From the NCBI GenBank assembly GCA_949358305.1, contig OX442320.1, positions 10,928,259 to 10,992,258 of the forward strand: a DNA stretch of 64,000 bases, in the 5' to 3' direction. The first letter of the stretch is position 1; each line of letters begins with the position of its first letter. Shown in pieces: positions 1-64,000 of this stretch. Source of the DNA: Strigamia acuminata (lineage: Eukaryota; Arthropoda; Chilopoda; Geophilomorpha; Linotaeniidae). Made by a program: the position numbers and the translations under genes. The notes beneath the pieces were generated by a model. It saw only the letters and a list, made by a program, of their open reading frames with translations. It ran no database searches and was not told the origin of the DNA.

Positions 1-114
1 CAGTAAATTGATTATTTGCGGTTTTGATTGCAATAAAATGATTTTATTTCGGATTTTTATCGATTTTGCAATTGATTTTTACATATTTAAAAAAAAAAAT
101 TAATATCTAAACAG

Positions 115-718
115 ATACATGTTTATTGCTGACGGTGACCGGGTTCTGCGAGCCAACATGGACGGAACGAACATCAAACTCCTCGTCAAAGACGCCGTAT
201 ACAAAGCATCCGGCGTAACCGCAGATTACGTCAACCACCGCATCTACTGGTGCGATTCCCTCCTCGACTACATCGAAACCGTCGACTACAACGGCAAAAA
301 AAGGTGACGCAATTTCCCCTTTTTATCCCATTTGCGTTCGATTTTAACTTTATTCGGTCTAGGGCGCAAGTCGTTCGTGGCAGCACAAACATCCCGTCGG
401 CGAATAAATTGACCATTTTTGAAAACCAAGTGTTCTGGACCGACAACACGCGCCAGGGAGTCGTGCGAGTGGACAAATATGGCGGCTCCTCGTCGGTGGA
501 AGTGATCTTTCGGGATCGGAACATAACCCAGGATCCAAGGGCCATCCGGGTATTTCACCCGTTGCGACAACCGGTCGGCGAAAATCCGTGCGGGACCATC
601 AACGGCCACTGCGAACACATGTGTCTGGTCACCCGGAATTCCGAAGACACCGGACTCGGATTCCGGTGCATTTGTTCCATCGGGTTTAAGCTGGAAAACG
701 ACCAACAGCGCTGCACGA
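115..718 (+). CDS. LRP2: LRP2 exons 1-2 in window: end of a YWTD propeller and an EGF module
   Basis: Exons 115-303 and 363-718. The first begins with one base that completes a codon from an unseen upstream exon. It carries RIYWCD and [10 protein letters not shown], a YWTD-type blade. The second carries VFWTDN and then a six-cysteine EGF module from [10 protein letters not shown] to RCTS. In megalin this is the propeller that follows the first LDLa cluster, so roughly one seventh of the protein is missing to the left. The donor at 304 is GTGACG, weaker than most in the gene; the frame crosses it cleanly. Confidence 0.9.
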
Positions 719-3700
719 GTGAGTAAAAATGGCGTCGTAAGATTAATGACGTCACGGCACTAAATGACGTCACGGCACTAAATGACGTCACGGCACTAAA
801 TGACGTCACGGCACTAAATGACGTCACGGCACTAAATGACGTCATGATAGTGAAAAATATTTTAACGATGAAATGACGTCACAAAAGTGAAAAATGGCGT
901 CAGTTGAGCGAATTTTATTGGTTTTTTTTTCTTTTTTTTGGTAGAAATTAAGGAATTTTTGATTTATTCGCAACAAAAATTTATCCGTGGGATTGTTTTG
1001 GATTCGAGTACGCCGAATCATTTGACGGAGGCGTTCGTGCCGGTCGTGAGTCGCGCGGCACGATTTGTCGGATTGGATTTCGACGCGCGTTTAAATTACG
1101 TTTATTACTCGGACGTTATTCTCGACGTGATTTATCGAGTTCACACGGACGGGACGGGGAAGGAGAACGTTTTGGCCTCGCAGAACGAGGGAGTCGAAGG
1201 ACTGGCGCTCGACTGGATCGCGCAGAATTTGTATTACATCGACAGTCGGAAAGGAACGTTGAATGTGCTGCAAACCGGAAATTTTACGTACAGAAGAACA
1301 CTTATTAAAAACCTGCGGAGACCACGAGGTTTAGTTATTCATCCTAATCGAGGGTACGACAAACAAATTTTTTTTATTATTAGGGAATTTTTGCAATTGT
1401 TACAAGAAAAACGGTTAATTTTGCAGGAAAATGTGCAATTTTAACACGAAAAAGTGGATTTTTATGCTTTATATGCTTAAAAAGTGCAATTTTGCAATTA
1501 CAAATGCATTTTAATTTCGAAGAAAATATAATTTTTGGGTCTAAAATGCATTTTAGACCGGAAAATTGAATTTTATGCTTAAAATTAATTTATTTCTTGT
1601 AAAAATTGAGTGGATTTTGGCATAAAAGTGCAATTTTGTGCAGAGAAATGCATTTGGTTTTGAGTTATGTGTTTTTTTTTTATAGATTTTTGTTTTTCTC
1701 TGAATGGGACCGCCCAGCAAACATCAGTCGCGCACTTTTGGACGGAACAAATGTGACCGTGTTCCGCGGTCTTTCACTCGGTTGGCCGAACGGGTTGGCC
1801 ATCGATTACGACGCCGATCGTCTCTATTGGTGCGACGCGCTGCTGGATCACATTCAGCACTCGCGGCTGGACGGCTCGGACATCAAAACCATCAACAGTC
1901 GTTTAATTCGACATCCGTTTTCACTCGTCATTTTTGGCGGTAAAAAATTTAGAAAAATTTATATAAATTCAAATAAATTCAAATAAATTCTAATAAATTT
2001 AGAAAAATTCAGAAAAAATTATAATAATTCATAATAATTCAAAAAATATTCAAAATTTCTCAAAATAATACAAAATAATTCAAAATAATACAAAATAATG
2101 CAAAATAATACAAAATAATTCAATACAATTCAAAATAATTCAATAAAAAAATTAAAAATAATATAAAAATATTAAAAATAATATAAAAAAATTAAAAATG
2201 ATAATTTTTTTTTTAAAAATTATTTGCAGAATATTTATTTATATCCGACTGGCGGCAAGACGCGGTGTTGAAACTGCACAAACTGACCGGCGAGCAGGAG
2301 AAAGTGGTGGCGCAAGTGGAGGAAACGAATCGGCTTTACGGCGTTAAAGTATTCAGCGAGAAATTGCAATTCATTAACAGTGAGGCGCCGAATGTTACGT
2401 TTTTTGACCAATTCTGATCAATTTTTAACTTTTTCATTTTTAATTTTTTTGTCTAGTTTCTCACCCGTGCCAGTACAGCAATGGCGGCTGCCAGAAATTT
2501 TGCTTCGCGATGCGCAACAACGTGACGACGAACCTGGAAGTTCGTTGCGGATGTCCGTACGGCGAACGGTTGGCTCCGAACGGCAAATTTTGCATCGCAG
2601 ACCCCTCGTTGGAACCGCCGTTGGAAGCTTGTCCCAACGTTTGGGATTTTACGTGCAAAAATCAACGTTGCATTCCGAAAACTTGGGTTTGTGACGGCGA
2701 TGACGACTGCTTGGATAATTCGGACGAGGAACAGAATTGCACGAGTGAGAACCTAACATAACATAAACCTAACGCAAATTGGGTTGGCTACCCCAAATTG
2801 GGTTGAGTTTGTTAACGTTTGTGCTCGAAAAACGTGTTTTTGTACATGAAAATGCACCTGAATTGCGGAAAAAGGTGTTTTAAGGCCTTTTAAACGCACC
2901 TGAATTGCGGAAAAAGGTGTTTTAAGGCCTTTTAAACGCAAAAATAAATGTTTTATTGTTTAAAAATTCACTTTAAATGCAGAAAAATTGGTTTTATTGC
3001 ATGAAAATGCAATTTAGGTGCAGAAAAATAAATAAAAATGCAATTTAGGTGCAGAAAAATGAATAAAAATGCAATTTAGGTGCAGAAAAATGAATAAAAA
3101 TGCAATTTAGGTGCAGAAAAATAATTTTTTAGTGCAGAAAATTGAATAAAAATGTAATTTAGGTGCAGAAAAATAAATTTTTACTGCAGAAAATAAATTT
3201 TTACCTGCAGAAAATGAATTTTTACCTGCAGAAAATGAATTTTTAGTGCAAAAAATGCATTTTTGTGCAGAAAAATGAATTTTTAGTGCAGAATATGTAG
3301 TTTTATGCCTGAAAAATGATTTTTCGAGCGTGAACATCGATCTGTTTATACACAGTGGTATTTTTTCGATAAATAAGAGCGCACGCCCCAGTTTGTTCGA
3401 TTATAAAACCAATAATGAATCGATTTATTTATTTCAGAGGCGTCGTGTTCTGCCGAAGAATTCCAATGCCTGTCCGGACGTTGCATTCCCATCAACTTCA
3501 AATGCGATTCGGATAACGATTGCGGAGATTTCTCGGACGAAATCGGATGCGGTAATTGATTGCCACGAGAAAACTTATTTGCACACGTTTCTCATTTCTC
3601 CTTCTGTCAATCACAGCCAACGTGACGTGCGATTCGACCAAATTCCAATGCGACAACGGACGCTGTATTCCGCAAACGTGGAAGTGCGACTCGGAGAACG

Positions 3701-6700
3701 ATTGCGGCGACGGATCGGACGAAGGCGAATCTTGCAGTCAGTGAGATCCAATTGATTTATCGGGATTTTATTTATTGGTTTTGTTTTTATTTTTTGGGTT
3801 TTTATTTATTTTTAGAGGAAAAAACGTGCGCTACTTATCAGTTTACGTGTCCGCGGTCGGGGCACTGCATCCCTCAGACGTGGGTGTGCGACGGGGACAA
3901 CGATTGCTTCGATAATAAAGACGAGGAGGATTGTCCGCCGACGAAATGCAACGAGCACCAGTTTAGCTGTTTGAATCAGAAGCAATGCGTGCATGAGTCG
4001 TATAAATGTGATGGAATATCGGACTGCGAAGACGGATCGGACGAAAAGTCGTGTCGTAAGTGCAAAAGAATTTTAAAAAAAGGTTGAAAATTCCTTGAAA
4101 AATGTTTGAAAACACTGAAAATTCACTAGAAAATTCGTGAAATCACATAAAACCCTTTGAAAATGCTGACAAATTATAAAAAAAAGGTTGAAATATTTTT
4201 ATACATCTTGAAAAGTCCTTTAAAAAACGTTGGAAGCTTTTTAAAAGGCTTGAAAATCCCTCGAAAATCCGTTAAAAACCCTGACAAATGTTTGAAAACA
4301 CTGAAAATTCCATAGAAAATTTGTAAAATCACTGAAATCCCTTTGAAAATGCTGACAAATTATTTGAAAACCATTAAAAACCCTGCAAAAATCTTTCGAA
4401 AACTCTGCCAAAACGCTGCAAAATCCTTAAAAATGTTTTTAAAACCATTATAAGCACTGACAAATAGCTAGAAAAACCGTTAAAAACCCTGAAAAATGTT
4501 TCAAAACAGTGAAAATTCGATAGAAAATTCGTAAAATCACATAAAACTCTTTGAAAATGCTGACAAATTATTTGAAAACCATTAAAAATCGTGCAAAAAT
4601 TCTAAAAAATGTTGTAAAAACCATTTTGAACACTGAAAAATAGCTAGAAAAACCGTTAAAAACCCTGAAAAATGTTTCAAAACAGTGAAAATTCAATAGA
4701 AAATTCGTAAAATCACATAAAACCCTTTGAAAATGCTGACAAATTATTTTAAAACCATTAAAAATCCTACAAAATCCTTAAAAATGTTGTAAAAATCATT
4801 ATAAACACTAGGCGCATTCGAAAAGTAATTTGCACTAAACGACCAGTGCAACTGGTAGTGTAAATTTCAAGTTAAACGACCCAATTTTCGAGTTTCAAAA
4901 TAAATATCTGTGTAAAATTCAGTAGTGTAAATTCAAGTGTAAATATTAAATTAGTCCAAATAATAACCATAGTCATTATTGTTGTTTTTTACTCTAAAAA
5001 AAAAACAGGAAATTATAAAAACATGATTATAAAATGTAAATTTATTTTAATTATTTGTATTATTAATATTTATTTCCGAACGGGAATCGGCTGAACATCC
5101 GCCTCAATCGCACAAATGCGGCCGAACACCGGCCGCATTAGATCGCACAAACGCGGCCGAACGTCGGCCGAACGTCGGCCGCATTCGATTGTACAAATGC
5201 GGCTGAACGTCGGTCGAACGTCGGCCGTATTCGATCGTACAAATGCGGTCGAACATCGGTCGCATTCGATCGCAAGAATGCGGCTAATACCTGCTAAAAA
5301 ATTGTTCTTGCGATCGACATCGTTCCAACCGATCTAACGAAAATCCAAGATGGCTGCCAGCAAGACCCGATTTCAACGAGAAAACTCGTTGCACGGAGAT
5401 TTTAAACGGAAACGTGGCGTACAGGCCGTTTCCGTTTAACCAGTTTACACGACATTTACACGAATTAATTCGTGTAAATGTCGTGTGAAAACGAGTGTAA
5501 ACACGTTTACACTCGTTTTAATGACTTTTCGAATGCGCCTACTGAAAAATACGTAGAAAATCTTTTTAAAAAAAAATTGTTAAAATTTTGATTTTTCATT
5601 CCTAGCATCGACCAGTCCCCGCGGTTCGACGTGCGACCCCGACCGCATGTTCCAATGCGTGGCCTCCCGTCTGTGCATCCCGAAATCCTGGTACTGCGAC
5701 GGAAACGCCGACTGCAGCGACAAGAGCGACGAACCACCATCTTGCAGTAAGACCAAAAAAAACCTTTCCGTCCCGCCCGACCGGTCCATCTCATCTAATT
5801 AATGAATTTCAGGTCAAGGAGCGTGTCCGCAGAACTTCTGGCGCTGCGAGAACGGGCGTTGCATCACGAGTTCGTGGATCTGCGACGAACACGACGACTG
5901 CGGAGACAATTCGGACGAAAGCGCGAAACACGCATGCGTCAAGCCGAAATTCCGCTGCCAGTCCGACCACTGGGAGTGTCCGGGGGTGTCCGAGCACTGC
6001 ATTCCGATCGGACGCGTGTGCGACACGAAATCCGACTGTCCGAACGGCGCGGACGAGGGAATCGGGTGCGGACTCGGAGATTGTCGCAGTTTTAACGCGA
6101 GTTGCACTCATCAGTGCCAGCAGACGCCGTTGGGGGCCGTTTGTTTGTGTCCTTCCGGTCAGAAACTGAATGATTCCAAGACTTGTATCGGTGGGTTCGA
6201 GGGTTTGTGGGTTTGAGGGTTTTGTTTTGATTTTTTTGTTTGGTTTTAGATGTTAATGAGTGCGAGCCACCTGGAGCGTGTAGTCAGAAGTGTATCGATA
6301 CTAAGGGCAGTTTTAAGTGTTTGTGCGCGCCGGGTTATGAGCTGGAGTTGGATAAACATACGTGCAAAGCTATAAGTAAGTTTTTAAGGAGGTTTTGGGA
6401 GTTTTGGGGGTTTTTTAAAAAGATGTGTTATCGATAGGAAAGTTTTTATTTTTTTTTTATTTTTTTAAATTTTTTTAAAATTTTTTCCAATTTATTGAAA
6501 AAGGTTTTTGGATTTTTTTGATTTATTTTTCAGATTTTTTGATTTTTTGTTTTCGGATGTTTTGATATTATTTTAATTTGATTTTTTCGATGTTTTTTCG
6601 ATTTTTTGATGTTTTTTTCGATTTTTAATTTTTTTTTCGACTTTTTGATGTTTTATTCCGATTTTTTGATGTTTTTTCGATTTTTTGAAGTTTTTTTTTC

Positions 6701-9700
6701 GATTTTTAATTTTTTTTTTGACTTTTTGATGTTTTATTCCGATTTTTTTGATGTTTTTTTCCGGTTTTTTTAATTTTTTTTTCGATTTTTTGATGTTTTT
6801 TCCGGTTTTTTGATGTTTTTTTCCTTTTTTTGACGTTTTTTCCGATTTTTTGATGTTTTTTCCGATTTTTCGATGTTTTTTCCGATTTTTTTGATGTTTT
6901 TTCCGATTTTTTGATGTTTTGTTCGATTTTTTTTACTCGATTTTTCGATCCATTTTATTTTCTCCTAATTCTTTCATTTTTAAAATTCTTTTATTTCTTT
7001 CAGATCAGAGTTCGGCGTATTTGGTGATATCGAACCGTCGTTCGATATTGACGACCGATTTGAACACAAAATCGATCGAACGCATTCCGGTGTTGGTGGA
7101 AAACGTGGTGGCGACCGCGTCGGACATGCACAACGGAGTCATCTATTGGTCGGACATGAAACTCAAGAAAATCCTGAGGATCAAACGGGGCGAAGAAGCC
7201 GAGACGATCATCGACAGCGGACTGGATTTGGTCGAAGGCCTGGCCATCGATTGGGTGGCGCGCAATTTGTATTGGGTCGACTCCAAGTTGACCACGCTCG
7301 AAGTGGCCACGATGGATGGCAAGCACAGAGTTGTCTTGATCAACGGAAATATTTCTCAGCCCAGAGGAATTTCAGTCGACCCGACAGACAAGTAAATACG
7401 ATTTTCTTTTACGGCCACAAATGAGTGTTTTGCTCAACTTTGCGCTTAATTTGGCTTAGTTTTACCCAAAAATTGATTACTTCCGTTTAATTTTTACTCA
7501 TTTTTACCCATTTTTACTCAATTTTATCCATTTTTACTCATTTTTTACCCATTTTTACCCATTTTTACCCATTCTTGCTCAATTTTATCCATTTTTACTC
7601 AATTTTATCTATTTTTACTCAGTTTTTCTTTATTTTTACCCAATTTTACCCATTTTTACTCAATTTTATCCATTTTTACTCAATTTTATTCATTTTTACT
7701 CATTTTTACTCATTTTTACCCATTTTTTGTTCAATGTTTGCTCGATTTTGATAGATTTTGATTGATTTTTCTCGATTTTGATCGATTTTGAATTGATTTT
7801 GATCAATATTGAACGATTTTGAATCGATTTTGATCAATTTTGCTCATTTTTTGCTCGATTTTGATCAATTTTGCTCATTTTTTGCTCGATTTTGATCAAT
7901 TTTGCTCATTTTTTGCTTATTTTTTGCTCGATTTTGATCAATTTTGCTCATTTTTTGCTCGATTTTACCCATTTTTACTCAATTTTATCTATTTTTACTC
8001 AATTTTTATTTATTTTTACTCAATTTTATCAATTTTTACTCAATTTTATTCATTTTTACCCATTTTTATTCATTTTTATCCATTTTTTGTTCAATGTTTG
8101 CTCGAATTGATACATTTTGATTGATTTTTCTCGATTTTGATCGATTTTGAATTGATTTTGAATCGATTTTAATCAATATTGAACGATTTTGAATCGATTT
8201 TGATTAATTTTGCTCATTTTTTGCTAGATTTTGATTAATTTTTCTCATTTTTGCTACTTTTTCTCTCTTCAGAGCGCGTTTTGTGTTCTGGTCCGACTGG
8301 GGCGACTACCCCCGCATCGAACGCGTCGGATTGGACGGCTCGGGCCGCCAAGCGATCATAACGACCAAAATCTACTGGCCCAACGGCCTAACCGTCGACG
8401 TAGTCAACAAACGCGTCTACTTCGCCGACAGCAAACTCGACTACATCGACTTCTGCAACTACGACGGAACCGGCCGGCAACAAGTCCTCGCCAAAAACCA
8501 CGTAAAACCACCCAAAAAAACACCCAAAAAACCAAAACTAAACCCTCGAAAACCTCTTCCAGTATCTCCTACACCCTCACTCGCTGACCATCTTCGAGGA
8601 CACCCTCTACTGGACCGACCGACAACTCAACCGCGTCGTTTCGTGCCACAAATTCAGGGGCGACAACCAAACGGTCGTGACGCACTTAGTGAGCCAACCG
8701 CTCGGTCTTCACGTCTTTCATCCCGTGCTGCAACCCAAAGGTGATTTTTTCCGCCATTTTGAAGGAAAATTGATCGATTTTGACCGATTTTGAACGAAAA
8801 TTGATCGATTTTGACCGATTTTGACCGATTTTGAACGAAAATTGATCGATTTTGACCGATTTTGACTGATTTTGAACGAAAATTGATCGATTTTGACCGA
8901 TTTTGAACGATTTTGAACGAAAATTGATCGATTTTGACCGATTTTGACTGATTTTTAACGAAAATTGATCGATTTTGACCGATTTTGACCGATTTTGACC
9001 GATTTGTCGATGTTTTTAGCGTTCAATCACTGCGCAAACTCCACCTGCAGTCATTTGTGTTTGCTTTCGCCGGTCAGTGCGACGGGGTACGCGTGCAAGT
9101 GTCCCGCCGGGTTCACGTTGAATGTGAAGACGTTGAAATGCGTTCCAGGTTCGATTGAGACGATTTTGTGGAAGTTTTTGTGGAAAAAGTAATTTTTTTT
9201 TTTTTTTTTAAAGCTGAGGATCCGTTTCTGATGGTGATGAAGGCGTCGCAGATCGTGGATATGTCGCTGATGCCAGGGGACACGAGTCCGGGGTATTTGA
9301 CGCCGATTGTGGGCGTGGAGATGGGGAGCGATTTCGATTACGATCGGCACAGTGGGATTTTGTATTGGATCGAGGCGGAGGACGAGAAAGAAAGTGTACG
9401 GGTAATAAATCATGAAGTGTTTCGATTGGGACATAAAAATGTGAATTTTTTGGCCCAAAAAAAGTTTTTAGACCGAAAAAATGCATTGTGTAGCCTAGAT
9501 TGCAATTTTTAACGGAATATGCTGGTTTTAAGGCATGGAAACGTTATTTTTTAACGTAATAAACTGTTTTTAAAGTGTAAAAGTGCAATTTTAATGGACT
9601 ACGCCGTTTTTAAGGCTGGAAAATGTAATTTTTTAACGTAATAAGCAGTTTTTACGGTATTAATTCGCAATTTTTAACGGTCTGTGCCGTTTTAAGGCAT

Positions 9701-12700
9701 GAAAACGTAATGTTTTAACGTAATGAGCAGTTTTTAAGGTGTAAAATTGCAATTTTTAACGGACTACTCCGTTTTTAAGGCCTGAAAATGTAATTTGTTA
9801 ACGTAATAAGCTGTTTTTACGGTGTAAATTTGCAATTTTTAACAGTCTGTGCTGTTTTAAGGCATGAAAACGTAATGTTTTAACGTTTTTAAGGTGTAAA
9901 ATTGCAATTTTTAACGGAAAACGCAGTTTTTAAGGCCCAAAAGTGACATTTTTAACATAATTCGCAGTTTTTGGAGTCTAAAACCATTATTTTTGTACGA
10001 AAAAGTGCAAAAATATTTTTTTTTAGACGCAAAAGCTGTTTTTCTTCTCTATTTTTGCAATTTTTTACAATTTTTACAATTTAAAATGGAATCATCTTCT
10101 ATTTAGTTCCTCGCCCAACACCACGGAGGCATCTACAAAGTGAGCCTGCAAGCCGGAAACCAAACGCGCTTCCTAACCAACAGCACGATCGGCTTCCCCA
10201 ACACGCTCGCCTTCGACTGGATCGGCAGAAACCTCTACCTCGGCAACAAAAAGGCGTCCAACATCGAAGTGGTCAAAGTGGACGGCGAAATCCGCCAACG
10301 CCGGATCATTCTGAGCAACGACGGAACCGAAACCGCCGTCGCCAAACCCAAATCCATCTGCCTCGACCCCCTCGAAGGGTCCGAATAAATGAAATGAATT
10401 AAAATTGGCAATTAATTAATTAATTTTTATTGTAGGAAACTCTTCTGGCTGGACGAGGGCGGGCCCGGAGTGCCGGCCAAGGTCGCGCGCGTCGATATGG
10501 ACGGAAAAAATCCGAAAATTCTGGCGCAGGAAGGAATTGTGCACCCGGAGTTCATCACTGTGGACTTGAAGAATAAGAAGTTGTATTGGAGTTTGAGTTC
10601 TGATGGAAAAGTGAGGGATTTTTGGGTTTTTTTTGCGGGTTTTTGAGGTTTTTTGTTGTTTTTTTGCAGGTTGAGACGTCGGATTATGAGGGGAAGAATC
10701 GGACGACGTTGTTGGATGAGAATGACGATATCGCGCAGCCACGGGCTTTGGCTTATTATAATGGATTGTTGTTTATATTGGATGGGATTCATGAGAAGAT
10801 TACGTTTTTGAATATCACGGCGGGGACGAAGGTGCAGACTGTGCGGAAGTCGAATGAGCCGGGGTTGAAGAGCATGCACGTGATTATGCCGCAGCCTGGT
10901 AAGTGGGATTTTTGGATTTGGTTGTTGAGTGTTTGGATTTTTGGATGGATTTTGTGATTTTTGGACCAAAATATTTAATTTTTTGACGTTTTTTTAGGAT
11001 TTTTTGGCGTTTTTCATGATTTTTGGACCAAACTATGTGATTATTTTTTTACTTTTTTGTGATTTTTTTACGTTTTTCAGGATTTTTGGGCATATTTAGT
11101 TATTTTTCACGTATTTTGTCAATTTTTGACGTTTTTAAAATGGTTTTTGACGTTTTTAAAATGGTTTTTGACGTTTTTAAAATGGTTTTTGACGTTTTTA
11201 AAATGGTTTTTGACGTTTTTAAAATGGTTTTTGACGGTTTTTGGGATTTTTAAGACGTATTTTGTGATTTTTGGACGTATTTTGTTATTTTTCACGTTTC
11301 TTTTGTTATTTTTCACGTTTCTTTTGTGATTTTTCACGTTTTTTTGTGATTTTTTACGTTTTTTTAGTGATTTTTGGACGTATTTTGTGGTTTTTGGACG
11401 TATTTTGTGGTTTTTTCACGTTTCTTTTGTGATTGGCGTATTTTGTGGTTTTTTCACGTTTCTATTGTGATTTTTCACGTTTTTTTGTGATTTTTTGGCG
11501 TTTTTGTCAATTTTTCACGTTATTTTTATAAATTTTTTTTTGTGGATTTTGTTGATTTTTAACATATATTTTGCTGATTTTTTTAGATTTGCCGGACCAT
11601 CCGTGCCACAGAAACAATGGCGGATGCCAGCACATTTGCATTCCGGCGGGCGGCGCCCAACGAACCTGCGCATGTTCGGTCGGATTCAAGATGGACAAAG
11701 ACGGCACATCGTGCAGCACCTACTCGTCGTTTATCGTCGTAGCGCAACTAGACATGATCCGCGGATTCAGTTTGGACGACAATTCCGAAGCCATGTTGCC
11801 CATATCAGGACTCGGTACAAAAAAAAACAAAAAATTAAATTCCAAATAACAAAAAATAATTTTTTCCATGTTTTTTAGGTCACAATATTTTGCACATCGA
11901 CGTGCACGTCGAGAAAAACTTCATTTATTGGGTGGACTTCAATCGCGGCTTTTGGAACGGGATATTCCGATCGAAGCCGGACGGATCGCAGCGCGAAGGG
12001 ATCATTAAAGACGGCATCGGAAGCAACGGAATACGCGGTTTGGCCATCGATTGGGTCGCAGGTTGGAATTGTTTTCGTTTGTTTGTTTGTTTGTTTGTTT
12101 ATTTGTTAATATTTTTTTTTGGGTTTTGTTTAGGAAATATGTATTTCACAAACGTGTTCCCGCAAGAAACGTACATCGAGGTTTCGCGCTTGGACGGAAA
12201 AAATCGTTTGGTGTTGATGAAAACGAGTTCGGACCAACCAAGAGAGATTGTCGTGAATCCCATCAAGAGGTGAATATGTTGCACAGTGTCATACGCCGAC
12301 ATTTTGGCAAGAAAATTCTATTTTAATGCGCAGAAATGCAATTTTTACGTTTAAAAATGCAATTTTTACATGTTTGACGTGCATAAAATGCAATTTTTAC
12401 ATGTTTTACGTTTAAAAATGCAATTTTTACATGTTTTACGTTTAAAAATGCAATTTTTACATGTTTTACGTGCACAAAATGCAATTGTTACATATTTTAC
12501 GTGCATAAAATGCAATTTTTACATGTTTTACGTGCATAAAATGCAATTTTTACATATTTTACGTGCATAAAATGCAATTTTTACGTTTTACGTGCATAAA
12601 AAGCAGTTTTTACATGTTTCACGTGCATAAAATGCAATTTGTACATGTTATACGTGCATAAAATGCAATTTGTACATGTTATACGTGCATAAAATGCAAT

Positions 12701-15700
12701 TTGTACATGTTATACGTGCATAAAATGCAATTTTTACATGTTTTTCGTGCATAAAATGCAATTTTTACATGTTTTTCGTGCATAAAATGCAATTTTTACA
12801 TGTTTTACGATTTTTAGCTGCAAATTGCAGATTTTGGTGGCTAAAAGTGCCAGAAATTGTGCAGTCAATGTGTCAATTATTTATAAATTTATTTCTTAAA
12901 TATGAATTTAGATATTTGTATTGGATCGACTACGGCCAGTACCCGAAAATCGAACGAGCGTTACTGGACGCCACCAACCGAACCCCCATCGTGAGCACCG
13001 GCATCTACAGCCCGCGAGACCTCGTCGTCGACATCCAAACCCACGACCTCTACTGGGTCGACTCGCAAGAAGACGCCATCGAACGAGTCGCCTTCACCGG
13101 CGGCAGACGCGAATCCGTGCGCCGCAACCTCCCCTACCCGATCGGCGTCGCCATGTACTCGTCCTACGTCTACTGGGCCGACAAAAACCTCCGCCTGCTC
13201 TACCGGCTGCGCGTCCACGCCAATTCCTCCAAACCCGAGCGAGTCAAAGCCGACATGGACAACCTACGCGACATTGCTGTCATGGACATCACGATCCAGC
13301 CCAAATATTGTGAGATTTTGCTCAATTTCAGCCGTTTTTTGGTGGTTTTAATGGTTTTTTGGTGTTTTTTTGGTCGTTTTAATGGTTTTTTGGGTGGTTT
13401 TAATGGTTTTTTGTTGGTTTTTTGTTGGTTTTAATGGTTTTTTGTTGGTTTTTTGGTGGTTTTAATGTTTTTTTGTTGGTTTTTTGGTGGTTTTTTGGTG
13501 GTTTTAATGGTTTTTTGGTGGTTTTAATGGTTTTTTGGTGGTTTTAATGTTTTTTTTTAGTGTTTTAATGGTTTTTTGGTGGTTTTTAATGGTTTTTTGG
13601 TTATTTTAATGGTTTTTTGGTGGTTTTTAATGTTTTTTTTTGGTTATTTTAATGGTTTTTTGGTGTTTTTTGGTGGTTTTAATGGTTTTTTGGTGGTTTT
13701 TAATGTTTTTTTGGTGGTTTTTAATGGTTTTTGGTGGTTTTTAATGGTTTTTGGTGGTTTTTAATAGTGTTTTGGTGGTTTTAATGTTTTTTTTTGGTGG
13801 CTTTAATGGTTTTTTGGTTTGGTTTCAGCCTCGCCGTGTTCGTTGGCGCAGAATAAGTGTTCGCAGTTGTGTTTTGCGTACCCTGAAGAACATTGGTCGG
13901 CGGGGTTCACGTGCGGGTGCGCGTCGGGGATGCTGGCCAAGGATAATCTGAGTTGTGACAGTATGTTTTCGTGGTTTTGTTTGGTTTTTTTGCTGGTTTT
14001 GTTTATTGATTTCGTTGGTTTTGTTTTTTTAGGTACTGCGGAATACTTGGTGTATGTGACGCGCAATGAAATTCGGAGTTTGCATCTGGATCCGAAAGCG
14101 CCGGGCGTTCCGTTCCAGCCCAAGTCGAATTTTACGAATTTGGTTGGCATTGATTTTGACTATGCCAATCATCGGCTCTATTTTTCACGTTAGTGTTGAT
14201 GTTTATTTTCGCAATTTTTAAGTCATTTTGACGCCTACCTGCAACTTTTAAGTCATTCTTGCAATTTTTGACACTTATTACGTCCATTTTGCAATTTTTA
14301 AGTCAATTTTAAGTCATTTTGACGCCTACTTGCAATTTTTAAGTCAATTTTAAGTCATTTTTACGTTTATTTGCAATTTTTAAGTCAATTTTAAGTCATT
14401 TTGACGTTTATTTGCAATTTTTAAGTCACTTTGACGCCTATTTGCAGCTTTTAAGTCATTCTTGCAATTTTTGACACTTATTACGTCCATTTTGCAATTT
14501 TTAAGTCAATTTTAAGTCATTTTGACGCCTACTTGCAATTTTTAAGTCAATTTTAAGTCATTTTTACGTTTATTTGCAATTTTTAAGTCAATTTTAAGTC
14601 ATTTTGACGTTTATTTGCAATTTTTAAGTCACTTTGACGCCTATTTGCAGCTTTTAAGTCATTCTTGCAATTTTTGACACTTATTACGTTAATTTTGCAG
14701 TTTTTAAGTCAATTTTATGTAGAACAGAGGGGCGCAGATATCGGCGAGATATCGCCGAGAAGCGTGCGGCAAATTGCCGTAATGGCGTCGGTCTGCGACG
14801 CGAACGTTTGCGATACGTCGCAATACGTTTCGTAACAAGCGCGCGGCTTAAGGCCGCTTATTCGCGCACAAAAGAGCACAGAAGGTGCTTTAAAGTAAGT
14901 ACAATTGTTAAAACTACTAAAAACAATTTAATTAAACGAAAATACATTACTTTGATGTGGATAAACAGTCAGGGCAACACACGCCCGTGTGTTGCGCCAT
15001 CTTGGATTTTGCAAGGAAACAACAGTGTGGCACTCTAGTGCCAGATAATAACATTAACATTGAAAAATAGAACAAATCTCATTAGTAGATACATAAATCG
15101 TACGGAATTTCGTACGGAACAATCGTAAAGCAAATACAAATACCGCATTTGATTCTAAAGCAGTAAAAGTTTACATCGTGTGAAATAAAACGCTAAATTG
15201 ACATCAGAAACATTCGACATCGATCAAATAAATGGTCTTTAGACCCACAAATCCCCTCTTCGATGGTGAATAGTTACAGGGGAGATAGCTAACAGATGCT
15301 GGAATTACAGTGTGTTATATTCAGAAAAACAAATAATATAGGCGAATAATCAAGCCGGGTACTGATATTGAAGAACTCTTCACTAAGGAAGCCCGAGAAT
15401 TCCCACAGAACTCGATTATCCTCAACTTTGGGAGAAATAACTTAGGAATGTCATTATTGAAGGTAGTGCAGGTCTATGATCTGAAGATGTTGGCAATCAG
15501 CGATCGTAGACGCTCCGAACTGAGCCATTTCGTGAAAATGTCCGCGACATTGAACTGGCTTTCCACTTTTCGGAGATCAAAGCGTCCCGCCGTGAACCAT
15601 TCCCTGAGCCAGTGATAACGAACGCGGATATGTCGAGTCTTCGAGTTCTCCACATCGTTTGAGGTGAACTGTATGCTGGCCAGGGCGTCGGAATAAACGA

Positions 15701-18700
15701 CGGGTCGAGATAGGCGATTCAAAGCTGGAAACTGGGTGTACACGTGATTCAACCAATACAGCTCCTTGACACACTCAACAAGGGCGATAAACTCCGCCTC
15801 CATTGTTGAGCATGCCACGGTTGACTGTTTTCGGCAAGACCAGCCGATCGGTACGTTTCCAACATAGGTGATGTAGCCACCGAAGCTCAAGGATGTTTCT
15901 GGATCGCTTGCCCACGACGCGTCAGTGAATGCCCACAGTTGTGATGATGTGCAACCGGACAACTCAATGCACAAGTCCGCAGTGTTGGCGACGTATTGCA
16001 TGACCTGTAGCAATGCACGGATATGCGTTTGATTGTAGCATGTGTTGAATTGTGCCAGAGCAATCACTGAGTAAAGAATGTCGGGGCGCGTTCTTGACGC
16101 CAGGAATAATAATGATCCAATGAGTGACCTGTAGGGAAAGTCTGCCAGATTTTCGGTTGACCCTCTCACGAGTGTGGTGCCGGGAGTCACGGGAACCTTG
16201 ATGCGATTGTTGGTTGCAATGCCAAATTTCTTCACAAGTTTTGCGATGTACGCACGTTGTGTGATGAACGTGCGCCCTGCGTCACGGATGAACTCAACGC
16301 CCAGTAGTCTCGTGATTGGACCAAGATTAACTATCTGGAACTTTGAACTAATGAGGGCAAGTAACTGGCTGAAAATGCTGTCTGAAGCATAAAAGAGAAC
16401 AATATCATCCACATAGATCAACATTACGGCAGAATTCCCAAATGTGTAAACACAGTTACATGCCGGCATCTTCTTAAATCCAAGATCTCGCAGGGCTTCA
16501 TCCAGCTTTTCAAACCACTGCCTTCCTGATTGGTGCAGTCCGTAGAGCGATTTTACGAGTAGCCAAACGTTGTTGGGGTCGGAGCATGTGGCACCTGCAG
16601 GGATCCTCATGTAAACCTTGTGTTTTAACTCACCATACAGGTACGCACATTTAATGTCAAGATGGGCGTCCTTCCAACCACGCAACACAACCAGGAGACA
16701 GAAGAATAGGCGAATTAAAACAAAATTCACCACTGGGCTGAAAACTTCATCATAATCCACGCCCAGCGTTTGACGAAATCCCTGCGCGACTAGACGGGCC
16801 CTGTATCGTGTGATGGTGCCGGTTACATCCGTCTTCAATTTGAAGATCCACTTGCAGCCCAAGATGGTAGTGTTAGGTGGTCTAGGGACTTCTACATAGA
16901 CCTCTCTCTCGACGAACGTTCCCAGCTCCTCATCGATGGCTTCGCGCCATTTCGGAGCGTCCGTGAATTTGGGTATTTCGGCATAAGAGGCCGGTTCCGT
17001 TCGACAAAGATGGGCTGCATGTTGGGGTCCTGGGATAATTGGCAACGTGTATTCAATATTGCGGAACGTGAAAAGTTCAGGCTCATAGTCTATGTTGTTG
17101 AGCATGCAATATTCTTCAATGTCTTTCGGTGATCTGAGTCTGATTCCAGGCATTGGAAAATAGTAAACGTCGGTCCTAATCTTCCCAGGTACTTGATCTT
17201 TTCTAAGATGCTCTTCGCGTCTCCAATTACTACATTCGGAATTCCCGCCGACAAGTCGCCACATATGTGCTGTATGACGCTCAGTCGCTGCCGGAACTTC
17301 AGTTCCTGTTATGGGAGGAATCGGAGCAGGAGACATTGGGGTGTCATCGAATACTGGTACAGTATGACTTCCTGAGTCTGCTCCACGCCCTTTACGACGA
17401 TACGTGATATATCGTGCTGGCGAACCGGGCGGAGATTGATGAGCCAACTGTCCAGCTGACGCTTCAGATTGATGATGTGATCGGTCAGGCGAAGTTGGTG
17501 GAGTTTGGCGATGCGACCGAGCAGGTGAAGGTGGTGGAGTTTGACATGGCGATTGTTCGGGCGACGTGCCAGTGAATTCAGATGTTCCAGGATAAATTGA
17601 AAGTTCATCTATTTTATTAATATCGGCATCTGTATCGTCCTCATCTGGTGGAATCCATAGAATAGGATACGATTGAGATTGTCTCAAACTAGCTGAGCTT
17701 GGTAACTCCAACGCACATGCATCCAATAATCGCTGCTCAGGTGTCGTCGGAGGCGGCAAGTAGACAAGAGGTGTATGCATTGACGCAGATGTTGAAGTCT
17801 GGTTGTCATTGCCATTGTCATCATCGTTATCGCTGTTATCAGAGCGATCAGAATCAGACCCTTTCGGCCAACGATGATATCTGACATTATCGTCAAATGA
17901 TACGGATTGTTGTCCATTGCCGTTTTCAAGGAATGTTTCATCAGGTCTTTGCGTTGAACCTCGCAAAGACTTCCGATAAGATTGATGTTCGTCGATTTTA
18001 ACGTGAATAGATTCATATACTCTGTCTTCGACTGGATTCCAGACTCTGTAGCCGCGAGTGCTGGTGGCGTAGCCAACAAGATATCCTTCCCAAGCACGCG
18101 CTTCCAGTTTCTTGCGTCCCGGTGCAGTGTAATGCACCCAACATTTGGATCCTATTTTACGTAGGTGGCGTAATGATAAATCTCTTTGTCGCCAAAGAAT
18201 GTATGGGACTTGATGTTTCAGTCTGGAATGTGGGCTCCTATTCTTTATATACCCGAAGGTAACAGCGAGTTCGGCCCAGAGTGCATCAGGGAGCTTTGTT
18301 TCTGAAATAATCGATCGGACACTGTCGGCCATTGTCCGGTTTATCCTTTCTGCTGTCCCGTTCATTTGTGGCGATGCGGGGTTAGTTCGCTGTCCCTGGA
18401 TACCCTTTTCTTGAAGATAATGCAAGAATTCATTTGACATGAATTCGCCGCCCCTATCGGATCTGATTGCTTTTACGGTAGTGTTCTGAACCCGCTCAAC
18501 TCTGGCGACGAAGTCTTTAAATGCAGCAAATGTCTGAGATTTATGTGTCAGAGGAAAAATCCAGGTGTAGCGTGTTGCATCGTCAATTATGGTGAATACA
18601 TAATCCGAGCCGCCCAAGGAAGTGATTGGGGCTGGCCCCCACAAATCCATGTGTAAAAGATCTAATGGCTTTGAAGTCATGGGATGTGGGTCCGGCTTGT

Positions 18701-21700
18701 GAGAAGCCCTCGTGGATTTAGCAATACGACAGTCATTGCAAGCTAACTCCTGGCGGACTTCTGCTGGCTCCATTCCATGGACTTGTTCATTGGCCGCTAA
18801 CAACTTCATGGCGTTCGTATGAAGGTGGCCAAGACGACTGTGCCACAAACCAGTTGCATCCTTCACTGTAGTAGGATTAGCAACAACCTTCTGTTTTGGA
18901 TTAGAGGTTTCGCTGGGTAGAAAGGCATGTGGCAAGGACTTTAGGATGTCAACATAGGATTGGATATTGGGATTTTTCTGGGTAGGCGGTGGAATGGTGA
19001 CTTGTGCAGGTAAAGGAGGGTTAGGAGTTTGCTGAACTGGCATTTGCTTCGCTGGTTCGATAGCAGGCAAAGTTATGCGAAAGTCTGAAATTTCCCGTAG
19101 TTTTGATTTGCCCTTCTTTGGCTTTGGCACGTTGTCGAAATCTACTTCTGTTGTGACAAGTGTTTGCACAGGTTGGAGTGATATCTGGACTGGCGGTTGA
19201 GTAATTGTTGAAACAGTTGGCGTCACAAGATGCGTTGAGCATAAACCGTCCAAATAATATAATCCACCGCGTTCTCTCGCACGAATAATAGGTGAACGGA
19301 AGTCTGTCTGATAAACATTCACCTCTCCATTAAAGAAATGCACATGGTGATTGGTCTTGTCAATCTTTGACACCGAAATCAAATTGGCTTCGAAATTCGG
19401 CGCAAAGAGAACGTTCTTCAAATTGATGGTGCAATCCGCGCCATCGACCGACGTGAGCAATTGAACTGTCCCTCGTCCTGTCACCTGTGATTTGCCTTGG
19501 CCTAACGCAATATCAAATGGCTGGATATTTGAAAAGTCTGTAAACCAGTCACGCACGTGGGAAACGTGATCTGTTGCCCCGCAATCCACGATCCATTCAT
19601 TGGATTGCATGAAATGGACCGTAGGACGCTCAATAATCTGCGGAGCACTGCAAAAGAATGTCCCCTCTCGCTTCGGACGTGAACTTCCGCGTGGGCGATT
19701 GTCTTCAACTTTGGCAGCGGCATTTTTATTACGTCTGCGGCTTTTACTTCGCGACGAACGCTGAACAGAAGCTGTGGACTGATTCCCGTCTCCACGTGGT
19801 GGTTGAGGGCAACGATTAGCGTAGTGACCCATTTGATCACAGTTAAAACACTTGATTTTAGACAAATCTCGAGGTCCGCGAGATTGATTACGCTGGCGAA
19901 ACTGTCCTTTCGAGGTATGTGCAGACGGTTGGTTAGTCAATCCCATTGCCTTTAAACGCATCTGCTCGGACAATAACTGTTCCGCCACTTTGGTTGGAGT
20001 AAAGTTTGCGTCGGGCCAGTGGTATACTGCAAACGTGGCCTGGGAATATTCCGGTGGTAAACCCTTGAGATATTGGAAAGAATGATGTTCTTCTGAGACA
20101 TTTTCACCAACGTCTTTTAATTGTTGAACAAAATGGTCCACACGACCGATGAAATCAGGCATGTCTTCACCAGGTTTGAGTTGGAGGCTCAAAAATTCCC
20201 ATCTCATGGCCGCTCGTCTGGCCCTGGAACTCGGTGCATAAATGGTGGCCAACTTGTCCCATGCTTGCTTAGGTGTATTGCAAGCGTCGAGGGCCGATCG
20301 TTTCGCTTCACTGACGTGAATATATATGTGACCAAGTGCTTTGTCCTTTTTCACAGCATAACGGTCCTTTTCCTTTTCATTTAAAGTTGCAAGGTGCTCG
20401 GCCTCCTTTTCCTCGGTCACGTGTCTCCATAAACCTTCGGATTTTAGAAGCATGCGCATCGAGCGCTGCCAGGATTCATAGTTCCCAACGGTGAGTACGG
20501 GAACCGTTCCGCCCGATAATTCCGACGCTTTCTTCATTGTGGAGTGGAAAACTCGACACAACGCGACGAACACACTGACTCAAGGAATGGTACGTTAAAT
20601 ACTGGAGCACTGCACAAATGCTGACTTCGATTCGGAGCACTGAACTGAAGCACTTCACACACACTTTCGAGGCGGAAACCTTCAAAGGGGGAGCCGATGC
20701 TACAATCAGCTGATAGCTTGTGACAAGTGTCCCCCTAGCGTCCTTTACGACCTCCTGGGGTCACGGGAATGCTAGGTGGCGCAGGGCTCAGCCTTGTCAC
20801 AAAATACAAACACAGCGGTGGACGGAATGCCCGAAGAGCTGTGTCGAATCTAATAAGGTCCCACACCAAAATACCCTTAATTCTAACAAAGGTAAAGTCG
20901 AAAGAAGGAGAAATAGACGAATCAATCGCGGATGCGATCCTCGTGCAAATGAAGGCACGGCGCAGCTTTCTCGAAAAGCTGGAGAAAGCGCTATTTCGGA
21001 TGTGAAATCCGAAATCTTCTCGAATAAATCGAGGCTCTTCGTCCACTTGCACAGATCGGTGATAACCGCCGTTCACCGGGGAACTAAGCGGCGAACAATC
21101 TAGTGTTCGGTTCTCGTTGGAACTGCCGCTTCGTGCTAAGCAGTGTCGAAAATCCAGTTTTGTCGAAAAATCTGCAAAAATAAATAAATTTGCCTCAAAA
21201 ACCGCGAAACCCGCGAGAATTTGGACAAAATTAGTCAAATGATCGTAGGATAAACAGCCCTGGCTGTGTGGAACGTCGGCGGTACGTCGTAGACGTTCGT
21301 AAAACGAAACTGACGAGGCGAGGATCGTCGGTACCTGAAAATAAACGAATTTCGGCGCACAAGTCGCGAATTTCGCGACAAATACGTCGAAAATTAACGA
21401 AATAAACGTGGAATTAGGCAGCAACCATCCTCTGCTACCAAATGTAGAACAGAGGGGCGCAGATATCGGCGAGATATCGCCGAGAAGCGTGCGGCAAATT
21501 GCCGTAATGGCGTCGGTCTGCGACGCGAACGTTTGCGATACGTCGCAATACGTTTCGTAACAAGCGCGCGGCTTAAGGCCGCTTATTCGCGCACAAAAGA
21601 GCACAGAAGGTGCTTTAAAGTAAGTACAATTGTTAAAACTACTAAAAACAATTTAATTAAACGAAAATACATTACTTTGATGTGGATAAACAGTCAGGGC

Positions 21701-24700
21701 AACACACGCCCGTGTGTTGCGCCATCTTGGATTTTGCAAGGAAACAACAGTGTGGCACTCTAGTGCCAGATAATAACATTAACATTGAAAAATAGAACAA
21801 ATCTCATTAGTAGATACATAAATCGTACGGAATTTCGTACGGAACAATCGTAAAGCAAATACAAATACCGCATTTGATTCTAAAGCAGTAAAAGTTTACA
21901 TCGTGTGAAATAAAACGCTAAATTGACATCAGAAACATTCGACATCGATCAAATAAATGGTCTTTAGACCCACATTTTAAGTCATTTTGACGCCTATTTG
22001 CAACTTTTAAGTCATTTTGACGCCTATTTGCAACTTTTAAGTCATTTTGACGCCTATTTGCAACTTTTTGACACTTCTTACGTTCATTTTGTATTAATCC
22101 ATCATTTTTTTTGTCTTCGCAATAGAAATTCGACCCGACAGCAAAATTGGTTACTTAACATTGGATCACCCCGGTGTCCCTGTGCCCATCATAGACGAAC
22201 GTAACTATCCTAAACAAAATAACATTGAAAAAAACTTTAACAATGTTTTTACCGATGCAAATTGCAGTAGGAATTATTCCCGAAGGCCTCGCGTTTGACT
22301 GGACGTCGAAAAAAGTGTACTGGACCGACTCGGCCAACCAAAGCATTTTTGCCATGAACGAAGATGGCAGCCAACGAGTGATGATCACCAGAGTGGAGCG
22401 ACCGAGGGCCATCGTGTTGGATCCCTGTAACGGGTAATTAACGTTGATTGGTGTTGAAATTGGTTATTTAATTGTGTTTGTTTTGGTTTAGGATGATGTA
22501 TTACACCGATTGGGGCCGGTTTGGGAACGCGGGGAAGATTTATCGAGTGACGATGGCCGGAAACAACAAGGTGGCGATAATTGATGCGAATTTGACTCAA
22601 CCGAGCGGTTTGGCGATTGATTACGACGATCGGAAGTTGTATTGGACGGATGCGGTGAGGGAGAAGATCGAGCGGTCGGATTTGAATGGAAGTCGGAGGG
22701 AAGTGATTATTTCGGCGACGATTTATCCTTTTTCGATTACGGTTGATCGACATTTTATTTATTGGACGGATTTGCAATTACGTGAGTTGTGGGTGGAATT
22801 GGGGAGAGGGTTTTGGCAAGTTTGGACAAATTTTTGTTGGTTGAGATTTTTTTTTAAAATTAATTTTGTTAATTTTTTGATGACATTTTGACCAAATTTG
22901 ACAATTTTTTCGATGAATTTTAACTAAATTTGTCAATTTTTAGATGAATTTTGACCAAATTTGTCTATTTTTTAATGAAATTTGACCAAATTTGCCAATT
23001 TTTTGAGGAAATTTGACCAAATTTGCCAATTTTTTTGATGAATTTTCACGAAATTTGACGAGTTTTTCGATGAATTTTGACTAAATTTGTGGATTTTAAC
23101 CAAATTTGTCAATTTTTTAATGAAATTTGACCAAATTTGCCAATTTTTTGACAAAATTTGACCAAATTTGCCAATTTTTTGACAAAATTTGACCAAATTT
23201 GCCAATTTTTTGATGAATTTTCACGAAATTTGACGAGTTTTTCGATGAATTTTGACCAAATTTGTGGATTTTTTGATAAATTTTGACGAGTTTTGACCAA
23301 ATTTTATCAATTTTTCCAATTCCAACAAAATTAGAGAAATTTTTGACGAATTTAAACGAAATTTGTGAATTTCTTGCTAAATTCTATCACAATCAAATTT
23401 CTTTTCGCACCAGGCGGGGTGTACAGAGCCGAAAAGCACACCGGTGCCGGAATGGTCGAAATGGTGAAACGCCTAGACGAATCCCCCCGCGACGTGCACA
23501 TCTTCTCACCCGCCAGACAAACGTGCAACGTGAACCCCTGCAACCTCAACAACGGCGGCTGCGAACAATCCTGCCACCCAGGCCTCAACGGCGCCGTCGA
23601 ATGTCTCTGCAACACCTCCTACAAGATAGTCAACGAAGGCCGAATGTGTGTTTGTAAGTCTCTCGACCCCCCCACCGTCAAACCACACCAACTAACGCAC
23701 CCAAAACGATTTTCTAGCCATCAACTCGACCTGCGACGGCACGAAATTCGCGTGCGGCAACGGCAAATGCATCGCGCGGCTCATGGTCTGCGACAACGAC
23801 GACGACTGCGGCGACGGCACCGACGAATTACCCGACTTTTGCTGTACGTCAACTCATTTTCTAAACGTTTTCACCAATTTTTAAAATGTTTTCATCAATT
23901 TTTAAAATGTTTTCATCAATTTTTAAAATGTTTTCACCAATTTTTAAAATGTTTTCATCAATTTTTAAAATGTTTTCATCGATTTTTAAAATGTTTTCAT
24001 CGATTTTTTAAAATTCAGACATATTTTTATCGATTTTTCTTCATTTCAGATATCCTTTGATGGATATTTAGTCGTTTTATACGTTTTTTTGAAGGATATT
24101 TTATTGTTTAGACATCTAAAACCAAGAAATCTATCAAGAAAACGTCTAAAATGATGAAAAATTAATTTAAAAATGCTTAAAATGGTGAAAAATCAATTAA
24201 AATCATTGAAAATAATTATGGTACCAAGAGTACCGATTACCCGGGAGTACCGGCCATTTTGGTACCGGGAACAGGTAATTAAAAAAGGGTGGGAAAACAG
24301 AAACCCTGTTTTAAATGTTTTCACCAATTTTTTTTATGTTTTAATCGACTTATTGATGTTTTTCGATTTCTTCAAATGATTATATCGTTACTTGTGATTG
24401 TTTCAGCCGTTCACACGTGCTCGCCGACCGAATATCGATGCGGAAACGGCCGCTGCATCTCGAAGAGCTGGAAATGCGACCACGAAGACGATTGCGGCGA
24501 CGGCACGGACGAACTGAACTGCAGTTAGTACCTTTTGTTCAGTTTAAGAGGCCCCGGTGTTTATGCCGGTTTTTCGTGCCAGGTTATCCACCGTGCGCGG
24601 ACGGCGAGTTTACGTGCAAAAACAAACGGTGCATTCCGACGGCGCAGCTGTGCAACGGAATCAACGACTGCAAGGACAACGAGACGTCGGACGAGAGCAT

Positions 24701-27700
24701 GGAAGTATGCAAGAACAAAACGAGGAATTGTCCGAGCAATAACTTCAAGTGCGAGAAAACCAACGTTTGCGTCGAGCCGTATTGGCTGTGCGACGGCGAC
24801 AACGACTGCGGCGATAATTCGGACGAAAGTCCGACGCTGTGCTCGCAGAGGACGTGTCCGCCAAACTCTTTCCGGTTATTTTTTTTGTTTGATTTTTGTT
24901 GAATTATTTTTAAAACTTTTTGTGTCTTGGTTTAGTTGTCCGAGTCACCGGTGTATTCCGGCGACGTGGCATTGCGACGGCGACGACGATTGCGGCGACG
25001 GGAGCGACGAGCCGCCCGATTACTGTAACAGCGAGCAGCGCACGTGCGTCGGCGATTTATTCACCTGCGACAACGGAAACTGCATTCCGCGCATTTACGT
25101 GTGCGACGGGGAGAACGATTGTCGCGACAATTCGGACGAAGACGAACGACATCAGTGCAGTGCGTTCAAACGATTTTTTAAATTTTTGTGGAATTGTTTT
25201 GCAATTTTTTGAAATTTTTTGTAGTTTTTTAAAATTATTTTGAAATTTTTTTGTTAAATTTTAAAATTTGTTTATTTTGTTTAGATAATCGTAAATGCGA
25301 CAATACGACGGAGTTTACGTGCGCTAATAACCGGCAGTGGGGTCGCGCGTTGTGTATTCCGCGTAAGTGGGTTTGCGACGGAGATCCCGACTGCGTGGAC
25401 GGATCGGACGAGAATACGACGGCGTTGAATTGTCCGGCGCCGGAGCCGTGCGAGACGGATCAGTTTCGATGCGCGAATAACCGGTGCATCAATAAAGTGT
25501 GGTATTGCGATCACGACAACGATTGCGGCGACGGGTCGGACGAACCGAAAACGTGTCGTGAGTTTAGAAATTAACGAACGAATGCATTTTGTGTTTTTAT
25601 TTTGCTCGATGTTGTTTTGTTTTTAGAATATCGGAATTGCTCCGACGACGAGTTTGAATGTCACAACACGAAATGCATTCGGAAATCGTACCACTGCGAC
25701 GGAGAAGACGATTGCGGCGATAGGAGCGACGAAGTTAATTGCAGTACGTTTGCATGTATCTTATTTGTTTTAATTTGGATTTTAAGATTTTTCTTAAGTT
25801 TTCTTGTTGTTTTCTTAAGTTTATTGTGTTTTTCGTGAGTTTTTTCAGTTTTTTCCTGAGTTTTTCTGTTTTTTCTTGAGTTTTGTGCGTTTTTCGAGTG
25901 AATTATTGTGAAATTTGTCTTTTTTGTTGATTTTTCAGCTTCCAAAAACGACACGTGTAAGTCGAACGAATATCGGTGCAAGAGCGGCAGTAAATGCATC
26001 GATGCCAAACTGGTGTGCAACAAACAGCCCGATTGCTCGGACGGTTCGGACGAGTCGCCATCTTGCAGTAATTTGACGAAAAGAGAAATGTTTTTGTGAA
26101 ATAAATTGTTTAAACTTGACCTTGAATTTTGTGCAGATCGCGACGAGTGTGCCAAAGTGGAACTCAACCAATGCGAACATAAATGCGTGGATCAGCCAAT
26201 CGGGTTCAAGTGCGAGTGCAACGCGGGCTACGAACTCATGCCCGATAAAAAGGCGTGCAAAGGTGAGTTACGTCAATGATTGATTGATTGATTTAATGAT
26301 TGATTGATTGGTTTTCTAGATGTAAACGAATGCATTAGGTCGCCGCAAGTTTGTAGTCAGTACTGCGTCAATACTCCCGGCTCGTTTTTGTGCAAATGCA
26401 ATGACACGTTTTACGACCGCGCGCCCAACGAGCGCACGTGCAAAAGACGAGATAGTACGAGAAAAAAAATTGTGCTGTAACAACTAATCAATGGACGCCC
26501 AAATTTGCACAAATTTGATGAAATATTTGATGAATTTGAACAAATTTCGGCAAATTTGATGAAAAATTTGATAAATTTGAACATATTTCGGCAAATTTGA
26601 AGAAATATTTGACGAATTTGAACAAATTTCGGCGAATTTGCTCAAAAATGTGATTAATTATTGTATCCCATTGGCTGGTTGTTACAATGCCACAAGCGTG
26701 AAAAGTTGAGTAGATTTCTAATGAGTAAAACTTGCCGAGCAGACATCGCACCGTGGCTCATCTTCAGCAACCGCTACTACCTGAGAAACCTGTCGACCGA
26801 CGGCCGCCAATACAATCTAATCCGCATGGAACTGCGCAACGTAGTCGCACTGGATTACGACTACCTGGAACAACGAATGTACATATGCGACGTCGCTGCT
26901 AAAGTCATCCAAAGACTCTTCATCAACGGTACCGGACTGGAAACGATCGTCCAACACGACACCCACGGCCTCGAGGGCCTTGTCGTCGACTGGATCGGCC
27001 GGTAAATGCGTTTGATTGCTTTTTAATTGTTTTTTGACGTTTTTTGAGACGTTTTTACCGTTTTTTGGTTGTTTTTGACGGTTATTGAGATGTTTTTAAT
27101 TGTTTTTCGATGTTTTTGAGACTTTTTTGACGTATGTTAATCGTTTTTGACGTTTTTTGAGACGTTTTTAACGTTTTTTTGGTTGTTTTTGACGGTTATT
27201 GAGATGTTTTTAATTGTTTTTTGATGTTTTTTACGTTTTTTGACGTATTTTAATCGTTTTTGACGTTTTTTGAGACGTTTTTAACGTTTTTTGGTTGTTT
27301 TGGTCGGTTATTGAGACGTTTTGATGGTTTTTTGAGACAATTTTTGACGTATTTTGATGGTTTTTGACTGTTGGTTGTATTTGTAGGAAGTTATATTGGT
27401 TGGATCGGCACAGCAAACATTTGGACGTGGCGGAATTGAACGGGACGAACAGGAAGACGTTGATTTTCAGGGGTATTTCGGACCCGAGGGGGATTGTCGT
27501 GCATCCTGGCCGCGGCTATTTGTTTTACTCCGATTGGGGTTTGCACGCGTACATCGCTCGATTGGGCATGGACGGTTCGGGCATGAAGAAGTTGGTCACG
27601 TACGAGAACAAATTGGTTTGGCCCAATGCGCTCACCATCGATTATTTTTCGGATAAGATTTTCTGGGCCGATGCGCATTTGGATTACATCGAGTAAGTGA

Positions 27701-30700
27701 AACACAATGATTTTTTGTTTAATTCATTTAAAAATCAAAATTTTTTGTTTAATCAAATTAAAAATCAAAATTTTTGTCAAAATTAAAATTAAAAGTTAAA
27801 TTTTTTGCCAAAATTAAAATTAAAAATTAAATTTTTTGTCAAAATTAAAATTAAAACATAAAAATTTTGTCAAAAGTAAGATTTAATATTAAAATTTTTT
27901 GTCAAAATTAAAATTAAAAGTTAAATTTTTTGCCAAAATTAAAATTAAAAATTAAATTTTTTGTCAAAATTAAAATTTAAAAAACAAAAATTTTGTCAAA
28001 AGTAAAATTTAATATCAAAATTTTTTGTCAAAATTAAAATTAGAAATCAAAATCAAAATTTTCGTCAAAATTAACACAAAATTCTTGATCCATTGAACAG
28101 ATGCGCCGATTTCGACGGCAAAAACCGGCACGAAATCCTCAGCCACGTCCCCCACGTTTTCTCCATCACCGTATTCGACGACTACATGTACTGGACCGAC
28201 TGGAACATGAAAGGAATCCAAAAAGCGCACAAATACACCGGAAGGGACCACGTGACTCTACGAAACACCACTCACAGACCCTACGCCATTAAAGTCTATC
28301 ATCCCCTCAGACAACTTCCATGTAAAACAACAAAAAAACCAAAAAAAAAAACCAAAAATGAATTAATTTTCATTTTTTTTAACCAAAAGATCCGAACCCG
28401 TGCGGCGACAACAATGGCGGATGCTCGCATTTGTGTCTGATAGCGCAAGGCGGCAAAACGTTCACTTGTTTGTGCCCGGAACAGTTTTTCTTGGCGAAAA
28501 ATGGGAAAAGTTGCATAGCGAATTGTACCGAGGGTCAAATGCGGTGCGGGCGGACCGACGATCGGTGCGTGCCGCTGCTGTGGCGCTGCGACGGCGATAA
28601 GGATTGTAAAGATGGCGCCGACGAGCCAGCTTCGTGTCGTGAGTTTTGTTTGTTTGTTGTGGTTTTGGGGAGGTTTTGTTATTGTTTTTGTTGGTTTTAG
28701 CGCCGAGGCATTGTCGGCCGGGTCAGTTCCAGTGTCGGAATGAAAATTGTACGAGTCCGACTGCGGTGTGCGACGGGCACGACGATTGTGGCGACAACTC
28801 GGACGAGTCTGCATGCTGTAAATAATTTTTCTTTTGTGTTTGGAATCTAGAAATGACAACTTTTGATAAAAAAATGTCGATTTTTGATCAAAAAATTCTA
28901 ATATGGCCGAAAATATGTCTAATTTGGCCGAAAATGATCAAATTTGACCGAAAATATGTCAAATTTGGCCGAAAATGATCAAATTTGACCGAAAATATGT
29001 CAAATTTGGCCGAAAATGATCAAATTTGACCGAAAATATGTCAAATTTGGCCGAAAATGATCTAATTTGGCCGAAAATGTCTAATTTGGCCGAAATTATA
29101 TCTAATTTGGCCGAAATTATGTGTTGTATTTGGCCGAAAATGATCAAATTTGACCGAAAATATGTCAAATTTGGCCGAAATTATGTCTAATTTGGCCGAA
29201 ATTATGTCTAATTTGGCCGAAATTATGTCTAATTTGGCCGAAATTATGTCTAATTTGGCCGAAAATATGTCTAATTTGGCCGAAAATGATCATATTTGGC
29301 CGAAACACTACATTTTTAAATTTCTTTTTACATTTTTCTGCATCACAAACTGAGTGGCCATTAACAATTGACTTTTCTTAGCATACGAATGTCCGCCTAC
29401 ACAATTCAAATGCCGATCGACCGGTCGCTGCATTCCTCTCGCCTGGCACTGCGACGACGACAAAGACTGTCCTGACGGCTCCGACGAGGATCCAGACATC
29501 TGCAGTAAATATCACATAATGCTCCAACCCATCCAAAACCAACCGAATCAATTTTTTCCTCTCTTAAACAGACCACAGACCCTGCACGGCCGACGAATTC
29601 CAATGCAACAACGGCAAATGCATCCCGAAACTCTGGTTCTGCGACTTCGACAACGATTGCGGCGATGGCACCGACGAACCCGCACTGCTTTGTCGTACGA
29701 AATTCACAAATTGTAAATGGAAAGATGGAGATTTAATTTAAAATAAAATGGGTTTCAGGAACTCGAAACTGCACGCAGGGATGGCGCAAATGTCCCACAC
29801 GAGGCCACTATCGGTGCATTCCGACGTGGCTGTTCTGCGACGGCAAAGACGATTGTCGCGATAATTCGGACGAAACGGACCCGACGGCTTGTCCAGTGTG
29901 CAACAAAAAAGGCGATTTTCAGTGCAAGAACAAACGATGTATTCCAAAGCGATGGATGTGCGATTTTGAGGACGATTGCGGCGATGGGTCGGACGAGGAA
30001 GCCAGCGCTTGCTGTAAGCGGAAGTGACGCCATTTTGGCAATGTGGAAATGACAGATTTTGCCCTAAAATCTCTATTTTTGAGCTAAAAATGTGAAAATT
30101 TTATCAAAAAAGTCAAATTTTGGTTTAAAAATGTGAAAATTTTATCAAAAATGGCAAATTTTGGTTTAAAAATGTGAAAATTTTATCAAAAAAGGCAAAT
30201 TTTGGTTTAAAAATGTGAAAATTTTATCAAAAAAGGCAAATTTTTGTTGAAAAATGTGAAAATTTATCAAAAATTGCAAATTTTGGTTGAAAAATGTGAA
30301 AATTTTATCAAAAATGGCAAATTTTGGTTGAAAAATGTGTCAAAAAGGGCAAATTTTGGCCTGGAAATTGTGTGTTTTGGTTTGGATTGACCTTGATTGT
30401 TTTGTCCGCAGCTAATCAGTACCGGGATTGTTCGGAGAGCGAATTTCAGTGCTCGAATCGCAAGTGTTTGTCGAGTCGGTGGCGGTGCGACGGGGACGAC
30501 GATTGCGGCGATGGGAGCGACGAAGCGAATTGTAATCAGTACGAGTGTAAAGCGGACCAGTTTAAGTGCGTTTCGGGCCATTGCATTGCGAGGAAGTTTT
30601 TGTGCGATGGGGAGAAGGACTGCAAGGATGCTTCGGACGAAACGAATTGCACGACCAAGTTCCCGGGTGGCAGATTCTGCACTGCATCCTATTTTCAATG

Positions 30701-33700
30701 CAACAATACCGTAATTTGGCTTTTTATTCATTCCTATTGATTTTCTTTTACAGTTTATTGCTTTTCATTGAGTAATTTACGTTATTTTATCGATTTTCAT
30801 TGAGTAATTTGTTATTTTATTGATTGCTTAAATTTCTTTTACGTTTTTATTGATTTTTTAAATTTTATTTTACGTTTTTATTGATTTTATAATTATTTTT
30901 TACGTTTTTATTGATTTTTTTACGTTTTTGTTGATTTTTTTACGTTTTTGTTGATTTTTTTACGTTTTTATTGATTTTTTTACGTTTTTATTGATTTTTT
31001 TACGTTTTTATTGATTTTTTTACGTTTTTATTGATTTTTTTACGTTTTTATTGATTTTTTTACGTTTTTATTGATTTTTTTACGTTTTTATTGATTTTTT
31101 TTACGTTTTTATTGATTTTTTTACGTTTTTATTGATTTTTTTAAAATTCTTTTATTGATTTTTTACGTTTTTATTGATTTTTTTACGTTTTTATTGATTT
31201 TTTTACGTTTTTATTGATTTTTTTACGTTTTTATTGATTTTTTTACGTTTTTATTGATTTTTTTACGTTTTTATTGATTCTTTTACGTTTTTATTGATTT
31301 TTTTACGTTTTTATTGATTCTTTTACGTTTTTATTGATTTTTTTACGTTTTTATTGATTTTTTTACGTTTTTATTGATTTTTTTACGTTTTTATTGATTT
31401 TTTTAAAATTCTTTTATTGATTATTTTCAGGTTTGCATTAAAAATGACTACGTTTGCGATGGCGAAGACGATTGCGGAGACAGATCGGACGAAGCTAATT
31501 GCAGTATGCTTTTATTCTTGAGTTTTTCATTGATTTTTTTGTGTCTTATTGACTTTTTATTATTTTTTTTGTAGAAAAATCAGTGTGCGATAATGTGTAT
31601 CGGTTCCGATGCAACAACGGACTCAAGTGCATTTTGAAATACCAACTATGCGATGGGAAAGACGACTGCGGCGACCAATCGGACGAGAACGTTTTGTTGT
31701 GCCGGAAACCACCCAAAGCGTGTCAGACGGGCCAGTTCAAGTGCTCCAACGGATTCTGCATTCCGCACGAGAAAGTCTGCAATCACCGCTACGACTGCTC
31801 GGACCGATCGGACGAAATCGGATGCTGTGAGTGTCACCTGGGGCTCGCGAATAATGTTTTTAAGCGAAGCGATCGAGCTAAAATGTCTGATATTTTTTTG
31901 TAGCGTATTCCGGAAGTTGTTCGACCGGAAGAGGCGGTTGCGAACAGGAGTGCACGAACATCAGAAGCGGCGGGTACGTGTGCCACTGTCTCCCGGGCTA
32001 CAAAGTGAAAGAAACGAGCACGAAATCTTGCGAAGGTAATCCACAAAATTCACCGAAAAATTACATTTTAATTTTGTTTTTTGCCACCAGACGTCAACGA
32101 ATGCGTTCACCTGAGCATGAACAACTGCACGCATTTGTGCGTCAACATCAACGGCACGTACGGCTGCAGGTGCCGGCCGGGTTTCGACCGCTACGGCGAC
32201 GGGTGCGTGTCCAAGGGCGCCGTCGTGATGCTGTACACGAACGGACCCGATCTGCTGCGCTATAACATCCAGCGGGCGGAGCTGGCGGAAGTTGTGCACG
32301 GGCAAACGCGGATACAGTCGCTGGATTACGAGCCGCACCAAAGTAGGGTTGTGGGAATGGGTTGTGGGAGTTGGGATTGATTGTTTTTGTTGTTTTAGAT
32401 ATGGTTTATTGGGTCGATTCGAACGATTTGACGCTTAAACGGTCGTTTGTGTTGAGTAAGGACGGAAGTTTCATATCGGGGTTCGCGCAGGATTTGAATT
32501 TGACCGTGCTCAAGTATCCGATGGGAATTGCCGTCGATTGGATCGCGAAGTAAGAATATGACTGATGGAAATTTATTTGAAAGAAAAAAATTATGAGTTA
32601 TTTTTCATTTTTATTTATTTATTTTGGTTTTTATTCATTTATTTTTATTTATTTTTATTTATTTTGATTTATTTCGATTTATTTCGATTTATTTCGATTT
32701 ATCTTGATTTATTTTGATTTATTTCATTTATTTAGAAATAAATCAATTTTAAATTTGAAATAGATTGAAATAAATTGAAATAAATCGAAATAAATGGAAA
32801 TAAGTCGAAATAAGTCGAAATAAATAGAAATAAGTCGAAATAAATCGAAATAAATCGAAATAAATCAAAATAAATGAATAAAAACCAAAATAAATAAATA
32901 ACTACAAATGCAAAACAATCGAAACCTGATGGAAAAATAAATTGTTTTTGTCTTATTTTTAGGAATCTTTACTTCACCGATACGGATTTGTCGGGAAAAG
33001 TGCCTCGCGGAACCATTTACGTGTCGTTATTGGACGGGCGATACAGGAGAGCGATCATTAAGGATTTTCTCGAGGTTCCCATGTCGATTGCGACGAGTCC
33101 TGTCTACGGGTACGAGAAATTGAAATTTTTTTAAAAATTTTATTTTAATTTTGGTTATTTTTGTTTTAGGCGCATGTATTGGACGGACACGGGCAACGAG
33201 CCGAAGATTGAAAGTGCCTGGATGGACGGAACGAAGAGGAAAGTTCTCGTTTCCGAACGACTCGCGTCTCCGACTGGAATCACCGTCGATTACGCCATGA
33301 GAAACCGCATTTTCTGGTCCGATTCAAAACTAAACGTGATCGAATCGGTCAATTGGGAAGGCTCGGACAGAATGGTCCACCTAAAAGGCGGTACGGAATT
33401 TATTTCACCCGAAAAACACGAAAAAATCGGGAAAAATTAAATTTTTGATGAAAAAATCGGAAAAAATTAAATTTTTGATGAAAAAATCGGAAAAAATTAA
33501 ATTTTTCATGAAAAAATCGGAAAAAATTAAATTTTTGATGAAAAAATCGGAAAAAATTAAAAATTTGATTTTGTCGTTTATTTTTCAGATTATTTGAAAC
33601 ATCCGTTCAGGCTGGACGTGTTCGAAAACATAATTTATTGGGTGTCCAAACAGGACGGCGAGGTGTCGCGACAGGATAAATTTGGGCGCGGGATCCGAAT

Positions 33701-35337
33701 TGTCGTGAGCAAAGACGTGAGCAGTCCCACGGACGTGAAAATATTCCATCCGCAGCGATACAACACAACTGGTAATTGATATTTGCATTTTTTAAAAACG
33801 AAATTCGAAGTGAAATACATTTTTTCTTGTTTTTAGCGCCAAATCCGTGCGTGGCGGCCAACTGCTCGCATTTGTGCGTGCTCATACCGTTCGGATACCG
33901 ATGCATTTGTCCGGACAACAGTCATTTGGGACTGAGGGGCAAATTGTGCGACGCGCGTGAGTTTTTTAAATTTTTTTTAAGCCTTTTTGGTCGTTTTTTG
34001 ATTTGTTGTTTTATTTTTTGCAGCTACGGAGATAGCGAAGCTGGAGCCTCATTTGTGCCAATGTCGCAACGGCGGGTATTGCGTGAACGATGAGAATAAC
34101 GGGATTTCTTGCCAGTGCAATAACGAGTTTAGTGGGAGTTTGTGCGAGGTGCATCAGCCGTTGGTGGCGGAACTCGAGCATCACGGAACGAGTGAGTTTG
34201 TCGTGGTTTTTTCTTTTTTTTTTTGGTGATTAATGTGTGGAATTGGTTTGTTGTAGACTTGGCTGCCATAATCATCCCGATTGTGTTGATTCTTATCATC
34301 TTTGCGTTGGCCGCCGTGTTTTTGGTCTTCCGTAAGCGAAACCAGCGACTCAAACAATCTGTCGGCCCGCACGCCACCACCAACCAGAGCGTCTCCTTCC
34401 GAAGCGGCACCAACGTCGAGTTCGGCTCGCCCGGGTTCATGAACAACGGCTTCGAGCAGCGAAACGTGGTAAAGAAATATGAGAAGAAAAAAAATCTAAA
34501 TTATCCGGTTTTTATTAGGTTTTGATTTGTTTTCGAACAAAAATCGAAATAAATTGAAAACAATCGAAATTAATCGAAAAACAATCGAAATTAATCGAAA
34601 TCAATTGAAATTAATCGAAATCAATTGAAATTAATCGAAATCAATTGAAATTAATAGAAATCAATTGAAATTAATTGAAATCAATTGAAATTAATCGAAA
34701 TCAATTGAAATTAATCGAAATCAATCGAAATTAATCGAAATCAATCGAAATTAATCGAAAAACAATCGAAATTAATCGAAATTAATCGAAAAACAATCGA
34801 AATTAATCGAAAAACAATCGAAATTAATCAAAATTAACCGAAAAACAATCGAAATTAATCGAAAAACAATCGAAATTAATCGAAATTAATTGAAAAACAA
34901 CCGAGATTAATCGGATATTAATCGAAATGAAATAGAAAATGTTTTATTTATTATTTTTTGTTTTTGATTTTCTTGATTTAAACTCATTTTTCGTTTGTTT
35001 CGACCAGGAACCGATGGATTCGGAGTTCAACGTGACCGACTCGAAGACGATCGACATCAGCAACCCGCTGTACGACGCGTTCTCCAACCTCGACGGCACC
35101 CCCGTGTCCAACAGCAAAGTGTACGAAGTCCCCGACGCGTACCCGCCCAAGAAAGGCGGATATTCGTTCCAGACTGAAGGACAAATCGAGCCCAGTTCGG
35201 CCGTGATCGCGCCGTCCAGCGTCATCCACAGGAGTTCGCCTCAAATCCACATCCGGCAGACGGCGCTCGACCCCACGTCCGTCGACACCGACAAGGACAC
35301 GGCGCAGTTGGTCGAGGAGGACAAATCCGAGTGCTGA
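115..35337 (+). CDS. LRP2: Megalin-like LDL-receptor-related protein 2, 5'-truncated by window edge, 60 exons
   Basis: Giant type I endocytic receptor that internalises many ligands through clathrin pits. Sixty exons chain from 115 to the TGA at 35,335-35,337 with matching phases at every junction and encode 4,095 residues. What identifies megalin rather than LRP1 or LRP4 is the architecture: LDLa clusters of exactly 8, 10 and 11 repeats, the intervening YWTD propeller/EGF blocks in megalin order, and a C-terminus ([14 protein letters not shown]) resembling the KDTANLVKED end of vertebrate megalin. The first LDLa cluster and part of the first propeller lie left of the window. Exons are GC-rich and introns are AT-rich and repetitive. 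The gene hosts a copia element in its longest intron (14,189-22,125). I infer apical endocytosis in epithelia from the family; nothing in the sequence shows tissue. Confidence 0.95.
747..881. repeat. 18-bp tandem repeat of perfect CRE palindromes
   Basis: TGACGTCA occurs at 747, 765, 783, 801, 819, 837 and 874 inside the LRP2 intron 719-944. The first six are exactly 18 bp apart with the spacer CGGCACTAAA. TGACGTCA is the full palindromic CREB/ATF binding site; use as an enhancer is only inference. Confidence 0.9.
945..2379 (+). CDS. LRP2: LRP2 exons 3-5: second YWTD propeller
   Basis: Exons 945-1353, 1686-1939 and 2230-2379. Blades are recognisable as YVYYSD, NLYYIDS, FLFFSEW, RLYWCD and YLFISDW, each separated by about 43 residues, as expected for a six-bladed LDLR-type beta-propeller. 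The propeller is where endocytosed ligand is released at low pH in this family. Junction phases 2, 1 and 1 match the next exon in each case. It continues into the EGF module of the exon at 2457. Confidence 0.9.
2457..6190 (+). CDS. LRP2: LRP2 exons 6-11: EGF module, LDLa cluster II (8 repeats), EGF module
   Basis: Exons 2457-2744, 3438-3551, 3617-3736, 3816-4055, 5606-5746 and 5813-6190. An EGF module ([10 protein letters not shown]) is followed by eight six-cysteine LDLa repeats, most with the calcium-binding acidic motif (for example [39 protein letters not shown]). Eight is the number in the second ligand-binding cluster of vertebrate megalin. The last exon ends in a non-calcium EGF module (FNASCTHQC). 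Single repeats are mostly encoded by single phase-1 exons, the classic shuffling unit. The intron after 4055 holds the MITE-like element. Confidence 0.93.
2851..3310. repeat. Intron tandem repeats (46-bp doublet, then ~30-bp units)
   Basis: Two copies of a 46-bp unit lie at about 2,851-2,940. Variable units of the form TGCAATTTAGGTGCAGAAAA follow at about 3,000-3,300. They fill the LRP2 intron before exon 3438. Confidence 0.8.
4090..4805. repeat. Four diverged ~175-210 bp tandem units
   Basis: The phrase CCTTTGAAAATGCTGACAAA (last unit one base different) recurs near 4,155, 4,340, 4,550 and 4,728 with similar flanks, giving a long-period direct repeat in the intron after 4055. Confidence 0.75.
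4811..5539. mobile_element. Non-autonomous DNA transposon (MITE-like), 16-bp perfect TIRs, TA duplication
   Basis: GGCGCATTCGAAAAGT at 4,811-4,826 is the exact reverse complement of 5,524-5,539, and both ends are flanked by TA (4,809-4,810 and 5,540-5,541). The 729-bp interior has no credible coding ORF. It holds a minisatellite of about 35 bp rich in GCGGCCGAAC (5,090-5,290) and three adjacent hairpins at its right end: 5,404-5,439, a perfect 40-bp palindrome at 5,447-5,486, and 5,488-5,519. The TA duplication fits the Tc1/mariner-type or a related superfamily; the family cannot be named. It lies in an LRP2 intron and should be spliced out. Confidence 0.85.
6250..8740 (+). CDS. LRP2: LRP2 exons 12-15: calcium-binding EGF and YWTD propeller
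   Basis: Exons 6250-6375, 7004-7391, 8273-8501 and 8563-8740. The first encodes [15 protein letters not shown], the consensus start of a calcium-binding EGF module. The next three form a propeller with blades [29 protein letters not shown] and TLYWTD. The exon starting at 8563 is phase 0 and has an unusually C-rich stretch at its start. Confidence 0.9.
6440..6960. repeat. T-rich GATTTTTTGATGTTTTTTCC tandem repeat
   Basis: Irregular units of about 20 bp fill the LRP2 intron 6376-7003. They are so T-rich that they double as an extended pyrimidine tract for the acceptor at 7003. Confidence 0.8.
7480..8260. repeat. Two-level intron repeat: CATTTTTACTCAATTTTATC and GATTTTGATCAATTTTGCTC units
   Basis: Short units alternate, and a block of about 150 bp (near 7,700-7,850) recurs near 8,065-8,220, so the intron 7392-8272 has itself undergone a larger duplication. 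Confidence 0.75.
8758..9005. repeat. ~30-bp tandem repeat GATCGATTTTGACCGATTTT
   Basis: At least seven near-identical units of GATCGATTTTGACC with GAACGAAAATT spacers fill the LRP2 intron 8741-9019. Confidence 0.85.
9020..10898 (+). CDS. LRP2: LRP2 exons 16-20: EGF module and YWTD propeller
   Basis: Exons 9020-9148, 9214-9401, 10107-10378, 10436-10610 and 10670-10898. The EGF module ([12 protein letters not shown]) is followed by blades [30 protein letters not shown] and GLLFILDG. Several blades have lost the exact YWTD, as in the equivalent megalin propeller. The donor after 10378 is GTCCGA, off consensus, but only this boundary keeps the frame (LEG/KLFW). Confidence 0.88.
9490..9975. repeat. 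Intron repeat with TGCAATTTTTAACGG units
   Basis: Diverged units pairing TGCAATTTTTAACGG with CCGTTTTTAAGGC fill most of the LRP2 intron 9402-10106. Confidence 0.75.
10970..11520. repeat. 21-bp tandem repeat and related TTTTTCACGTTTCTTTTGTG units
   Basis: A strict 21-bp unit (GTTTTTAAAATGGTTTTTGAC) is repeated about five times at 11,128-11,240. Looser units surround it in the LRP2 intron 10899-11586. Three frames of this block are open on both strands but are not genes. Confidence 0.85.
11587..13309 (+). CDS. LRP2: LRP2 exons 21-24: EGF module and YWTD propeller
   Basis: Exons 11587-11814, 11879-12061, 12134-12269 and 12912-13309. The EGF module is [14 protein letters not shown]. Propeller blades include [30 protein letters not shown] and YVYWADK. 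The sequence [19 protein letters not shown] is a close match in position and kind to the megalin segment between EGF and propeller. All junctions keep frame. Confidence 0.9.
12340..12815. repeat. 31-bp tandem repeat TGCATAAAATGCAATTTTTA
   Basis: About fifteen units with a 31-bp period (for example 12,663 and 12,694) fill the LRP2 intron 12270-12911. Confidence 0.88.
13320..13820. repeat. GGTTTTAATGGTTTTTTGGT tandem repeat
   Basis: Irregular units of about 20 bp occupy nearly all of the LRP2 intron 13310-13828. Confidence 0.85.
13829..23653 (+). CDS. LRP2: LRP2 exons 25-30: EGF, YWTD propeller split by the copia-bearing intron, EGF
   Basis: Exons 13829-13960, 14033-14188, 22126-22200, 22268-22433, 22492-22781 and 23414-23653. 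The first half of the propeller ends with RLYFS at 14188 and the second half resumes with [12 protein letters not shown] at 22126; the split codon is phase 1 on both sides. Later blades are [22 protein letters not shown] and FIYWTD. The last exon carries an EGF module ([10 protein letters not shown]). The 7.9-kb intron contains satellite repeat plus an antisense Ty1/copia element. Two of the exons are short (75 and 166 bases) and easily missed by gene finders. Confidence 0.88.
14195..14717. repeat. 203-bp higher-order repeat, left of the copia insertion
   Basis: Basic units TTTTAAGTCATTTTGACGCC are organised in a 203-bp higher-order period: AGTCATTCTTGCAATTTTTG starts at 14,251, 14,454 and 14,657. 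The array is cut by the copia element at 14,718 and resumes after 21,974. Confidence 0.88.
14718..15249 (-). repeat. copia-1 3' LTR (left)
   Basis: 532 bp, TGTAG...CCACA, matching 21,443-21,974. A 76-codon ORF inside it is present in both LTRs and is not a gene. Confidence 0.93.
15250..15262 (-). other. copia-1 polypurine tract
   Basis: Minus-strand GAAGAGGGGATT directly precedes the 3' LTR, the expected plus-strand primer position. Confidence 0.8.
15474..20537 (-). CDS. copia-1 Gag-Pol polyprotein, 1,687 aa
   Basis: This single open frame encodes all proteins needed for copia transposition. In order: UBN2/gag domain, CCHC zinc knuckle ([14 protein letters not shown]), aspartic protease, GAG-pre-integrase (HSRLGHL), DDE integrase ([22 protein letters not shown]), reverse transcriptase with YVDD, and RNase H (FTDASWASD). 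I take the ATG at 20,537 (MKKASEL) as the start. The open frame runs further upstream but without an ATG. The protease active site reads DCGATDH instead of the usual DSGA/DTGA (codon 318), a substitution next to the catalytic Asp. There are no stops or frameshifts. It is Ty1/copia because integrase precedes RT. Confidence 0.94.
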   Translation of the reverse strand: MKKASELSGGTVPVLTVGNYESWQRSMRMLLKSEGLWRHVTEEKEAEHLATLNEKEKDRYAVKKDKALGHIYIHVSEAKRSALDACNTPKQAWDKLATIYAPSSRARRAAMRWEFLSLQLKPGEDMPDFIGRVDHFVQQLKDVGENVSEEHHSFQYLKGLPPEYSQATFAVYHWPDANFTPTKVAEQLLSEQMRLKAMGLTNQPSAHTSKGQFRQRNQSRGPRDLSKIKCFNCDQMGHYANRCPQPPRGDGNQSTASVQRSSRSKSRRRNKNAAAKVEDNRPRGSSRPKREGTFFCSAPQIIERPTVHFMQSNEWIVDCGATDHVSHVRDWFTDFSNIQPFDIALGQGKSQVTGRGTVQLLTSVDGADCTINLKNVLFAPNFEANLISVSKIDKTNHHVHFFNGEVNVYQTDFRSPIIRARERGGLYYLDGLCSTHLVTPTVSTITQPPVQISLQPVQTLVTTEVDFDNVPKPKKGKSKLREISDFRITLPAIEPAKQMPVQQTPNPPLPAQVTIPPPTQKNPNIQSYVDILKSLPHAFLPSETSNPKQKVVANPTTVKDATGLWHSRLGHLHTNAMKLLAANEQVHGMEPAEVRQELACNDCRIAKSTRASHKPDPHPMTSKPLDLLHMDLWGPAPITSLGGSDYVFTIIDDATRYTWIFPLTHKSQTFAAFKDFVARVERVQNTTVKAIRSDRGGEFMSNEFLHYLQEKGIQGQRTNPASPQMNGTAERINRTMADSVRSIISETKLPDALWAELAVTFGYIKNRSPHSRLKHQVPYILWRQRDLSLRHLRKIGSKCWVHYTAPGRKKLEARAWEGYLVGYATSTRGYRVWNPVEDRVYESIHVKIDEHQSYRKSLRGSTQRPDETFLENGNGQQSVSFDDNVRYHRWPKGSDSDRSDNSDNDDDNGNDNQTSTSASMHTPLVYLPPPTTPEQRLLDACALELPSSASLRQSQSYPILWIPPDEDDTDADINKIDELSIYPGTSEFTGTSPEQSPCQTPPPSPARSHRQTPPTSPDRSHHQSEASAGQLAHQSPPGSPARYITYRRKGRGADSGSHTVPVFDDTPMSPAPIPPITGTEVPAATERHTAHMWRLVGGNSECSNWRREEHLRKDQVPGKIRTDVYYFPMPGIRLRSPKDIEEYCMLNNIDYEPELFTFRNIEYTLPIIPGPQHAAHLCRTEPASYAEIPKFTDAPKWREAIDEELGTFVEREVYVEVPRPPNTTILGCKWIFKLKTDVTGTITRYRARLVAQGFRQTLGVDYDEVFSPVVNFVLIRLFFCLLVVLRGWKDAHLDIKCAYLYGELKHKVYMRIPAGATCSDPNNVWLLVKSLYGLHQSGRQWFEKLDEALRDLGFKKMPACNCVYTFGNSAVMLIYVDDIVLFYASDSIFSQLLALISSKFQIVNLGPITRLLGVEFIRDAGRTFITQRAYIAKLVKKFGIATNNRIKVPVTPGTTLVRGSTENLADFPYRSLIGSLLFLASRTRPDILYSVIALAQFNTCYNQTHIRALLQVMQYVANTADLCIELSGCTSSQLWAFTDASWASDPETSLSFGGYITYVGNVPIGWSCRKQSTVACSTMEAEFIALVECVKELYWLNHVYTQFPALNRLSRPVVYSDALASIQFTSNDVENSKTRHIRVRYHWLREWFTAGRFDLRKVESQFNVADIFTKWLSSERLRSLIANIFRS
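21423..21440 (-). other. copia-1 primer-binding site, initiator tRNA-Met
   Basis: On the minus strand TGGTAGCAGAGGATGGTT begins two bases after the 5' LTR. It is complementary to the 3' end of animal initiator tRNA-Met (...CCATCCTCTGCTACCA), 18 bases. Confidence 0.88.
21443..21974 (-). repeat. copia-1 5' LTR (right)
   Basis: 532 bp, the partner of 14,718-15,249. It is followed on the minus strand by the primer-binding site. Confidence 0.93.
21975..22090. repeat. Continuation of the same satellite, right of the copia insertion
   Basis: GCCTATTTGCAACTTTTAAG units resume directly after the right LTR, showing that the element landed inside the array. Confidence 0.85.
22860..23390. repeat. AATTTGACCAAATTTGCCAA tandem repeat
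   Basis: Units of about 30 bp of this form fill the LRP2 intron 22782-23413. Confidence 0.85.
23718..26067 (+). CDS. LRP2: LRP2 exons 31-37: LDLa cluster III (10 repeats)
   Basis: Exons 23718-23843, 24407-24523, 24583-24874, 24936-25159, 25285-25557, 25627-25743 and 25939-26067. They encode ten LDLa repeats, the number in the third megalin cluster. Most keep CDxxxDCxDxSDE for calcium. The fifth repeat is split by an intron inside the module (NSFR at 24874, CPSHRC from 24936), phase 2. The seventh has an insertion (NRQWGRALC) between its second and third cysteines, at the same place as a longer loop in the vertebrate protein. Confidence 0.93.
23870..24010. repeat. 21-bp tandem repeat AATTTTTAAAATGTTTTCATC
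   Basis: Six or seven units lie in the LRP2 intron 23844-24406. The rest of that intron holds a GGTACC-rich patch (24,220-24,275) with no recognised function. Confidence 0.85.
26137..28321 (+). CDS. LRP2: LRP2 exons 38-42: two EGF modules and a YWTD propeller
   Basis: Exons 26137-26262, 26320-26454, 26743-27001, 27387-27692 and 28101-28321. An EGF module ([12 protein letters not shown]) is followed by a calcium-binding EGF ([12 protein letters not shown]). The propeller starts with [16 protein letters not shown], very like the vertebrate [16 protein letters not shown] segment, and continues with [22 protein letters not shown] and YMYWTDW. Confidence 0.92.
26500..26640. repeat. AAATTTGATGAAATATTTGA tandem repeat
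   Basis: About four units of some 40 bp fill the LRP2 intron 26455-26742. Confidence 0.8.
27020..27370. repeat. TTTTTGACGTTTTTTGAGAC tandem repeat
   Basis: Interleaved units with a larger duplication (27,040-27,150 against 27,150-27,300) fill the LRP2 intron 27002-27386. Confidence 0.8.
27715..28080. repeat. TTTTTTGTCAAAATTAAAAT tandem repeat
   Basis: About twelve units of some 30 bp fill the LRP2 intron 27693-28100. Confidence 0.85.
28390..31826 (+). CDS. LRP2: LRP2 exons 43-50: EGF module and LDLa cluster IV (11 repeats)
   Basis: Exons 28390-28638, 28701-28817, 29382-29504, 29572-29694, 29759-30013, 30412-30710, 31431-31503 and 31575-31826. An EGF module ([10 protein letters not shown]) is followed by eleven LDLa repeats, matching megalin cluster IV. 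The ninth is split across 30710/31431 by a 720-base intron made almost wholly of a 20-bp repeat; the 73-base second half ([17 protein letters not shown]) would be invisible to an ORF scan. The segment TKFPGGRFC before repeat nine parallels vertebrate TRFPDGAYC. Confidence 0.93.
28890..29305. repeat. AATTTGGCCGAAAATGATCA tandem repeat
   Basis: Units of about 20 and 41 bp fill the LRP2 intron 28818-29381. Confidence 0.88.
30065..30365. repeat. ~40-bp tandem repeat AATGTGAAAATTTTATCAAA
   Basis: Seven units fill the LRP2 intron 30014-30411. Confidence 0.88.
30838..31405. repeat. 20-bp tandem repeat TACGTTTTTATTGATTTTTT, about 28 copies
   Basis: This is the most regular array in the window. It fills the LRP2 intron 30711-31430, which splits LDLa repeat IV-9. 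Confidence 0.92.
31904..34191 (+). CDS. LRP2: LRP2 exons 51-58: EGF pair, last YWTD propeller, juxtamembrane EGF modules
   Basis: Exons 31904-32035, 32091-32342, 32399-32549, 32963-33109, 33170-33390, 33589-33771, 33837-33956 and 34024-34191. EGF and calcium-binding EGF ([13 protein letters not shown]) precede blades [29 protein letters not shown] and IIYWVSK. Two EGF modules follow ([12 protein letters not shown] and CQCRNGGYC), the second being the juxtamembrane one. Order and spacing are those of the megalin membrane-proximal region. Confidence 0.92.
32610..32915. repeat. Large inverted repeat of ATTTCGATTTATTTC units
   Basis: The left arm (about 32,610-32,730) and the right arm (about 32,760-32,910) are reverse complements. 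The outermost ~29 bases match perfectly, and both arms are built from a 10-bp unit, GATTTATTTC and its complement. This predicts a hairpin with arms over 100 bp in the LRP2 intron 32550-32962. Confidence 0.85.
33410..33560. repeat. 30-bp tandem repeat AAAAAATCGGAAAAAATTAA
   Basis: Five units with an exact 30-bp period fill the LRP2 intron 33391-33588. Confidence 0.9.
34257..35337 (+). CDS. LRP2: LRP2 exons 59-60: transmembrane helix and cytoplasmic tail with NPLY
   Basis: Exons 34257-34468 and 35008-35337. A hydrophobic run of about 24 residues ([20 protein letters not shown]) is followed by a basic stop-transfer FRKRNQR. The tail has a single NPxY endocytosis signal (NPLY, codons 35,062-35,073), a YPPKKGGY stretch, and ends [14 protein letters not shown]. 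The tail is about 160 residues, shorter than the roughly 210 of vertebrate megalin, and lacks its second NPxY and its proline-rich PPPSP segment. The intron between the two exons is filled with a tetra/hexamer-like AATCGAAATT repeat. Confidence 0.93.
34535..34925. repeat. AATCGAAATTAATCGAAATC tandem repeat
   Basis: Roughly 10-bp units (TCGAAATTAA / TTGAAATCAA) fill the LRP2 intron 34469-35007. Confidence 0.88.
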
Positions 35338-35420
35338 GCAGCGAACTATAAAGTGCAGTTTTACAAAGAAAAATAAAGAAAATATTTTTTTAAGTGACTT
35401 TTTCCAGGGATCGAATGAAT
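35338..35420 (+). terminator. LRP2 3' UTR start and candidate polyadenylation signal
   Basis: AATAAA lies at 35,372-35,377, 35 bases after the stop codon, followed by T-rich sequence. It is the first canonical signal after the stop. A very short 3' UTR is implied unless a later signal is used. Confidence 0.6.
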
Positions 35421-36674
35421 TATGGGATTGTACAGATTTTATTTCTCTTTTTATTCGTTAGTTTGCAATGATTTCTTACTGTTTTTTTTAGTTTTTTGGG
35501 TTTTTTTGTTGTTTTTTGTTGTTTTTTGTTGTTTTTGTTGCTTTTAACAACATTTTTGACCTGCTAGCAGGTTCCTACATTCCACCATTTTGGTTTTTTT
35601 TTTTTTTAATTATTATTTTTTTATTTTTCGGATTTTATTCAAAGACATGATTTTTATTTTTATTTTCGTTTTATTTGTGTGTAAATATTGTTGGTTGCTA
35701 TTTAAGATATTTTTTCAAAATGCAGGGCTTAAACTCATTGAACAATTGAAACAAATTGATGCCCGTTTTCATTTGTATTTGCAAGGAAGATTGAATTATG
35801 TATTGTAAATAAAATGTATTGAAAGTTGGAAAACGGACAAGTTTGTTCTGCTCGACACGGAATCGCCAAAAACATCGGTAAGACACTCGGTATCGATTAA
35901 TTGATTCATTTATTGATAGGAATATTGACAGGAAACTTATCCGAGATAAACAACAAGAGAATTTCAGAAAGGAGTTGTTAAGCCGTGAAGTTCGGGGGTT
36001 TTTCGACTTTTTTTTGATAATATAATTGTAATATATTTGTATTTTGTAATTTTAGACCCAAATATTTTATTTAAGGGTGGTTGGGGAACTCCCATTGGAT
36101 ATTCAGCAACAAATCTGACGGAATGAAATGAATGATCCAGATTTAAATGCAAGTAAATATCTGTATTGTGCGTTGGAAATGTTGTTGTTCATTTGATTGC
36201 AGTTAGAAGCAGCCGCAAATAGATGTTTTCTTTCCGTGGATCAGTTTTTCAGCCAATTCTGACATGGAATCGATTCTTTACGTCATTTTGCGCGCGTTCT
36301 GACGGATTCTGAGCGATTCCTTCACTTTTTCGGCCGTAAGACCCTATGCAGGGCTGGACTGGAAAGTAATTTAGTACCGGGAAATTTGGATATCAAATTC
36401 TCCTGATGGTGTTGAGTGTAAAGTATTTTTTCGCGCTTCTTTTGTTTGTTCGCTGATTTCAGGCAGCCGTAACATTGACAGGAAGTGAAAAAGAATTTGG
36501 AGTTGCAACTACCTGTAAGCATAAGCGTCTTACCCACAATCCCTCAGTTCGCAGTGGTACAATGTTGAAATATTCAATAATAATGAACGTTAAACTTAAT
36601 GTATATTTTTTATTTGGCAATTATGTCAACAGTAGAATCTAAATTTGACATTTTTCCATTTTGATCATTCGGGA

Positions 36675-37045
36675 TTATTCGTTATCCCCATCAGGACACC
36701 GACCATGAAACACGACTTCAATTTCTGGAAATTAAATTTTATTGTAATAAATGAAGGTAAGCGGTGTATAATGAACTTACCAGGTCGACCCTTTTTAATT
36801 CTCTTGTCATTCGCACATTTTAGAAAATCTGGATTTGTGTAGGTATTGCCGTCGTCTCCACACAGGGGCCAGTAGAGCTTGTTAGCCATGCATAAGTCGT
36901 CGTCGTAGTCTTCATCCGCACGAATTGAACCTGAAAAAACTAGGAGGTAAGAAAAATATATTAATCAGTTCATTTGTTGGTAACGATGAGAAGGAAAGTT
37001 ACGCAGAATAGAAAGGAGGAAAAGTGCTGCGAACGAGAAACGCAT
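36675..37045 (-). CDS. Small secreted Kazal-type peptide, copy A, 80 aa, 3 exons
   Basis: Exons 37,045-37,003, 36,930-36,781 and 36,724-36,675 join in phase (43, 150 and 50 bases) and end at TAA. The first exon encodes a signal peptide (MRFSFAALFLLSIL). The mature part has an acidic DEDYDDD stretch followed by a Kazal core: PLCGDDGNTYTN, LKC, then VVFHGRC. Kazal domains are serine protease inhibitors with three disulfides. Here only four cysteines remain; by spacing they are C1, C3, C5 and C6. The positions of C2 (Ala) and C4 (Asp), which normally pair with each other, are both lost. Inhibitory function is therefore inference. The unspliced open frame covers only the second exon and part of the following intron. 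Confidence 0.85.
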
Positions 37046-37564
37046 TTTCAGTTGGTGTTTGGTAGAGTAATGAGATGGATTTGATTTTGGATTGAGTTTT
37101 ATAAATACTCATGATTGGAATCAGTTTGAATTTCTTTATCTCATTTCCTTTATTAAAGGTTTTCGTGGAAATTAATCAAGATTTTTGCATTTTTAAATGT
37201 CATTCAAATGTACAATGTTGGCATTTGGTTGTGAACAGAAGAAAATGGGCTGAAGGTTTCAGTAGTTGACTGCATTATGTTTGAATTGCAATTGCAATAT
37301 TTAAAAAGTTAATACAGCACATTGCCATGCATAAATTGTTGGTCATTTCTCCATCGGTTAGTCTTTGCGTTTTTCCAAAAATCGGGTTGCTGGTCCCCGT
37401 TAACAATGCAACTGGCTGTTTGTTCTAGGTGGTTTCTAGTATGAATCAAGGCTGACACTTTTTATGCAAGCGTGGTTTATTAATTTGTCACTCAAATGTA
37501 CAACATAATATTAACATTTAGTTGTGAATAGATATAAAAGAGTCAAAATCTAATTGATTATGTT

Positions 37565-38133
37565 AATAAATTATCATTGTACACGAATAAATTGTGTATG
37601 AATAAATTATCATTGTACATGAATAAATTGTCATTGTGCATGATTAAATTGACATTGTGCATGAATAATTTGTCATTGTGCATTAATAAATTGTCATTGA
37701 GCATGAATAAATTGACATTGTGCATGAATAATTTGTTATTGTGCATGAATAAATTGTTATTGTGCATCAATAATTTATCATTGTGCATTAATAAATTGTC
37801 ATTGAGCATGAATAAATTGACATTGTGCATGAATAATTTGTTATTGTGCATGAATAAATTGTTATTGTGCATCAATAATTTATCATTGTGCATGAATAAA
37901 TTGTCATTGAGCATGAATAAATTGACATTGTGCATGAATAATTTGTTATTGTGCATGAATAAATTGTTATTGTGCATCAATAATTTATCATTGTGCATGA
38001 ATAAATTGTCATTGTGCATTAATAAATTGTCATTGAGCATGAATAAATTGACAATGTGCATGAATGATTTGTCATTGTGCATGAATAAATTGTCATTGAG
38101 CATGAATAAATTGTGCATGAATAAATTGTAGTG
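37565..38133. repeat. 21-bp satellite CATGAATAAATTGTCATTGTG with 105-bp higher order
   Basis: About 27 units of 21 bp lie here. A five-unit (105-bp) higher-order repeat is visible from GAGCATGAATAAATTGACAT at 37,699, 37,804 and 37,909. Because 21 is a multiple of three and the unit lacks stops, long ORFs appear on both strands (184 and 202 codons); these are artefacts. Confidence 0.92.
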
Positions 38134-38270
38134 AAATTTGTGCGGGAATTTCGTTTGACCACTCAATTTCGAGTGTTATTACAGAAATTACTAGAAAACA
38201 CTGGTGTACAAATTGTTCGTATTTGAACATTGAGATAACATATTTGAAATATAATATTACTATAATTCAA

Positions 38271-38399
38271 TTAATTCGATTTTTTTGGATGTTGAAAAAC
38301 TTTTTTATCTATGTTTCTTGCCACACTCAATATTGACAGACCTAGCGATAAACTTAAAATGTTTCTGATATCATATATAAATAGAATGCATAAATCGTC
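38271..38399 (-). CDS. Extra DEG/ENaC terminal-exon fragment (possible alternative last exon)
   Basis: Downstream of the last exon there is an open 43-codon stretch with the same TM2 ending (NILSLSLGLSILSVARN) and its own TAA at 38,271-38,273. It is preceded on the minus strand by a T-rich tract and AG. The acceptor phase is 0, whereas the known last exon needs phase 2, so use as an alternative exon of this gene would need another donor. It may simply be a duplicated exon in decay. Confidence 0.5.
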   Translation of the reverse strand, partial: DDLCILFIYDIRNILSLSLGLSILSVARNIDKKVFQHPKKSN

Positions 38400-38619
38400 C
38401 TAAAAATATCAAAAACACCAAAAACAGCAGCACATCACCAAATTTTAGGTGCTTGAGAATTGACGAAACATGCATTTTTTGGTTAGAATTGTATGAATTA
38501 GGTTACAACACTCAATTTTGCTAAAAACTATTGGTACACAAATAAATAATACTCCGTACTTAAATTTGTAATTAAATTTGTATAGATTATGCCTTTGTTC
38601 TTTTCTGATTACTTGTATT

Positions 38620-38735
38620 AAAACACAATTCATTTGGTGTTTTCTGATGTTGAAAAACAATTTTTTCCCCTTTTTTTTTGCCAAACTCAATATTCACACA
38701 TTTAGTGATAGACTTAAAGTATCGACATTTATTTG
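38620..38735 (-). pseudogene. Decayed copy of the DEG/ENaC terminal exon
   Basis: The minus strand again shows ILSLAKK preceded by a stop (TGA) where the conserved LGMS should be, with flanks resembling those of 39,000-39,090. It is a third, broken copy of the same exon end. Confidence 0.55.
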
Positions 38736-38996
38736 TGAATCGAAGAAAGGGAGCAAAATGGCTCAGTAAGGTACTGGATGATGTTTTTATTGCAATTAAA
38801 ATACGGAATAAGTTGCTTGTGATTTTTGTAAGAATTGCAAGAATTAGGTTGCATTACTTTATTTGATTTTGAGTCTAATTTCAGTAATTCCTATCAAATC
38901 TTTATGTGCAAATGAACAATTTTTAGAAAATTTAAGTAAATTTGTGAGGTAATGCTTTTATTTTTTTTCGATGCTGAAAACCCCATCCGAATGATA

Positions 38997-41900
38997 TTAT
39001 TGTTGGTGATGTTGAAAAATTAGGTTTTCTATTTTTCTTGCCACACTCAGTATTGACATACCTAGCGAAAAACTTAAAATATTTCCAATGTCACATATGA
39101 ACGAGATAATGTCATATTCAAGCCGGTCAATAAAAATTTGAATTTTGTTTGTTTCAAAAAAATGCCTTATTGCACTGGTCAGAAGTCTGTGACGTGAATG
39201 CCATGCCAAGCTAGAGTACTTAGATTCTTTGCAGGGAATGTGACATTGACATTCATCTTTAACATTTGTGTCGAGAAAAGTTTTTTTGTAGATAGAATCG
39301 GTCGTTTTCGCCGATTGAGAAGTGTTACACATGGGATATTGCAGTTGGTCTATGTACGGTAATCTGGGGAGAGAAAAATTTTGTTAGCTATGATCTAGTG
39401 GTTTGTGCATTTTACAAATCTGTTTTTGGTATTCAAAGTGAAATGTGTGTGCTCTGTTAATTACTATTAAATTGATCTGAAAGTTTCAGTCTAAAACAAT
39501 AGGACTCGATTGAATAAACACCAGACATCAACAAACACCAGACATCAACAAACACCAGACATCAACAAATGATAAAACTAAAAATTGGGGTACTTTGGCA
39601 ACAATTGGGGGGGGGGGAATGTTGGGGGTGTGAAACCTTTTATTTGGGGGAATAAATATTATGGGAGAATATGTTTTTAGTTGGGGGATTTTAAGTCTTT
39701 CTTGGGGGTGAAATGAATCAAAGATGGAGAGTGAATAATTTGTTGCCATAACAGTAACTAGAATTTGTGTGAAAGAAGTGAATAAATATTTTTTCTGATG
39801 TTTGATTTAGGAACTTTTTTATGACTGGGTGCATATACTGTATGACAATACAAAACATACCGGCATGTTAATTTTTCATTCAGTTTTTTGCGGTAACATT
39901 GCTTTTTGCACTGATAGAAATCGTTTGGTGGCATACATTTTCGTATTGGTGTATTTAAGCGGTCAAACTATTAATAAATTTAAAAAAATATTAGTCAGTT
40001 TATATTTTTGTAATTATTACAGTGACCAGGATTCAATCAATCAATCTTAGTTCAGACAACAAAGCTCGTACTACTCTGACTGGACCTTGTGGACCGGGCA
40101 CATTTTTTGGGGTCTAGGCTATCCCACATGACATTGTTTTTTATGCCAACCCAAATTTTCGAAAAAAAAATTTCTTTTGAATCAACAACTTATGTTTTAC
40201 AATATAGTTGAGAAATATAGTCGAGAATATATCCTGCAAAAATGTGGTTGAGGTTCATTTTATGATGAGTCTCGTGATTAATCATGGTCCTAAAAGTCTC
40301 TGGGTTTGTACGAAGTTAAAATGCAAGTTGAAGAAAAGACTAAACAAGTGTCAACCATGAAAATTGTGTATTCGCTGGAAGTTTTATTTTGTGTTTTATT
40401 TTGTAGAAGTTGTGACTTTTAGAAAGTCTAATTTCTGCAAGTGAGAATGATCTATTTTAAGACCATTCACACTTAGGGATTAGTTTTGTAGAAATCAGTG
40501 ACATTTTTACTAGGAGTAACTAATTCATCTCTACAAAAACGTAACTATACTCTTGTTCGAGTCAAGAAGGCTCCTAAATCTCATTGGTTGAGCCATTTTA
40601 CTGGTGTAATGATCCAAAAAATAGACTCAAATCAAAATTGCAATCGATGTACAGACATTGTAATTGATTGCTGAGGTAACAGCCAAAATTTCAAAATTGT
40701 CTGCTTTCCAGACAAAGCAACCAATAAATAGTAAAAATATGAGTTTTACATTTATATGTGCATAAAACTTTATTTCATAAATGGAAATAACATTTTTAAT
40801 AAGAAAAATTAAAGTTATATTACCAATTTGTACATACTTAGGTCAAGTGCACTCTTATTGTTATCTAATACGGAGTATTGTTTAATGTGAACCTTTATTA
40901 ATTTATAATAAAAAAAAAGAAGAATAATGTCTTCTTTAGTTAGGGTGGACAATTTTTCCCCATTGAACAAGTTCAGGACCTAGTCTCCTGAAATGTATCC
41001 TCATGGTTTTTTCTATTTCAATATTCATAGACAGAAGGTTTCTTTGCGATTGATTTTGACCCATACTCGCTTGTAAAACTGTATAAATGGCTTATTGAGT
41101 TTGGAACAAATTGATGTGTTTGACTAAAGTATGACATGTTCAAGTTTTCTCACCTTTATCATACGATACCCAACATGTACTTCGACGCCTTCTCCAAAGG
41201 GTAATAATCCACTTGAAGTCAAATCCAAATCTTGGTCTTCTCTTGTTGTTATGAAAAACTTAGATACATGACAATCAATTAACATGAAATTAAATGTCTG
41301 ATTGAGTTGCTTTTTTTACTTCGTAGTATTTGTCACACAACATCATTGTAGGAGCCTCGTACCATTTCATAAGCACTGTGGCTTGACCGTTGTATGGAGC
41401 TTCATCTAGAAAAAAAGAGTTTTGATTAAATTGTTATTCACTTATTGTCAGTAAAATCTATCAATCAATCAGTTAATGGGCATTTTGCATATTTTGCGGA
41501 CGATAAAATGCATTAGACCGTAAGATGTACTCCAAATTTATCAGTCAATTCTTAGAAAAAAAACTTTTTGAATGATAAGATGCATAGAACCAAAAGATTT
41601 AAAATTTTAAAATATAAAATTTAGAATTTAATTTTTTATTATTATTTTCATATTGCCCAAATTATTTTCATGGGAATGCCCGTATTATTTGCATGGAAAT
41701 GTCCGACTTATTTGCATGGGATTCCCCAGATTTGCCATAAGTTTGGATTACTCTGTATAAGACGCACTTCAGACCATAAGACACACACAATTTTTAGTCG
41801 AATTTTTTAAGTGCGTCTTAAGGTCTGCAAAATATCGTAATGTAAAATAATATTAAACAGAAGAAGTCAAAGGAAACTAAGTTAAATCGTGTAGATCGAA

Positions 41901-42654
41901 AAATGTCGAAAGCATTTTGTCTACAATTCTCGATACAATAAATTATTTAATTGAGGTGTTGATGGTAATAACAAGTTTGCTTCCAATACTGTGCCACTCC
42001 ATAGGAAGGTAGATAATAAGTAACTTTGGCAATAATTTACTGCAGCATGAATTTAAAGACATACCAATTAAGTAATGTGTACATGTTCCTCTTGTGGTGT
42101 TTATTTCAATGTCTGAAAACTGTACCTGCCATAAGGTAACATTTATAAGATGACTTTCTGGTAAGTTTCATAATCTTACTTACGAGATCATTTATGAATA
42201 GAACTTCTGTAGATGAAGATTGCTCCCATAGTTCTTCTATTGTGAGGTTTTCTCCTTTTAGATCTAGTAGGCTCAACATGTGAATGGGACAATCACTTTG
42301 ACTAAGATTATTTTCATCAGCATACATCTTCTCCAAATCAATGGTCGTCGGATTCGTTATTACGCAAGCTGTTATGTTTGGAAAGGTTACATTTGCTTCG
42401 TCCGCGACTGCAATGTTTACTCGTATGGGATATGCCATGTATGTCATCAATTTGAAATAGATCATGACCAGAAACAGAGAGGTGCAGCCGAGATAAACAA
42501 CCTTTTCCAATATGTTTTGAATACCGCTGCAAGGAATTGGCTGGTTTTCTTTCAGTAGGGATGAGAAATGCTCTTTAGTCTTTTGCAGATAATGCCATAC
42601 TTTGAAGTGAATTCTACTATTGTTCCGTGACGTTGCATAACGTTTTCGATAATT
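38997..42654 (-). CDS. DEG/ENaC unit 2, second half of exon 6 and exons 7-11
   Basis: After TM2 of unit 1 the frame runs through a basic linker (NYRKRYATSRNNSR) into a second N-terminal domain and TM1 (VVYLGCTSLFLVMIYF, about 42,440-42,520), then FPNITACVITNP. The following exons mirror unit 1: IEINTTRGTC (42,112-42,065), GQATVLMKWYEAP (41,405-41,320), SSGLLPFGEG (41,258-41,154), KCMPPNDFYQCKKQC (39,967-39,861), and the last exon from 39,363 with CQCHIPC and TM2 FSLGMSILSVA, ending at 38,997. Introns of this half (39,968-41,153 and 41,406-42,064) hold AT-rich sequence with nothing else recognised. Confidence 0.8.
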
Positions 42655-45600
42655 GATGATTAATGTGATCAAATCCAAAACTGAAAGTATCGACATCCCG
42701 AGGTAAAGGCCAATGTTTCCGGCTGCATCGATGATTAGATCGACAAATCCATAAGCAAATATTTCTTTGATGACTTCAATAACAGTTGATGCTGCTTCAT
42801 TTTCGTGTTCTGTCAACGGGGCATCTGATGTAGTAGATGTGTAGAATTTTATCTGGTTTTCTATTTGAGTGCACATTCGGTTGCACAAGCACTTTAATTC
42901 TGTGTTTAGTTTCCCTAGTTTTAGATGAATGCTAGTGTACAGTTCAACTGTATTAATGGAAGTATTGCATGTGTCGCCCGACTTTCCACTCATAAATGGC
43001 AATCTGAATAAACAATTATATTCAATTATATTAGTACTGTGTTTGTTCTCAAATTCATTTTAAATGGTTATTTCTGTGTGTAAAGTGATCCCTTACCTGC
43101 AAGGTTGTTGACTGAAAAAATCTTGAAGGCATTTCTCATGACATTTGATAAAATCCTTTTCGTCAATGCATGGATTATCAGATGTATTCAGAAATATAAA
43201 CTGTAATTACATACGTAAAAAAATAATCAAGATTTGCAATGTACCGTATACGCTGTACCACGAATCAAGGATTACATGGACATGTATCCATGTGTTATTT
43301 CCTTTTGATTCGTGGTTTTGTGTGTTGATTGGTAACTAAGGATGTTTGTTACTTGCATCCCAGAATACCGTGTGGCTATATATATTATATCGCGCCATTA
43401 ATGACAAAACACTCTGGACATGTTATCGTTAGTTCATGACTGTACTCTGTAGCCCGGACATAGGACGGATCCCAGGAAGTTGTCTGGATGTGAGATGGGA
43501 TGTTGCTTGTCGGGATGCTAAATCTGTTTTTTTTTTAACATTTTGACTATTTTTTCTAAGTTTTTACCTTTTCTGGTTGTTTCTTTTAACAAATATCATA
43601 AAGTGTATGTAATGTAACACCTTGGGGAAGATGGTAGGGCAATTAATCAAATGGTGATGGTAAATACCTTTTGTAAACTAAATTTCTTTCTTATTACTTC
43701 ATTTGAATTCACACCGATTGGTACATCAGATTTACCTGGAATAGGGCTTGACACCTGTAATTTTAATAAATTTTAATGTTTGAAATTTGCTTTTGTCATT
43801 GTAGTCAATATATTTACCAAAAGTGTGCCTGGGGGACAGAATTGTGGTCGATTGAACCACATTTTCAATTTGCCGTATAAATTTAGACCGGTAATATTTT
43901 CTAGAAAACACCAAATAACTCCGTAGTAGATGTTTATTGCAGTTAATGGTCGATCATAACTTACCAACCGTTATCACAGCGCAGTTTCCATATGTGGACA
44001 ATTCATTCCTTATTTTGATATTTGGTTTGTTCATTGATTTCTGTAAGAAGTCTGTTATTTTATATCTTAATTGCAAAAATGAATTGGGTTTTTCTTACCG
44101 AAATAAATTCAGTTTTGTTTATTACAGGATGATCAATATCCCATAATGCAGTCAAGTTGACATTTTCATTACGAACTAACCGGACTAGATTGTGCAGACA
44201 ATCATATGCATCTCTTGGTGTTGAGTGTAAAATATTTTTCCATGCGTATTGTTACGTGTGGGTTGGGGTGATCCACACACATAACAAATGCTAATTAATT
44301 TAGCAAAGACCTTGAAATCCTTTAGGTGAAATAATTGAGAGAACTGATTTATCATTTAAATAAATCTCTTTTATTCTATGGGACTTATTACAAACTTAAC
44401 AAAATCAAATGATAAACATAATCCTTTATTTTACATAAACATAAAGCAAGAAAGCAAGAATGATAATCAAATTATATCTCTATGAATTTGGAAAGGCGGG
44501 GTGGGACCAAGCGCTGTGTGCGCTGGTCCACAGAAGCCTTTACTTACCATGTTAACTGTTTGAGGCTCAGAACATTTCTGCCCTCTCAAACCCACTTAGC
44601 TCACCAGGTAAACTCTGGGTCCACCCCCGCTCTACTTGATTGATTAGTCCAGTTGCCCTGTGCATAATTAACACAGTGACAACTGGTGAGCGGATTTGGA
44701 AACTCCAGTGTGCCTAGTGAGAGCTTTCAGAATTAATTCTCTAAACAGAGCGTTTAGGCCCGCTGTCGTACAGCGAGGTCTGCGCTCGTAACAGCCCCCC
44801 CCTTTGAAAAATTTTGGTCTCCAAAATTCAAATTATTTCAAATGAAAATACCCCCAAATTTCTACTTCGAGATTATCATTTTCACTTCTAACTTTCAACA
44901 TCATTCTTGCTTTTCACAAAATTATTAACAGAATTTACGAGAATTGTTCTATTACCTTTATATCCCTCAATTCTTAGTTTAACAATACTTTTCTTGGAAA
45001 AGCCAATTACATAAAATTAAACTCTTCGTGTTTATTTATACACAAGAGAAAATCTAAAACAAAATTTTACACAAAATTATACCGATAACAATTGTAATTT
45101 CGATTTTTAATCTTCTTCGATTTCTTCAATTGTCACGTCCTCCTCGAAAGGTATTAGTTGATCTTTAATGATCTCCAACGCAATTCGGCTTCTTAAATCG
45201 TAAGGGAGCGCTGGAAGCATTAGGTCGCGGTCAACTAGATATCGGCGCACGAAATATAAGATGGTTGGGCCACAACTGTCCCCGTCCAGTTGGCCAATCG
45301 CCGGCGCTTCAAATGGGTGGAGTTGGTTGAGCTGGATGTTAAAACTCGCCAAACCATTTAACACAGCCTGCCATCTTATATCCTTCATCGTTAATGGGCC
45401 GCTTGGGTCGAACAGGGCCACCTCCGTCCTTGGGCGCGTAAAATCGACGATGGCCAGCTGCCAATGTTCGGGTATTCCCATCGGGATTACCCAAACCTTG
45501 TGAGTCGGTCTTGGATAAAATCCGTTCATTACAGCTCTTGCTTCATTATATTGCCGTCTGATCATGTACTGCACGGCAGCAGTTGGAAACGCGAAAACAC

Positions 45601-48600
45601 GTCGATAGGCCGGATCCGAAGTCACGATGTTTAGGTAATAATCGACAACCGAGTCGAAAACCCATGAATCCCGGCCCGGCATCAATCGCAGCAATGACGC
45701 CATTTCACCTGCTGTCACCACGATTTCCCGGTTTGGCGTCGTGAAGCATTCCATCCCCGAATTCACATCCGCAAATGTCGCGCTCCATTCTTGAATTTCC
45801 GTTTGCTGGCTCACCGTCAAGCCTACGCGATAAGTTCGCAAAGCCGACGGTAAGTCAACATCGGGATCGTTCCTGAATTTTCGCCTCATCAGCGCCTCCG
45901 CTCGCTGCTTTTTCTTTCGAATTTCTGCCTCCTTCAGCGCCAAATCCGTCTCCACACGCAACCACGCCGTGTAGCCGCTCCATCCCGGAGTTCCGGTCAA
46001 GTTCTTTTCCTTAGTTGCCGCCATGATGTTTTTTCGTTCCTGTCGAACTTCTCCTAATCGGCGTTCCTGCTGTTGTTTCGCTCGGACTTGCCTTTTTCTC
46101 ATGAATTTTAATCCCTTCTCCGACTCAAGAGCGATCTCCGTCCTTGCATCCAATCGTTTCGAAGCTTGCCGTCGATGACGTGAATTTCGTTTATGTTCGT
46201 ACTTCTTTAATTGGCGTGGCGTCATCATTGTTCGCTTATCCACTGTACCAACCGGAACTTTGTTTCGATCTGTAAATGGTCGCTCACACACAATTAAATC
46301 ATCAATTTCCCTAATCCTCGGCAACTGCTCAATTTCTTCGTCACGCAAGGGAAATTCGTTCTCTCGTCGGGTATACACTGTATGAAATATCTTCGATTCG
46401 TGCGACGCATTTGAATCCTCGTCCGAGTCACGCGCAATCTTCAAATTTTCCATTGCTGAAAAATTTTCTAAGTTAAAATCCAACTCAAAATTCAAACAAT
46501 TTCTAAGTCCAAATTCAATCCAAAATTCAACAGTTTAATTCACCTATCTCACTTTATCACTCGATCAGGTCGAGTTTGTTGGGTTGCAAACCCATTTTGA
46601 AGTGCTTAAATATTTGTTCCTGTGTTACGTGATTTATTGGTTACACAATTTCCGAGTATGTGTAACAAGTGTGTTGTAAATTAATGTCCCGATCCAGTGT
46701 TCAACCGATAATGATTTTTATCAATGCTTGTTATGTACCGCGGTTGAATATTCTCTCCTTTACAGCACACGTCCCTGATGTCGTCTGCTTGAAAAAGCGA
46801 TTTGTGTTTTATCCTTTTTCCTTGGTTTATCGATTATTAATGTCGGTGTTTTTTTACTTGCGATTGTAAAGGACAAATCATTGGAAACTTGACAATGATT
46901 TATCCTATGTTGTTAGAGAGTGCAAATAGCCTCTAACCGTGTATCACCTGATATTCTCACGAATAAAAGATGGCGCACGCATGTCGGTTTCGCGCACCGT
47001 TTCAACTGATGTTTCTTTTGATTTCGTTTGCAGAATTGCCGGGAATAACCTCACAAGTGGTAGCAGAGGCTGTGCGACGATAAGGCCAGCAGTTTTTGGG
47101 AGTTTTCCGGAACATTTCGAGACGAAACGAGTGCAGGACGTCGGCCGAGATCGTTGCAGACACGAATCGCCGGCGACGTGCGAAATAACTTCGCCAACTT
47201 TTTCAAATCGTCGGGATTGTGTGTGCGGACAGTACAACGGACTATTACGACAGTAAGCAGTGTCGAGATATTTATTTTCAGTGCGAAATAAGCACTTTTC
47301 CACGCCGTTACGAAGCAAATTTTCTTCGGCGGCCATTTTGGATTCGGCGGTGCAGCCGACGTAGCAACGACGTGTTTTCGGGCCGATACACGCCCAGACG
47401 CCAGCTTTTTGCCGAGACGACGATTATTCTCGCCGAAACAACGAGAATCAACGTCGATACGACGCATTTTCGCCCCGAATCAGGCGAAAATTACCGAAAA
47501 CGATCGGAAATCAGCAGTGGATCGCCGGTGGAGAACAAATCCTCACCAGCGGCCATTTTTGTTTGGATTTTCATCGCCGTCGACGGTGGAAACCAATTTC
47601 GAATGTCTCTGTACGCATAAGTCTGCGTACACGACAATATTTGACCGGAAAAGCCGTGTTTTGCACCCCGGAGTGCTACACGAAGGCGCGGACGGGCGCG
47701 ACGACGATTTTGGATCGTTTTTTCCCGCCTTGCACGGACGTGTGCGAGCGGTAGCGCGTCAGCCCCATTTCCGCGCACCGATAACGTCTAAACAACGTTC
47801 TACGTTGGACGGAAGCGATTGCGACGATCGGATCCCGCAATCCGCCCATCTTAACAACGCAAAAGTGTATTTACCATTTTGTCGTGAAACTCTGTTACAT
47901 TTAAGTTTTTGTTCGGGTTTCCCTCTTAGTATCGGTGCCACCCTACGTCCAGTCGGGCACGTGGCACTGTATTCTTGTCTGGGCTTGTTCACGGCCACCC
48001 AACCGATCCCGCGACCCCAGGTGGTCGGACGGAAGAGTTGGGGAACGACCAGTCAAGGTTTGCTCGCCGCTCTTATAGCGGTTTGCCCACGGGTGGAATT
48101 GTTTTTTCGCCTTCATTTTTGGTGGGTGACAAGTGTGCACTGTGTGATTTGTTTTGAGTGAAGTGTTTTGTGCGGAATAATTTCCGAATTTAGTGATTTT
48201 TCGTGCATCCTTCATTATTATTGTGCATTGTGTCGTCGTGATGTCAAAACACGACGACTATAAGGATATTAAAAAACTCGACGGCACGAACTATGCTACG
48301 TGGTCGGTGCAGGTCCAGCTGCTCCTCAAATACAACGGTGTTTGGGGCCACGTGGATGGTACGGAGAAAGAACCGCCTGACACCGCCACAGCAAAGGAGA
48401 AAAGGGACTTCAAAGTCCGAGAGGACAAAGCCATGTCAACCCTTTGCATGAGTTGCGCGGAACCTCAGCAAGTCATTGCCGTCTCTTGTCCCACTGCTGC
48501 AAAAGTCTGGGAAGCGTTAAAAGACGCTTATCAACCGACGACGAGGGCACGCCGCGCTCGACTGCGCCGTGACTTTTTGAACATGAAAATGTTAGAAGGC

Positions 48601-51600
48601 GAGGAAATGCTCGTTTTCACGGGGCGAGTCGATCGGAAGGTCACGGAATTAAAAGACGTGAAAATCGACGTCTCCGACGAGTTCCACGCTTTCCAGTATT
48701 TGGACCACTTACCCCCACAATATGAGAACATTAAACAGACAGCGTATCATTGGGAAGATGCTGAGTTCACGGCTAAAAACGTGAAAGAGAGGTTGCTTGG
48801 CGAATACAATCGCCTTTACGAATCAAGCAACGAATTCGGTGTCCTAACTCAACAAATGGACAATACTGCATTATTTGCCAAGCAAAAATGGAAACCACGT
48901 GGGAAACCTTCAACAGCTGCTGGGCCCTCACGGGGCACTTGTTTTAATTGTGGAGGGACGGGTCACTTCGCTAGAGAGTGCCCGTCGCCTCCAAAACAGC
49001 AAGGAGCTTTTGGGACTTTTCCTGCCGCTGCTGGTTCGCCGGCCCAATTAAATCGAGGAAGTGGACGTGGCAGGGGCCGTGGAAAAGGGCAACAGAGAGC
49101 AAATCTCACACAGCTGGACCCGTATGCGGATGAGCCCCACACTTTATACTCGGCAGTATTGGAGGAAAAACCTGCACAGCCATTATCCCTTGTGTCGCAC
49201 GGCAATTGTGATTCTCAATGGTACGTGGACACAGGGGCGACCGACCATTTCTCTTTCAACCGGAGTTGGTTCTCGGACTTTAGACCGCTGTCTAACTTCA
49301 GCGTACAACAAGGTGAAGGCAAATCGAAAATCGAAGGAGTCGGCAATGTTGTCATCACCACGCTTTATGGAACCCGACATAGGGACATTACTTTGAAGAA
49401 TGTTTTCTTCGCACCCAATTTTCGGAAGAATCTCATCTCACTTGGACGCACCGATGAGGCTGGGATGTGCACATTTGTCAAAAATGGGGAAATGTTTATT
49501 TATAAAGATAAGATCGAGGAACCATCGATTACGGCAGTTCGAACTTCGAATAGATTGTATAAAGTTAACTGTCGTATCGAGGTTGGGAATGTAAACACAG
49601 CTGCATTAACTGCGCAACAGAATGCGGCTGCTGTCCTCGACTTGATCAAATCATCTGTAAAGGATGAAAGATTTGTGCAACCGTTACTAACCATTTTAGA
49701 CTATAAGAACGCATTACTAAAAAGTTTGAGTAAGTCGGATAAAGGGACGTCCGCAGCTAATTTGAGTGCGCAAGTGAGCGAGAAAACGTCAGCGCCTGCG
49801 GCGATTAATTTGCCGAAAGCGGGGAATGAGGTTCAGACACCTCCTGTGAATATTCCCCAAGCTAATGCGACAGCGAAAGCTAACGGCGGAAACGCCGATG
49901 ATGTGAAAGTTAGAAACCAGGAGCGGCCCCAAACCATGGACACATGGCATTCGAGGATGGGCCATCTCAATGCTAAAGGCATTTCAAAATTAGAAAAGTC
50001 TGATGACGTATTTGGAATTAACCTGTCCACTAAGGAATTGTCTACCTGTGACGCATGTGCAACCGCCAAAAGCACGAGAGCAAGCTTTCCCCCTATAGTT
50101 GCGATTTCAACCAAAGGGATTTTAGACATTGTACACATGGATGTCTGGGGGAAATCACAGGGTCCTTCCTTAGGTGGGGCTAATTACTATTTTATTCTCG
50201 TGGACGACTATTCACGGTATATGTGGATAATTATGATGAAAACCAAAGGGGAGGTTTTGGGTCATTTCAAACGATGGCTAACTGAAGTGGAAAGAACGAC
50301 TTCTAAGAAAGTCAAATGTATTAAGACTGATAATGGCGGGGAATTTATTTCTCGGGATTGGGACACTTACGCTTCCAAGATAGGATTAAAATGCATTCGA
50401 ACAAATGCATATTCTCCGGAAATGAATTCCGTGGCTGAAAGGGCCAACCGTACAATTATTAGCGGGGTGAGGGCTTTGATGCTCGAGAACAGTTTCCCCT
50501 ATCCCCTTTGGGCTGAATTGGCGACTTCCATCGTCTACTTAAAGAATAGGTTTCCTCACCAGGGGATTGAAGGCAAAACACCTTACTCGATATTTTTCAA
50601 TAAGAAACTATCTTTACGACACATTAAATGCATTGGGTCGAAGACTTTTGTTCATGTTCCATCCCAGACTCGCAAAAGCAAATTGGAGGGTAGGGCATGG
50701 GCAGGAGCATTGGTTGGCTATGCCATCTCCACTAGGGGCTATAGGATCTGGGACCCTAAAACAAATCAAGTTTTTGCGTCAAAACACGTGCGGATCTTCG
50801 AGGACTCGTATTGGTACGAGATTGGGAAGAGATTACAGACTCCAGTTCGACAACCTCAAGGGGGATCCGAAGAATTTAAGAGTTTTGGCTACTCTTCCTC
50901 CGACACCGAGGAAGATGACGATGATTCCGTTGTCCCTGTTGGACAGCCACCACCCTTTATGCCACCTCCTATCCCACCGCCCATTCCGCCCCCTATTCCA
51001 CCTAGAACCCCAGGACCTGCTTTGAGACCAAATGTGCAGCGGACAATTGAGTTGCCTGCAATTGGAGTTGATCCTATTGGGGATGATGAGGAAATTGGTG
51101 GGGCGCAGGGTATTGATGGAGATAATCCAGTTGAAGAAATTGGTGGGGCGAAGGGGGATGATGAAAATTTCTTAAACGTTTATCCTGACGACGATGAGGA
51201 CCCAGATCTGGCACCCCCTCCTGGGGTACAAACTCGTCGTGGTTCGGGTAAAAAGGGAAAGGTGAAAGAGAAAGAAACCCCAGACCCAATGTTATTGCCG
51301 CTGGATATGACGAAATGGAGGAGAATCCAGTCTGTCCGGAAAGCCGGGGCAACGGCTGGAAAAGTTGACGTTGTTTATTTCTCGCCCAATGACGACAAGC
51401 TCAGAAGTCGAACTGATGTTGCACGGTGGTGCGATGGAGAAGGTTACGCATACGATCCGAACCTTTTCGACTTCAAAACGTTAGAAGGGGAGGAACCCTT
51501 ACCTTTTGCGGGGTTTTGTGCAGTTGAGCCCGACACCTACGAGGAGGCGATCGAGGGCATTAACAAACCCTACTGGGAAGGGGCCATGAAGGACGAGATA

Positions 51601-54600
51601 GACATTTTTGATGAACGAGAAGTCTATCGTGAAATTGACAAGCCTAAAGACGTACAGCTTTTGGGGACAAAATGGATATATAAGATGAAACGCGATCACA
51701 CCGGAGCAATTCAACGCTACCGGGCCCGATTGGTGGCCCAAGGGTTTAAACAGAGGCCCGGAATTGACTTTACGGAGGTATTTTCCCCCGTTGTCAATTT
51801 CGTCCTCGTTATCGTGTTCTTCTGCACTCTGGTAGTGCTTAAGGGCTGGCGTGACGTGCACATTGATATTAAGGCCGCCTACCTCTATGGCGACCTCGAT
51901 ACAGTGCAATATTGTGAAGTCCCCAAGGGTTACAGGACAGCGAAAAACCGACATAAGTGTTGGATGCTGCTGAAGGCCTTATATGGCCTTCATCAGAGCG
52001 GACGAATGTGGTACCAAGCGCTCCACGATTGTCTGCTCCAATTGGGATTTGAGCCAATGCTAGGACTGAACTGTGTCTATTCTCTGGACAACGAAGCAGT
52101 AATCATTTTCTACGTCGACGATATCGTACTCTTTTCAAGAGACGATTACGTCGAAAAATGCGTCCTGAAATGGATTCGCGGTTTCTTCGACATTGTTGAT
52201 TTGGGTCCGGTGACCCTATTGTTGGGCATCGAATTCGACAGATCCGGGGGGCGAATCCGTATTCACCAGAGAAAGTACATAGAAAAGCTGTGTAAGATGT
52301 ATGGAGTGGATCCGTGTCACCGTGTGCGAGTGCCAGTGACCCCTGGCACAATGATCCAGCAAGTTAAAGAGGGTGAACGGGTGAACACGGTATTTCCGTA
52401 CAGGAACTTGGTCGGGAGTCTCCTTTTTATTGCGAGCAGGACTAGGCCTGATATCCTCTTTTCGGTTATAGTCCTCTCGCAATACAATGAAAAACATTCG
52501 GCGCGTCATGTTGGAATGCTGATGCAGGTATTGCGATATTTAGGGAACACACCAAACTATGCCATCGATTTATCGAATTGTAGGAATGATTCCCTTACTG
52601 TCTACACTGACGCGTCTTTCGCCCTAGACCAAGACAAGAGAAGAAGCTTTGGGGGCCATATAGTGTACCTAGGGGGGGTTCCAATCTCATGGAACTGCCA
52701 TAAGCAGACAATGACCTCCCTGTCGATCATGGAGAGTGAATTTCTGGCCGTGGTCGATGGGGTGAAGGATATTATATGGCTTCACCGACTGTACGACGCA
52801 GACATTATGTTTTGTGTCGAACGCGCAACCCCGTGCGTATATGCCGACAGTATGCCGGCGATTCAGTATACGAAAAATAGAATAGAAAACCGCGCTAATA
52901 AACATATAGATGTCAAACTGCATTTCGTCCGTGACTGGTTCGAAAAAGGAACGTTTTCTATTAGACACATTGCCGGGGTTCTGAACGTGGCAGATATTTT
53001 AACCAAATGGTTAGCGAAACCAAGGTTAAACACTCTTTGCGAACACATTTTTGTTATGGACAAATAGTTTAAGCAAAGGGGGATTTGTTGGGTTGCAAAC
53101 CCATTTTGAAGTGCTTAAATATTTGTTCCTGTGTTACGTGATTTATTGGTTACACAATTTCCGAGTATGTGTAACAAGTGTGTTGTAAATTAATGTCCCG
53201 ATCCAGTGTTCAACCGATAATGATTTTTATCAATGCTTGTTATGTACCGCGGTTGAATATTCTCTCCTTTACAGCACACGTCCCTGATGTCGTCTGCTTG
53301 AAAAAGCGATTTGTGTTTTATCCTTTTTCCTTGGTTTATCGATTATTAATGTCGGTGTTTTTTTACTTGCGATTGTAAAGGACAAATCATTGGAAACTTG
53401 ACAATGATTTATCCTATGTTGTTAGAGAGTGCAAATAGCCTCTAACCGTGTATCACCTGATATTCTCACGAATAAAAGATGGCGCACGCATGTCGGTTTC
53501 GCGCACCGTTTCAACTGATGTTTCTTTTGATTTCGTTTGCAGAATTGCCGGGAATAACCTCACAGAGTTTACGGTAAGACGGGTTCAGTAGAACTGACGA
53601 TAATTCGTCCGTGCTCGCGGTCTTAAATGCTTAAAACGGAAGTCACGTGTTTCGTCGACGACGCCCTCTGGTGGCAATTTCCGCGAACGCTGTCCTGACG
53701 TTTTTCTTTTATCGCCATCTAGTGGCAATTTCGTCAAACGTTTCTCCGACGTTTCGTCTTTATCGCCGACCAGCGGCAATTCTTTCAACCGTTTTCCCGT
53801 CGTCTCCTCCGGTTCGAACAACGACTTTAAAGAAATCTGATCTTCATCACTTATGAATCTTTCTGTGCATGGTTTTTTTGATTGTTTTAGTGATTTTTTA
53901 GTGTTAATTCTAACTTCTTCAATTCCTTTACTTTCCATCAACTTAGTTTTGTTAGAATTTTCCGCCTTCACCTCAGTTTCACTATTCCTATCCATAATTA
54001 TGGATACTTCTTTCCTTGGCTTGTAAGGTTTTAACCTTTCTACATTTACAATGTCTGATTTTTTACCAGTTGAATCTACTATTTGGTAATCGTTTGGTGC
54101 AGTTCGGCGCACTATTTCGTAAGGACCAGAATATTGTGGCAGTAATTTCTCACTGAGTCCAACCTTTCTGTTCGGTTTTTTCAAATAAACGTATTCTCCA
54201 GGCTCGAACTCCACAACCTTTCTGTTCTTATCAAATCTTTCTTTGCTTTTAGCTGACATCTGCTCCAGTCTCTGGTTTGAGATTCTCCTTGCTGCCTCGA
54301 TGAATTTGGCAGTTCTCAAAGTGAATTCCTTCTTCGGGAGATTCAGATTCACATCGACGTTAACATCTGCTTCATACCCCCTTAATAAAAAGTATGGGGT
54401 ATATCCAGTTGTCTCGTGAACCGACGTGTTGTACGAGAATAACAGGTGTGGCAGGAAATCATCCCAGTCCGTATGATCTTCATTTACGTAGTTCAGAAGC
54501 ATTTTCGCAAGTGTTGCGTTAAAACGCTCCGTTAAACCGTTTGTCCTGGCATGATATCCGCTAGTTGTTTTATGTTTTGATTTATAGAGTCTCGAGACCT

Positions 54601-57600
54601 CCTCCATCAATTCATTTCTGTATTCTGTACCACGGTCAGTCAGAATTTCCCTTGGAGATCCTTCTTTCACCATTATCTCATAAACTAAAGCATCCGCTGC
54701 TGCAATGGCCGTGCAAGTTGGTGACGCTCTCGCACAGACCGCTCTAGATAGATAGTCCGTCATAACAAACACATAATTATTCCCTTTCTTTGAAGTCGGG
54801 AATTTTCCTAAAGTGTCCATTCCTACTCTTTGGAATGGTCTGGTCACGGTTGTCCAGGGCTGCAATAATCCTTTTGGTGGTGTGGTATCTGTTTTTGCTG
54901 CAGCGCACTTCTTGCAGGACAAGACGTAGTCTCTGACCTCTGCATAAATTCTGGGCCAATGGAATCTGGTGCTTATTCTTTTCCAAGTTTTCGACAGGCC
55001 CAGATGAGCTCCTGGAAGGCCATCATGCATCTCGTGCAGAACATCTTGCTGTAAGTGTTTTGGCACAACCAGCAGTAACCTTTCGTTGCCCAGGAAATTC
55101 TTCCTTCTGAACAAAACTTCATCCTGGAGCACGAACTGTTGTAAAGATCGTCTCTTCTTTTTCGAAAGGCGCTCAATATCTCGAAGTGCATCAACGTATT
55201 CCTTCAGCTTCTGATCCTTTCGCTGCTCGGCAGGTAGGTCCAGATTTTCCAGTAGCAACAAAGGTAAATCAATTATTTCTTCTTCGCCCACTGCCTCAGG
55301 AATACGACTTAACGCATCTGCATCTTGATGTTTTTTACCACTCTTGTGAATGACCTCATAGTCATAGTCCACCAATTGGAGTGACCATCTGGTGAGTCGT
55401 CCGTTGGGATTTCTCACAGTTTTGAGCCACTGCAACGCTGAATGGTCCGTAATAACGTAGAATTTTTGGCCATACAAGTAAGGTCGGAACTTTTGTATGC
55501 CAAAGATGATCGCAAGGCACTCACGTTCTGTCGTATCATAATTCTGCTCTGCTTTGCTAAGCAGTCGGCTAGCGTAGGCTACGACATGTTCTTGTTTATT
55601 TATCTTTTGTTTCAGCACAACTCCTAATCCATATGCACTGGCGTCAGTAGAGATCATAAAGGGCTCGCTGAAATTTGGATGAGCCAGCACTGGAACTGTC
55701 GTTAGGGCCGTCTTCAGCTTCTGGAACGCTTCATCGTGTGGCGGTCCCCAATCATACTTTTCTTCTTTCTTTGTCAGATTTACAAGGCACTTGGACACGT
55801 CTGAAAAACCACGAATAAATTTGCGATAATAAGAACATAATCCAAGAAATCCTTGCAACTGCTTTACTGTTGTTGGTTTTGGGAACTTCGCCACGGACTC
55901 CAAATTACGTGGATCCGGTGAAACTCCTTTTGCATTGATGACGTGTCCCAAATACTTAATGGTATCCGTTCCAAAAGTGCATTTACTTAATTTGACCTTT
56001 AAATTCGCCGTGCGCAATTTCGAAAAGACGTTGTCTAAATCAACCAAATGCTGGTCGAATGTCTTTGAAAAGATGATCAGATCGTCCAAGTAGGCTATAC
56101 ACACTTTTCCTAGGAGGTTACCAAGCACTTTGTTCATGAGCTTTTGGAATGCCGCAGGACTATTACACAAGCCCTGGCCCAGTACATTAAATTCGTAATG
56201 ACCGGAAGACGTTGTGAACGCAGTCTTTTCCTTATCCTCCTCATCAATCTCGACTTGGAAATATCCCTGGATTAAATCCATCATGGAAAAATACTTCGCA
56301 CCTGACAGTTGGTCTAAGGTGTCGTCGATTCGGGGGAGTGGGTAAACCATCTTCTTAGTCACTGCATTCAGCCGCCTCCAATCAACACAAAACCGCCATT
56401 TGCCATCACGTCTCTTAATTAAAAGCACTGGCGCACTCCATGGACTCTCGGACTCTCTGATTACATCCATTTCAAGCAGTTTCTGGGTTTCCTCTGCTTC
56501 GACTTCTTTCTCTTTCATGGATCGGCGATATGGCTGCAGGTGAATTGGCTGTGCATCACCTGTGTCTATTTTATGCTTGTAGACCTTTACTCTGCCTAAA
56601 TCCTGATCTGAAGTGGCAAATCTATCTTCATTCTTACGCAGTAGGCTCTTCAGCTGCTCCTTTTGGTTTGTATCCAGTAGATCACTTGACACGGCGGAAT
56701 CAAAGTTCAAGCCATTAGGTGGCTGCTCCTCAAAACTACCAATGTCAATGACGTGGTATGCCTTGGCAATCGCTGTTCCTTTCTGCAGATAAACCGCCTT
56801 CTTCGTCGGATTCGCAACTCGCATTATGCCTGATCCATCCTTAAATGTAGTTAGAGTTTTACAGCCAATTACTCCCAATCTATCAGTCAAATTGGATAAT
56901 GGCTCTGCAAACAAATCTTCATTAGTTTTATTATTGTTCACTCCAATGAAAAGCATGCATTCGTGCATTGCTGGAATTTTTATTGATTTAGTAAGTCTGC
57001 CAATAAATGTTTGTTCCAGATAATTTCTTGACATTGGAAAAACTTCCGGTTTAAATCCTTCACTTTTTCGCCCCACAAAGACCTTCCGTCGGTCATAGTC
57101 CAACACACACCCTGCTTGTTTGAGGAAAGGATCACCTAGTAAGAGCTCATGACCAAATCCCCGCACTACTAATACCTCCATGCTGTAGTCCAATCTTCCA
57201 ATAGTGACTGTAATTTTCCCAATTCCTTCAGGAGATATTAAGGAGTTATCAATTACCCTCAATTTGATATAAGGGCAAAGCCGACGTGACAGTTGCAATC
57301 TATCAGCCAGTTCCTCACTTATAATATTTCTATATCCACCTGAATCCAATACACCTTTGACTTCTAAATTGTTCACTACGACAGGTATTGTCAGCATTTC
57401 TTCAGTGGTGTTAATGTCAACTATTTCCAACTTCCTTCTCATTCTTCTTCTCCTACGCCTACTTTTTAACTGTCTTTGTGGCACTACTAGTTTCCCCGGT
57501 TCTGTTGTTTTTGATTCCCAGGTGGATTTCTTGCTTGGTTATTACCGCTGTTATTGTTAGCAGGACCATTTCCTTGGTTACTGTTATTTTCTTCATTATT

Positions 57601-60210
57601 CTTATTATTATAACGCCAAGTATCACGCCTCTTCCCACCGCCACCTCTGTTTTGTGACGCACAGCAGGTGCAGTTGGGCTGATGGAAACATCCGGGTCCA
57701 GTTTGCTGCTGCTGAAAATTCTGCCAGTTCTGCGGAGAACTTTGCTGGAATTGCTGCTGCTTCTGCTGGGTTCCTTGGAAAAATTTTCCTCCTTGACGCT
57801 GATTGTTGACTGGGGTAAACCAAGTCCCTTGATGGAAAATTGGAGAGATCGTCTCTTGCAATACGCCATTCTGCAAAAACATATTCTGTTCTTTTAGAAA
57901 GTTGTTTTCTGCTACAAGTTCTGCGAGCGACTTTGGGGCTTCTGCCACTCCAGTCAAATAAGTTGACGGTGCGACGGTCGCCTTGTCAGCCACAAGTTTC
58001 TGTACAAGGGTCAGTAAAGCTGTCGACGGATCTTCCTTCACTCCATGGGCTTCATAAAGCTGAACTCTTTCCATCAAATCATCCATAGCTGTAGGAAAAA
58101 CTGTCATCAACCTGTCTTTTATCGGCTGTTTCATAGCCTGATAGACATAGTTGATTTTCTGGGTTTCACTGAGGGCTGGTCTGGCAAATGAACACAAGTG
58201 GAGAACTTTCTTAATAAAGTCAATGGCTGTCCCTTCTTCATGCTTAAGAGCGTGTAGGGTATTGAGGACGTGCTCGGGCCTACGGCGGAATTTTTTCTGC
58301 AATGCTGCTTTCCATTCGTCCCAAGCCCAGCTAGGGTTAGCTTGTAGCTGCTCGACGTACCAGGAGAGCGCATCTTCCTTCATTACAATCGGCAGATGCT
58401 TGGCACGTTCCGTATCCGTAGCAACAATCGCTTCATAACCAACAATCCATTCGTCAATGTTCCCCGTTCTGGTATCATAATTGACTGGATTGCGCTTTTG
58501 CACTACTAGTCCTTTTAATAGGGTTTCCAACGTTGCAGTTGAGCTAGTCGCCATCTTGACTTCTTCTAGAGGTTCACTATCCTCTGGTTCTATCTCACTA
58601 TCCAAATGTTCATCAGACTTGAATTCTGTTGTTAATGTGTAGTGTCGCTCTCTGTCTTTCGCAATTATACTTGATGATTTCTTGCGAAATGTTATATTTG
58701 AAGGATCCAGCTTCAATATGGATCCACTCCAACCATAGAAGGCACACACTCACAAAACACAAATTCACCTCACCTGTGAAACACTAATCACTAAAACACT
58801 TTCACCATGCTAAGGAGAAAAGAAAATAATTCATAATATTATTACTTATAACTGTGCATGAGTTAAAATTGTTTTAAAACTATTTACAATTCTTAAAATT
58901 ATTCAAAATATGTATAACCTTAAAATGATTTATCATTAAAACTAGGCTTTAATTCTAAAATACTGTTTAATTGTTTTCAACTAATTAAATATTCAGTAAC
59001 ATGCAAACTCATTTAACATTCATGCTCAGTTTCAACTCAAACACTTAAATATTCAACACTTTTACACAAGATAATTAAATATTCAACATTTTCACACAAA
59101 ACAATTAAATATTCATTCCCAATTCTCAATTTTCACACTAAAATTGATTTTCACAAGTCTCTTTATTTGCTTTCAAATCTGATAATATTATAGGCAATTT
59201 GCTTTCTCAACCTTACTCATTTTCAGGGACAAATTTTCAACTATTTTACTCAAAATTCCAGATTTTTACTAACATTTTAGCTCTTAAATAAAGCAATTAT
59301 ACAGGGTCTTTTAATTCCGCATCTCCACCACTTTGTTACGTGTGGGTTGGGGTGATCCACACACATAACAAATGCTAATTAATTTAGCAAAGACCTTGAA
59401 ATCCTTTAGGTGAAATAATTGAGAGAACTGATTTATCATTTAAATAAATCTCTTTTATTCTATGGGACTTATTACAAACTTAACAAAATCAAATGATAAA
59501 CATAATCCTTTATTTTACATAAACATAAAGCAAGAAAGCAAGAATGATAATCAAATTATATCTCTATGAATTTGGAAAGGCGGGGTGGGACCAAGCGCTG
59601 TGTGCGCTGGTCCACAGAAGCCTTTACTTACCATGTTAACTGTTTGAGGCTCAGAACATTTCTGCCCTCTCAAACCCACTTAGCTCACCAGGTAAACTCT
59701 GGGTCCACCCCCGCTCTACTTGATTGATTAGTCCAGTTGCCCTGTGCATAATTAACACAGTGACAACTGGTGAGCGGATTTGGAAACTCCAGTGTGCCTA
59801 GTGAGAGCTTTCAGAATTAATTCTCTAAACAGAGCGTTTAGGCCCGCTGTCGTACAGCGAGGTCTGCGCTCGTAACAGTATCGTGCGTATTCGGTTTCAG
59901 GCGTGCATACTTTGAAAGCTGGGAATGACATCTCCGTTTCATCAATCGTGTACGCGTCAGTAGCGATGGGGTTTGAAAAGAAATATTTGATTTTCTGCCC
60001 AGTTTGATAGCAGCAGAGTGCGAGACAGATCATCAAAAGTAAACTCCAAACAAATTTGATTTTAGCGCTTTTCATAGGATCAATTAATGTTTGAACTTCA
60101 GGAAATGATTCCTCGAAAATCCAAAGTTGTGTCATTTGTTGTTGTACAATTTTACGGATTTTAGACTTTACCGCAGCTGCAACAGCATTCCTTCTCATTA
60201 CAATCCTCAT
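38997..60210 (-). CDS. DEG/ENaC channel with two complete subunits fused in one frame; exon 1 split by a retrotransposon
   Basis: Eleven minus-strand exons: 60,210-59,878 plus 44,245-44,099 (one exon interrupted by the gypsy element and a GTAT duplication), then 44,040-43,965, 43,900-43,818, 43,754-43,668, 43,200-43,097, 43,003-42,180, 42,112-42,065, 41,405-41,320, 41,258-41,154, 39,967-39,861 and 39,363-38,997. Disregarding the insertion and one GTAT copy, their lengths sum to 2,367 bases, an exact 788 codons plus stop. Unit 1 and unit 2 each have a cytoplasmic N-terminus, TM1, short cysteine-rich ectodomain and TM2 with the GMS selectivity motif. The exon phases are parallel (0 or 1, 1, 0, 0, 2). 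As sequenced, translation would run into the LTR and stop at 59,752. Members of this family form trimeric sodium channels at the plasma membrane. Confidence 0.8.
39515..39572. repeat. 19-bp direct repeat CATCAACAAACACCAGA
   Basis: Three units with a 19-bp period lie in a DEG/ENaC intron, near a G-rich stretch (39,600-39,720). Confidence 0.8.
42655..44040 (-). CDS. DEG/ENaC unit 1, exons 2-5 and first half of exon 6
   Basis: Exons 44,040-43,965, 43,900-43,818, 43,754-43,668 and 43,200-43,097, then exon 6 from 43,003. Landmarks: YGNCAVITV, GKLKMWFNRPQFC, SSPIPGKSD, a Cys-rich NPCIDEKDFIKCHEKC, CLCNRMC, and TM2 with GLYLGMSILSVLDL (42,711-42,655). No stop codon follows TM2. Confidence 0.82.
44099..44249 (-). 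CDS. DEG/ENaC unit 1, exon 1, 3' part
   Basis: It resumes the reading frame directly after the insertion (AWKNILHSTPRDAYDCL...) and ends at a GTAAGA donor after EFIS. GTAT at 44,246-44,249 is the left copy of the target duplication. Confidence 0.85.
44250..44793 (-). repeat. gypsy 3' LTR (left)
   Basis: 544 bp, TGTTAC...GTAACA, matching 59,334-59,877 throughout as far as I can read. Confidence 0.94.
44794..44807 (-). other. gypsy polypurine tract
   Basis: Minus-strand AAAGGGGGGGGC ends exactly at the 3' LTR. Confidence 0.82.
44808..45106 (-). other. gypsy 3' noncoding region
   Basis: About 300 bases of AT-rich sequence between the protease ORF stop and the purine tract; nothing recognised. 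Confidence 0.6.
45107..46453 (-). CDS. gypsy third ORF: Ulp1/SENP-like (clan CE, C48-type) cysteine protease, 448 aa
   Basis: ATG at 46,453 lies two bases after TTTTTCAG, a good splice acceptor, suggesting expression from a spliced subgenomic RNA as env genes are. The N-terminal half is acidic, then strongly basic and probably coiled coil (about residues 90-165). The C-terminal domain has the Ulp1 order of catalytic residues: His330 (EHWQLAIVDF), Asp349 (ALFDPSG), Gln388 and Cys394 in QLDGDSCGP, with the Q-x5-C spacing of yeast Ulp1. A Trp follows the His as in that family. The enzyme would cleave SUMO- or ubiquitin-like conjugates, or act on the element's own proteins; the target is unknown. 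No membrane segment or envelope feature is seen. Confidence 0.85.
   Translation of the reverse strand: MENLKIARDSDEDSNASHESKIFHTVYTRRENEFPLRDEEIEQLPRIREIDDLIVCERPFTDRNKVPVGTVDKRTMMTPRQLKKYEHKRNSRHRRQASKRLDARTEIALESEKGLKFMRKRQVRAKQQQERRLGEVRQERKNIMAATKEKNLTGTPGWSGYTAWLRVETDLALKEAEIRKKKQRAEALMRRKFRNDPDVDLPSALRTYRVGLTVSQQTEIQEWSATFADVNSGMECFTTPNREIVVTAGEMASLLRLMPGRDSWVFDSVVDYYLNIVTSDPAYRRVFAFPTAAVQYMIRRQYNEARAVMNGFYPRPTHKVWVIPMGIPEHWQLAIVDFTRPRTEVALFDPSGPLTMKDIRWQAVLNGLASFNIQLNQLHPFEAPAIGQLDGDSCGPTILYFVRRYLVDRDLMLPALPYDLRSRIALEIIKDQLIPFEEDVTIEEIEED
46577..47055 (+). repeat. copia-2 5' LTR
   Basis: 479 bp, repeated at 53,086-53,564. A 66-codon ORF occurs in both LTRs and is not a gene. Confidence 0.94.
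47058..47069 (+). other. copia-2 primer-binding site, initiator tRNA-Met
   Basis: TGGTAGCAGAGG lies two bases after the 5' LTR and is complementary to the last 12 bases of animal initiator tRNA-Met, as in copia-1 but shorter. Confidence 0.85.
47070..48240 (+). other. copia-2 long leader
   Basis: About 1.2 kb between primer site and gag start. It is rich in CG dinucleotides and has overlapping short ORFs but no recognised protein. Candidate packaging/IRES region by position only. Confidence 0.55.
48241..53067 (+). CDS. copia-2 Gag-Pol polyprotein, 1,608 aa
   Basis: Start at ATG 48,241 (MSKHDDYKDIKKLDG); the open frame extends upstream only through non-ATG codons. Domains by residue: gag about 1-220; CCHC knuckle CFNCGGTGHFAREC at 234-247; aspartic protease DTGA with Asp330; pre-integrase from His570; integrase catalytic Asp634, Asp697, Glu733; reverse transcriptase YVDD at 1291-1294; RNase H Asp1457 in TDASF. 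A proline-rich spacer (PPPIPPPIPP) and acidic stretch lie between integrase and RT. No internal stops. All catalytic residues are present, so it looks autonomous. Confidence 0.95.
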   Translation: MSKHDDYKDIKKLDGTNYATWSVQVQLLLKYNGVWGHVDGTEKEPPDTATAKEKRDFKVREDKAMSTLCMSCAEPQQVIAVSCPTAAKVWEALKDAYQPTTRARRARLRRDFLNMKMLEGEEMLVFTGRVDRKVTELKDVKIDVSDEFHAFQYLDHLPPQYENIKQTAYHWEDAEFTAKNVKERLLGEYNRLYESSNEFGVLTQQMDNTALFAKQKWKPRGKPSTAAGPSRGTCFNCGGTGHFARECPSPPKQQGAFGTFPAAAGSPAQLNRGSGRGRGRGKGQQRANLTQLDPYADEPHTLYSAVLEEKPAQPLSLVSHGNCDSQWYVDTGATDHFSFNRSWFSDFRPLSNFSVQQGEGKSKIEGVGNVVITTLYGTRHRDITLKNVFFAPNFRKNLISLGRTDEAGMCTFVKNGEMFIYKDKIEEPSITAVRTSNRLYKVNCRIEVGNVNTAALTAQQNAAAVLDLIKSSVKDERFVQPLLTILDYKNALLKSLSKSDKGTSAANLSAQVSEKTSAPAAINLPKAGNEVQTPPVNIPQANATAKANGGNADDVKVRNQERPQTMDTWHSRMGHLNAKGISKLEKSDDVFGINLSTKELSTCDACATAKSTRASFPPIVAISTKGILDIVHMDVWGKSQGPSLGGANYYFILVDDYSRYMWIIMMKTKGEVLGHFKRWLTEVERTTSKKVKCIKTDNGGEFISRDWDTYASKIGLKCIRTNAYSPEMNSVAERANRTIISGVRALMLENSFPYPLWAELATSIVYLKNRFPHQGIEGKTPYSIFFNKKLSLRHIKCIGSKTFVHVPSQTRKSKLEGRAWAGALVGYAISTRGYRIWDPKTNQVFASKHVRIFEDSYWYEIGKRLQTPVRQPQGGSEEFKSFGYSSSDTEEDDDDSVVPVGQPPPFMPPPIPPPIPPPIPPRTPGPALRPNVQRTIELPAIGVDPIGDDEEIGGAQGIDGDNPVEEIGGAKGDDENFLNVYPDDDEDPDLAPPPGVQTRRGSGKKGKVKEKETPDPMLLPLDMTKWRRIQSVRKAGATAGKVDVVYFSPNDDKLRSRTDVARWCDGEGYAYDPNLFDFKTLEGEEPLPFAGFCAVEPDTYEEAIEGINKPYWEGAMKDEIDIFDEREVYREIDKPKDVQLLGTKWIYKMKRDHTGAIQRYRARLVAQGFKQRPGIDFTEVFSPVVNFVLVIVFFCTLVVLKGWRDVHIDIKAAYLYGDLDTVQYCEVPKGYRTAKNRHKCWMLLKALYGLHQSGRMWYQALHDCLLQLGFEPMLGLNCVYSLDNEAVIIFYVDDIVLFSRDDYVEKCVLKWIRGFFDIVDLGPVTLLLGIEFDRSGGRIRIHQRKYIEKLCKMYGVDPCHRVRVPVTPGTMIQQVKEGERVNTVFPYRNLVGSLLFIASRTRPDILFSVIVLSQYNEKHSARHVGMLMQVLRYLGNTPNYAIDLSNCRNDSLTVYTDASFALDQDKRRSFGGHIVYLGGVPISWNCHKQTMTSLSIMESEFLAVVDGVKDIIWLHRLYDADIMFCVERATPCVYADSMPAIQYTKNRIENRANKHIDVKLHFVRDWFEKGTFSIRHIAGVLNVADILTKWLAKPRLNTLCEHIFVMDK
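53072..53085 (+). other. copia-2 polypurine tract
   Basis: AGCAAAGGGGGATT abuts the 3' LTR. Confidence 0.82.
53086..53564 (+). repeat. copia-2 3' LTR
   Basis: 479 bp partner of 46,577-47,055, directly preceded by the purine tract. Confidence 0.94.
53585..57490 (-). CDS. pol: gypsy Pol: protease, RT, RNase H, integrase, about 1,300 aa
   Basis: The open frame has no suitable ATG near its start (the first codon after the overlap is GTG), consistent with entry by frameshift. Order: aspartic protease with VLDSGGYRN (57,338-57,346), reverse transcriptase with YLDD (56,081-56,092), RNase H (STDASAYG), integrase HHCC zinc finger (HEMHDGLPGAHLG, CKKC), DDE core (GMDTLG, LTDRGTEY, GLTERFN), then a GPY/F-like region (LPQYSGPYEIV). 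RT before integrase makes it Ty3/gypsy. The tail has three diverged repeats of a KRLxxLPLxGDK motif. No stops occur until TGA at 53,585. Confidence 0.93.
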   Translation of the reverse strand, partial: LVVPQRQLKSRRRRRRMRRKLEIVDINTTEEMLTIPVVVNNLEVKGVLDSGGYRNIISEELADRLQLSRRLCPYIKLRVIDNSLISPEGIGKITVTIGRLDYSMEVLVVRGFGHELLLGDPFLKQAGCVLDYDRRKVFVGRKSEGFKPEVFPMSRNYLEQTFIGRLTKSIKIPAMHECMLFIGVNNNKTNEDLFAEPLSNLTDRLGVIGCKTLTTFKDGSGIMRVANPTKKAVYLQKGTAIAKAYHVIDIGSFEEQPPNGLNFDSAVSSDLLDTNQKEQLKSLLRKNEDRFATSDQDLGRVKVYKHKIDTGDAQPIHLQPYRRSMKEKEVEAEETQKLLEMDVIRESESPWSAPVLLIKRRDGKWRFCVDWRRLNAVTKKMVYPLPRIDDTLDQLSGAKYFSMMDLIQGYFQVEIDEEDKEKTAFTTSSGHYEFNVLGQGLCNSPAAFQKLMNKVLGNLLGKVCIAYLDDLIIFSKTFDQHLVDLDNVFSKLRTANLKVKLSKCTFGTDTIKYLGHVINAKGVSPDPRNLESVAKFPKPTTVKQLQGFLGLCSYYRKFIRGFSDVSKCLVNLTKKEEKYDWGPPHDEAFQKLKTALTTVPVLAHPNFSEPFMISTDASAYGLGVVLKQKINKQEHVVAYASRLLSKAEQNYDTTERECLAIIFGIQKFRPYLYGQKFYVITDHSALQWLKTVRNPNGRLTRWSLQLVDYDYEVIHKSGKKHQDADALSRIPEAVGEEEIIDLPLLLLENLDLPAEQRKDQKLKEYVDALRDIERLSKKKRRSLQQFVLQDEVLFRRKNFLGNERLLLVVPKHLQQDVLHEMHDGLPGAHLGLSKTWKRISTRFHWPRIYAEVRDYVLSCKKCAAAKTDTTPPKGLLQPWTTVTRPFQRVGMDTLGKFPTSKKGNNYVFVMTDYLSRAVCARASPTCTAIAAADALVYEIMVKEGSPREILTDRGTEYRNELMEEVSRLYKSKHKTTSGYHARTNGLTERFNATLAKMLLNYVNEDHTDWDDFLPHLLFSYNTSVHETTGYTPYFLLRGYEADVNVDVNLNLPKKEFTLRTAKFIEAARRISNQRLEQMSAKSKERFDKNRKVVEFEPGEYVYLKKPNRKVGLSEKLLPQYSGPYEIVRRTAPNDYQIVDSTGKKSDIVNVERLKPYKPRKEVSIIMDRNSETEVKAENSNKTKLMESKGIEEVRINTKKSLKQSKKPCTERFISDEDQISLKSLFEPEETTGKRLKELPLVGDKDETSEKRLTKLPLDGDKRKTSGQRSRKLPPEGVVDETRDFRFKHLRPRARTNYRQFY
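57484..57496 (-). promoter_or_regulatory. -1 ribosomal frameshift site GGGAAAC before TAG TAG
   Basis: In the gag frame the minus strand reads CGG GGA AAC TAG TAG, that is G GGA AAC, a canonical X XXY YYZ heptamer (57,496-57,490). The pol frame is the -1 frame and is open through this point. The last sense codons of gag sit in the slippery site itself. Confidence 0.8.
57487..58554 (-). CDS. gag: gypsy Gag, 355 aa
   Basis: Capsid/nucleocapsid protein. The start chosen is the ATG at 58,554 (AAGATGG context; the open frame continues upstream to 58,749 without an ATG). A retrotransposon-gag core is seen (DALSWYVEQL, W..WKAALQKKFRR, L..LKHEEGTAIDFIKKV). The C-terminus is rich in Gln, Asn, Gly and Arg with a cysteine cluster (CFHQPNCTCC) in place of a clear CCHC knuckle. 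It ends in two consecutive TAG codons right after a slippery heptamer. Confidence 0.88.
   Translation of the reverse strand: MATSSTATLETLLKGLVVQKRNPVNYDTRTGNIDEWIVGYEAIVATDTERAKHLPIVMKEDALSWYVEQLQANPSWAWDEWKAALQKKFRRRPEHVLNTLHALKHEEGTAIDFIKKVLHLCSFARPALSETQKINYVYQAMKQPIKDRLMTVFPTAMDDLMERVQLYEAHGVKEDPSTALLTLVQKLVADKATVAPSTYLTGVAEAPKSLAELVAENNFLKEQNMFLQNGVLQETISPIFHQGTWFTPVNNQRQGGKFFQGTQQKQQQFQQSSPQNWQNFQQQQTGPGCFHQPNCTCCASQNRGGGGKRRDTWRYNNKNNEENNSNQGNGPANNNSGNNQARNPPGNQKQQNRGN
58555..59315 (-). other. gypsy leader region
   Basis: About 760 bases between primer-binding site and gag ATG. AT-rich with AATTAAATATTCA repeats (about 58,985-59,115). The place where a splice donor for the third ORF would be expected; I could not single one out. 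Confidence 0.55.
59316..59330 (-). other. gypsy primer-binding site, probably tRNA-Ala
   Basis: Minus-strand TGGTGGAGATGCGGA begins three bases after the 5' LTR. Its complement TCCGCATCTCCACCA resembles the 3' end of a tRNA-Ala (acceptor CATCTCC, A discriminator, CCA). The position is firm; the tRNA identity is from memory of the family. Confidence 0.7.
59334..59877 (-). repeat. gypsy 5' LTR (right)
   Basis: 544 bp, partner of 44,250-44,793, abutting the GTAT duplication in the DEG/ENaC exon. Confidence 0.94.
59878..60210 (-). CDS. DEG/ENaC unit 1, exon 1, 5' part
   Basis: ATG at 60,208-60,210. It encodes a basic cytoplasmic N-terminus, an LWIFEESFPEV segment, TM1 (FVWSLLLMICLALCC) and the start of the ectodomain with the family signature FPAFKVCTPE. 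The frame breaks at the GTAT duplication (59,878-59,881), where the gypsy LTR begins. Confidence 0.88.
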
Positions 60211-60429
60211 TTTGCAGACTCAAGAAGTATGAATTTTCTGTTTTAAAAAGGTTGAAAACGTGCTGCTGTTCTAGTTTACGCAGTGGTTTGTTTACAAATT
60301 AAATGTCAAAGTCATGAAAAGATGGTTGTAATTATGTTGTCAAAATAGAAAATATTGGTTTTTTTCCATTTTAATTTTTAATGTGTTGACTTCTTCGGAA
60401 GAACGATTTTTTGGAGCAAACTGAACCCG

Positions 60430-60660
60430 TGCACCGAGCTAGTAAAAGGGCATAAATTAAAACCCCACTAAAGTGCCTTGGATTCCCACTAAAAAAAAAC
60501 TAAATCTTACACTGACTGGTTTTTCCACTATCGGTACTTTTTTGTCCCACTAATTCAACTAAGCCAAAAAAAATATTTTTTCCACTAAAAGTATTTATTT
60601 AAACCAAACTTATTTTTCCACTAAAAAAAACTTATTACATCCACTAATCCCACTATTATA
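60430..60660. repeat. Interspersed CCACTAA motif cluster
   Basis: Roughly nine copies of CCACTAA or close variants, usually with T before and A after, lie in about 230 bases next to the SWIM remnant. The function is unknown; it could be subterminal repeats of a dead transposon. Confidence 0.5.
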
Positions 60661-60929
60661 AAATGAAAGCCTTCTTGGCTTTTGATGGTCTACCTCGCTT
60701 ACGTTTTCTCACCCAAAGGCACGTTCTTGGCCTCACTTGGAACACTTAGGTACTGTTCGATAATAGCAATACCCACGATGTGTTTGCATATGTATTGCTT
60801 AAAAAATATCGGACAAGAACAAGTTCCTTCATCCCACTTCTGGTTGCTAAATCGAACTAACCAGAATCTATTCTTCGTCTTCATGTACGTATCAAAACGC
60901 CTCCAATTCTGGGTTTTCATCTGGAGCAA
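60660..60929 (-). pseudogene. SWIM zinc-finger / AT-hook fragment of a MULE-type transposase gene
   Basis: The minus strand encodes CSCPIFFKQYICKH, a CxCx8CxH SWIM zinc finger preceded by WRRFD and RFSNQKWDEG, then KNVPLGEK. An extra A in a run of four shifts the frame just before an AT-hook-like RKRGRPSKAKK tail that is readable in the next frame to a TAA near 60,661. SWIM fingers of this type end Mutator-like transposases and related host proteins. No catalytic part is seen, so this is a decayed 3' remnant. Confidence 0.65.
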
Positions 60930-62201
60930 ATACTGGTTTATGTCGTTAGGTTAGTGGGGTTTTGGCCAAAAAGAAAAATTAATTTTTAAGAAACAAAATT
61001 GTCCAAAAAAGGGAAAAATAAATATTTGGCTATTTTTCTATTTTCCTTTTTTCTATCGAATTTAGAATGCAAACGGAAAATTTTTATTTTATGTATTTGA
61101 AAATGTTTATTAGTAAGCGCAATTAAAATAAAAAGTACTTCGATCTGTACGAAATTTTCGATTGTTTTTATTGTTGGTGAAGCAGTAAGTGACAAGGGAT
61201 GCATTTTCAGTTGGTATTTGGTAGAACAATGCTTGTTGGAATGAGAAAAAGCAGTCTTTAGATTACTGATGAACACTGACTAATTCCTTGTGTTGTGGAC
61301 TGACCAAGTAAGGAGAAGTTGGGAATTGAGTTGTGTAGGAATATCAGGGAGTTGAGTCGTGGACATCAGTGAGTGTGGTCATGCTCTACACTAGTAAATG
61401 ACCCCTCGACAGTACGATGAAAGGTCAATCCATCAATTGGTTTCTAAACTTCATACACATGAGACACATTGACGGAATAAATAATAAGAAAATTAGACGG
61501 TGTAGATGTTGAATGGACAGTCTAGTAATTTGCCGGTTGATTTGAGGAAATTATTTTCAAATTCAATGTCAAAATGATGAAAAGATAGTTGTAATTATAT
61601 TGTCAAAGCAGGAAAAATTTGATACAAGTTTTTCTGTTCATATTCATTTTTAATTTGTTGACTTTTTAGAGATAAAGATTTTTGCAAGCAAACTTGGTTG
61701 AAATTTTTATTTAAATTATTTCAAAAATTTCTATTGATTTTCCTACAAAAGCCAAACTGTTACTGTTGAATTTGTCAATGACAACTGTATTGAAGGTTGG
61801 CATGATTCGATAACACAATAATTTAGGCCTTGGAGTTGATTATCCCTTCTTTAAGAAGGATTTAAATAAACATGTATACACTATGAATTTTGTTTGCAAC
61901 TCGTTTTTTATTCTATCGGTGGTCAAGAAGGGAAGCTTGACAACCAGTTAACTGTTCATGTCAGTATTGGGCTTGTTAATAATATTTGTGATAACTTAAA
62001 ATTTAAACAATAGTTGCTAATTAAACATTATTTAAGTGCGCAACAGTTACCAACAAACATACAACAAATTATTTTTAAAGGTATTATGGTGTTTCATTTT
62101 AAATTGATTTTTGGAGGAGTTATTATCATAGTGGCTACGGGGGTTTACGGACTACGTATAAACGTATTATTTTCATGACGCGCTGGCGTGGCAAAATGTG
62201 T
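60930..62201. other. Intergenic DNA with nothing recognised
   Basis: AT-rich sequence between the SWIM remnant and segmental copy B. Open frames are short and without family signatures. A phrase at 61,200-61,235 (GCATTTTCAGTTGGTATTTG) resembles the 5' flank of the Kazal genes, a possible third, dead copy of that flank. Confidence 0.5.
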
Positions 62202-62314
62202 GCAAAGAAGATTGAATTACGGTATGTATTGTAAATAAAATGTATTGAAAGTTGGAAAACGGACAAGTTTGTTCTGCTTCGACACAAAATTGCCAAAAAA
62301 AAGTAAGTCACTCG

Positions 62315-62347
<33 letters not shown>

Positions 62348-63042
62348 AATTTATTCATTTATTGATAGGAAACCTATGCGAGAGCGCGGAAAGACAAATT
62401 TGCAAGAAAAACAACACCAGAATATCAGAATTTCAGTTGTTGAGCAGTGAAGTTCGGGGTTAGCTAATGAGATGTTTGATCAAATCGCAACGATTCGAAT
62501 AGGCACTCCGGTGCTCTTTTTAACAATATAATTGCAGCTATTTAGTCCTTTTCTTGTTTTCATTTAATTTAATTTGTATTTTGTAATTTTAGGCCCAAAT
62601 GATTTACTTTAAGGGTGGTTGATTAGATATTCAGCAACAAATCTGACGGAATGAAAGGAATAATCCGGATTGCGTGGTACGATTTTACGAATCCTATGTA
62701 AATACAAGTAAATATCTGTATTGTCCGTTTCTACGCCTGTTTTGTTTGTACGTTGATTTCAGGCAGCCGTAACATTGACAGGAAGTGAAAAAGATTTTGG
62801 TGTTGCCACTATCTGTAAGCATACGCGTCTTACCAACAATCCCTCAGTTTGCAAGATTAATTCAATTAGAGGATTCTGTTATCAGTAAAGCGTTGGTTTT
62901 GGTTGTGGAAGTACCACACAGTGCTACAATGTTGAAATATTCAATAATAATGAACATTAAACTTAATGTATATTTTTTTATTTGCCAATTATGTCAAGAG
63001 TAGAAACTAAATTTGACATTTTTCCAGTTTGATCATTCGGGA

Positions 63043-63413
63043 TTATTCGTTATCGCCATCAGGACACCGCCCATGAAACACGACTTCAATTTCTGGAAAT
63101 TAAATTTTGTTGTAATAAATGAAGGTAAGCGGTGGTTAATGAACTTACCAGGTCGACCCTGTTTAATTCTCTTGTCATTCGCACATTTTAGAAAATCTGA
63201 ATTTGAATAGGTATTGCCGTCGTCTCCACACAGGGGCCAGTAGAGCTTGTTAGCCATGCATAAGTCGTCGTCGTAGTCTTCATCCGCACGAATTGAACCT
63301 GAAAAAACTACGAGGTAAGAAAAATATATTAATCAGTTCATTTGTTGGTAACGATGAGAAGGAAAGTTACGCAGAATAGAAAGGAGGGAAAGTGCTGCGA
63401 ACGAGGAACGCAT
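63043..63413 (-). CDS. Small secreted Kazal-type peptide, copy B, 80 aa, 3 exons
   Basis: Exons 63,413-63,371, 63,298-63,149 and 63,092-63,043 have the same lengths and phases as copy A. The signal peptide is MRSSFAALSLLSIL. The core changes Thr to Ser and Pro to Ser (TYSNSDFLKC) and Lys to Gln, but keeps the same four cysteines, the CGDDGNTY motif, the HGRC end and the stop. Both copies look intact, so this is a recent duplicate pair and not a gene plus a pseudogene. Confidence 0.85.
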
Positions 63414-63867
63414 TTTCAGTTAGTGTTTGGTAGAGTAATGAGATGGATTTGATTTTGGTTTGACTTTTATAAATACTCATGATTGGAATCAGTTTGAATT
63501 TCTTTATCTCACTTCCTTTGTTAAAGGTTTTTGAGGAAATGAATCAAGCTTTTTGCATTTTTAAATGTAATGGTTAAATGTCATTCAAATGTACAATGTT
63601 GGCCTTTGGTTGTGAACAGAAGAAAATGGGCAGAAGGTTTCAGTAGTTGCTGGTGTATCAGAAAAATATTTAAAAAGTTAATACAGCACATTGTCATTAT
63701 GCATGAATAAATTGTTGCAACCGGCTGTTTGTTCTAGGTGGTTTCTAGTATGAATCAAGGCTGACACTTTTTAATCAAGTGTGGTTTATTAGTTTATCAC
63801 TTAAATATACAACATAATGTTAACATTTAGTTGTGAATAGATAAAAAAAGAGTCAAAATCCAATAAA

Positions 63868-64000
63868 TTATCATTATACATGAATAAATTGTGCATGAAT
63901 AAGTTTCCATAGTGCATGAATAAATTATCATTGTGCTTGAATCAATTTTTTTTATGCATGAATCAATTGTCATTGTGCAAGATTAAATTATGCATGAATA
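63868..64000. repeat. Same 21-bp satellite in copy B, truncated by window edge
   Basis: Diverged CATGAATAAATT units begin at about 63,880 at the equivalent position downstream of the second Kazal gene. Confidence 0.8.

Follow-up and report, generated by a model that had tools for sequence, protein, structure and literature searches.

Protease domains of the Ulp1 type on mobile DNA are known from DNA transposons and from nematode non-LTR elements. Ginger1 and Mutator-like DNA transposons (MULEs) carry Ulp1 domains (PMC2836005), and the nematode non-LTR retrotransposons NeSL and Utopia-1_TSP carry an Ulp1-like cysteine protease (PMC4640811). The roles given there for the domains are proposals (PMC2836005, PMC4640811). 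The locus described here lies in a 64,000-nt stretch of Strigamia acuminata DNA (the window) and presents such a domain in a new setting, i.e., as a conserved gene in its own right within LTR retrotransposons, here termed ORF3; a literature search found no LTR element with such a gene. The env-bearing errantiviruses are Ty3/gypsy elements with a third ORF after pol.

ORF3 resides in a Ty3/gypsy element whose gag, pol and ORF3 are all encoded on the minus strand. According to the window's sequence the element is young: its 3' LTR (44250..44793) and 5' LTR (59334..59877), both 544 nt on the minus strand, in direct orientation and of the form TGTTACG...CGTAACA, are identical (0 mismatches) and are flanked by a 4-bp target-site duplication, GTAT (left 44246..44249, right 59878-59881). 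A primer binding site (TGGTGGAGATGCGG, 59317..59330, minus strand), which presumably matches tRNA-Ala, is present in all 15 of the 15 loci with leader sequence, and a polypurine tract (AAAGGGGGGGGC, 44794..44805, minus strand) adjoins the 3' LTR. The gag open frame (57487..58749, minus strand, first in-frame ATG at 58554) is Ty3_capsid-like (Pfam PF19259, E=5.4e-06, under that family's curated cut-off). The pol gene (53585..57484, minus strand) lies in the -1 frame and by Pfam encodes an aspartic protease, reverse transcriptase (RT), RNase H and integrase (Integrase_p58_C). Just 5' of the gag stop is the heptamer G GGA AAC (57490..57496, minus strand), a putative slippery site that fits the consensus for such sites. 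The PR-RT-RH-INT order, the TG..CA ends of the LTRs, the short target-site duplication, the primer binding site and the polypurine tract are all those of a Ty3/gypsy element. Among the best 120 of 4787 protein matches to pol, the closest (P0012) stands at 54%, and the named relatives come mostly from Cordylochernes (32-55%), with others from ticks and spiders and a few from other phyla. Scans of viral contigs (with pol and a pol alignment), of bacterial and archaeal genome contigs (pol alignment) and of phage records (pol) gave no useful result, and NCBIfam and PHROGs searches added nothing. When the flanks of the gypsy element are joined, an open frame of the DEG/ENaC type results.

A complete Copia element (46577..53564, plus strand; LTRs 46577-47055 and 53086-53564, target-site duplication GAGTT), absent from the original prediction, sits between the gypsy pol and ORF3 and is not part of the system. 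Once it is discounted, the distance from the pol stop to ORF3 is 138 nt. Synonymous codon use gave no link of ORF3 to the gypsy pol over Copia. An assignment of ORF3 to Copia or to the host was rejected: the gypsy LTRs enclose the frame, Copia does not, and further copies of the element have it too.

ORF3 (45107..46453, minus strand) comprises 448 codons and a stop, and H330, D349, Q388 and C394 stand at the positions originally predicted, with Q-x5-C spacing. From stop to stop its frame spans 475 codons (maximum of 207 in 5000 shuffles of the interval, 99 antisense), and when the protein was shuffled 100,000 times, a loose HW..D..Q-x5-C pattern arose in six cases; on these two kinds of shuffle and the match to SENP1 reported below, a chance motif was rejected. 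The catalytic domain (about residues 250-448; 45107..45706, minus strand) matches SENP1 over profile positions 253-441. The basic N-terminus is real: residues 80-200 (45854..46216, minus strand), helical in a low-confidence structure model, contain 36 K+R versus 17 D+E, with the runs RKRQVR, RKKKQR and RRKFR, and this region may possibly serve nuclear targeting or nucleic-acid binding. Directly 5' of the ATG is a putative splice acceptor, AATTTTTCAG/CA (46454..46465, minus strand), and the leader contains a donor-like CAG/GTGA (58770..58776, minus strand), found in exactly this form in 14 of the 15 loci whose leader is available, counting that of the window. ORF3 is probably expressed from a spliced subgenomic mRNA. 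No transmembrane-like stretch was detected in ORF3 (highest 19-residue hydropathy 0.91). We rejected an env identity on the grounds that a hydrophobic segment is missing and that the protein is a C48 peptidase.

With Pfam, the full-length ORF3 of the window gave no match and the domain alone gave E=0.21, below the cut-off, while C48 was matched by two of five aligned ORF3s (best E=0.077). A profile built from the ORF3s of four families and searched against the PDB retrieved SENP1 (E=2.3e-11), SENP5 (7.1e-08) and then SENP3, SENP2, XopD and Ulp1; the top 17 of its 22 matches are C48 proteases of the SENP/Ulp1/XopD type. H330, D349, Q388, C394, W264 and W331 are invariant in five ORFs from four families, and His, Asp, Gln and Cys follow one another in the order of peptidase family C48, with its Q-x5-C. 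W264 and W331 align with Trp residues of SENP1, in which such residues clamp the di-Gly tail. Two single-sequence structure predictions are of low confidence (mean pLDDT 42 and 36), with an order of helices and strands compatible with the clan CE fold. The predicted Ulp1/SENP-type cysteine protease stands, and at the level of sequence we state with confidence that ORF3 belongs to the C48 (SENP/Ulp1) family. As NEDD8 and ubiquitin can be substrates of C48 enzymes too, membership does not prove SUMO to be the substrate.

Homologous ORF3s occur in three other gypsy families of the same genome, at the same place and on the same strand after pol. The pol C-termini of these families are 40-47% identical to that of the window and their ORF3s 31-35%; between families ORF3 identity is 31-40%, with synonymous sites saturated. 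The catalytic core is better conserved (34-45%) than the first 200 residues (26-35%). Purifying selection on the four catalytic residues had been proposed as a check, and all four are invariant across the four families, with synonymous differences at three of the four codons. The selection test consists of one close pair of another family (pol of the 1327-aa class), L064 and L078, the only two copies of that family compared: dN is 0.002 and dS 0.025 (dN/dS about 0.1), with six synonymous changes against three changes in two non-synonymous codons (Fisher p=0.0036). In other gypsy clades, ORF3 was found in none of four sampled copies. Note that all four ORF3-bearing families come from a single genome, in which the integrase search scored 150 of 462 candidates (lowest listed 39.6 bits); the window's own pol scores 32.1 bits, and the list therefore omits families of its type. 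For 16 of these 150, picked for differing pol lengths, the 3' end was extracted. ORFs below 120 were left out of the cross-family comparison, and listed ORFs below 100 out of the clade sampling, which used tblastn in all frames. Protein databases yielded no relative of ORF3 at E<=0.001 or E<=10 in searches that reach only relatives sharing short exact words, and viral contigs scanned with ORF3 and its alignment yielded none. With ORF3 inside the LTRs, intact in 6 of 18 other copies fetched and with homologues at the same place in three other families, the claim that it is a gene of the element holds up. ORF3 is best read as an old third gene belonging to one clade of Ty3/gypsy elements in the S. 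acuminata genome.

Capture of a host gene would have been an alternative origin, and MULEs with a C48 domain and a PHD finger are present in the same genome. Ten C48 loci were compared (L001-L005 and L009-L013, 10 of 29 matches; translations longer than 60 residues), and none of them is a close source gene, whether host or MULE. The ORF3 profile scores 5.3 bits against a MULE C48 domain of this genome versus 46 bits against SENP1, and a recent origin of ORF3 from a MULE-Ulp1 or other C48 locus nearby in the genome was rejected, as the best score among the ten was 18.6 bits.

For the window's own family, the LTR search of the genome scored 40 of 116 candidates, and 3' ends were taken for 20 of these 40, i.e., at 18 of 19 pairs (the window's being already known) and two single LTRs. 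The two single LTRs do not enter the total of 19 copies: L050, a solo LTR with no interior beside L040, and L051, a 5' LTR with L043 as its counterpart. Seven of the 19 copies have the full ORF3, and 12 are without the catalytic core. Absence of the ORF from other members had been named as evidence against an element gene; it applies to the core of these 12, but all 12 keep the C-terminal end, preceded in 11 by a short stretch. In the commonest form of this stretch, 12 residues match the N-terminal part of ORF3 (TIDKRVGMTSRQ versus TVDKRTMMTPRQ; one of 2000 shuffles scored as high), and the remnant frame is open in 7 of the 11 copies. Because both the C-terminal end and the N-terminal-matching stretch remain, the core-less copies look like products of loss rather than of original absence. 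Their pol is open over the 653-690 codons fetched. In the rest of the clade, the core is missing in 8 of 12 sampled copies, six of which have a C-terminal remnant only and two nothing at E<=1e-3. With 12 of 19 copies lacking the core, ORF3 is not needed in cis; its frequent loss fits a trans-acting gene but would also fit a dispensable one.

We hold it somewhat more probable than the opposite that this clade-wide third gene encodes a nuclear, trans-acting deSUMOylase that weakens SUMO-dependent silencing; substrate, nuclear site, splicing and silencing effect are what we infer from sequence. Occupying the env slot of errantiviruses and made from a spliced subgenomic mRNA, ORF3 would enter the nucleus, act in trans and strip SUMO, or a related di-Gly modifier, off host silencing factors, which would then permit transcription of the element. 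Deletion derivatives without the protease core that kept pol would spread beside full copies by sharing the enzyme, and amplification of core-less alongside full copies is expected if the enzyme is shared. The whole scheme, an anti-silencing gene in the env slot acting in trans as a nuclear deSUMOylase and repeatedly exploited by protease-less deletion copies, is put forward tentatively, at rather less than an even chance. In yeast, less SUMOylation derepressed Ty1, in favour of an anti-silencing role; against it, loss of Ulp1 itself raised Ty1 RNA (PMC8585004). The latter effect implies that the direction depends on the location of the enzyme.

Among the alternatives, removal of ubiquitin or NEDD8 instead of SUMO, with stabilisation of element proteins or a block of ubiquitin-based restriction as the outcome, is unlikely yet survives best: the modifier is not fixed by sequence alone, and Ulp1-like enzymes with a deubiquitylase preference reportedly exist, but the closest solved relatives are SUMO proteases with SENP1 as the best, and no protease of NEDD8 or ubiquitin appears by name among the 22 PDB matches. 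Processing of the element's own Gag or Gag-Pol, or maturation of particles, appears improbable. In adenoviruses, poxviruses and Polintons, proteases of clan CE do have this task, and Gag has a few GG sites (residues 320 and 369-372). However, pol retains its own aspartic protease domain, the sole GG in pol is that of the D-S-G-G of this protease, ORF3 has none, 12 of 19 copies were amplified without the core, and the top PDB matches are SENPs. Self-processing at GG sites was rejected on the distribution of GG, and of the two functions first proposed, the sequence favours deSUMOylation. We consider it quite improbable that the main role of ORF3 is structural or lies in binding nucleic acid, as a basic coiled-coil accessory with the protease fold kept for another reason; its very basic N-terminal half is conserved across families, but less so than the core, in which the catalytic residues are invariant. 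The least credible reading makes ORF3 a passenger that was captured once and does nothing for the element. It would accommodate the core-less copies of the family and the eight of the wider clade but is already contradicted by intact homologues at the same position in four families with saturated synonymous sites and by the low dN/dS of L064/L078.

The occurrence of ORF3 homologues in several gypsy families suggests that these elements interfere with their own silencing by the cell. As the family has very recent copies, the role of ORF3, i.e., whether the element counters SUMO-dependent silencing by deSUMOylation, is directly testable, and the mixture of full and protease-less copies would provide a natural test of an accessory gene as a shared good open to cheaters.

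Compared by pol protein records alone, the nearest Ty3/gypsy elements have a PR-RT-RNaseH-INT pol of like kind. Ginger1 and MULEs resemble the element in being mobile and encoding a C48 domain, but there the domain belongs to a DNA transposon and in Ginger1 lies inside the transposase (PMC2836005), whereas here it has an ORF of its own in an LTR retrotransposon. In place of their terminal inverted repeats and DDE transposase, the element has LTRs and pol. NeSL and Utopia-1_TSP are likewise retrotransposons with an Ulp1-like cysteine protease; they are set apart by their published description, in which the domain is N-terminal in the RT-bearing protein and LTRs are absent (PMC4640811). Instead of a non-LTR RT and a restriction-like endonuclease, the element has RT with RNase H, integrase and LTRs. 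The telomere repeats of the host genome are of the TTAGG type, and nematode SL1 has no exact match in it. With errantiviruses the element shares a third ORF 3' of pol on the same strand and possibly a spliced subgenomic mRNA, but this ORF encodes a protease without a transmembrane-like stretch rather than a membrane-anchored env. ORF3 differs from SENP1 and Ulp1 in being encoded by an LTR retrotransposon, in its own basic N-terminal region and in a divergence too great for single-sequence Pfam significance, and it resembles them in the His-Asp-Gln-Cys order, the Q-x5-C spacing, the HW motif, the upstream W..D motif and a colinear catalytic domain.

The 448-codon minus-strand ORF behind the Ty3/gypsy pol (45107-46453; ORF3) has exactly the coordinates and residue numbers of the original prediction. 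Its open frame spans 475 codons, the longest in 5000 shuffles being 207, and 6 of 100,000 shuffles show its catalytic pattern. Pfam returned no match for the whole window ORF3 and Peptidase_C48 at E=0.21 for the domain alone. Compared with PDB by phmmer, the domain matched XopD (E=0.005) and SENP1 (E=0.025), with 10 of 11 matches belonging to C48, the SENP/Ulp1 peptidase family; homology seen from this one sequence is suggestive only. Two of five single ORF3 members matched C48 in Pfam (best E=0.077, not significant). An alignment of five ORF3s from four gypsy families (the window and loci L064, L066, L069 and L078 of the same genome) shows the predicted clan CE order His-Asp-Gln-Cys to be invariant (H330, D349, Q388, C394), along with W264, W331 and the stretch QLD-x-DSCGP. 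Of the four catalytic codons, three (D349, Q388, C394) differ synonymously among families. Searched against PDB, the profile of this alignment found SENP1 (2.3e-11), SENP5 (7.1e-08), SENP3 (5.4e-06), SENP2 (7.6e-06), XopD (3.2e-05) and yeast Ulp1 (5.7e-04); the top 17 of 22 matches were C48 and the best other match had E=0.094. The profile search proposed together with the enzyme call thus bears the call out where single-sequence Pfam was not significant. On this result, we regard the assignment of ORF3 to this family as settled. Structure prediction yielded two low-confidence models (pLDDT 42 and 36).

The gypsy element itself occupies 44250-59877, with its genes on the minus strand and its LTRs, TSD, PBS and PPT read from the sequence. 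The LTRs measure 544 nt each and have 0 mismatches between them, the 4-bp TSD is GTAT (44246-44249 / 59878-59881), the PBS is TGGTGGAGATGCGG and the PPT AAAGGGGGGGGC. The gag is Ty3-capsid-like (Pfam, E=5.4e-06, slightly under the curated cut-off). It is followed in the -1 frame by pol, G GGA AAC standing immediately 5' of the gag stop, and pol comprises aspartic protease, RT, RNase H and integrase (Pfam). Among the matches listed, the named proteins nearest to this pol are mostly arachnid. The host genome has no exact match to nematode SL1, and its contig C1 begins with TTAGG telomere repeats, a telomere type that makes an arthropod host likely. The flanks of the element, when joined, read as an uninterrupted DEG/ENaC-type frame, so it has apparently inserted into a coding exon of an ion channel; an ASC domain lies in the flanking ORF. 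Between pol and ORF3 lies a complete inserted Copia element (plus strand, 46577-53564; TSD GAGTT), and once it is discounted 138 nt separate the pol stop from the ORF3 ATG. Both Copia polyproteins of the window (48193-53067, plus; 15474-20573, minus) match a methyl-CpG-binding domain (MBD) between integrase and RT in Pfam (E=4.5e-10, over the cut-off, and 0.0027, under it). It is possible that this domain is a chromatin-targeting module, and the 15 literature matches listed, of 387, include no report of an MBD in Copia polyproteins. A tandem array of a 21-nt unit at 37486-38240 is open on both strands for ~200 codons.

An LTR search of the 237.5-Mb genome, in which 40 of 116 candidates were scored, gave 19 LTR pairs (the window's included) and 2 single LTRs. 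LTR spacing is ~8.08-8.10 kb in seven pairs (the window measured without Copia) and 6.8-7.0 kb in twelve. Sequence of the 3' end was fetched for each of the other 18 paired copies and for both single LTRs. ORF3 is intact, at 99.9-100% nucleotide identity, in 6 of these 18 copies plus the window (7/19), but not in the other 12. One of them, L052, has an internal deletion of its own. The remaining 11 (L053-L063) share one structure, a short stretch, most commonly MMDEQ...TIDKRVGMTSRQ, followed by the ORF3 C-terminus (YDLRSR...EEIEED). Twelve residues of this stretch match window ORF3 residues 70-81, which was equalled in 1 of 2000 shuffles; against the ORF3s of other families the same match is no better than chance, and the remainder of the stretch does not align to ORF3. 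We read the structure as an in-frame deletion within a diverged ORF3, and ORF3 would therefore be ancestral to both subfamilies of this family, with two or more losses of its core. In all 12 copies without intact ORF3, pol reads open across the fetched 653-690 codons. The small frame of the 11 copies (65 codons where open) reaches the ORF3 stop in seven and may be a gene itself.

Beyond this family, a search with an integrase profile gave 462 candidates, of which 150 were listed; 3.6 kb past the integrase end were taken at 16 of these 150. By C-terminal sequence, 12 of the 16 fall in the window's pol clade. Four of these 12 (L064, L066, L069, L078) carry an ORF that is intact and spans 462-466 codons from stop to stop. 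Three of the four ORFs match window ORF3 with 172-238 bits (phmmer), and L064 and L078 belong to one family. Six (L068, L074-L077, L079) retain only a C-terminal remnant, and two (L065, L067) gave nothing at E<=1e-3. ORF3 was found in none of the four sampled copies from other gypsy clades (L070-L073). Across the four ORF3-bearing families, identity is 40-53% for pol C-terminal fragments and 31-40% for ORF3. Summed pairwise identities group L064 with L066 and the window with L069 for both genes, an agreement expected in one third of random cases. By eye, an ORF at 1735-3600 of L068 (element orientation), 3' of the gypsy pol, resembles part of a BEL/Pao polyprotein.

Comparisons between families show saturation at synonymous sites (pS 0.73-0.87; pN 0.44-0.50), and the core of ORF3 is better conserved than its N-terminus. 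For the proposed test of purifying selection, L064/L078, the sole close pair compared, has dN 0.002 and dS 0.025, with 6 changes that are synonymous and 3 that fall in 2 non-synonymous codons (Fisher p=0.0036); the copies of the window's family are too alike for such a test.

A match to a nearby host gene with introns lost had been named as one finding that would make ORF3 a one-off capture. Ten of the 29 C48 matches in this genome were compared, and none was close. The genome also holds MULE transposons in which one 1075-aa frame combines transposase, Ulp1 (C48) and PHD domains, at six places of equal score (three within L006-L009 and one each on contigs C9, C56 and C1; Pfam was run on one); the MULE-Ulp1-PHD score of ORF3 is 5.3 bits. 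The more likely source of a capture would be an old SENP1-like host gene, not the local MULEs, because the ORF3 profile reaches 46 bits to SENP1 (PDB) and the best local score is 18.6 bits (L011). Large C48 ORFs of 665-1828 aa at L010 (C1:22.25 Mb), L011 (C3:5.88 Mb) and C1:33.64 Mb are possibly another mobile element; L010 has a PHD finger besides C48, and Pfam found no transposase or RT in the two scanned.

In errantiviruses, env is made from a spliced subgenomic mRNA. Of the 15 loci for which leader sequence is available, 14, including the window's, have the exact leader motif CACAG/GTGAGG, and AATTTTTCAG/CA stands immediately 5' of the window's ORF3 ATG. T-rich stretches and an AG also occur within 60 nt 5' of the ATG in the other families: TTAG in L064 and L078, AAG behind a T run in L066 and CAG 46 nt upstream in L069. 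Expression of ORF3 from a putative spliced subgenomic mRNA, by analogy with errantivirus env, is a reasonable inference.

Two roles had been proposed for the enzyme. Processing of the element's own proteins is disfavoured, since pol has its own aspartic protease and its only GG lies within the D-S-G-G of that protease. As for deSUMOylation of host repressors, the basic, predicted helical N-terminus would suit a nuclear or nucleic-acid-bound protein. Lowered SUMOylation in yeast (ubc9, siz1 siz2, mutant or untethered Ulp1) is reported to raise Ty1 RNA (PMC8585004), and in mouse cells SETDB1, a silencer of ERVs, is described as bound by SUMOylated KAP1 (PMC4303303). If an LTR element made a free nuclear deSUMOylase, the expected effect would be a loosening of such SUMO-dependent silencing. 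The high frequency of protease-less copies would suit a product acting in trans.

In full-text literature searches, the listed titles and abstract openings, with subscription papers and Repbase outside their scope, showed no LTR retrotransposon with an Ulp1, SUMO-protease or C48 gene. In the published sections consulted, Ulp1 domains are described for the DNA transposons Ginger1 and Mutator (PMC2836005) and for the nematode non-LTR elements NeSL and Utopia-1_TSP (PMC4640811).
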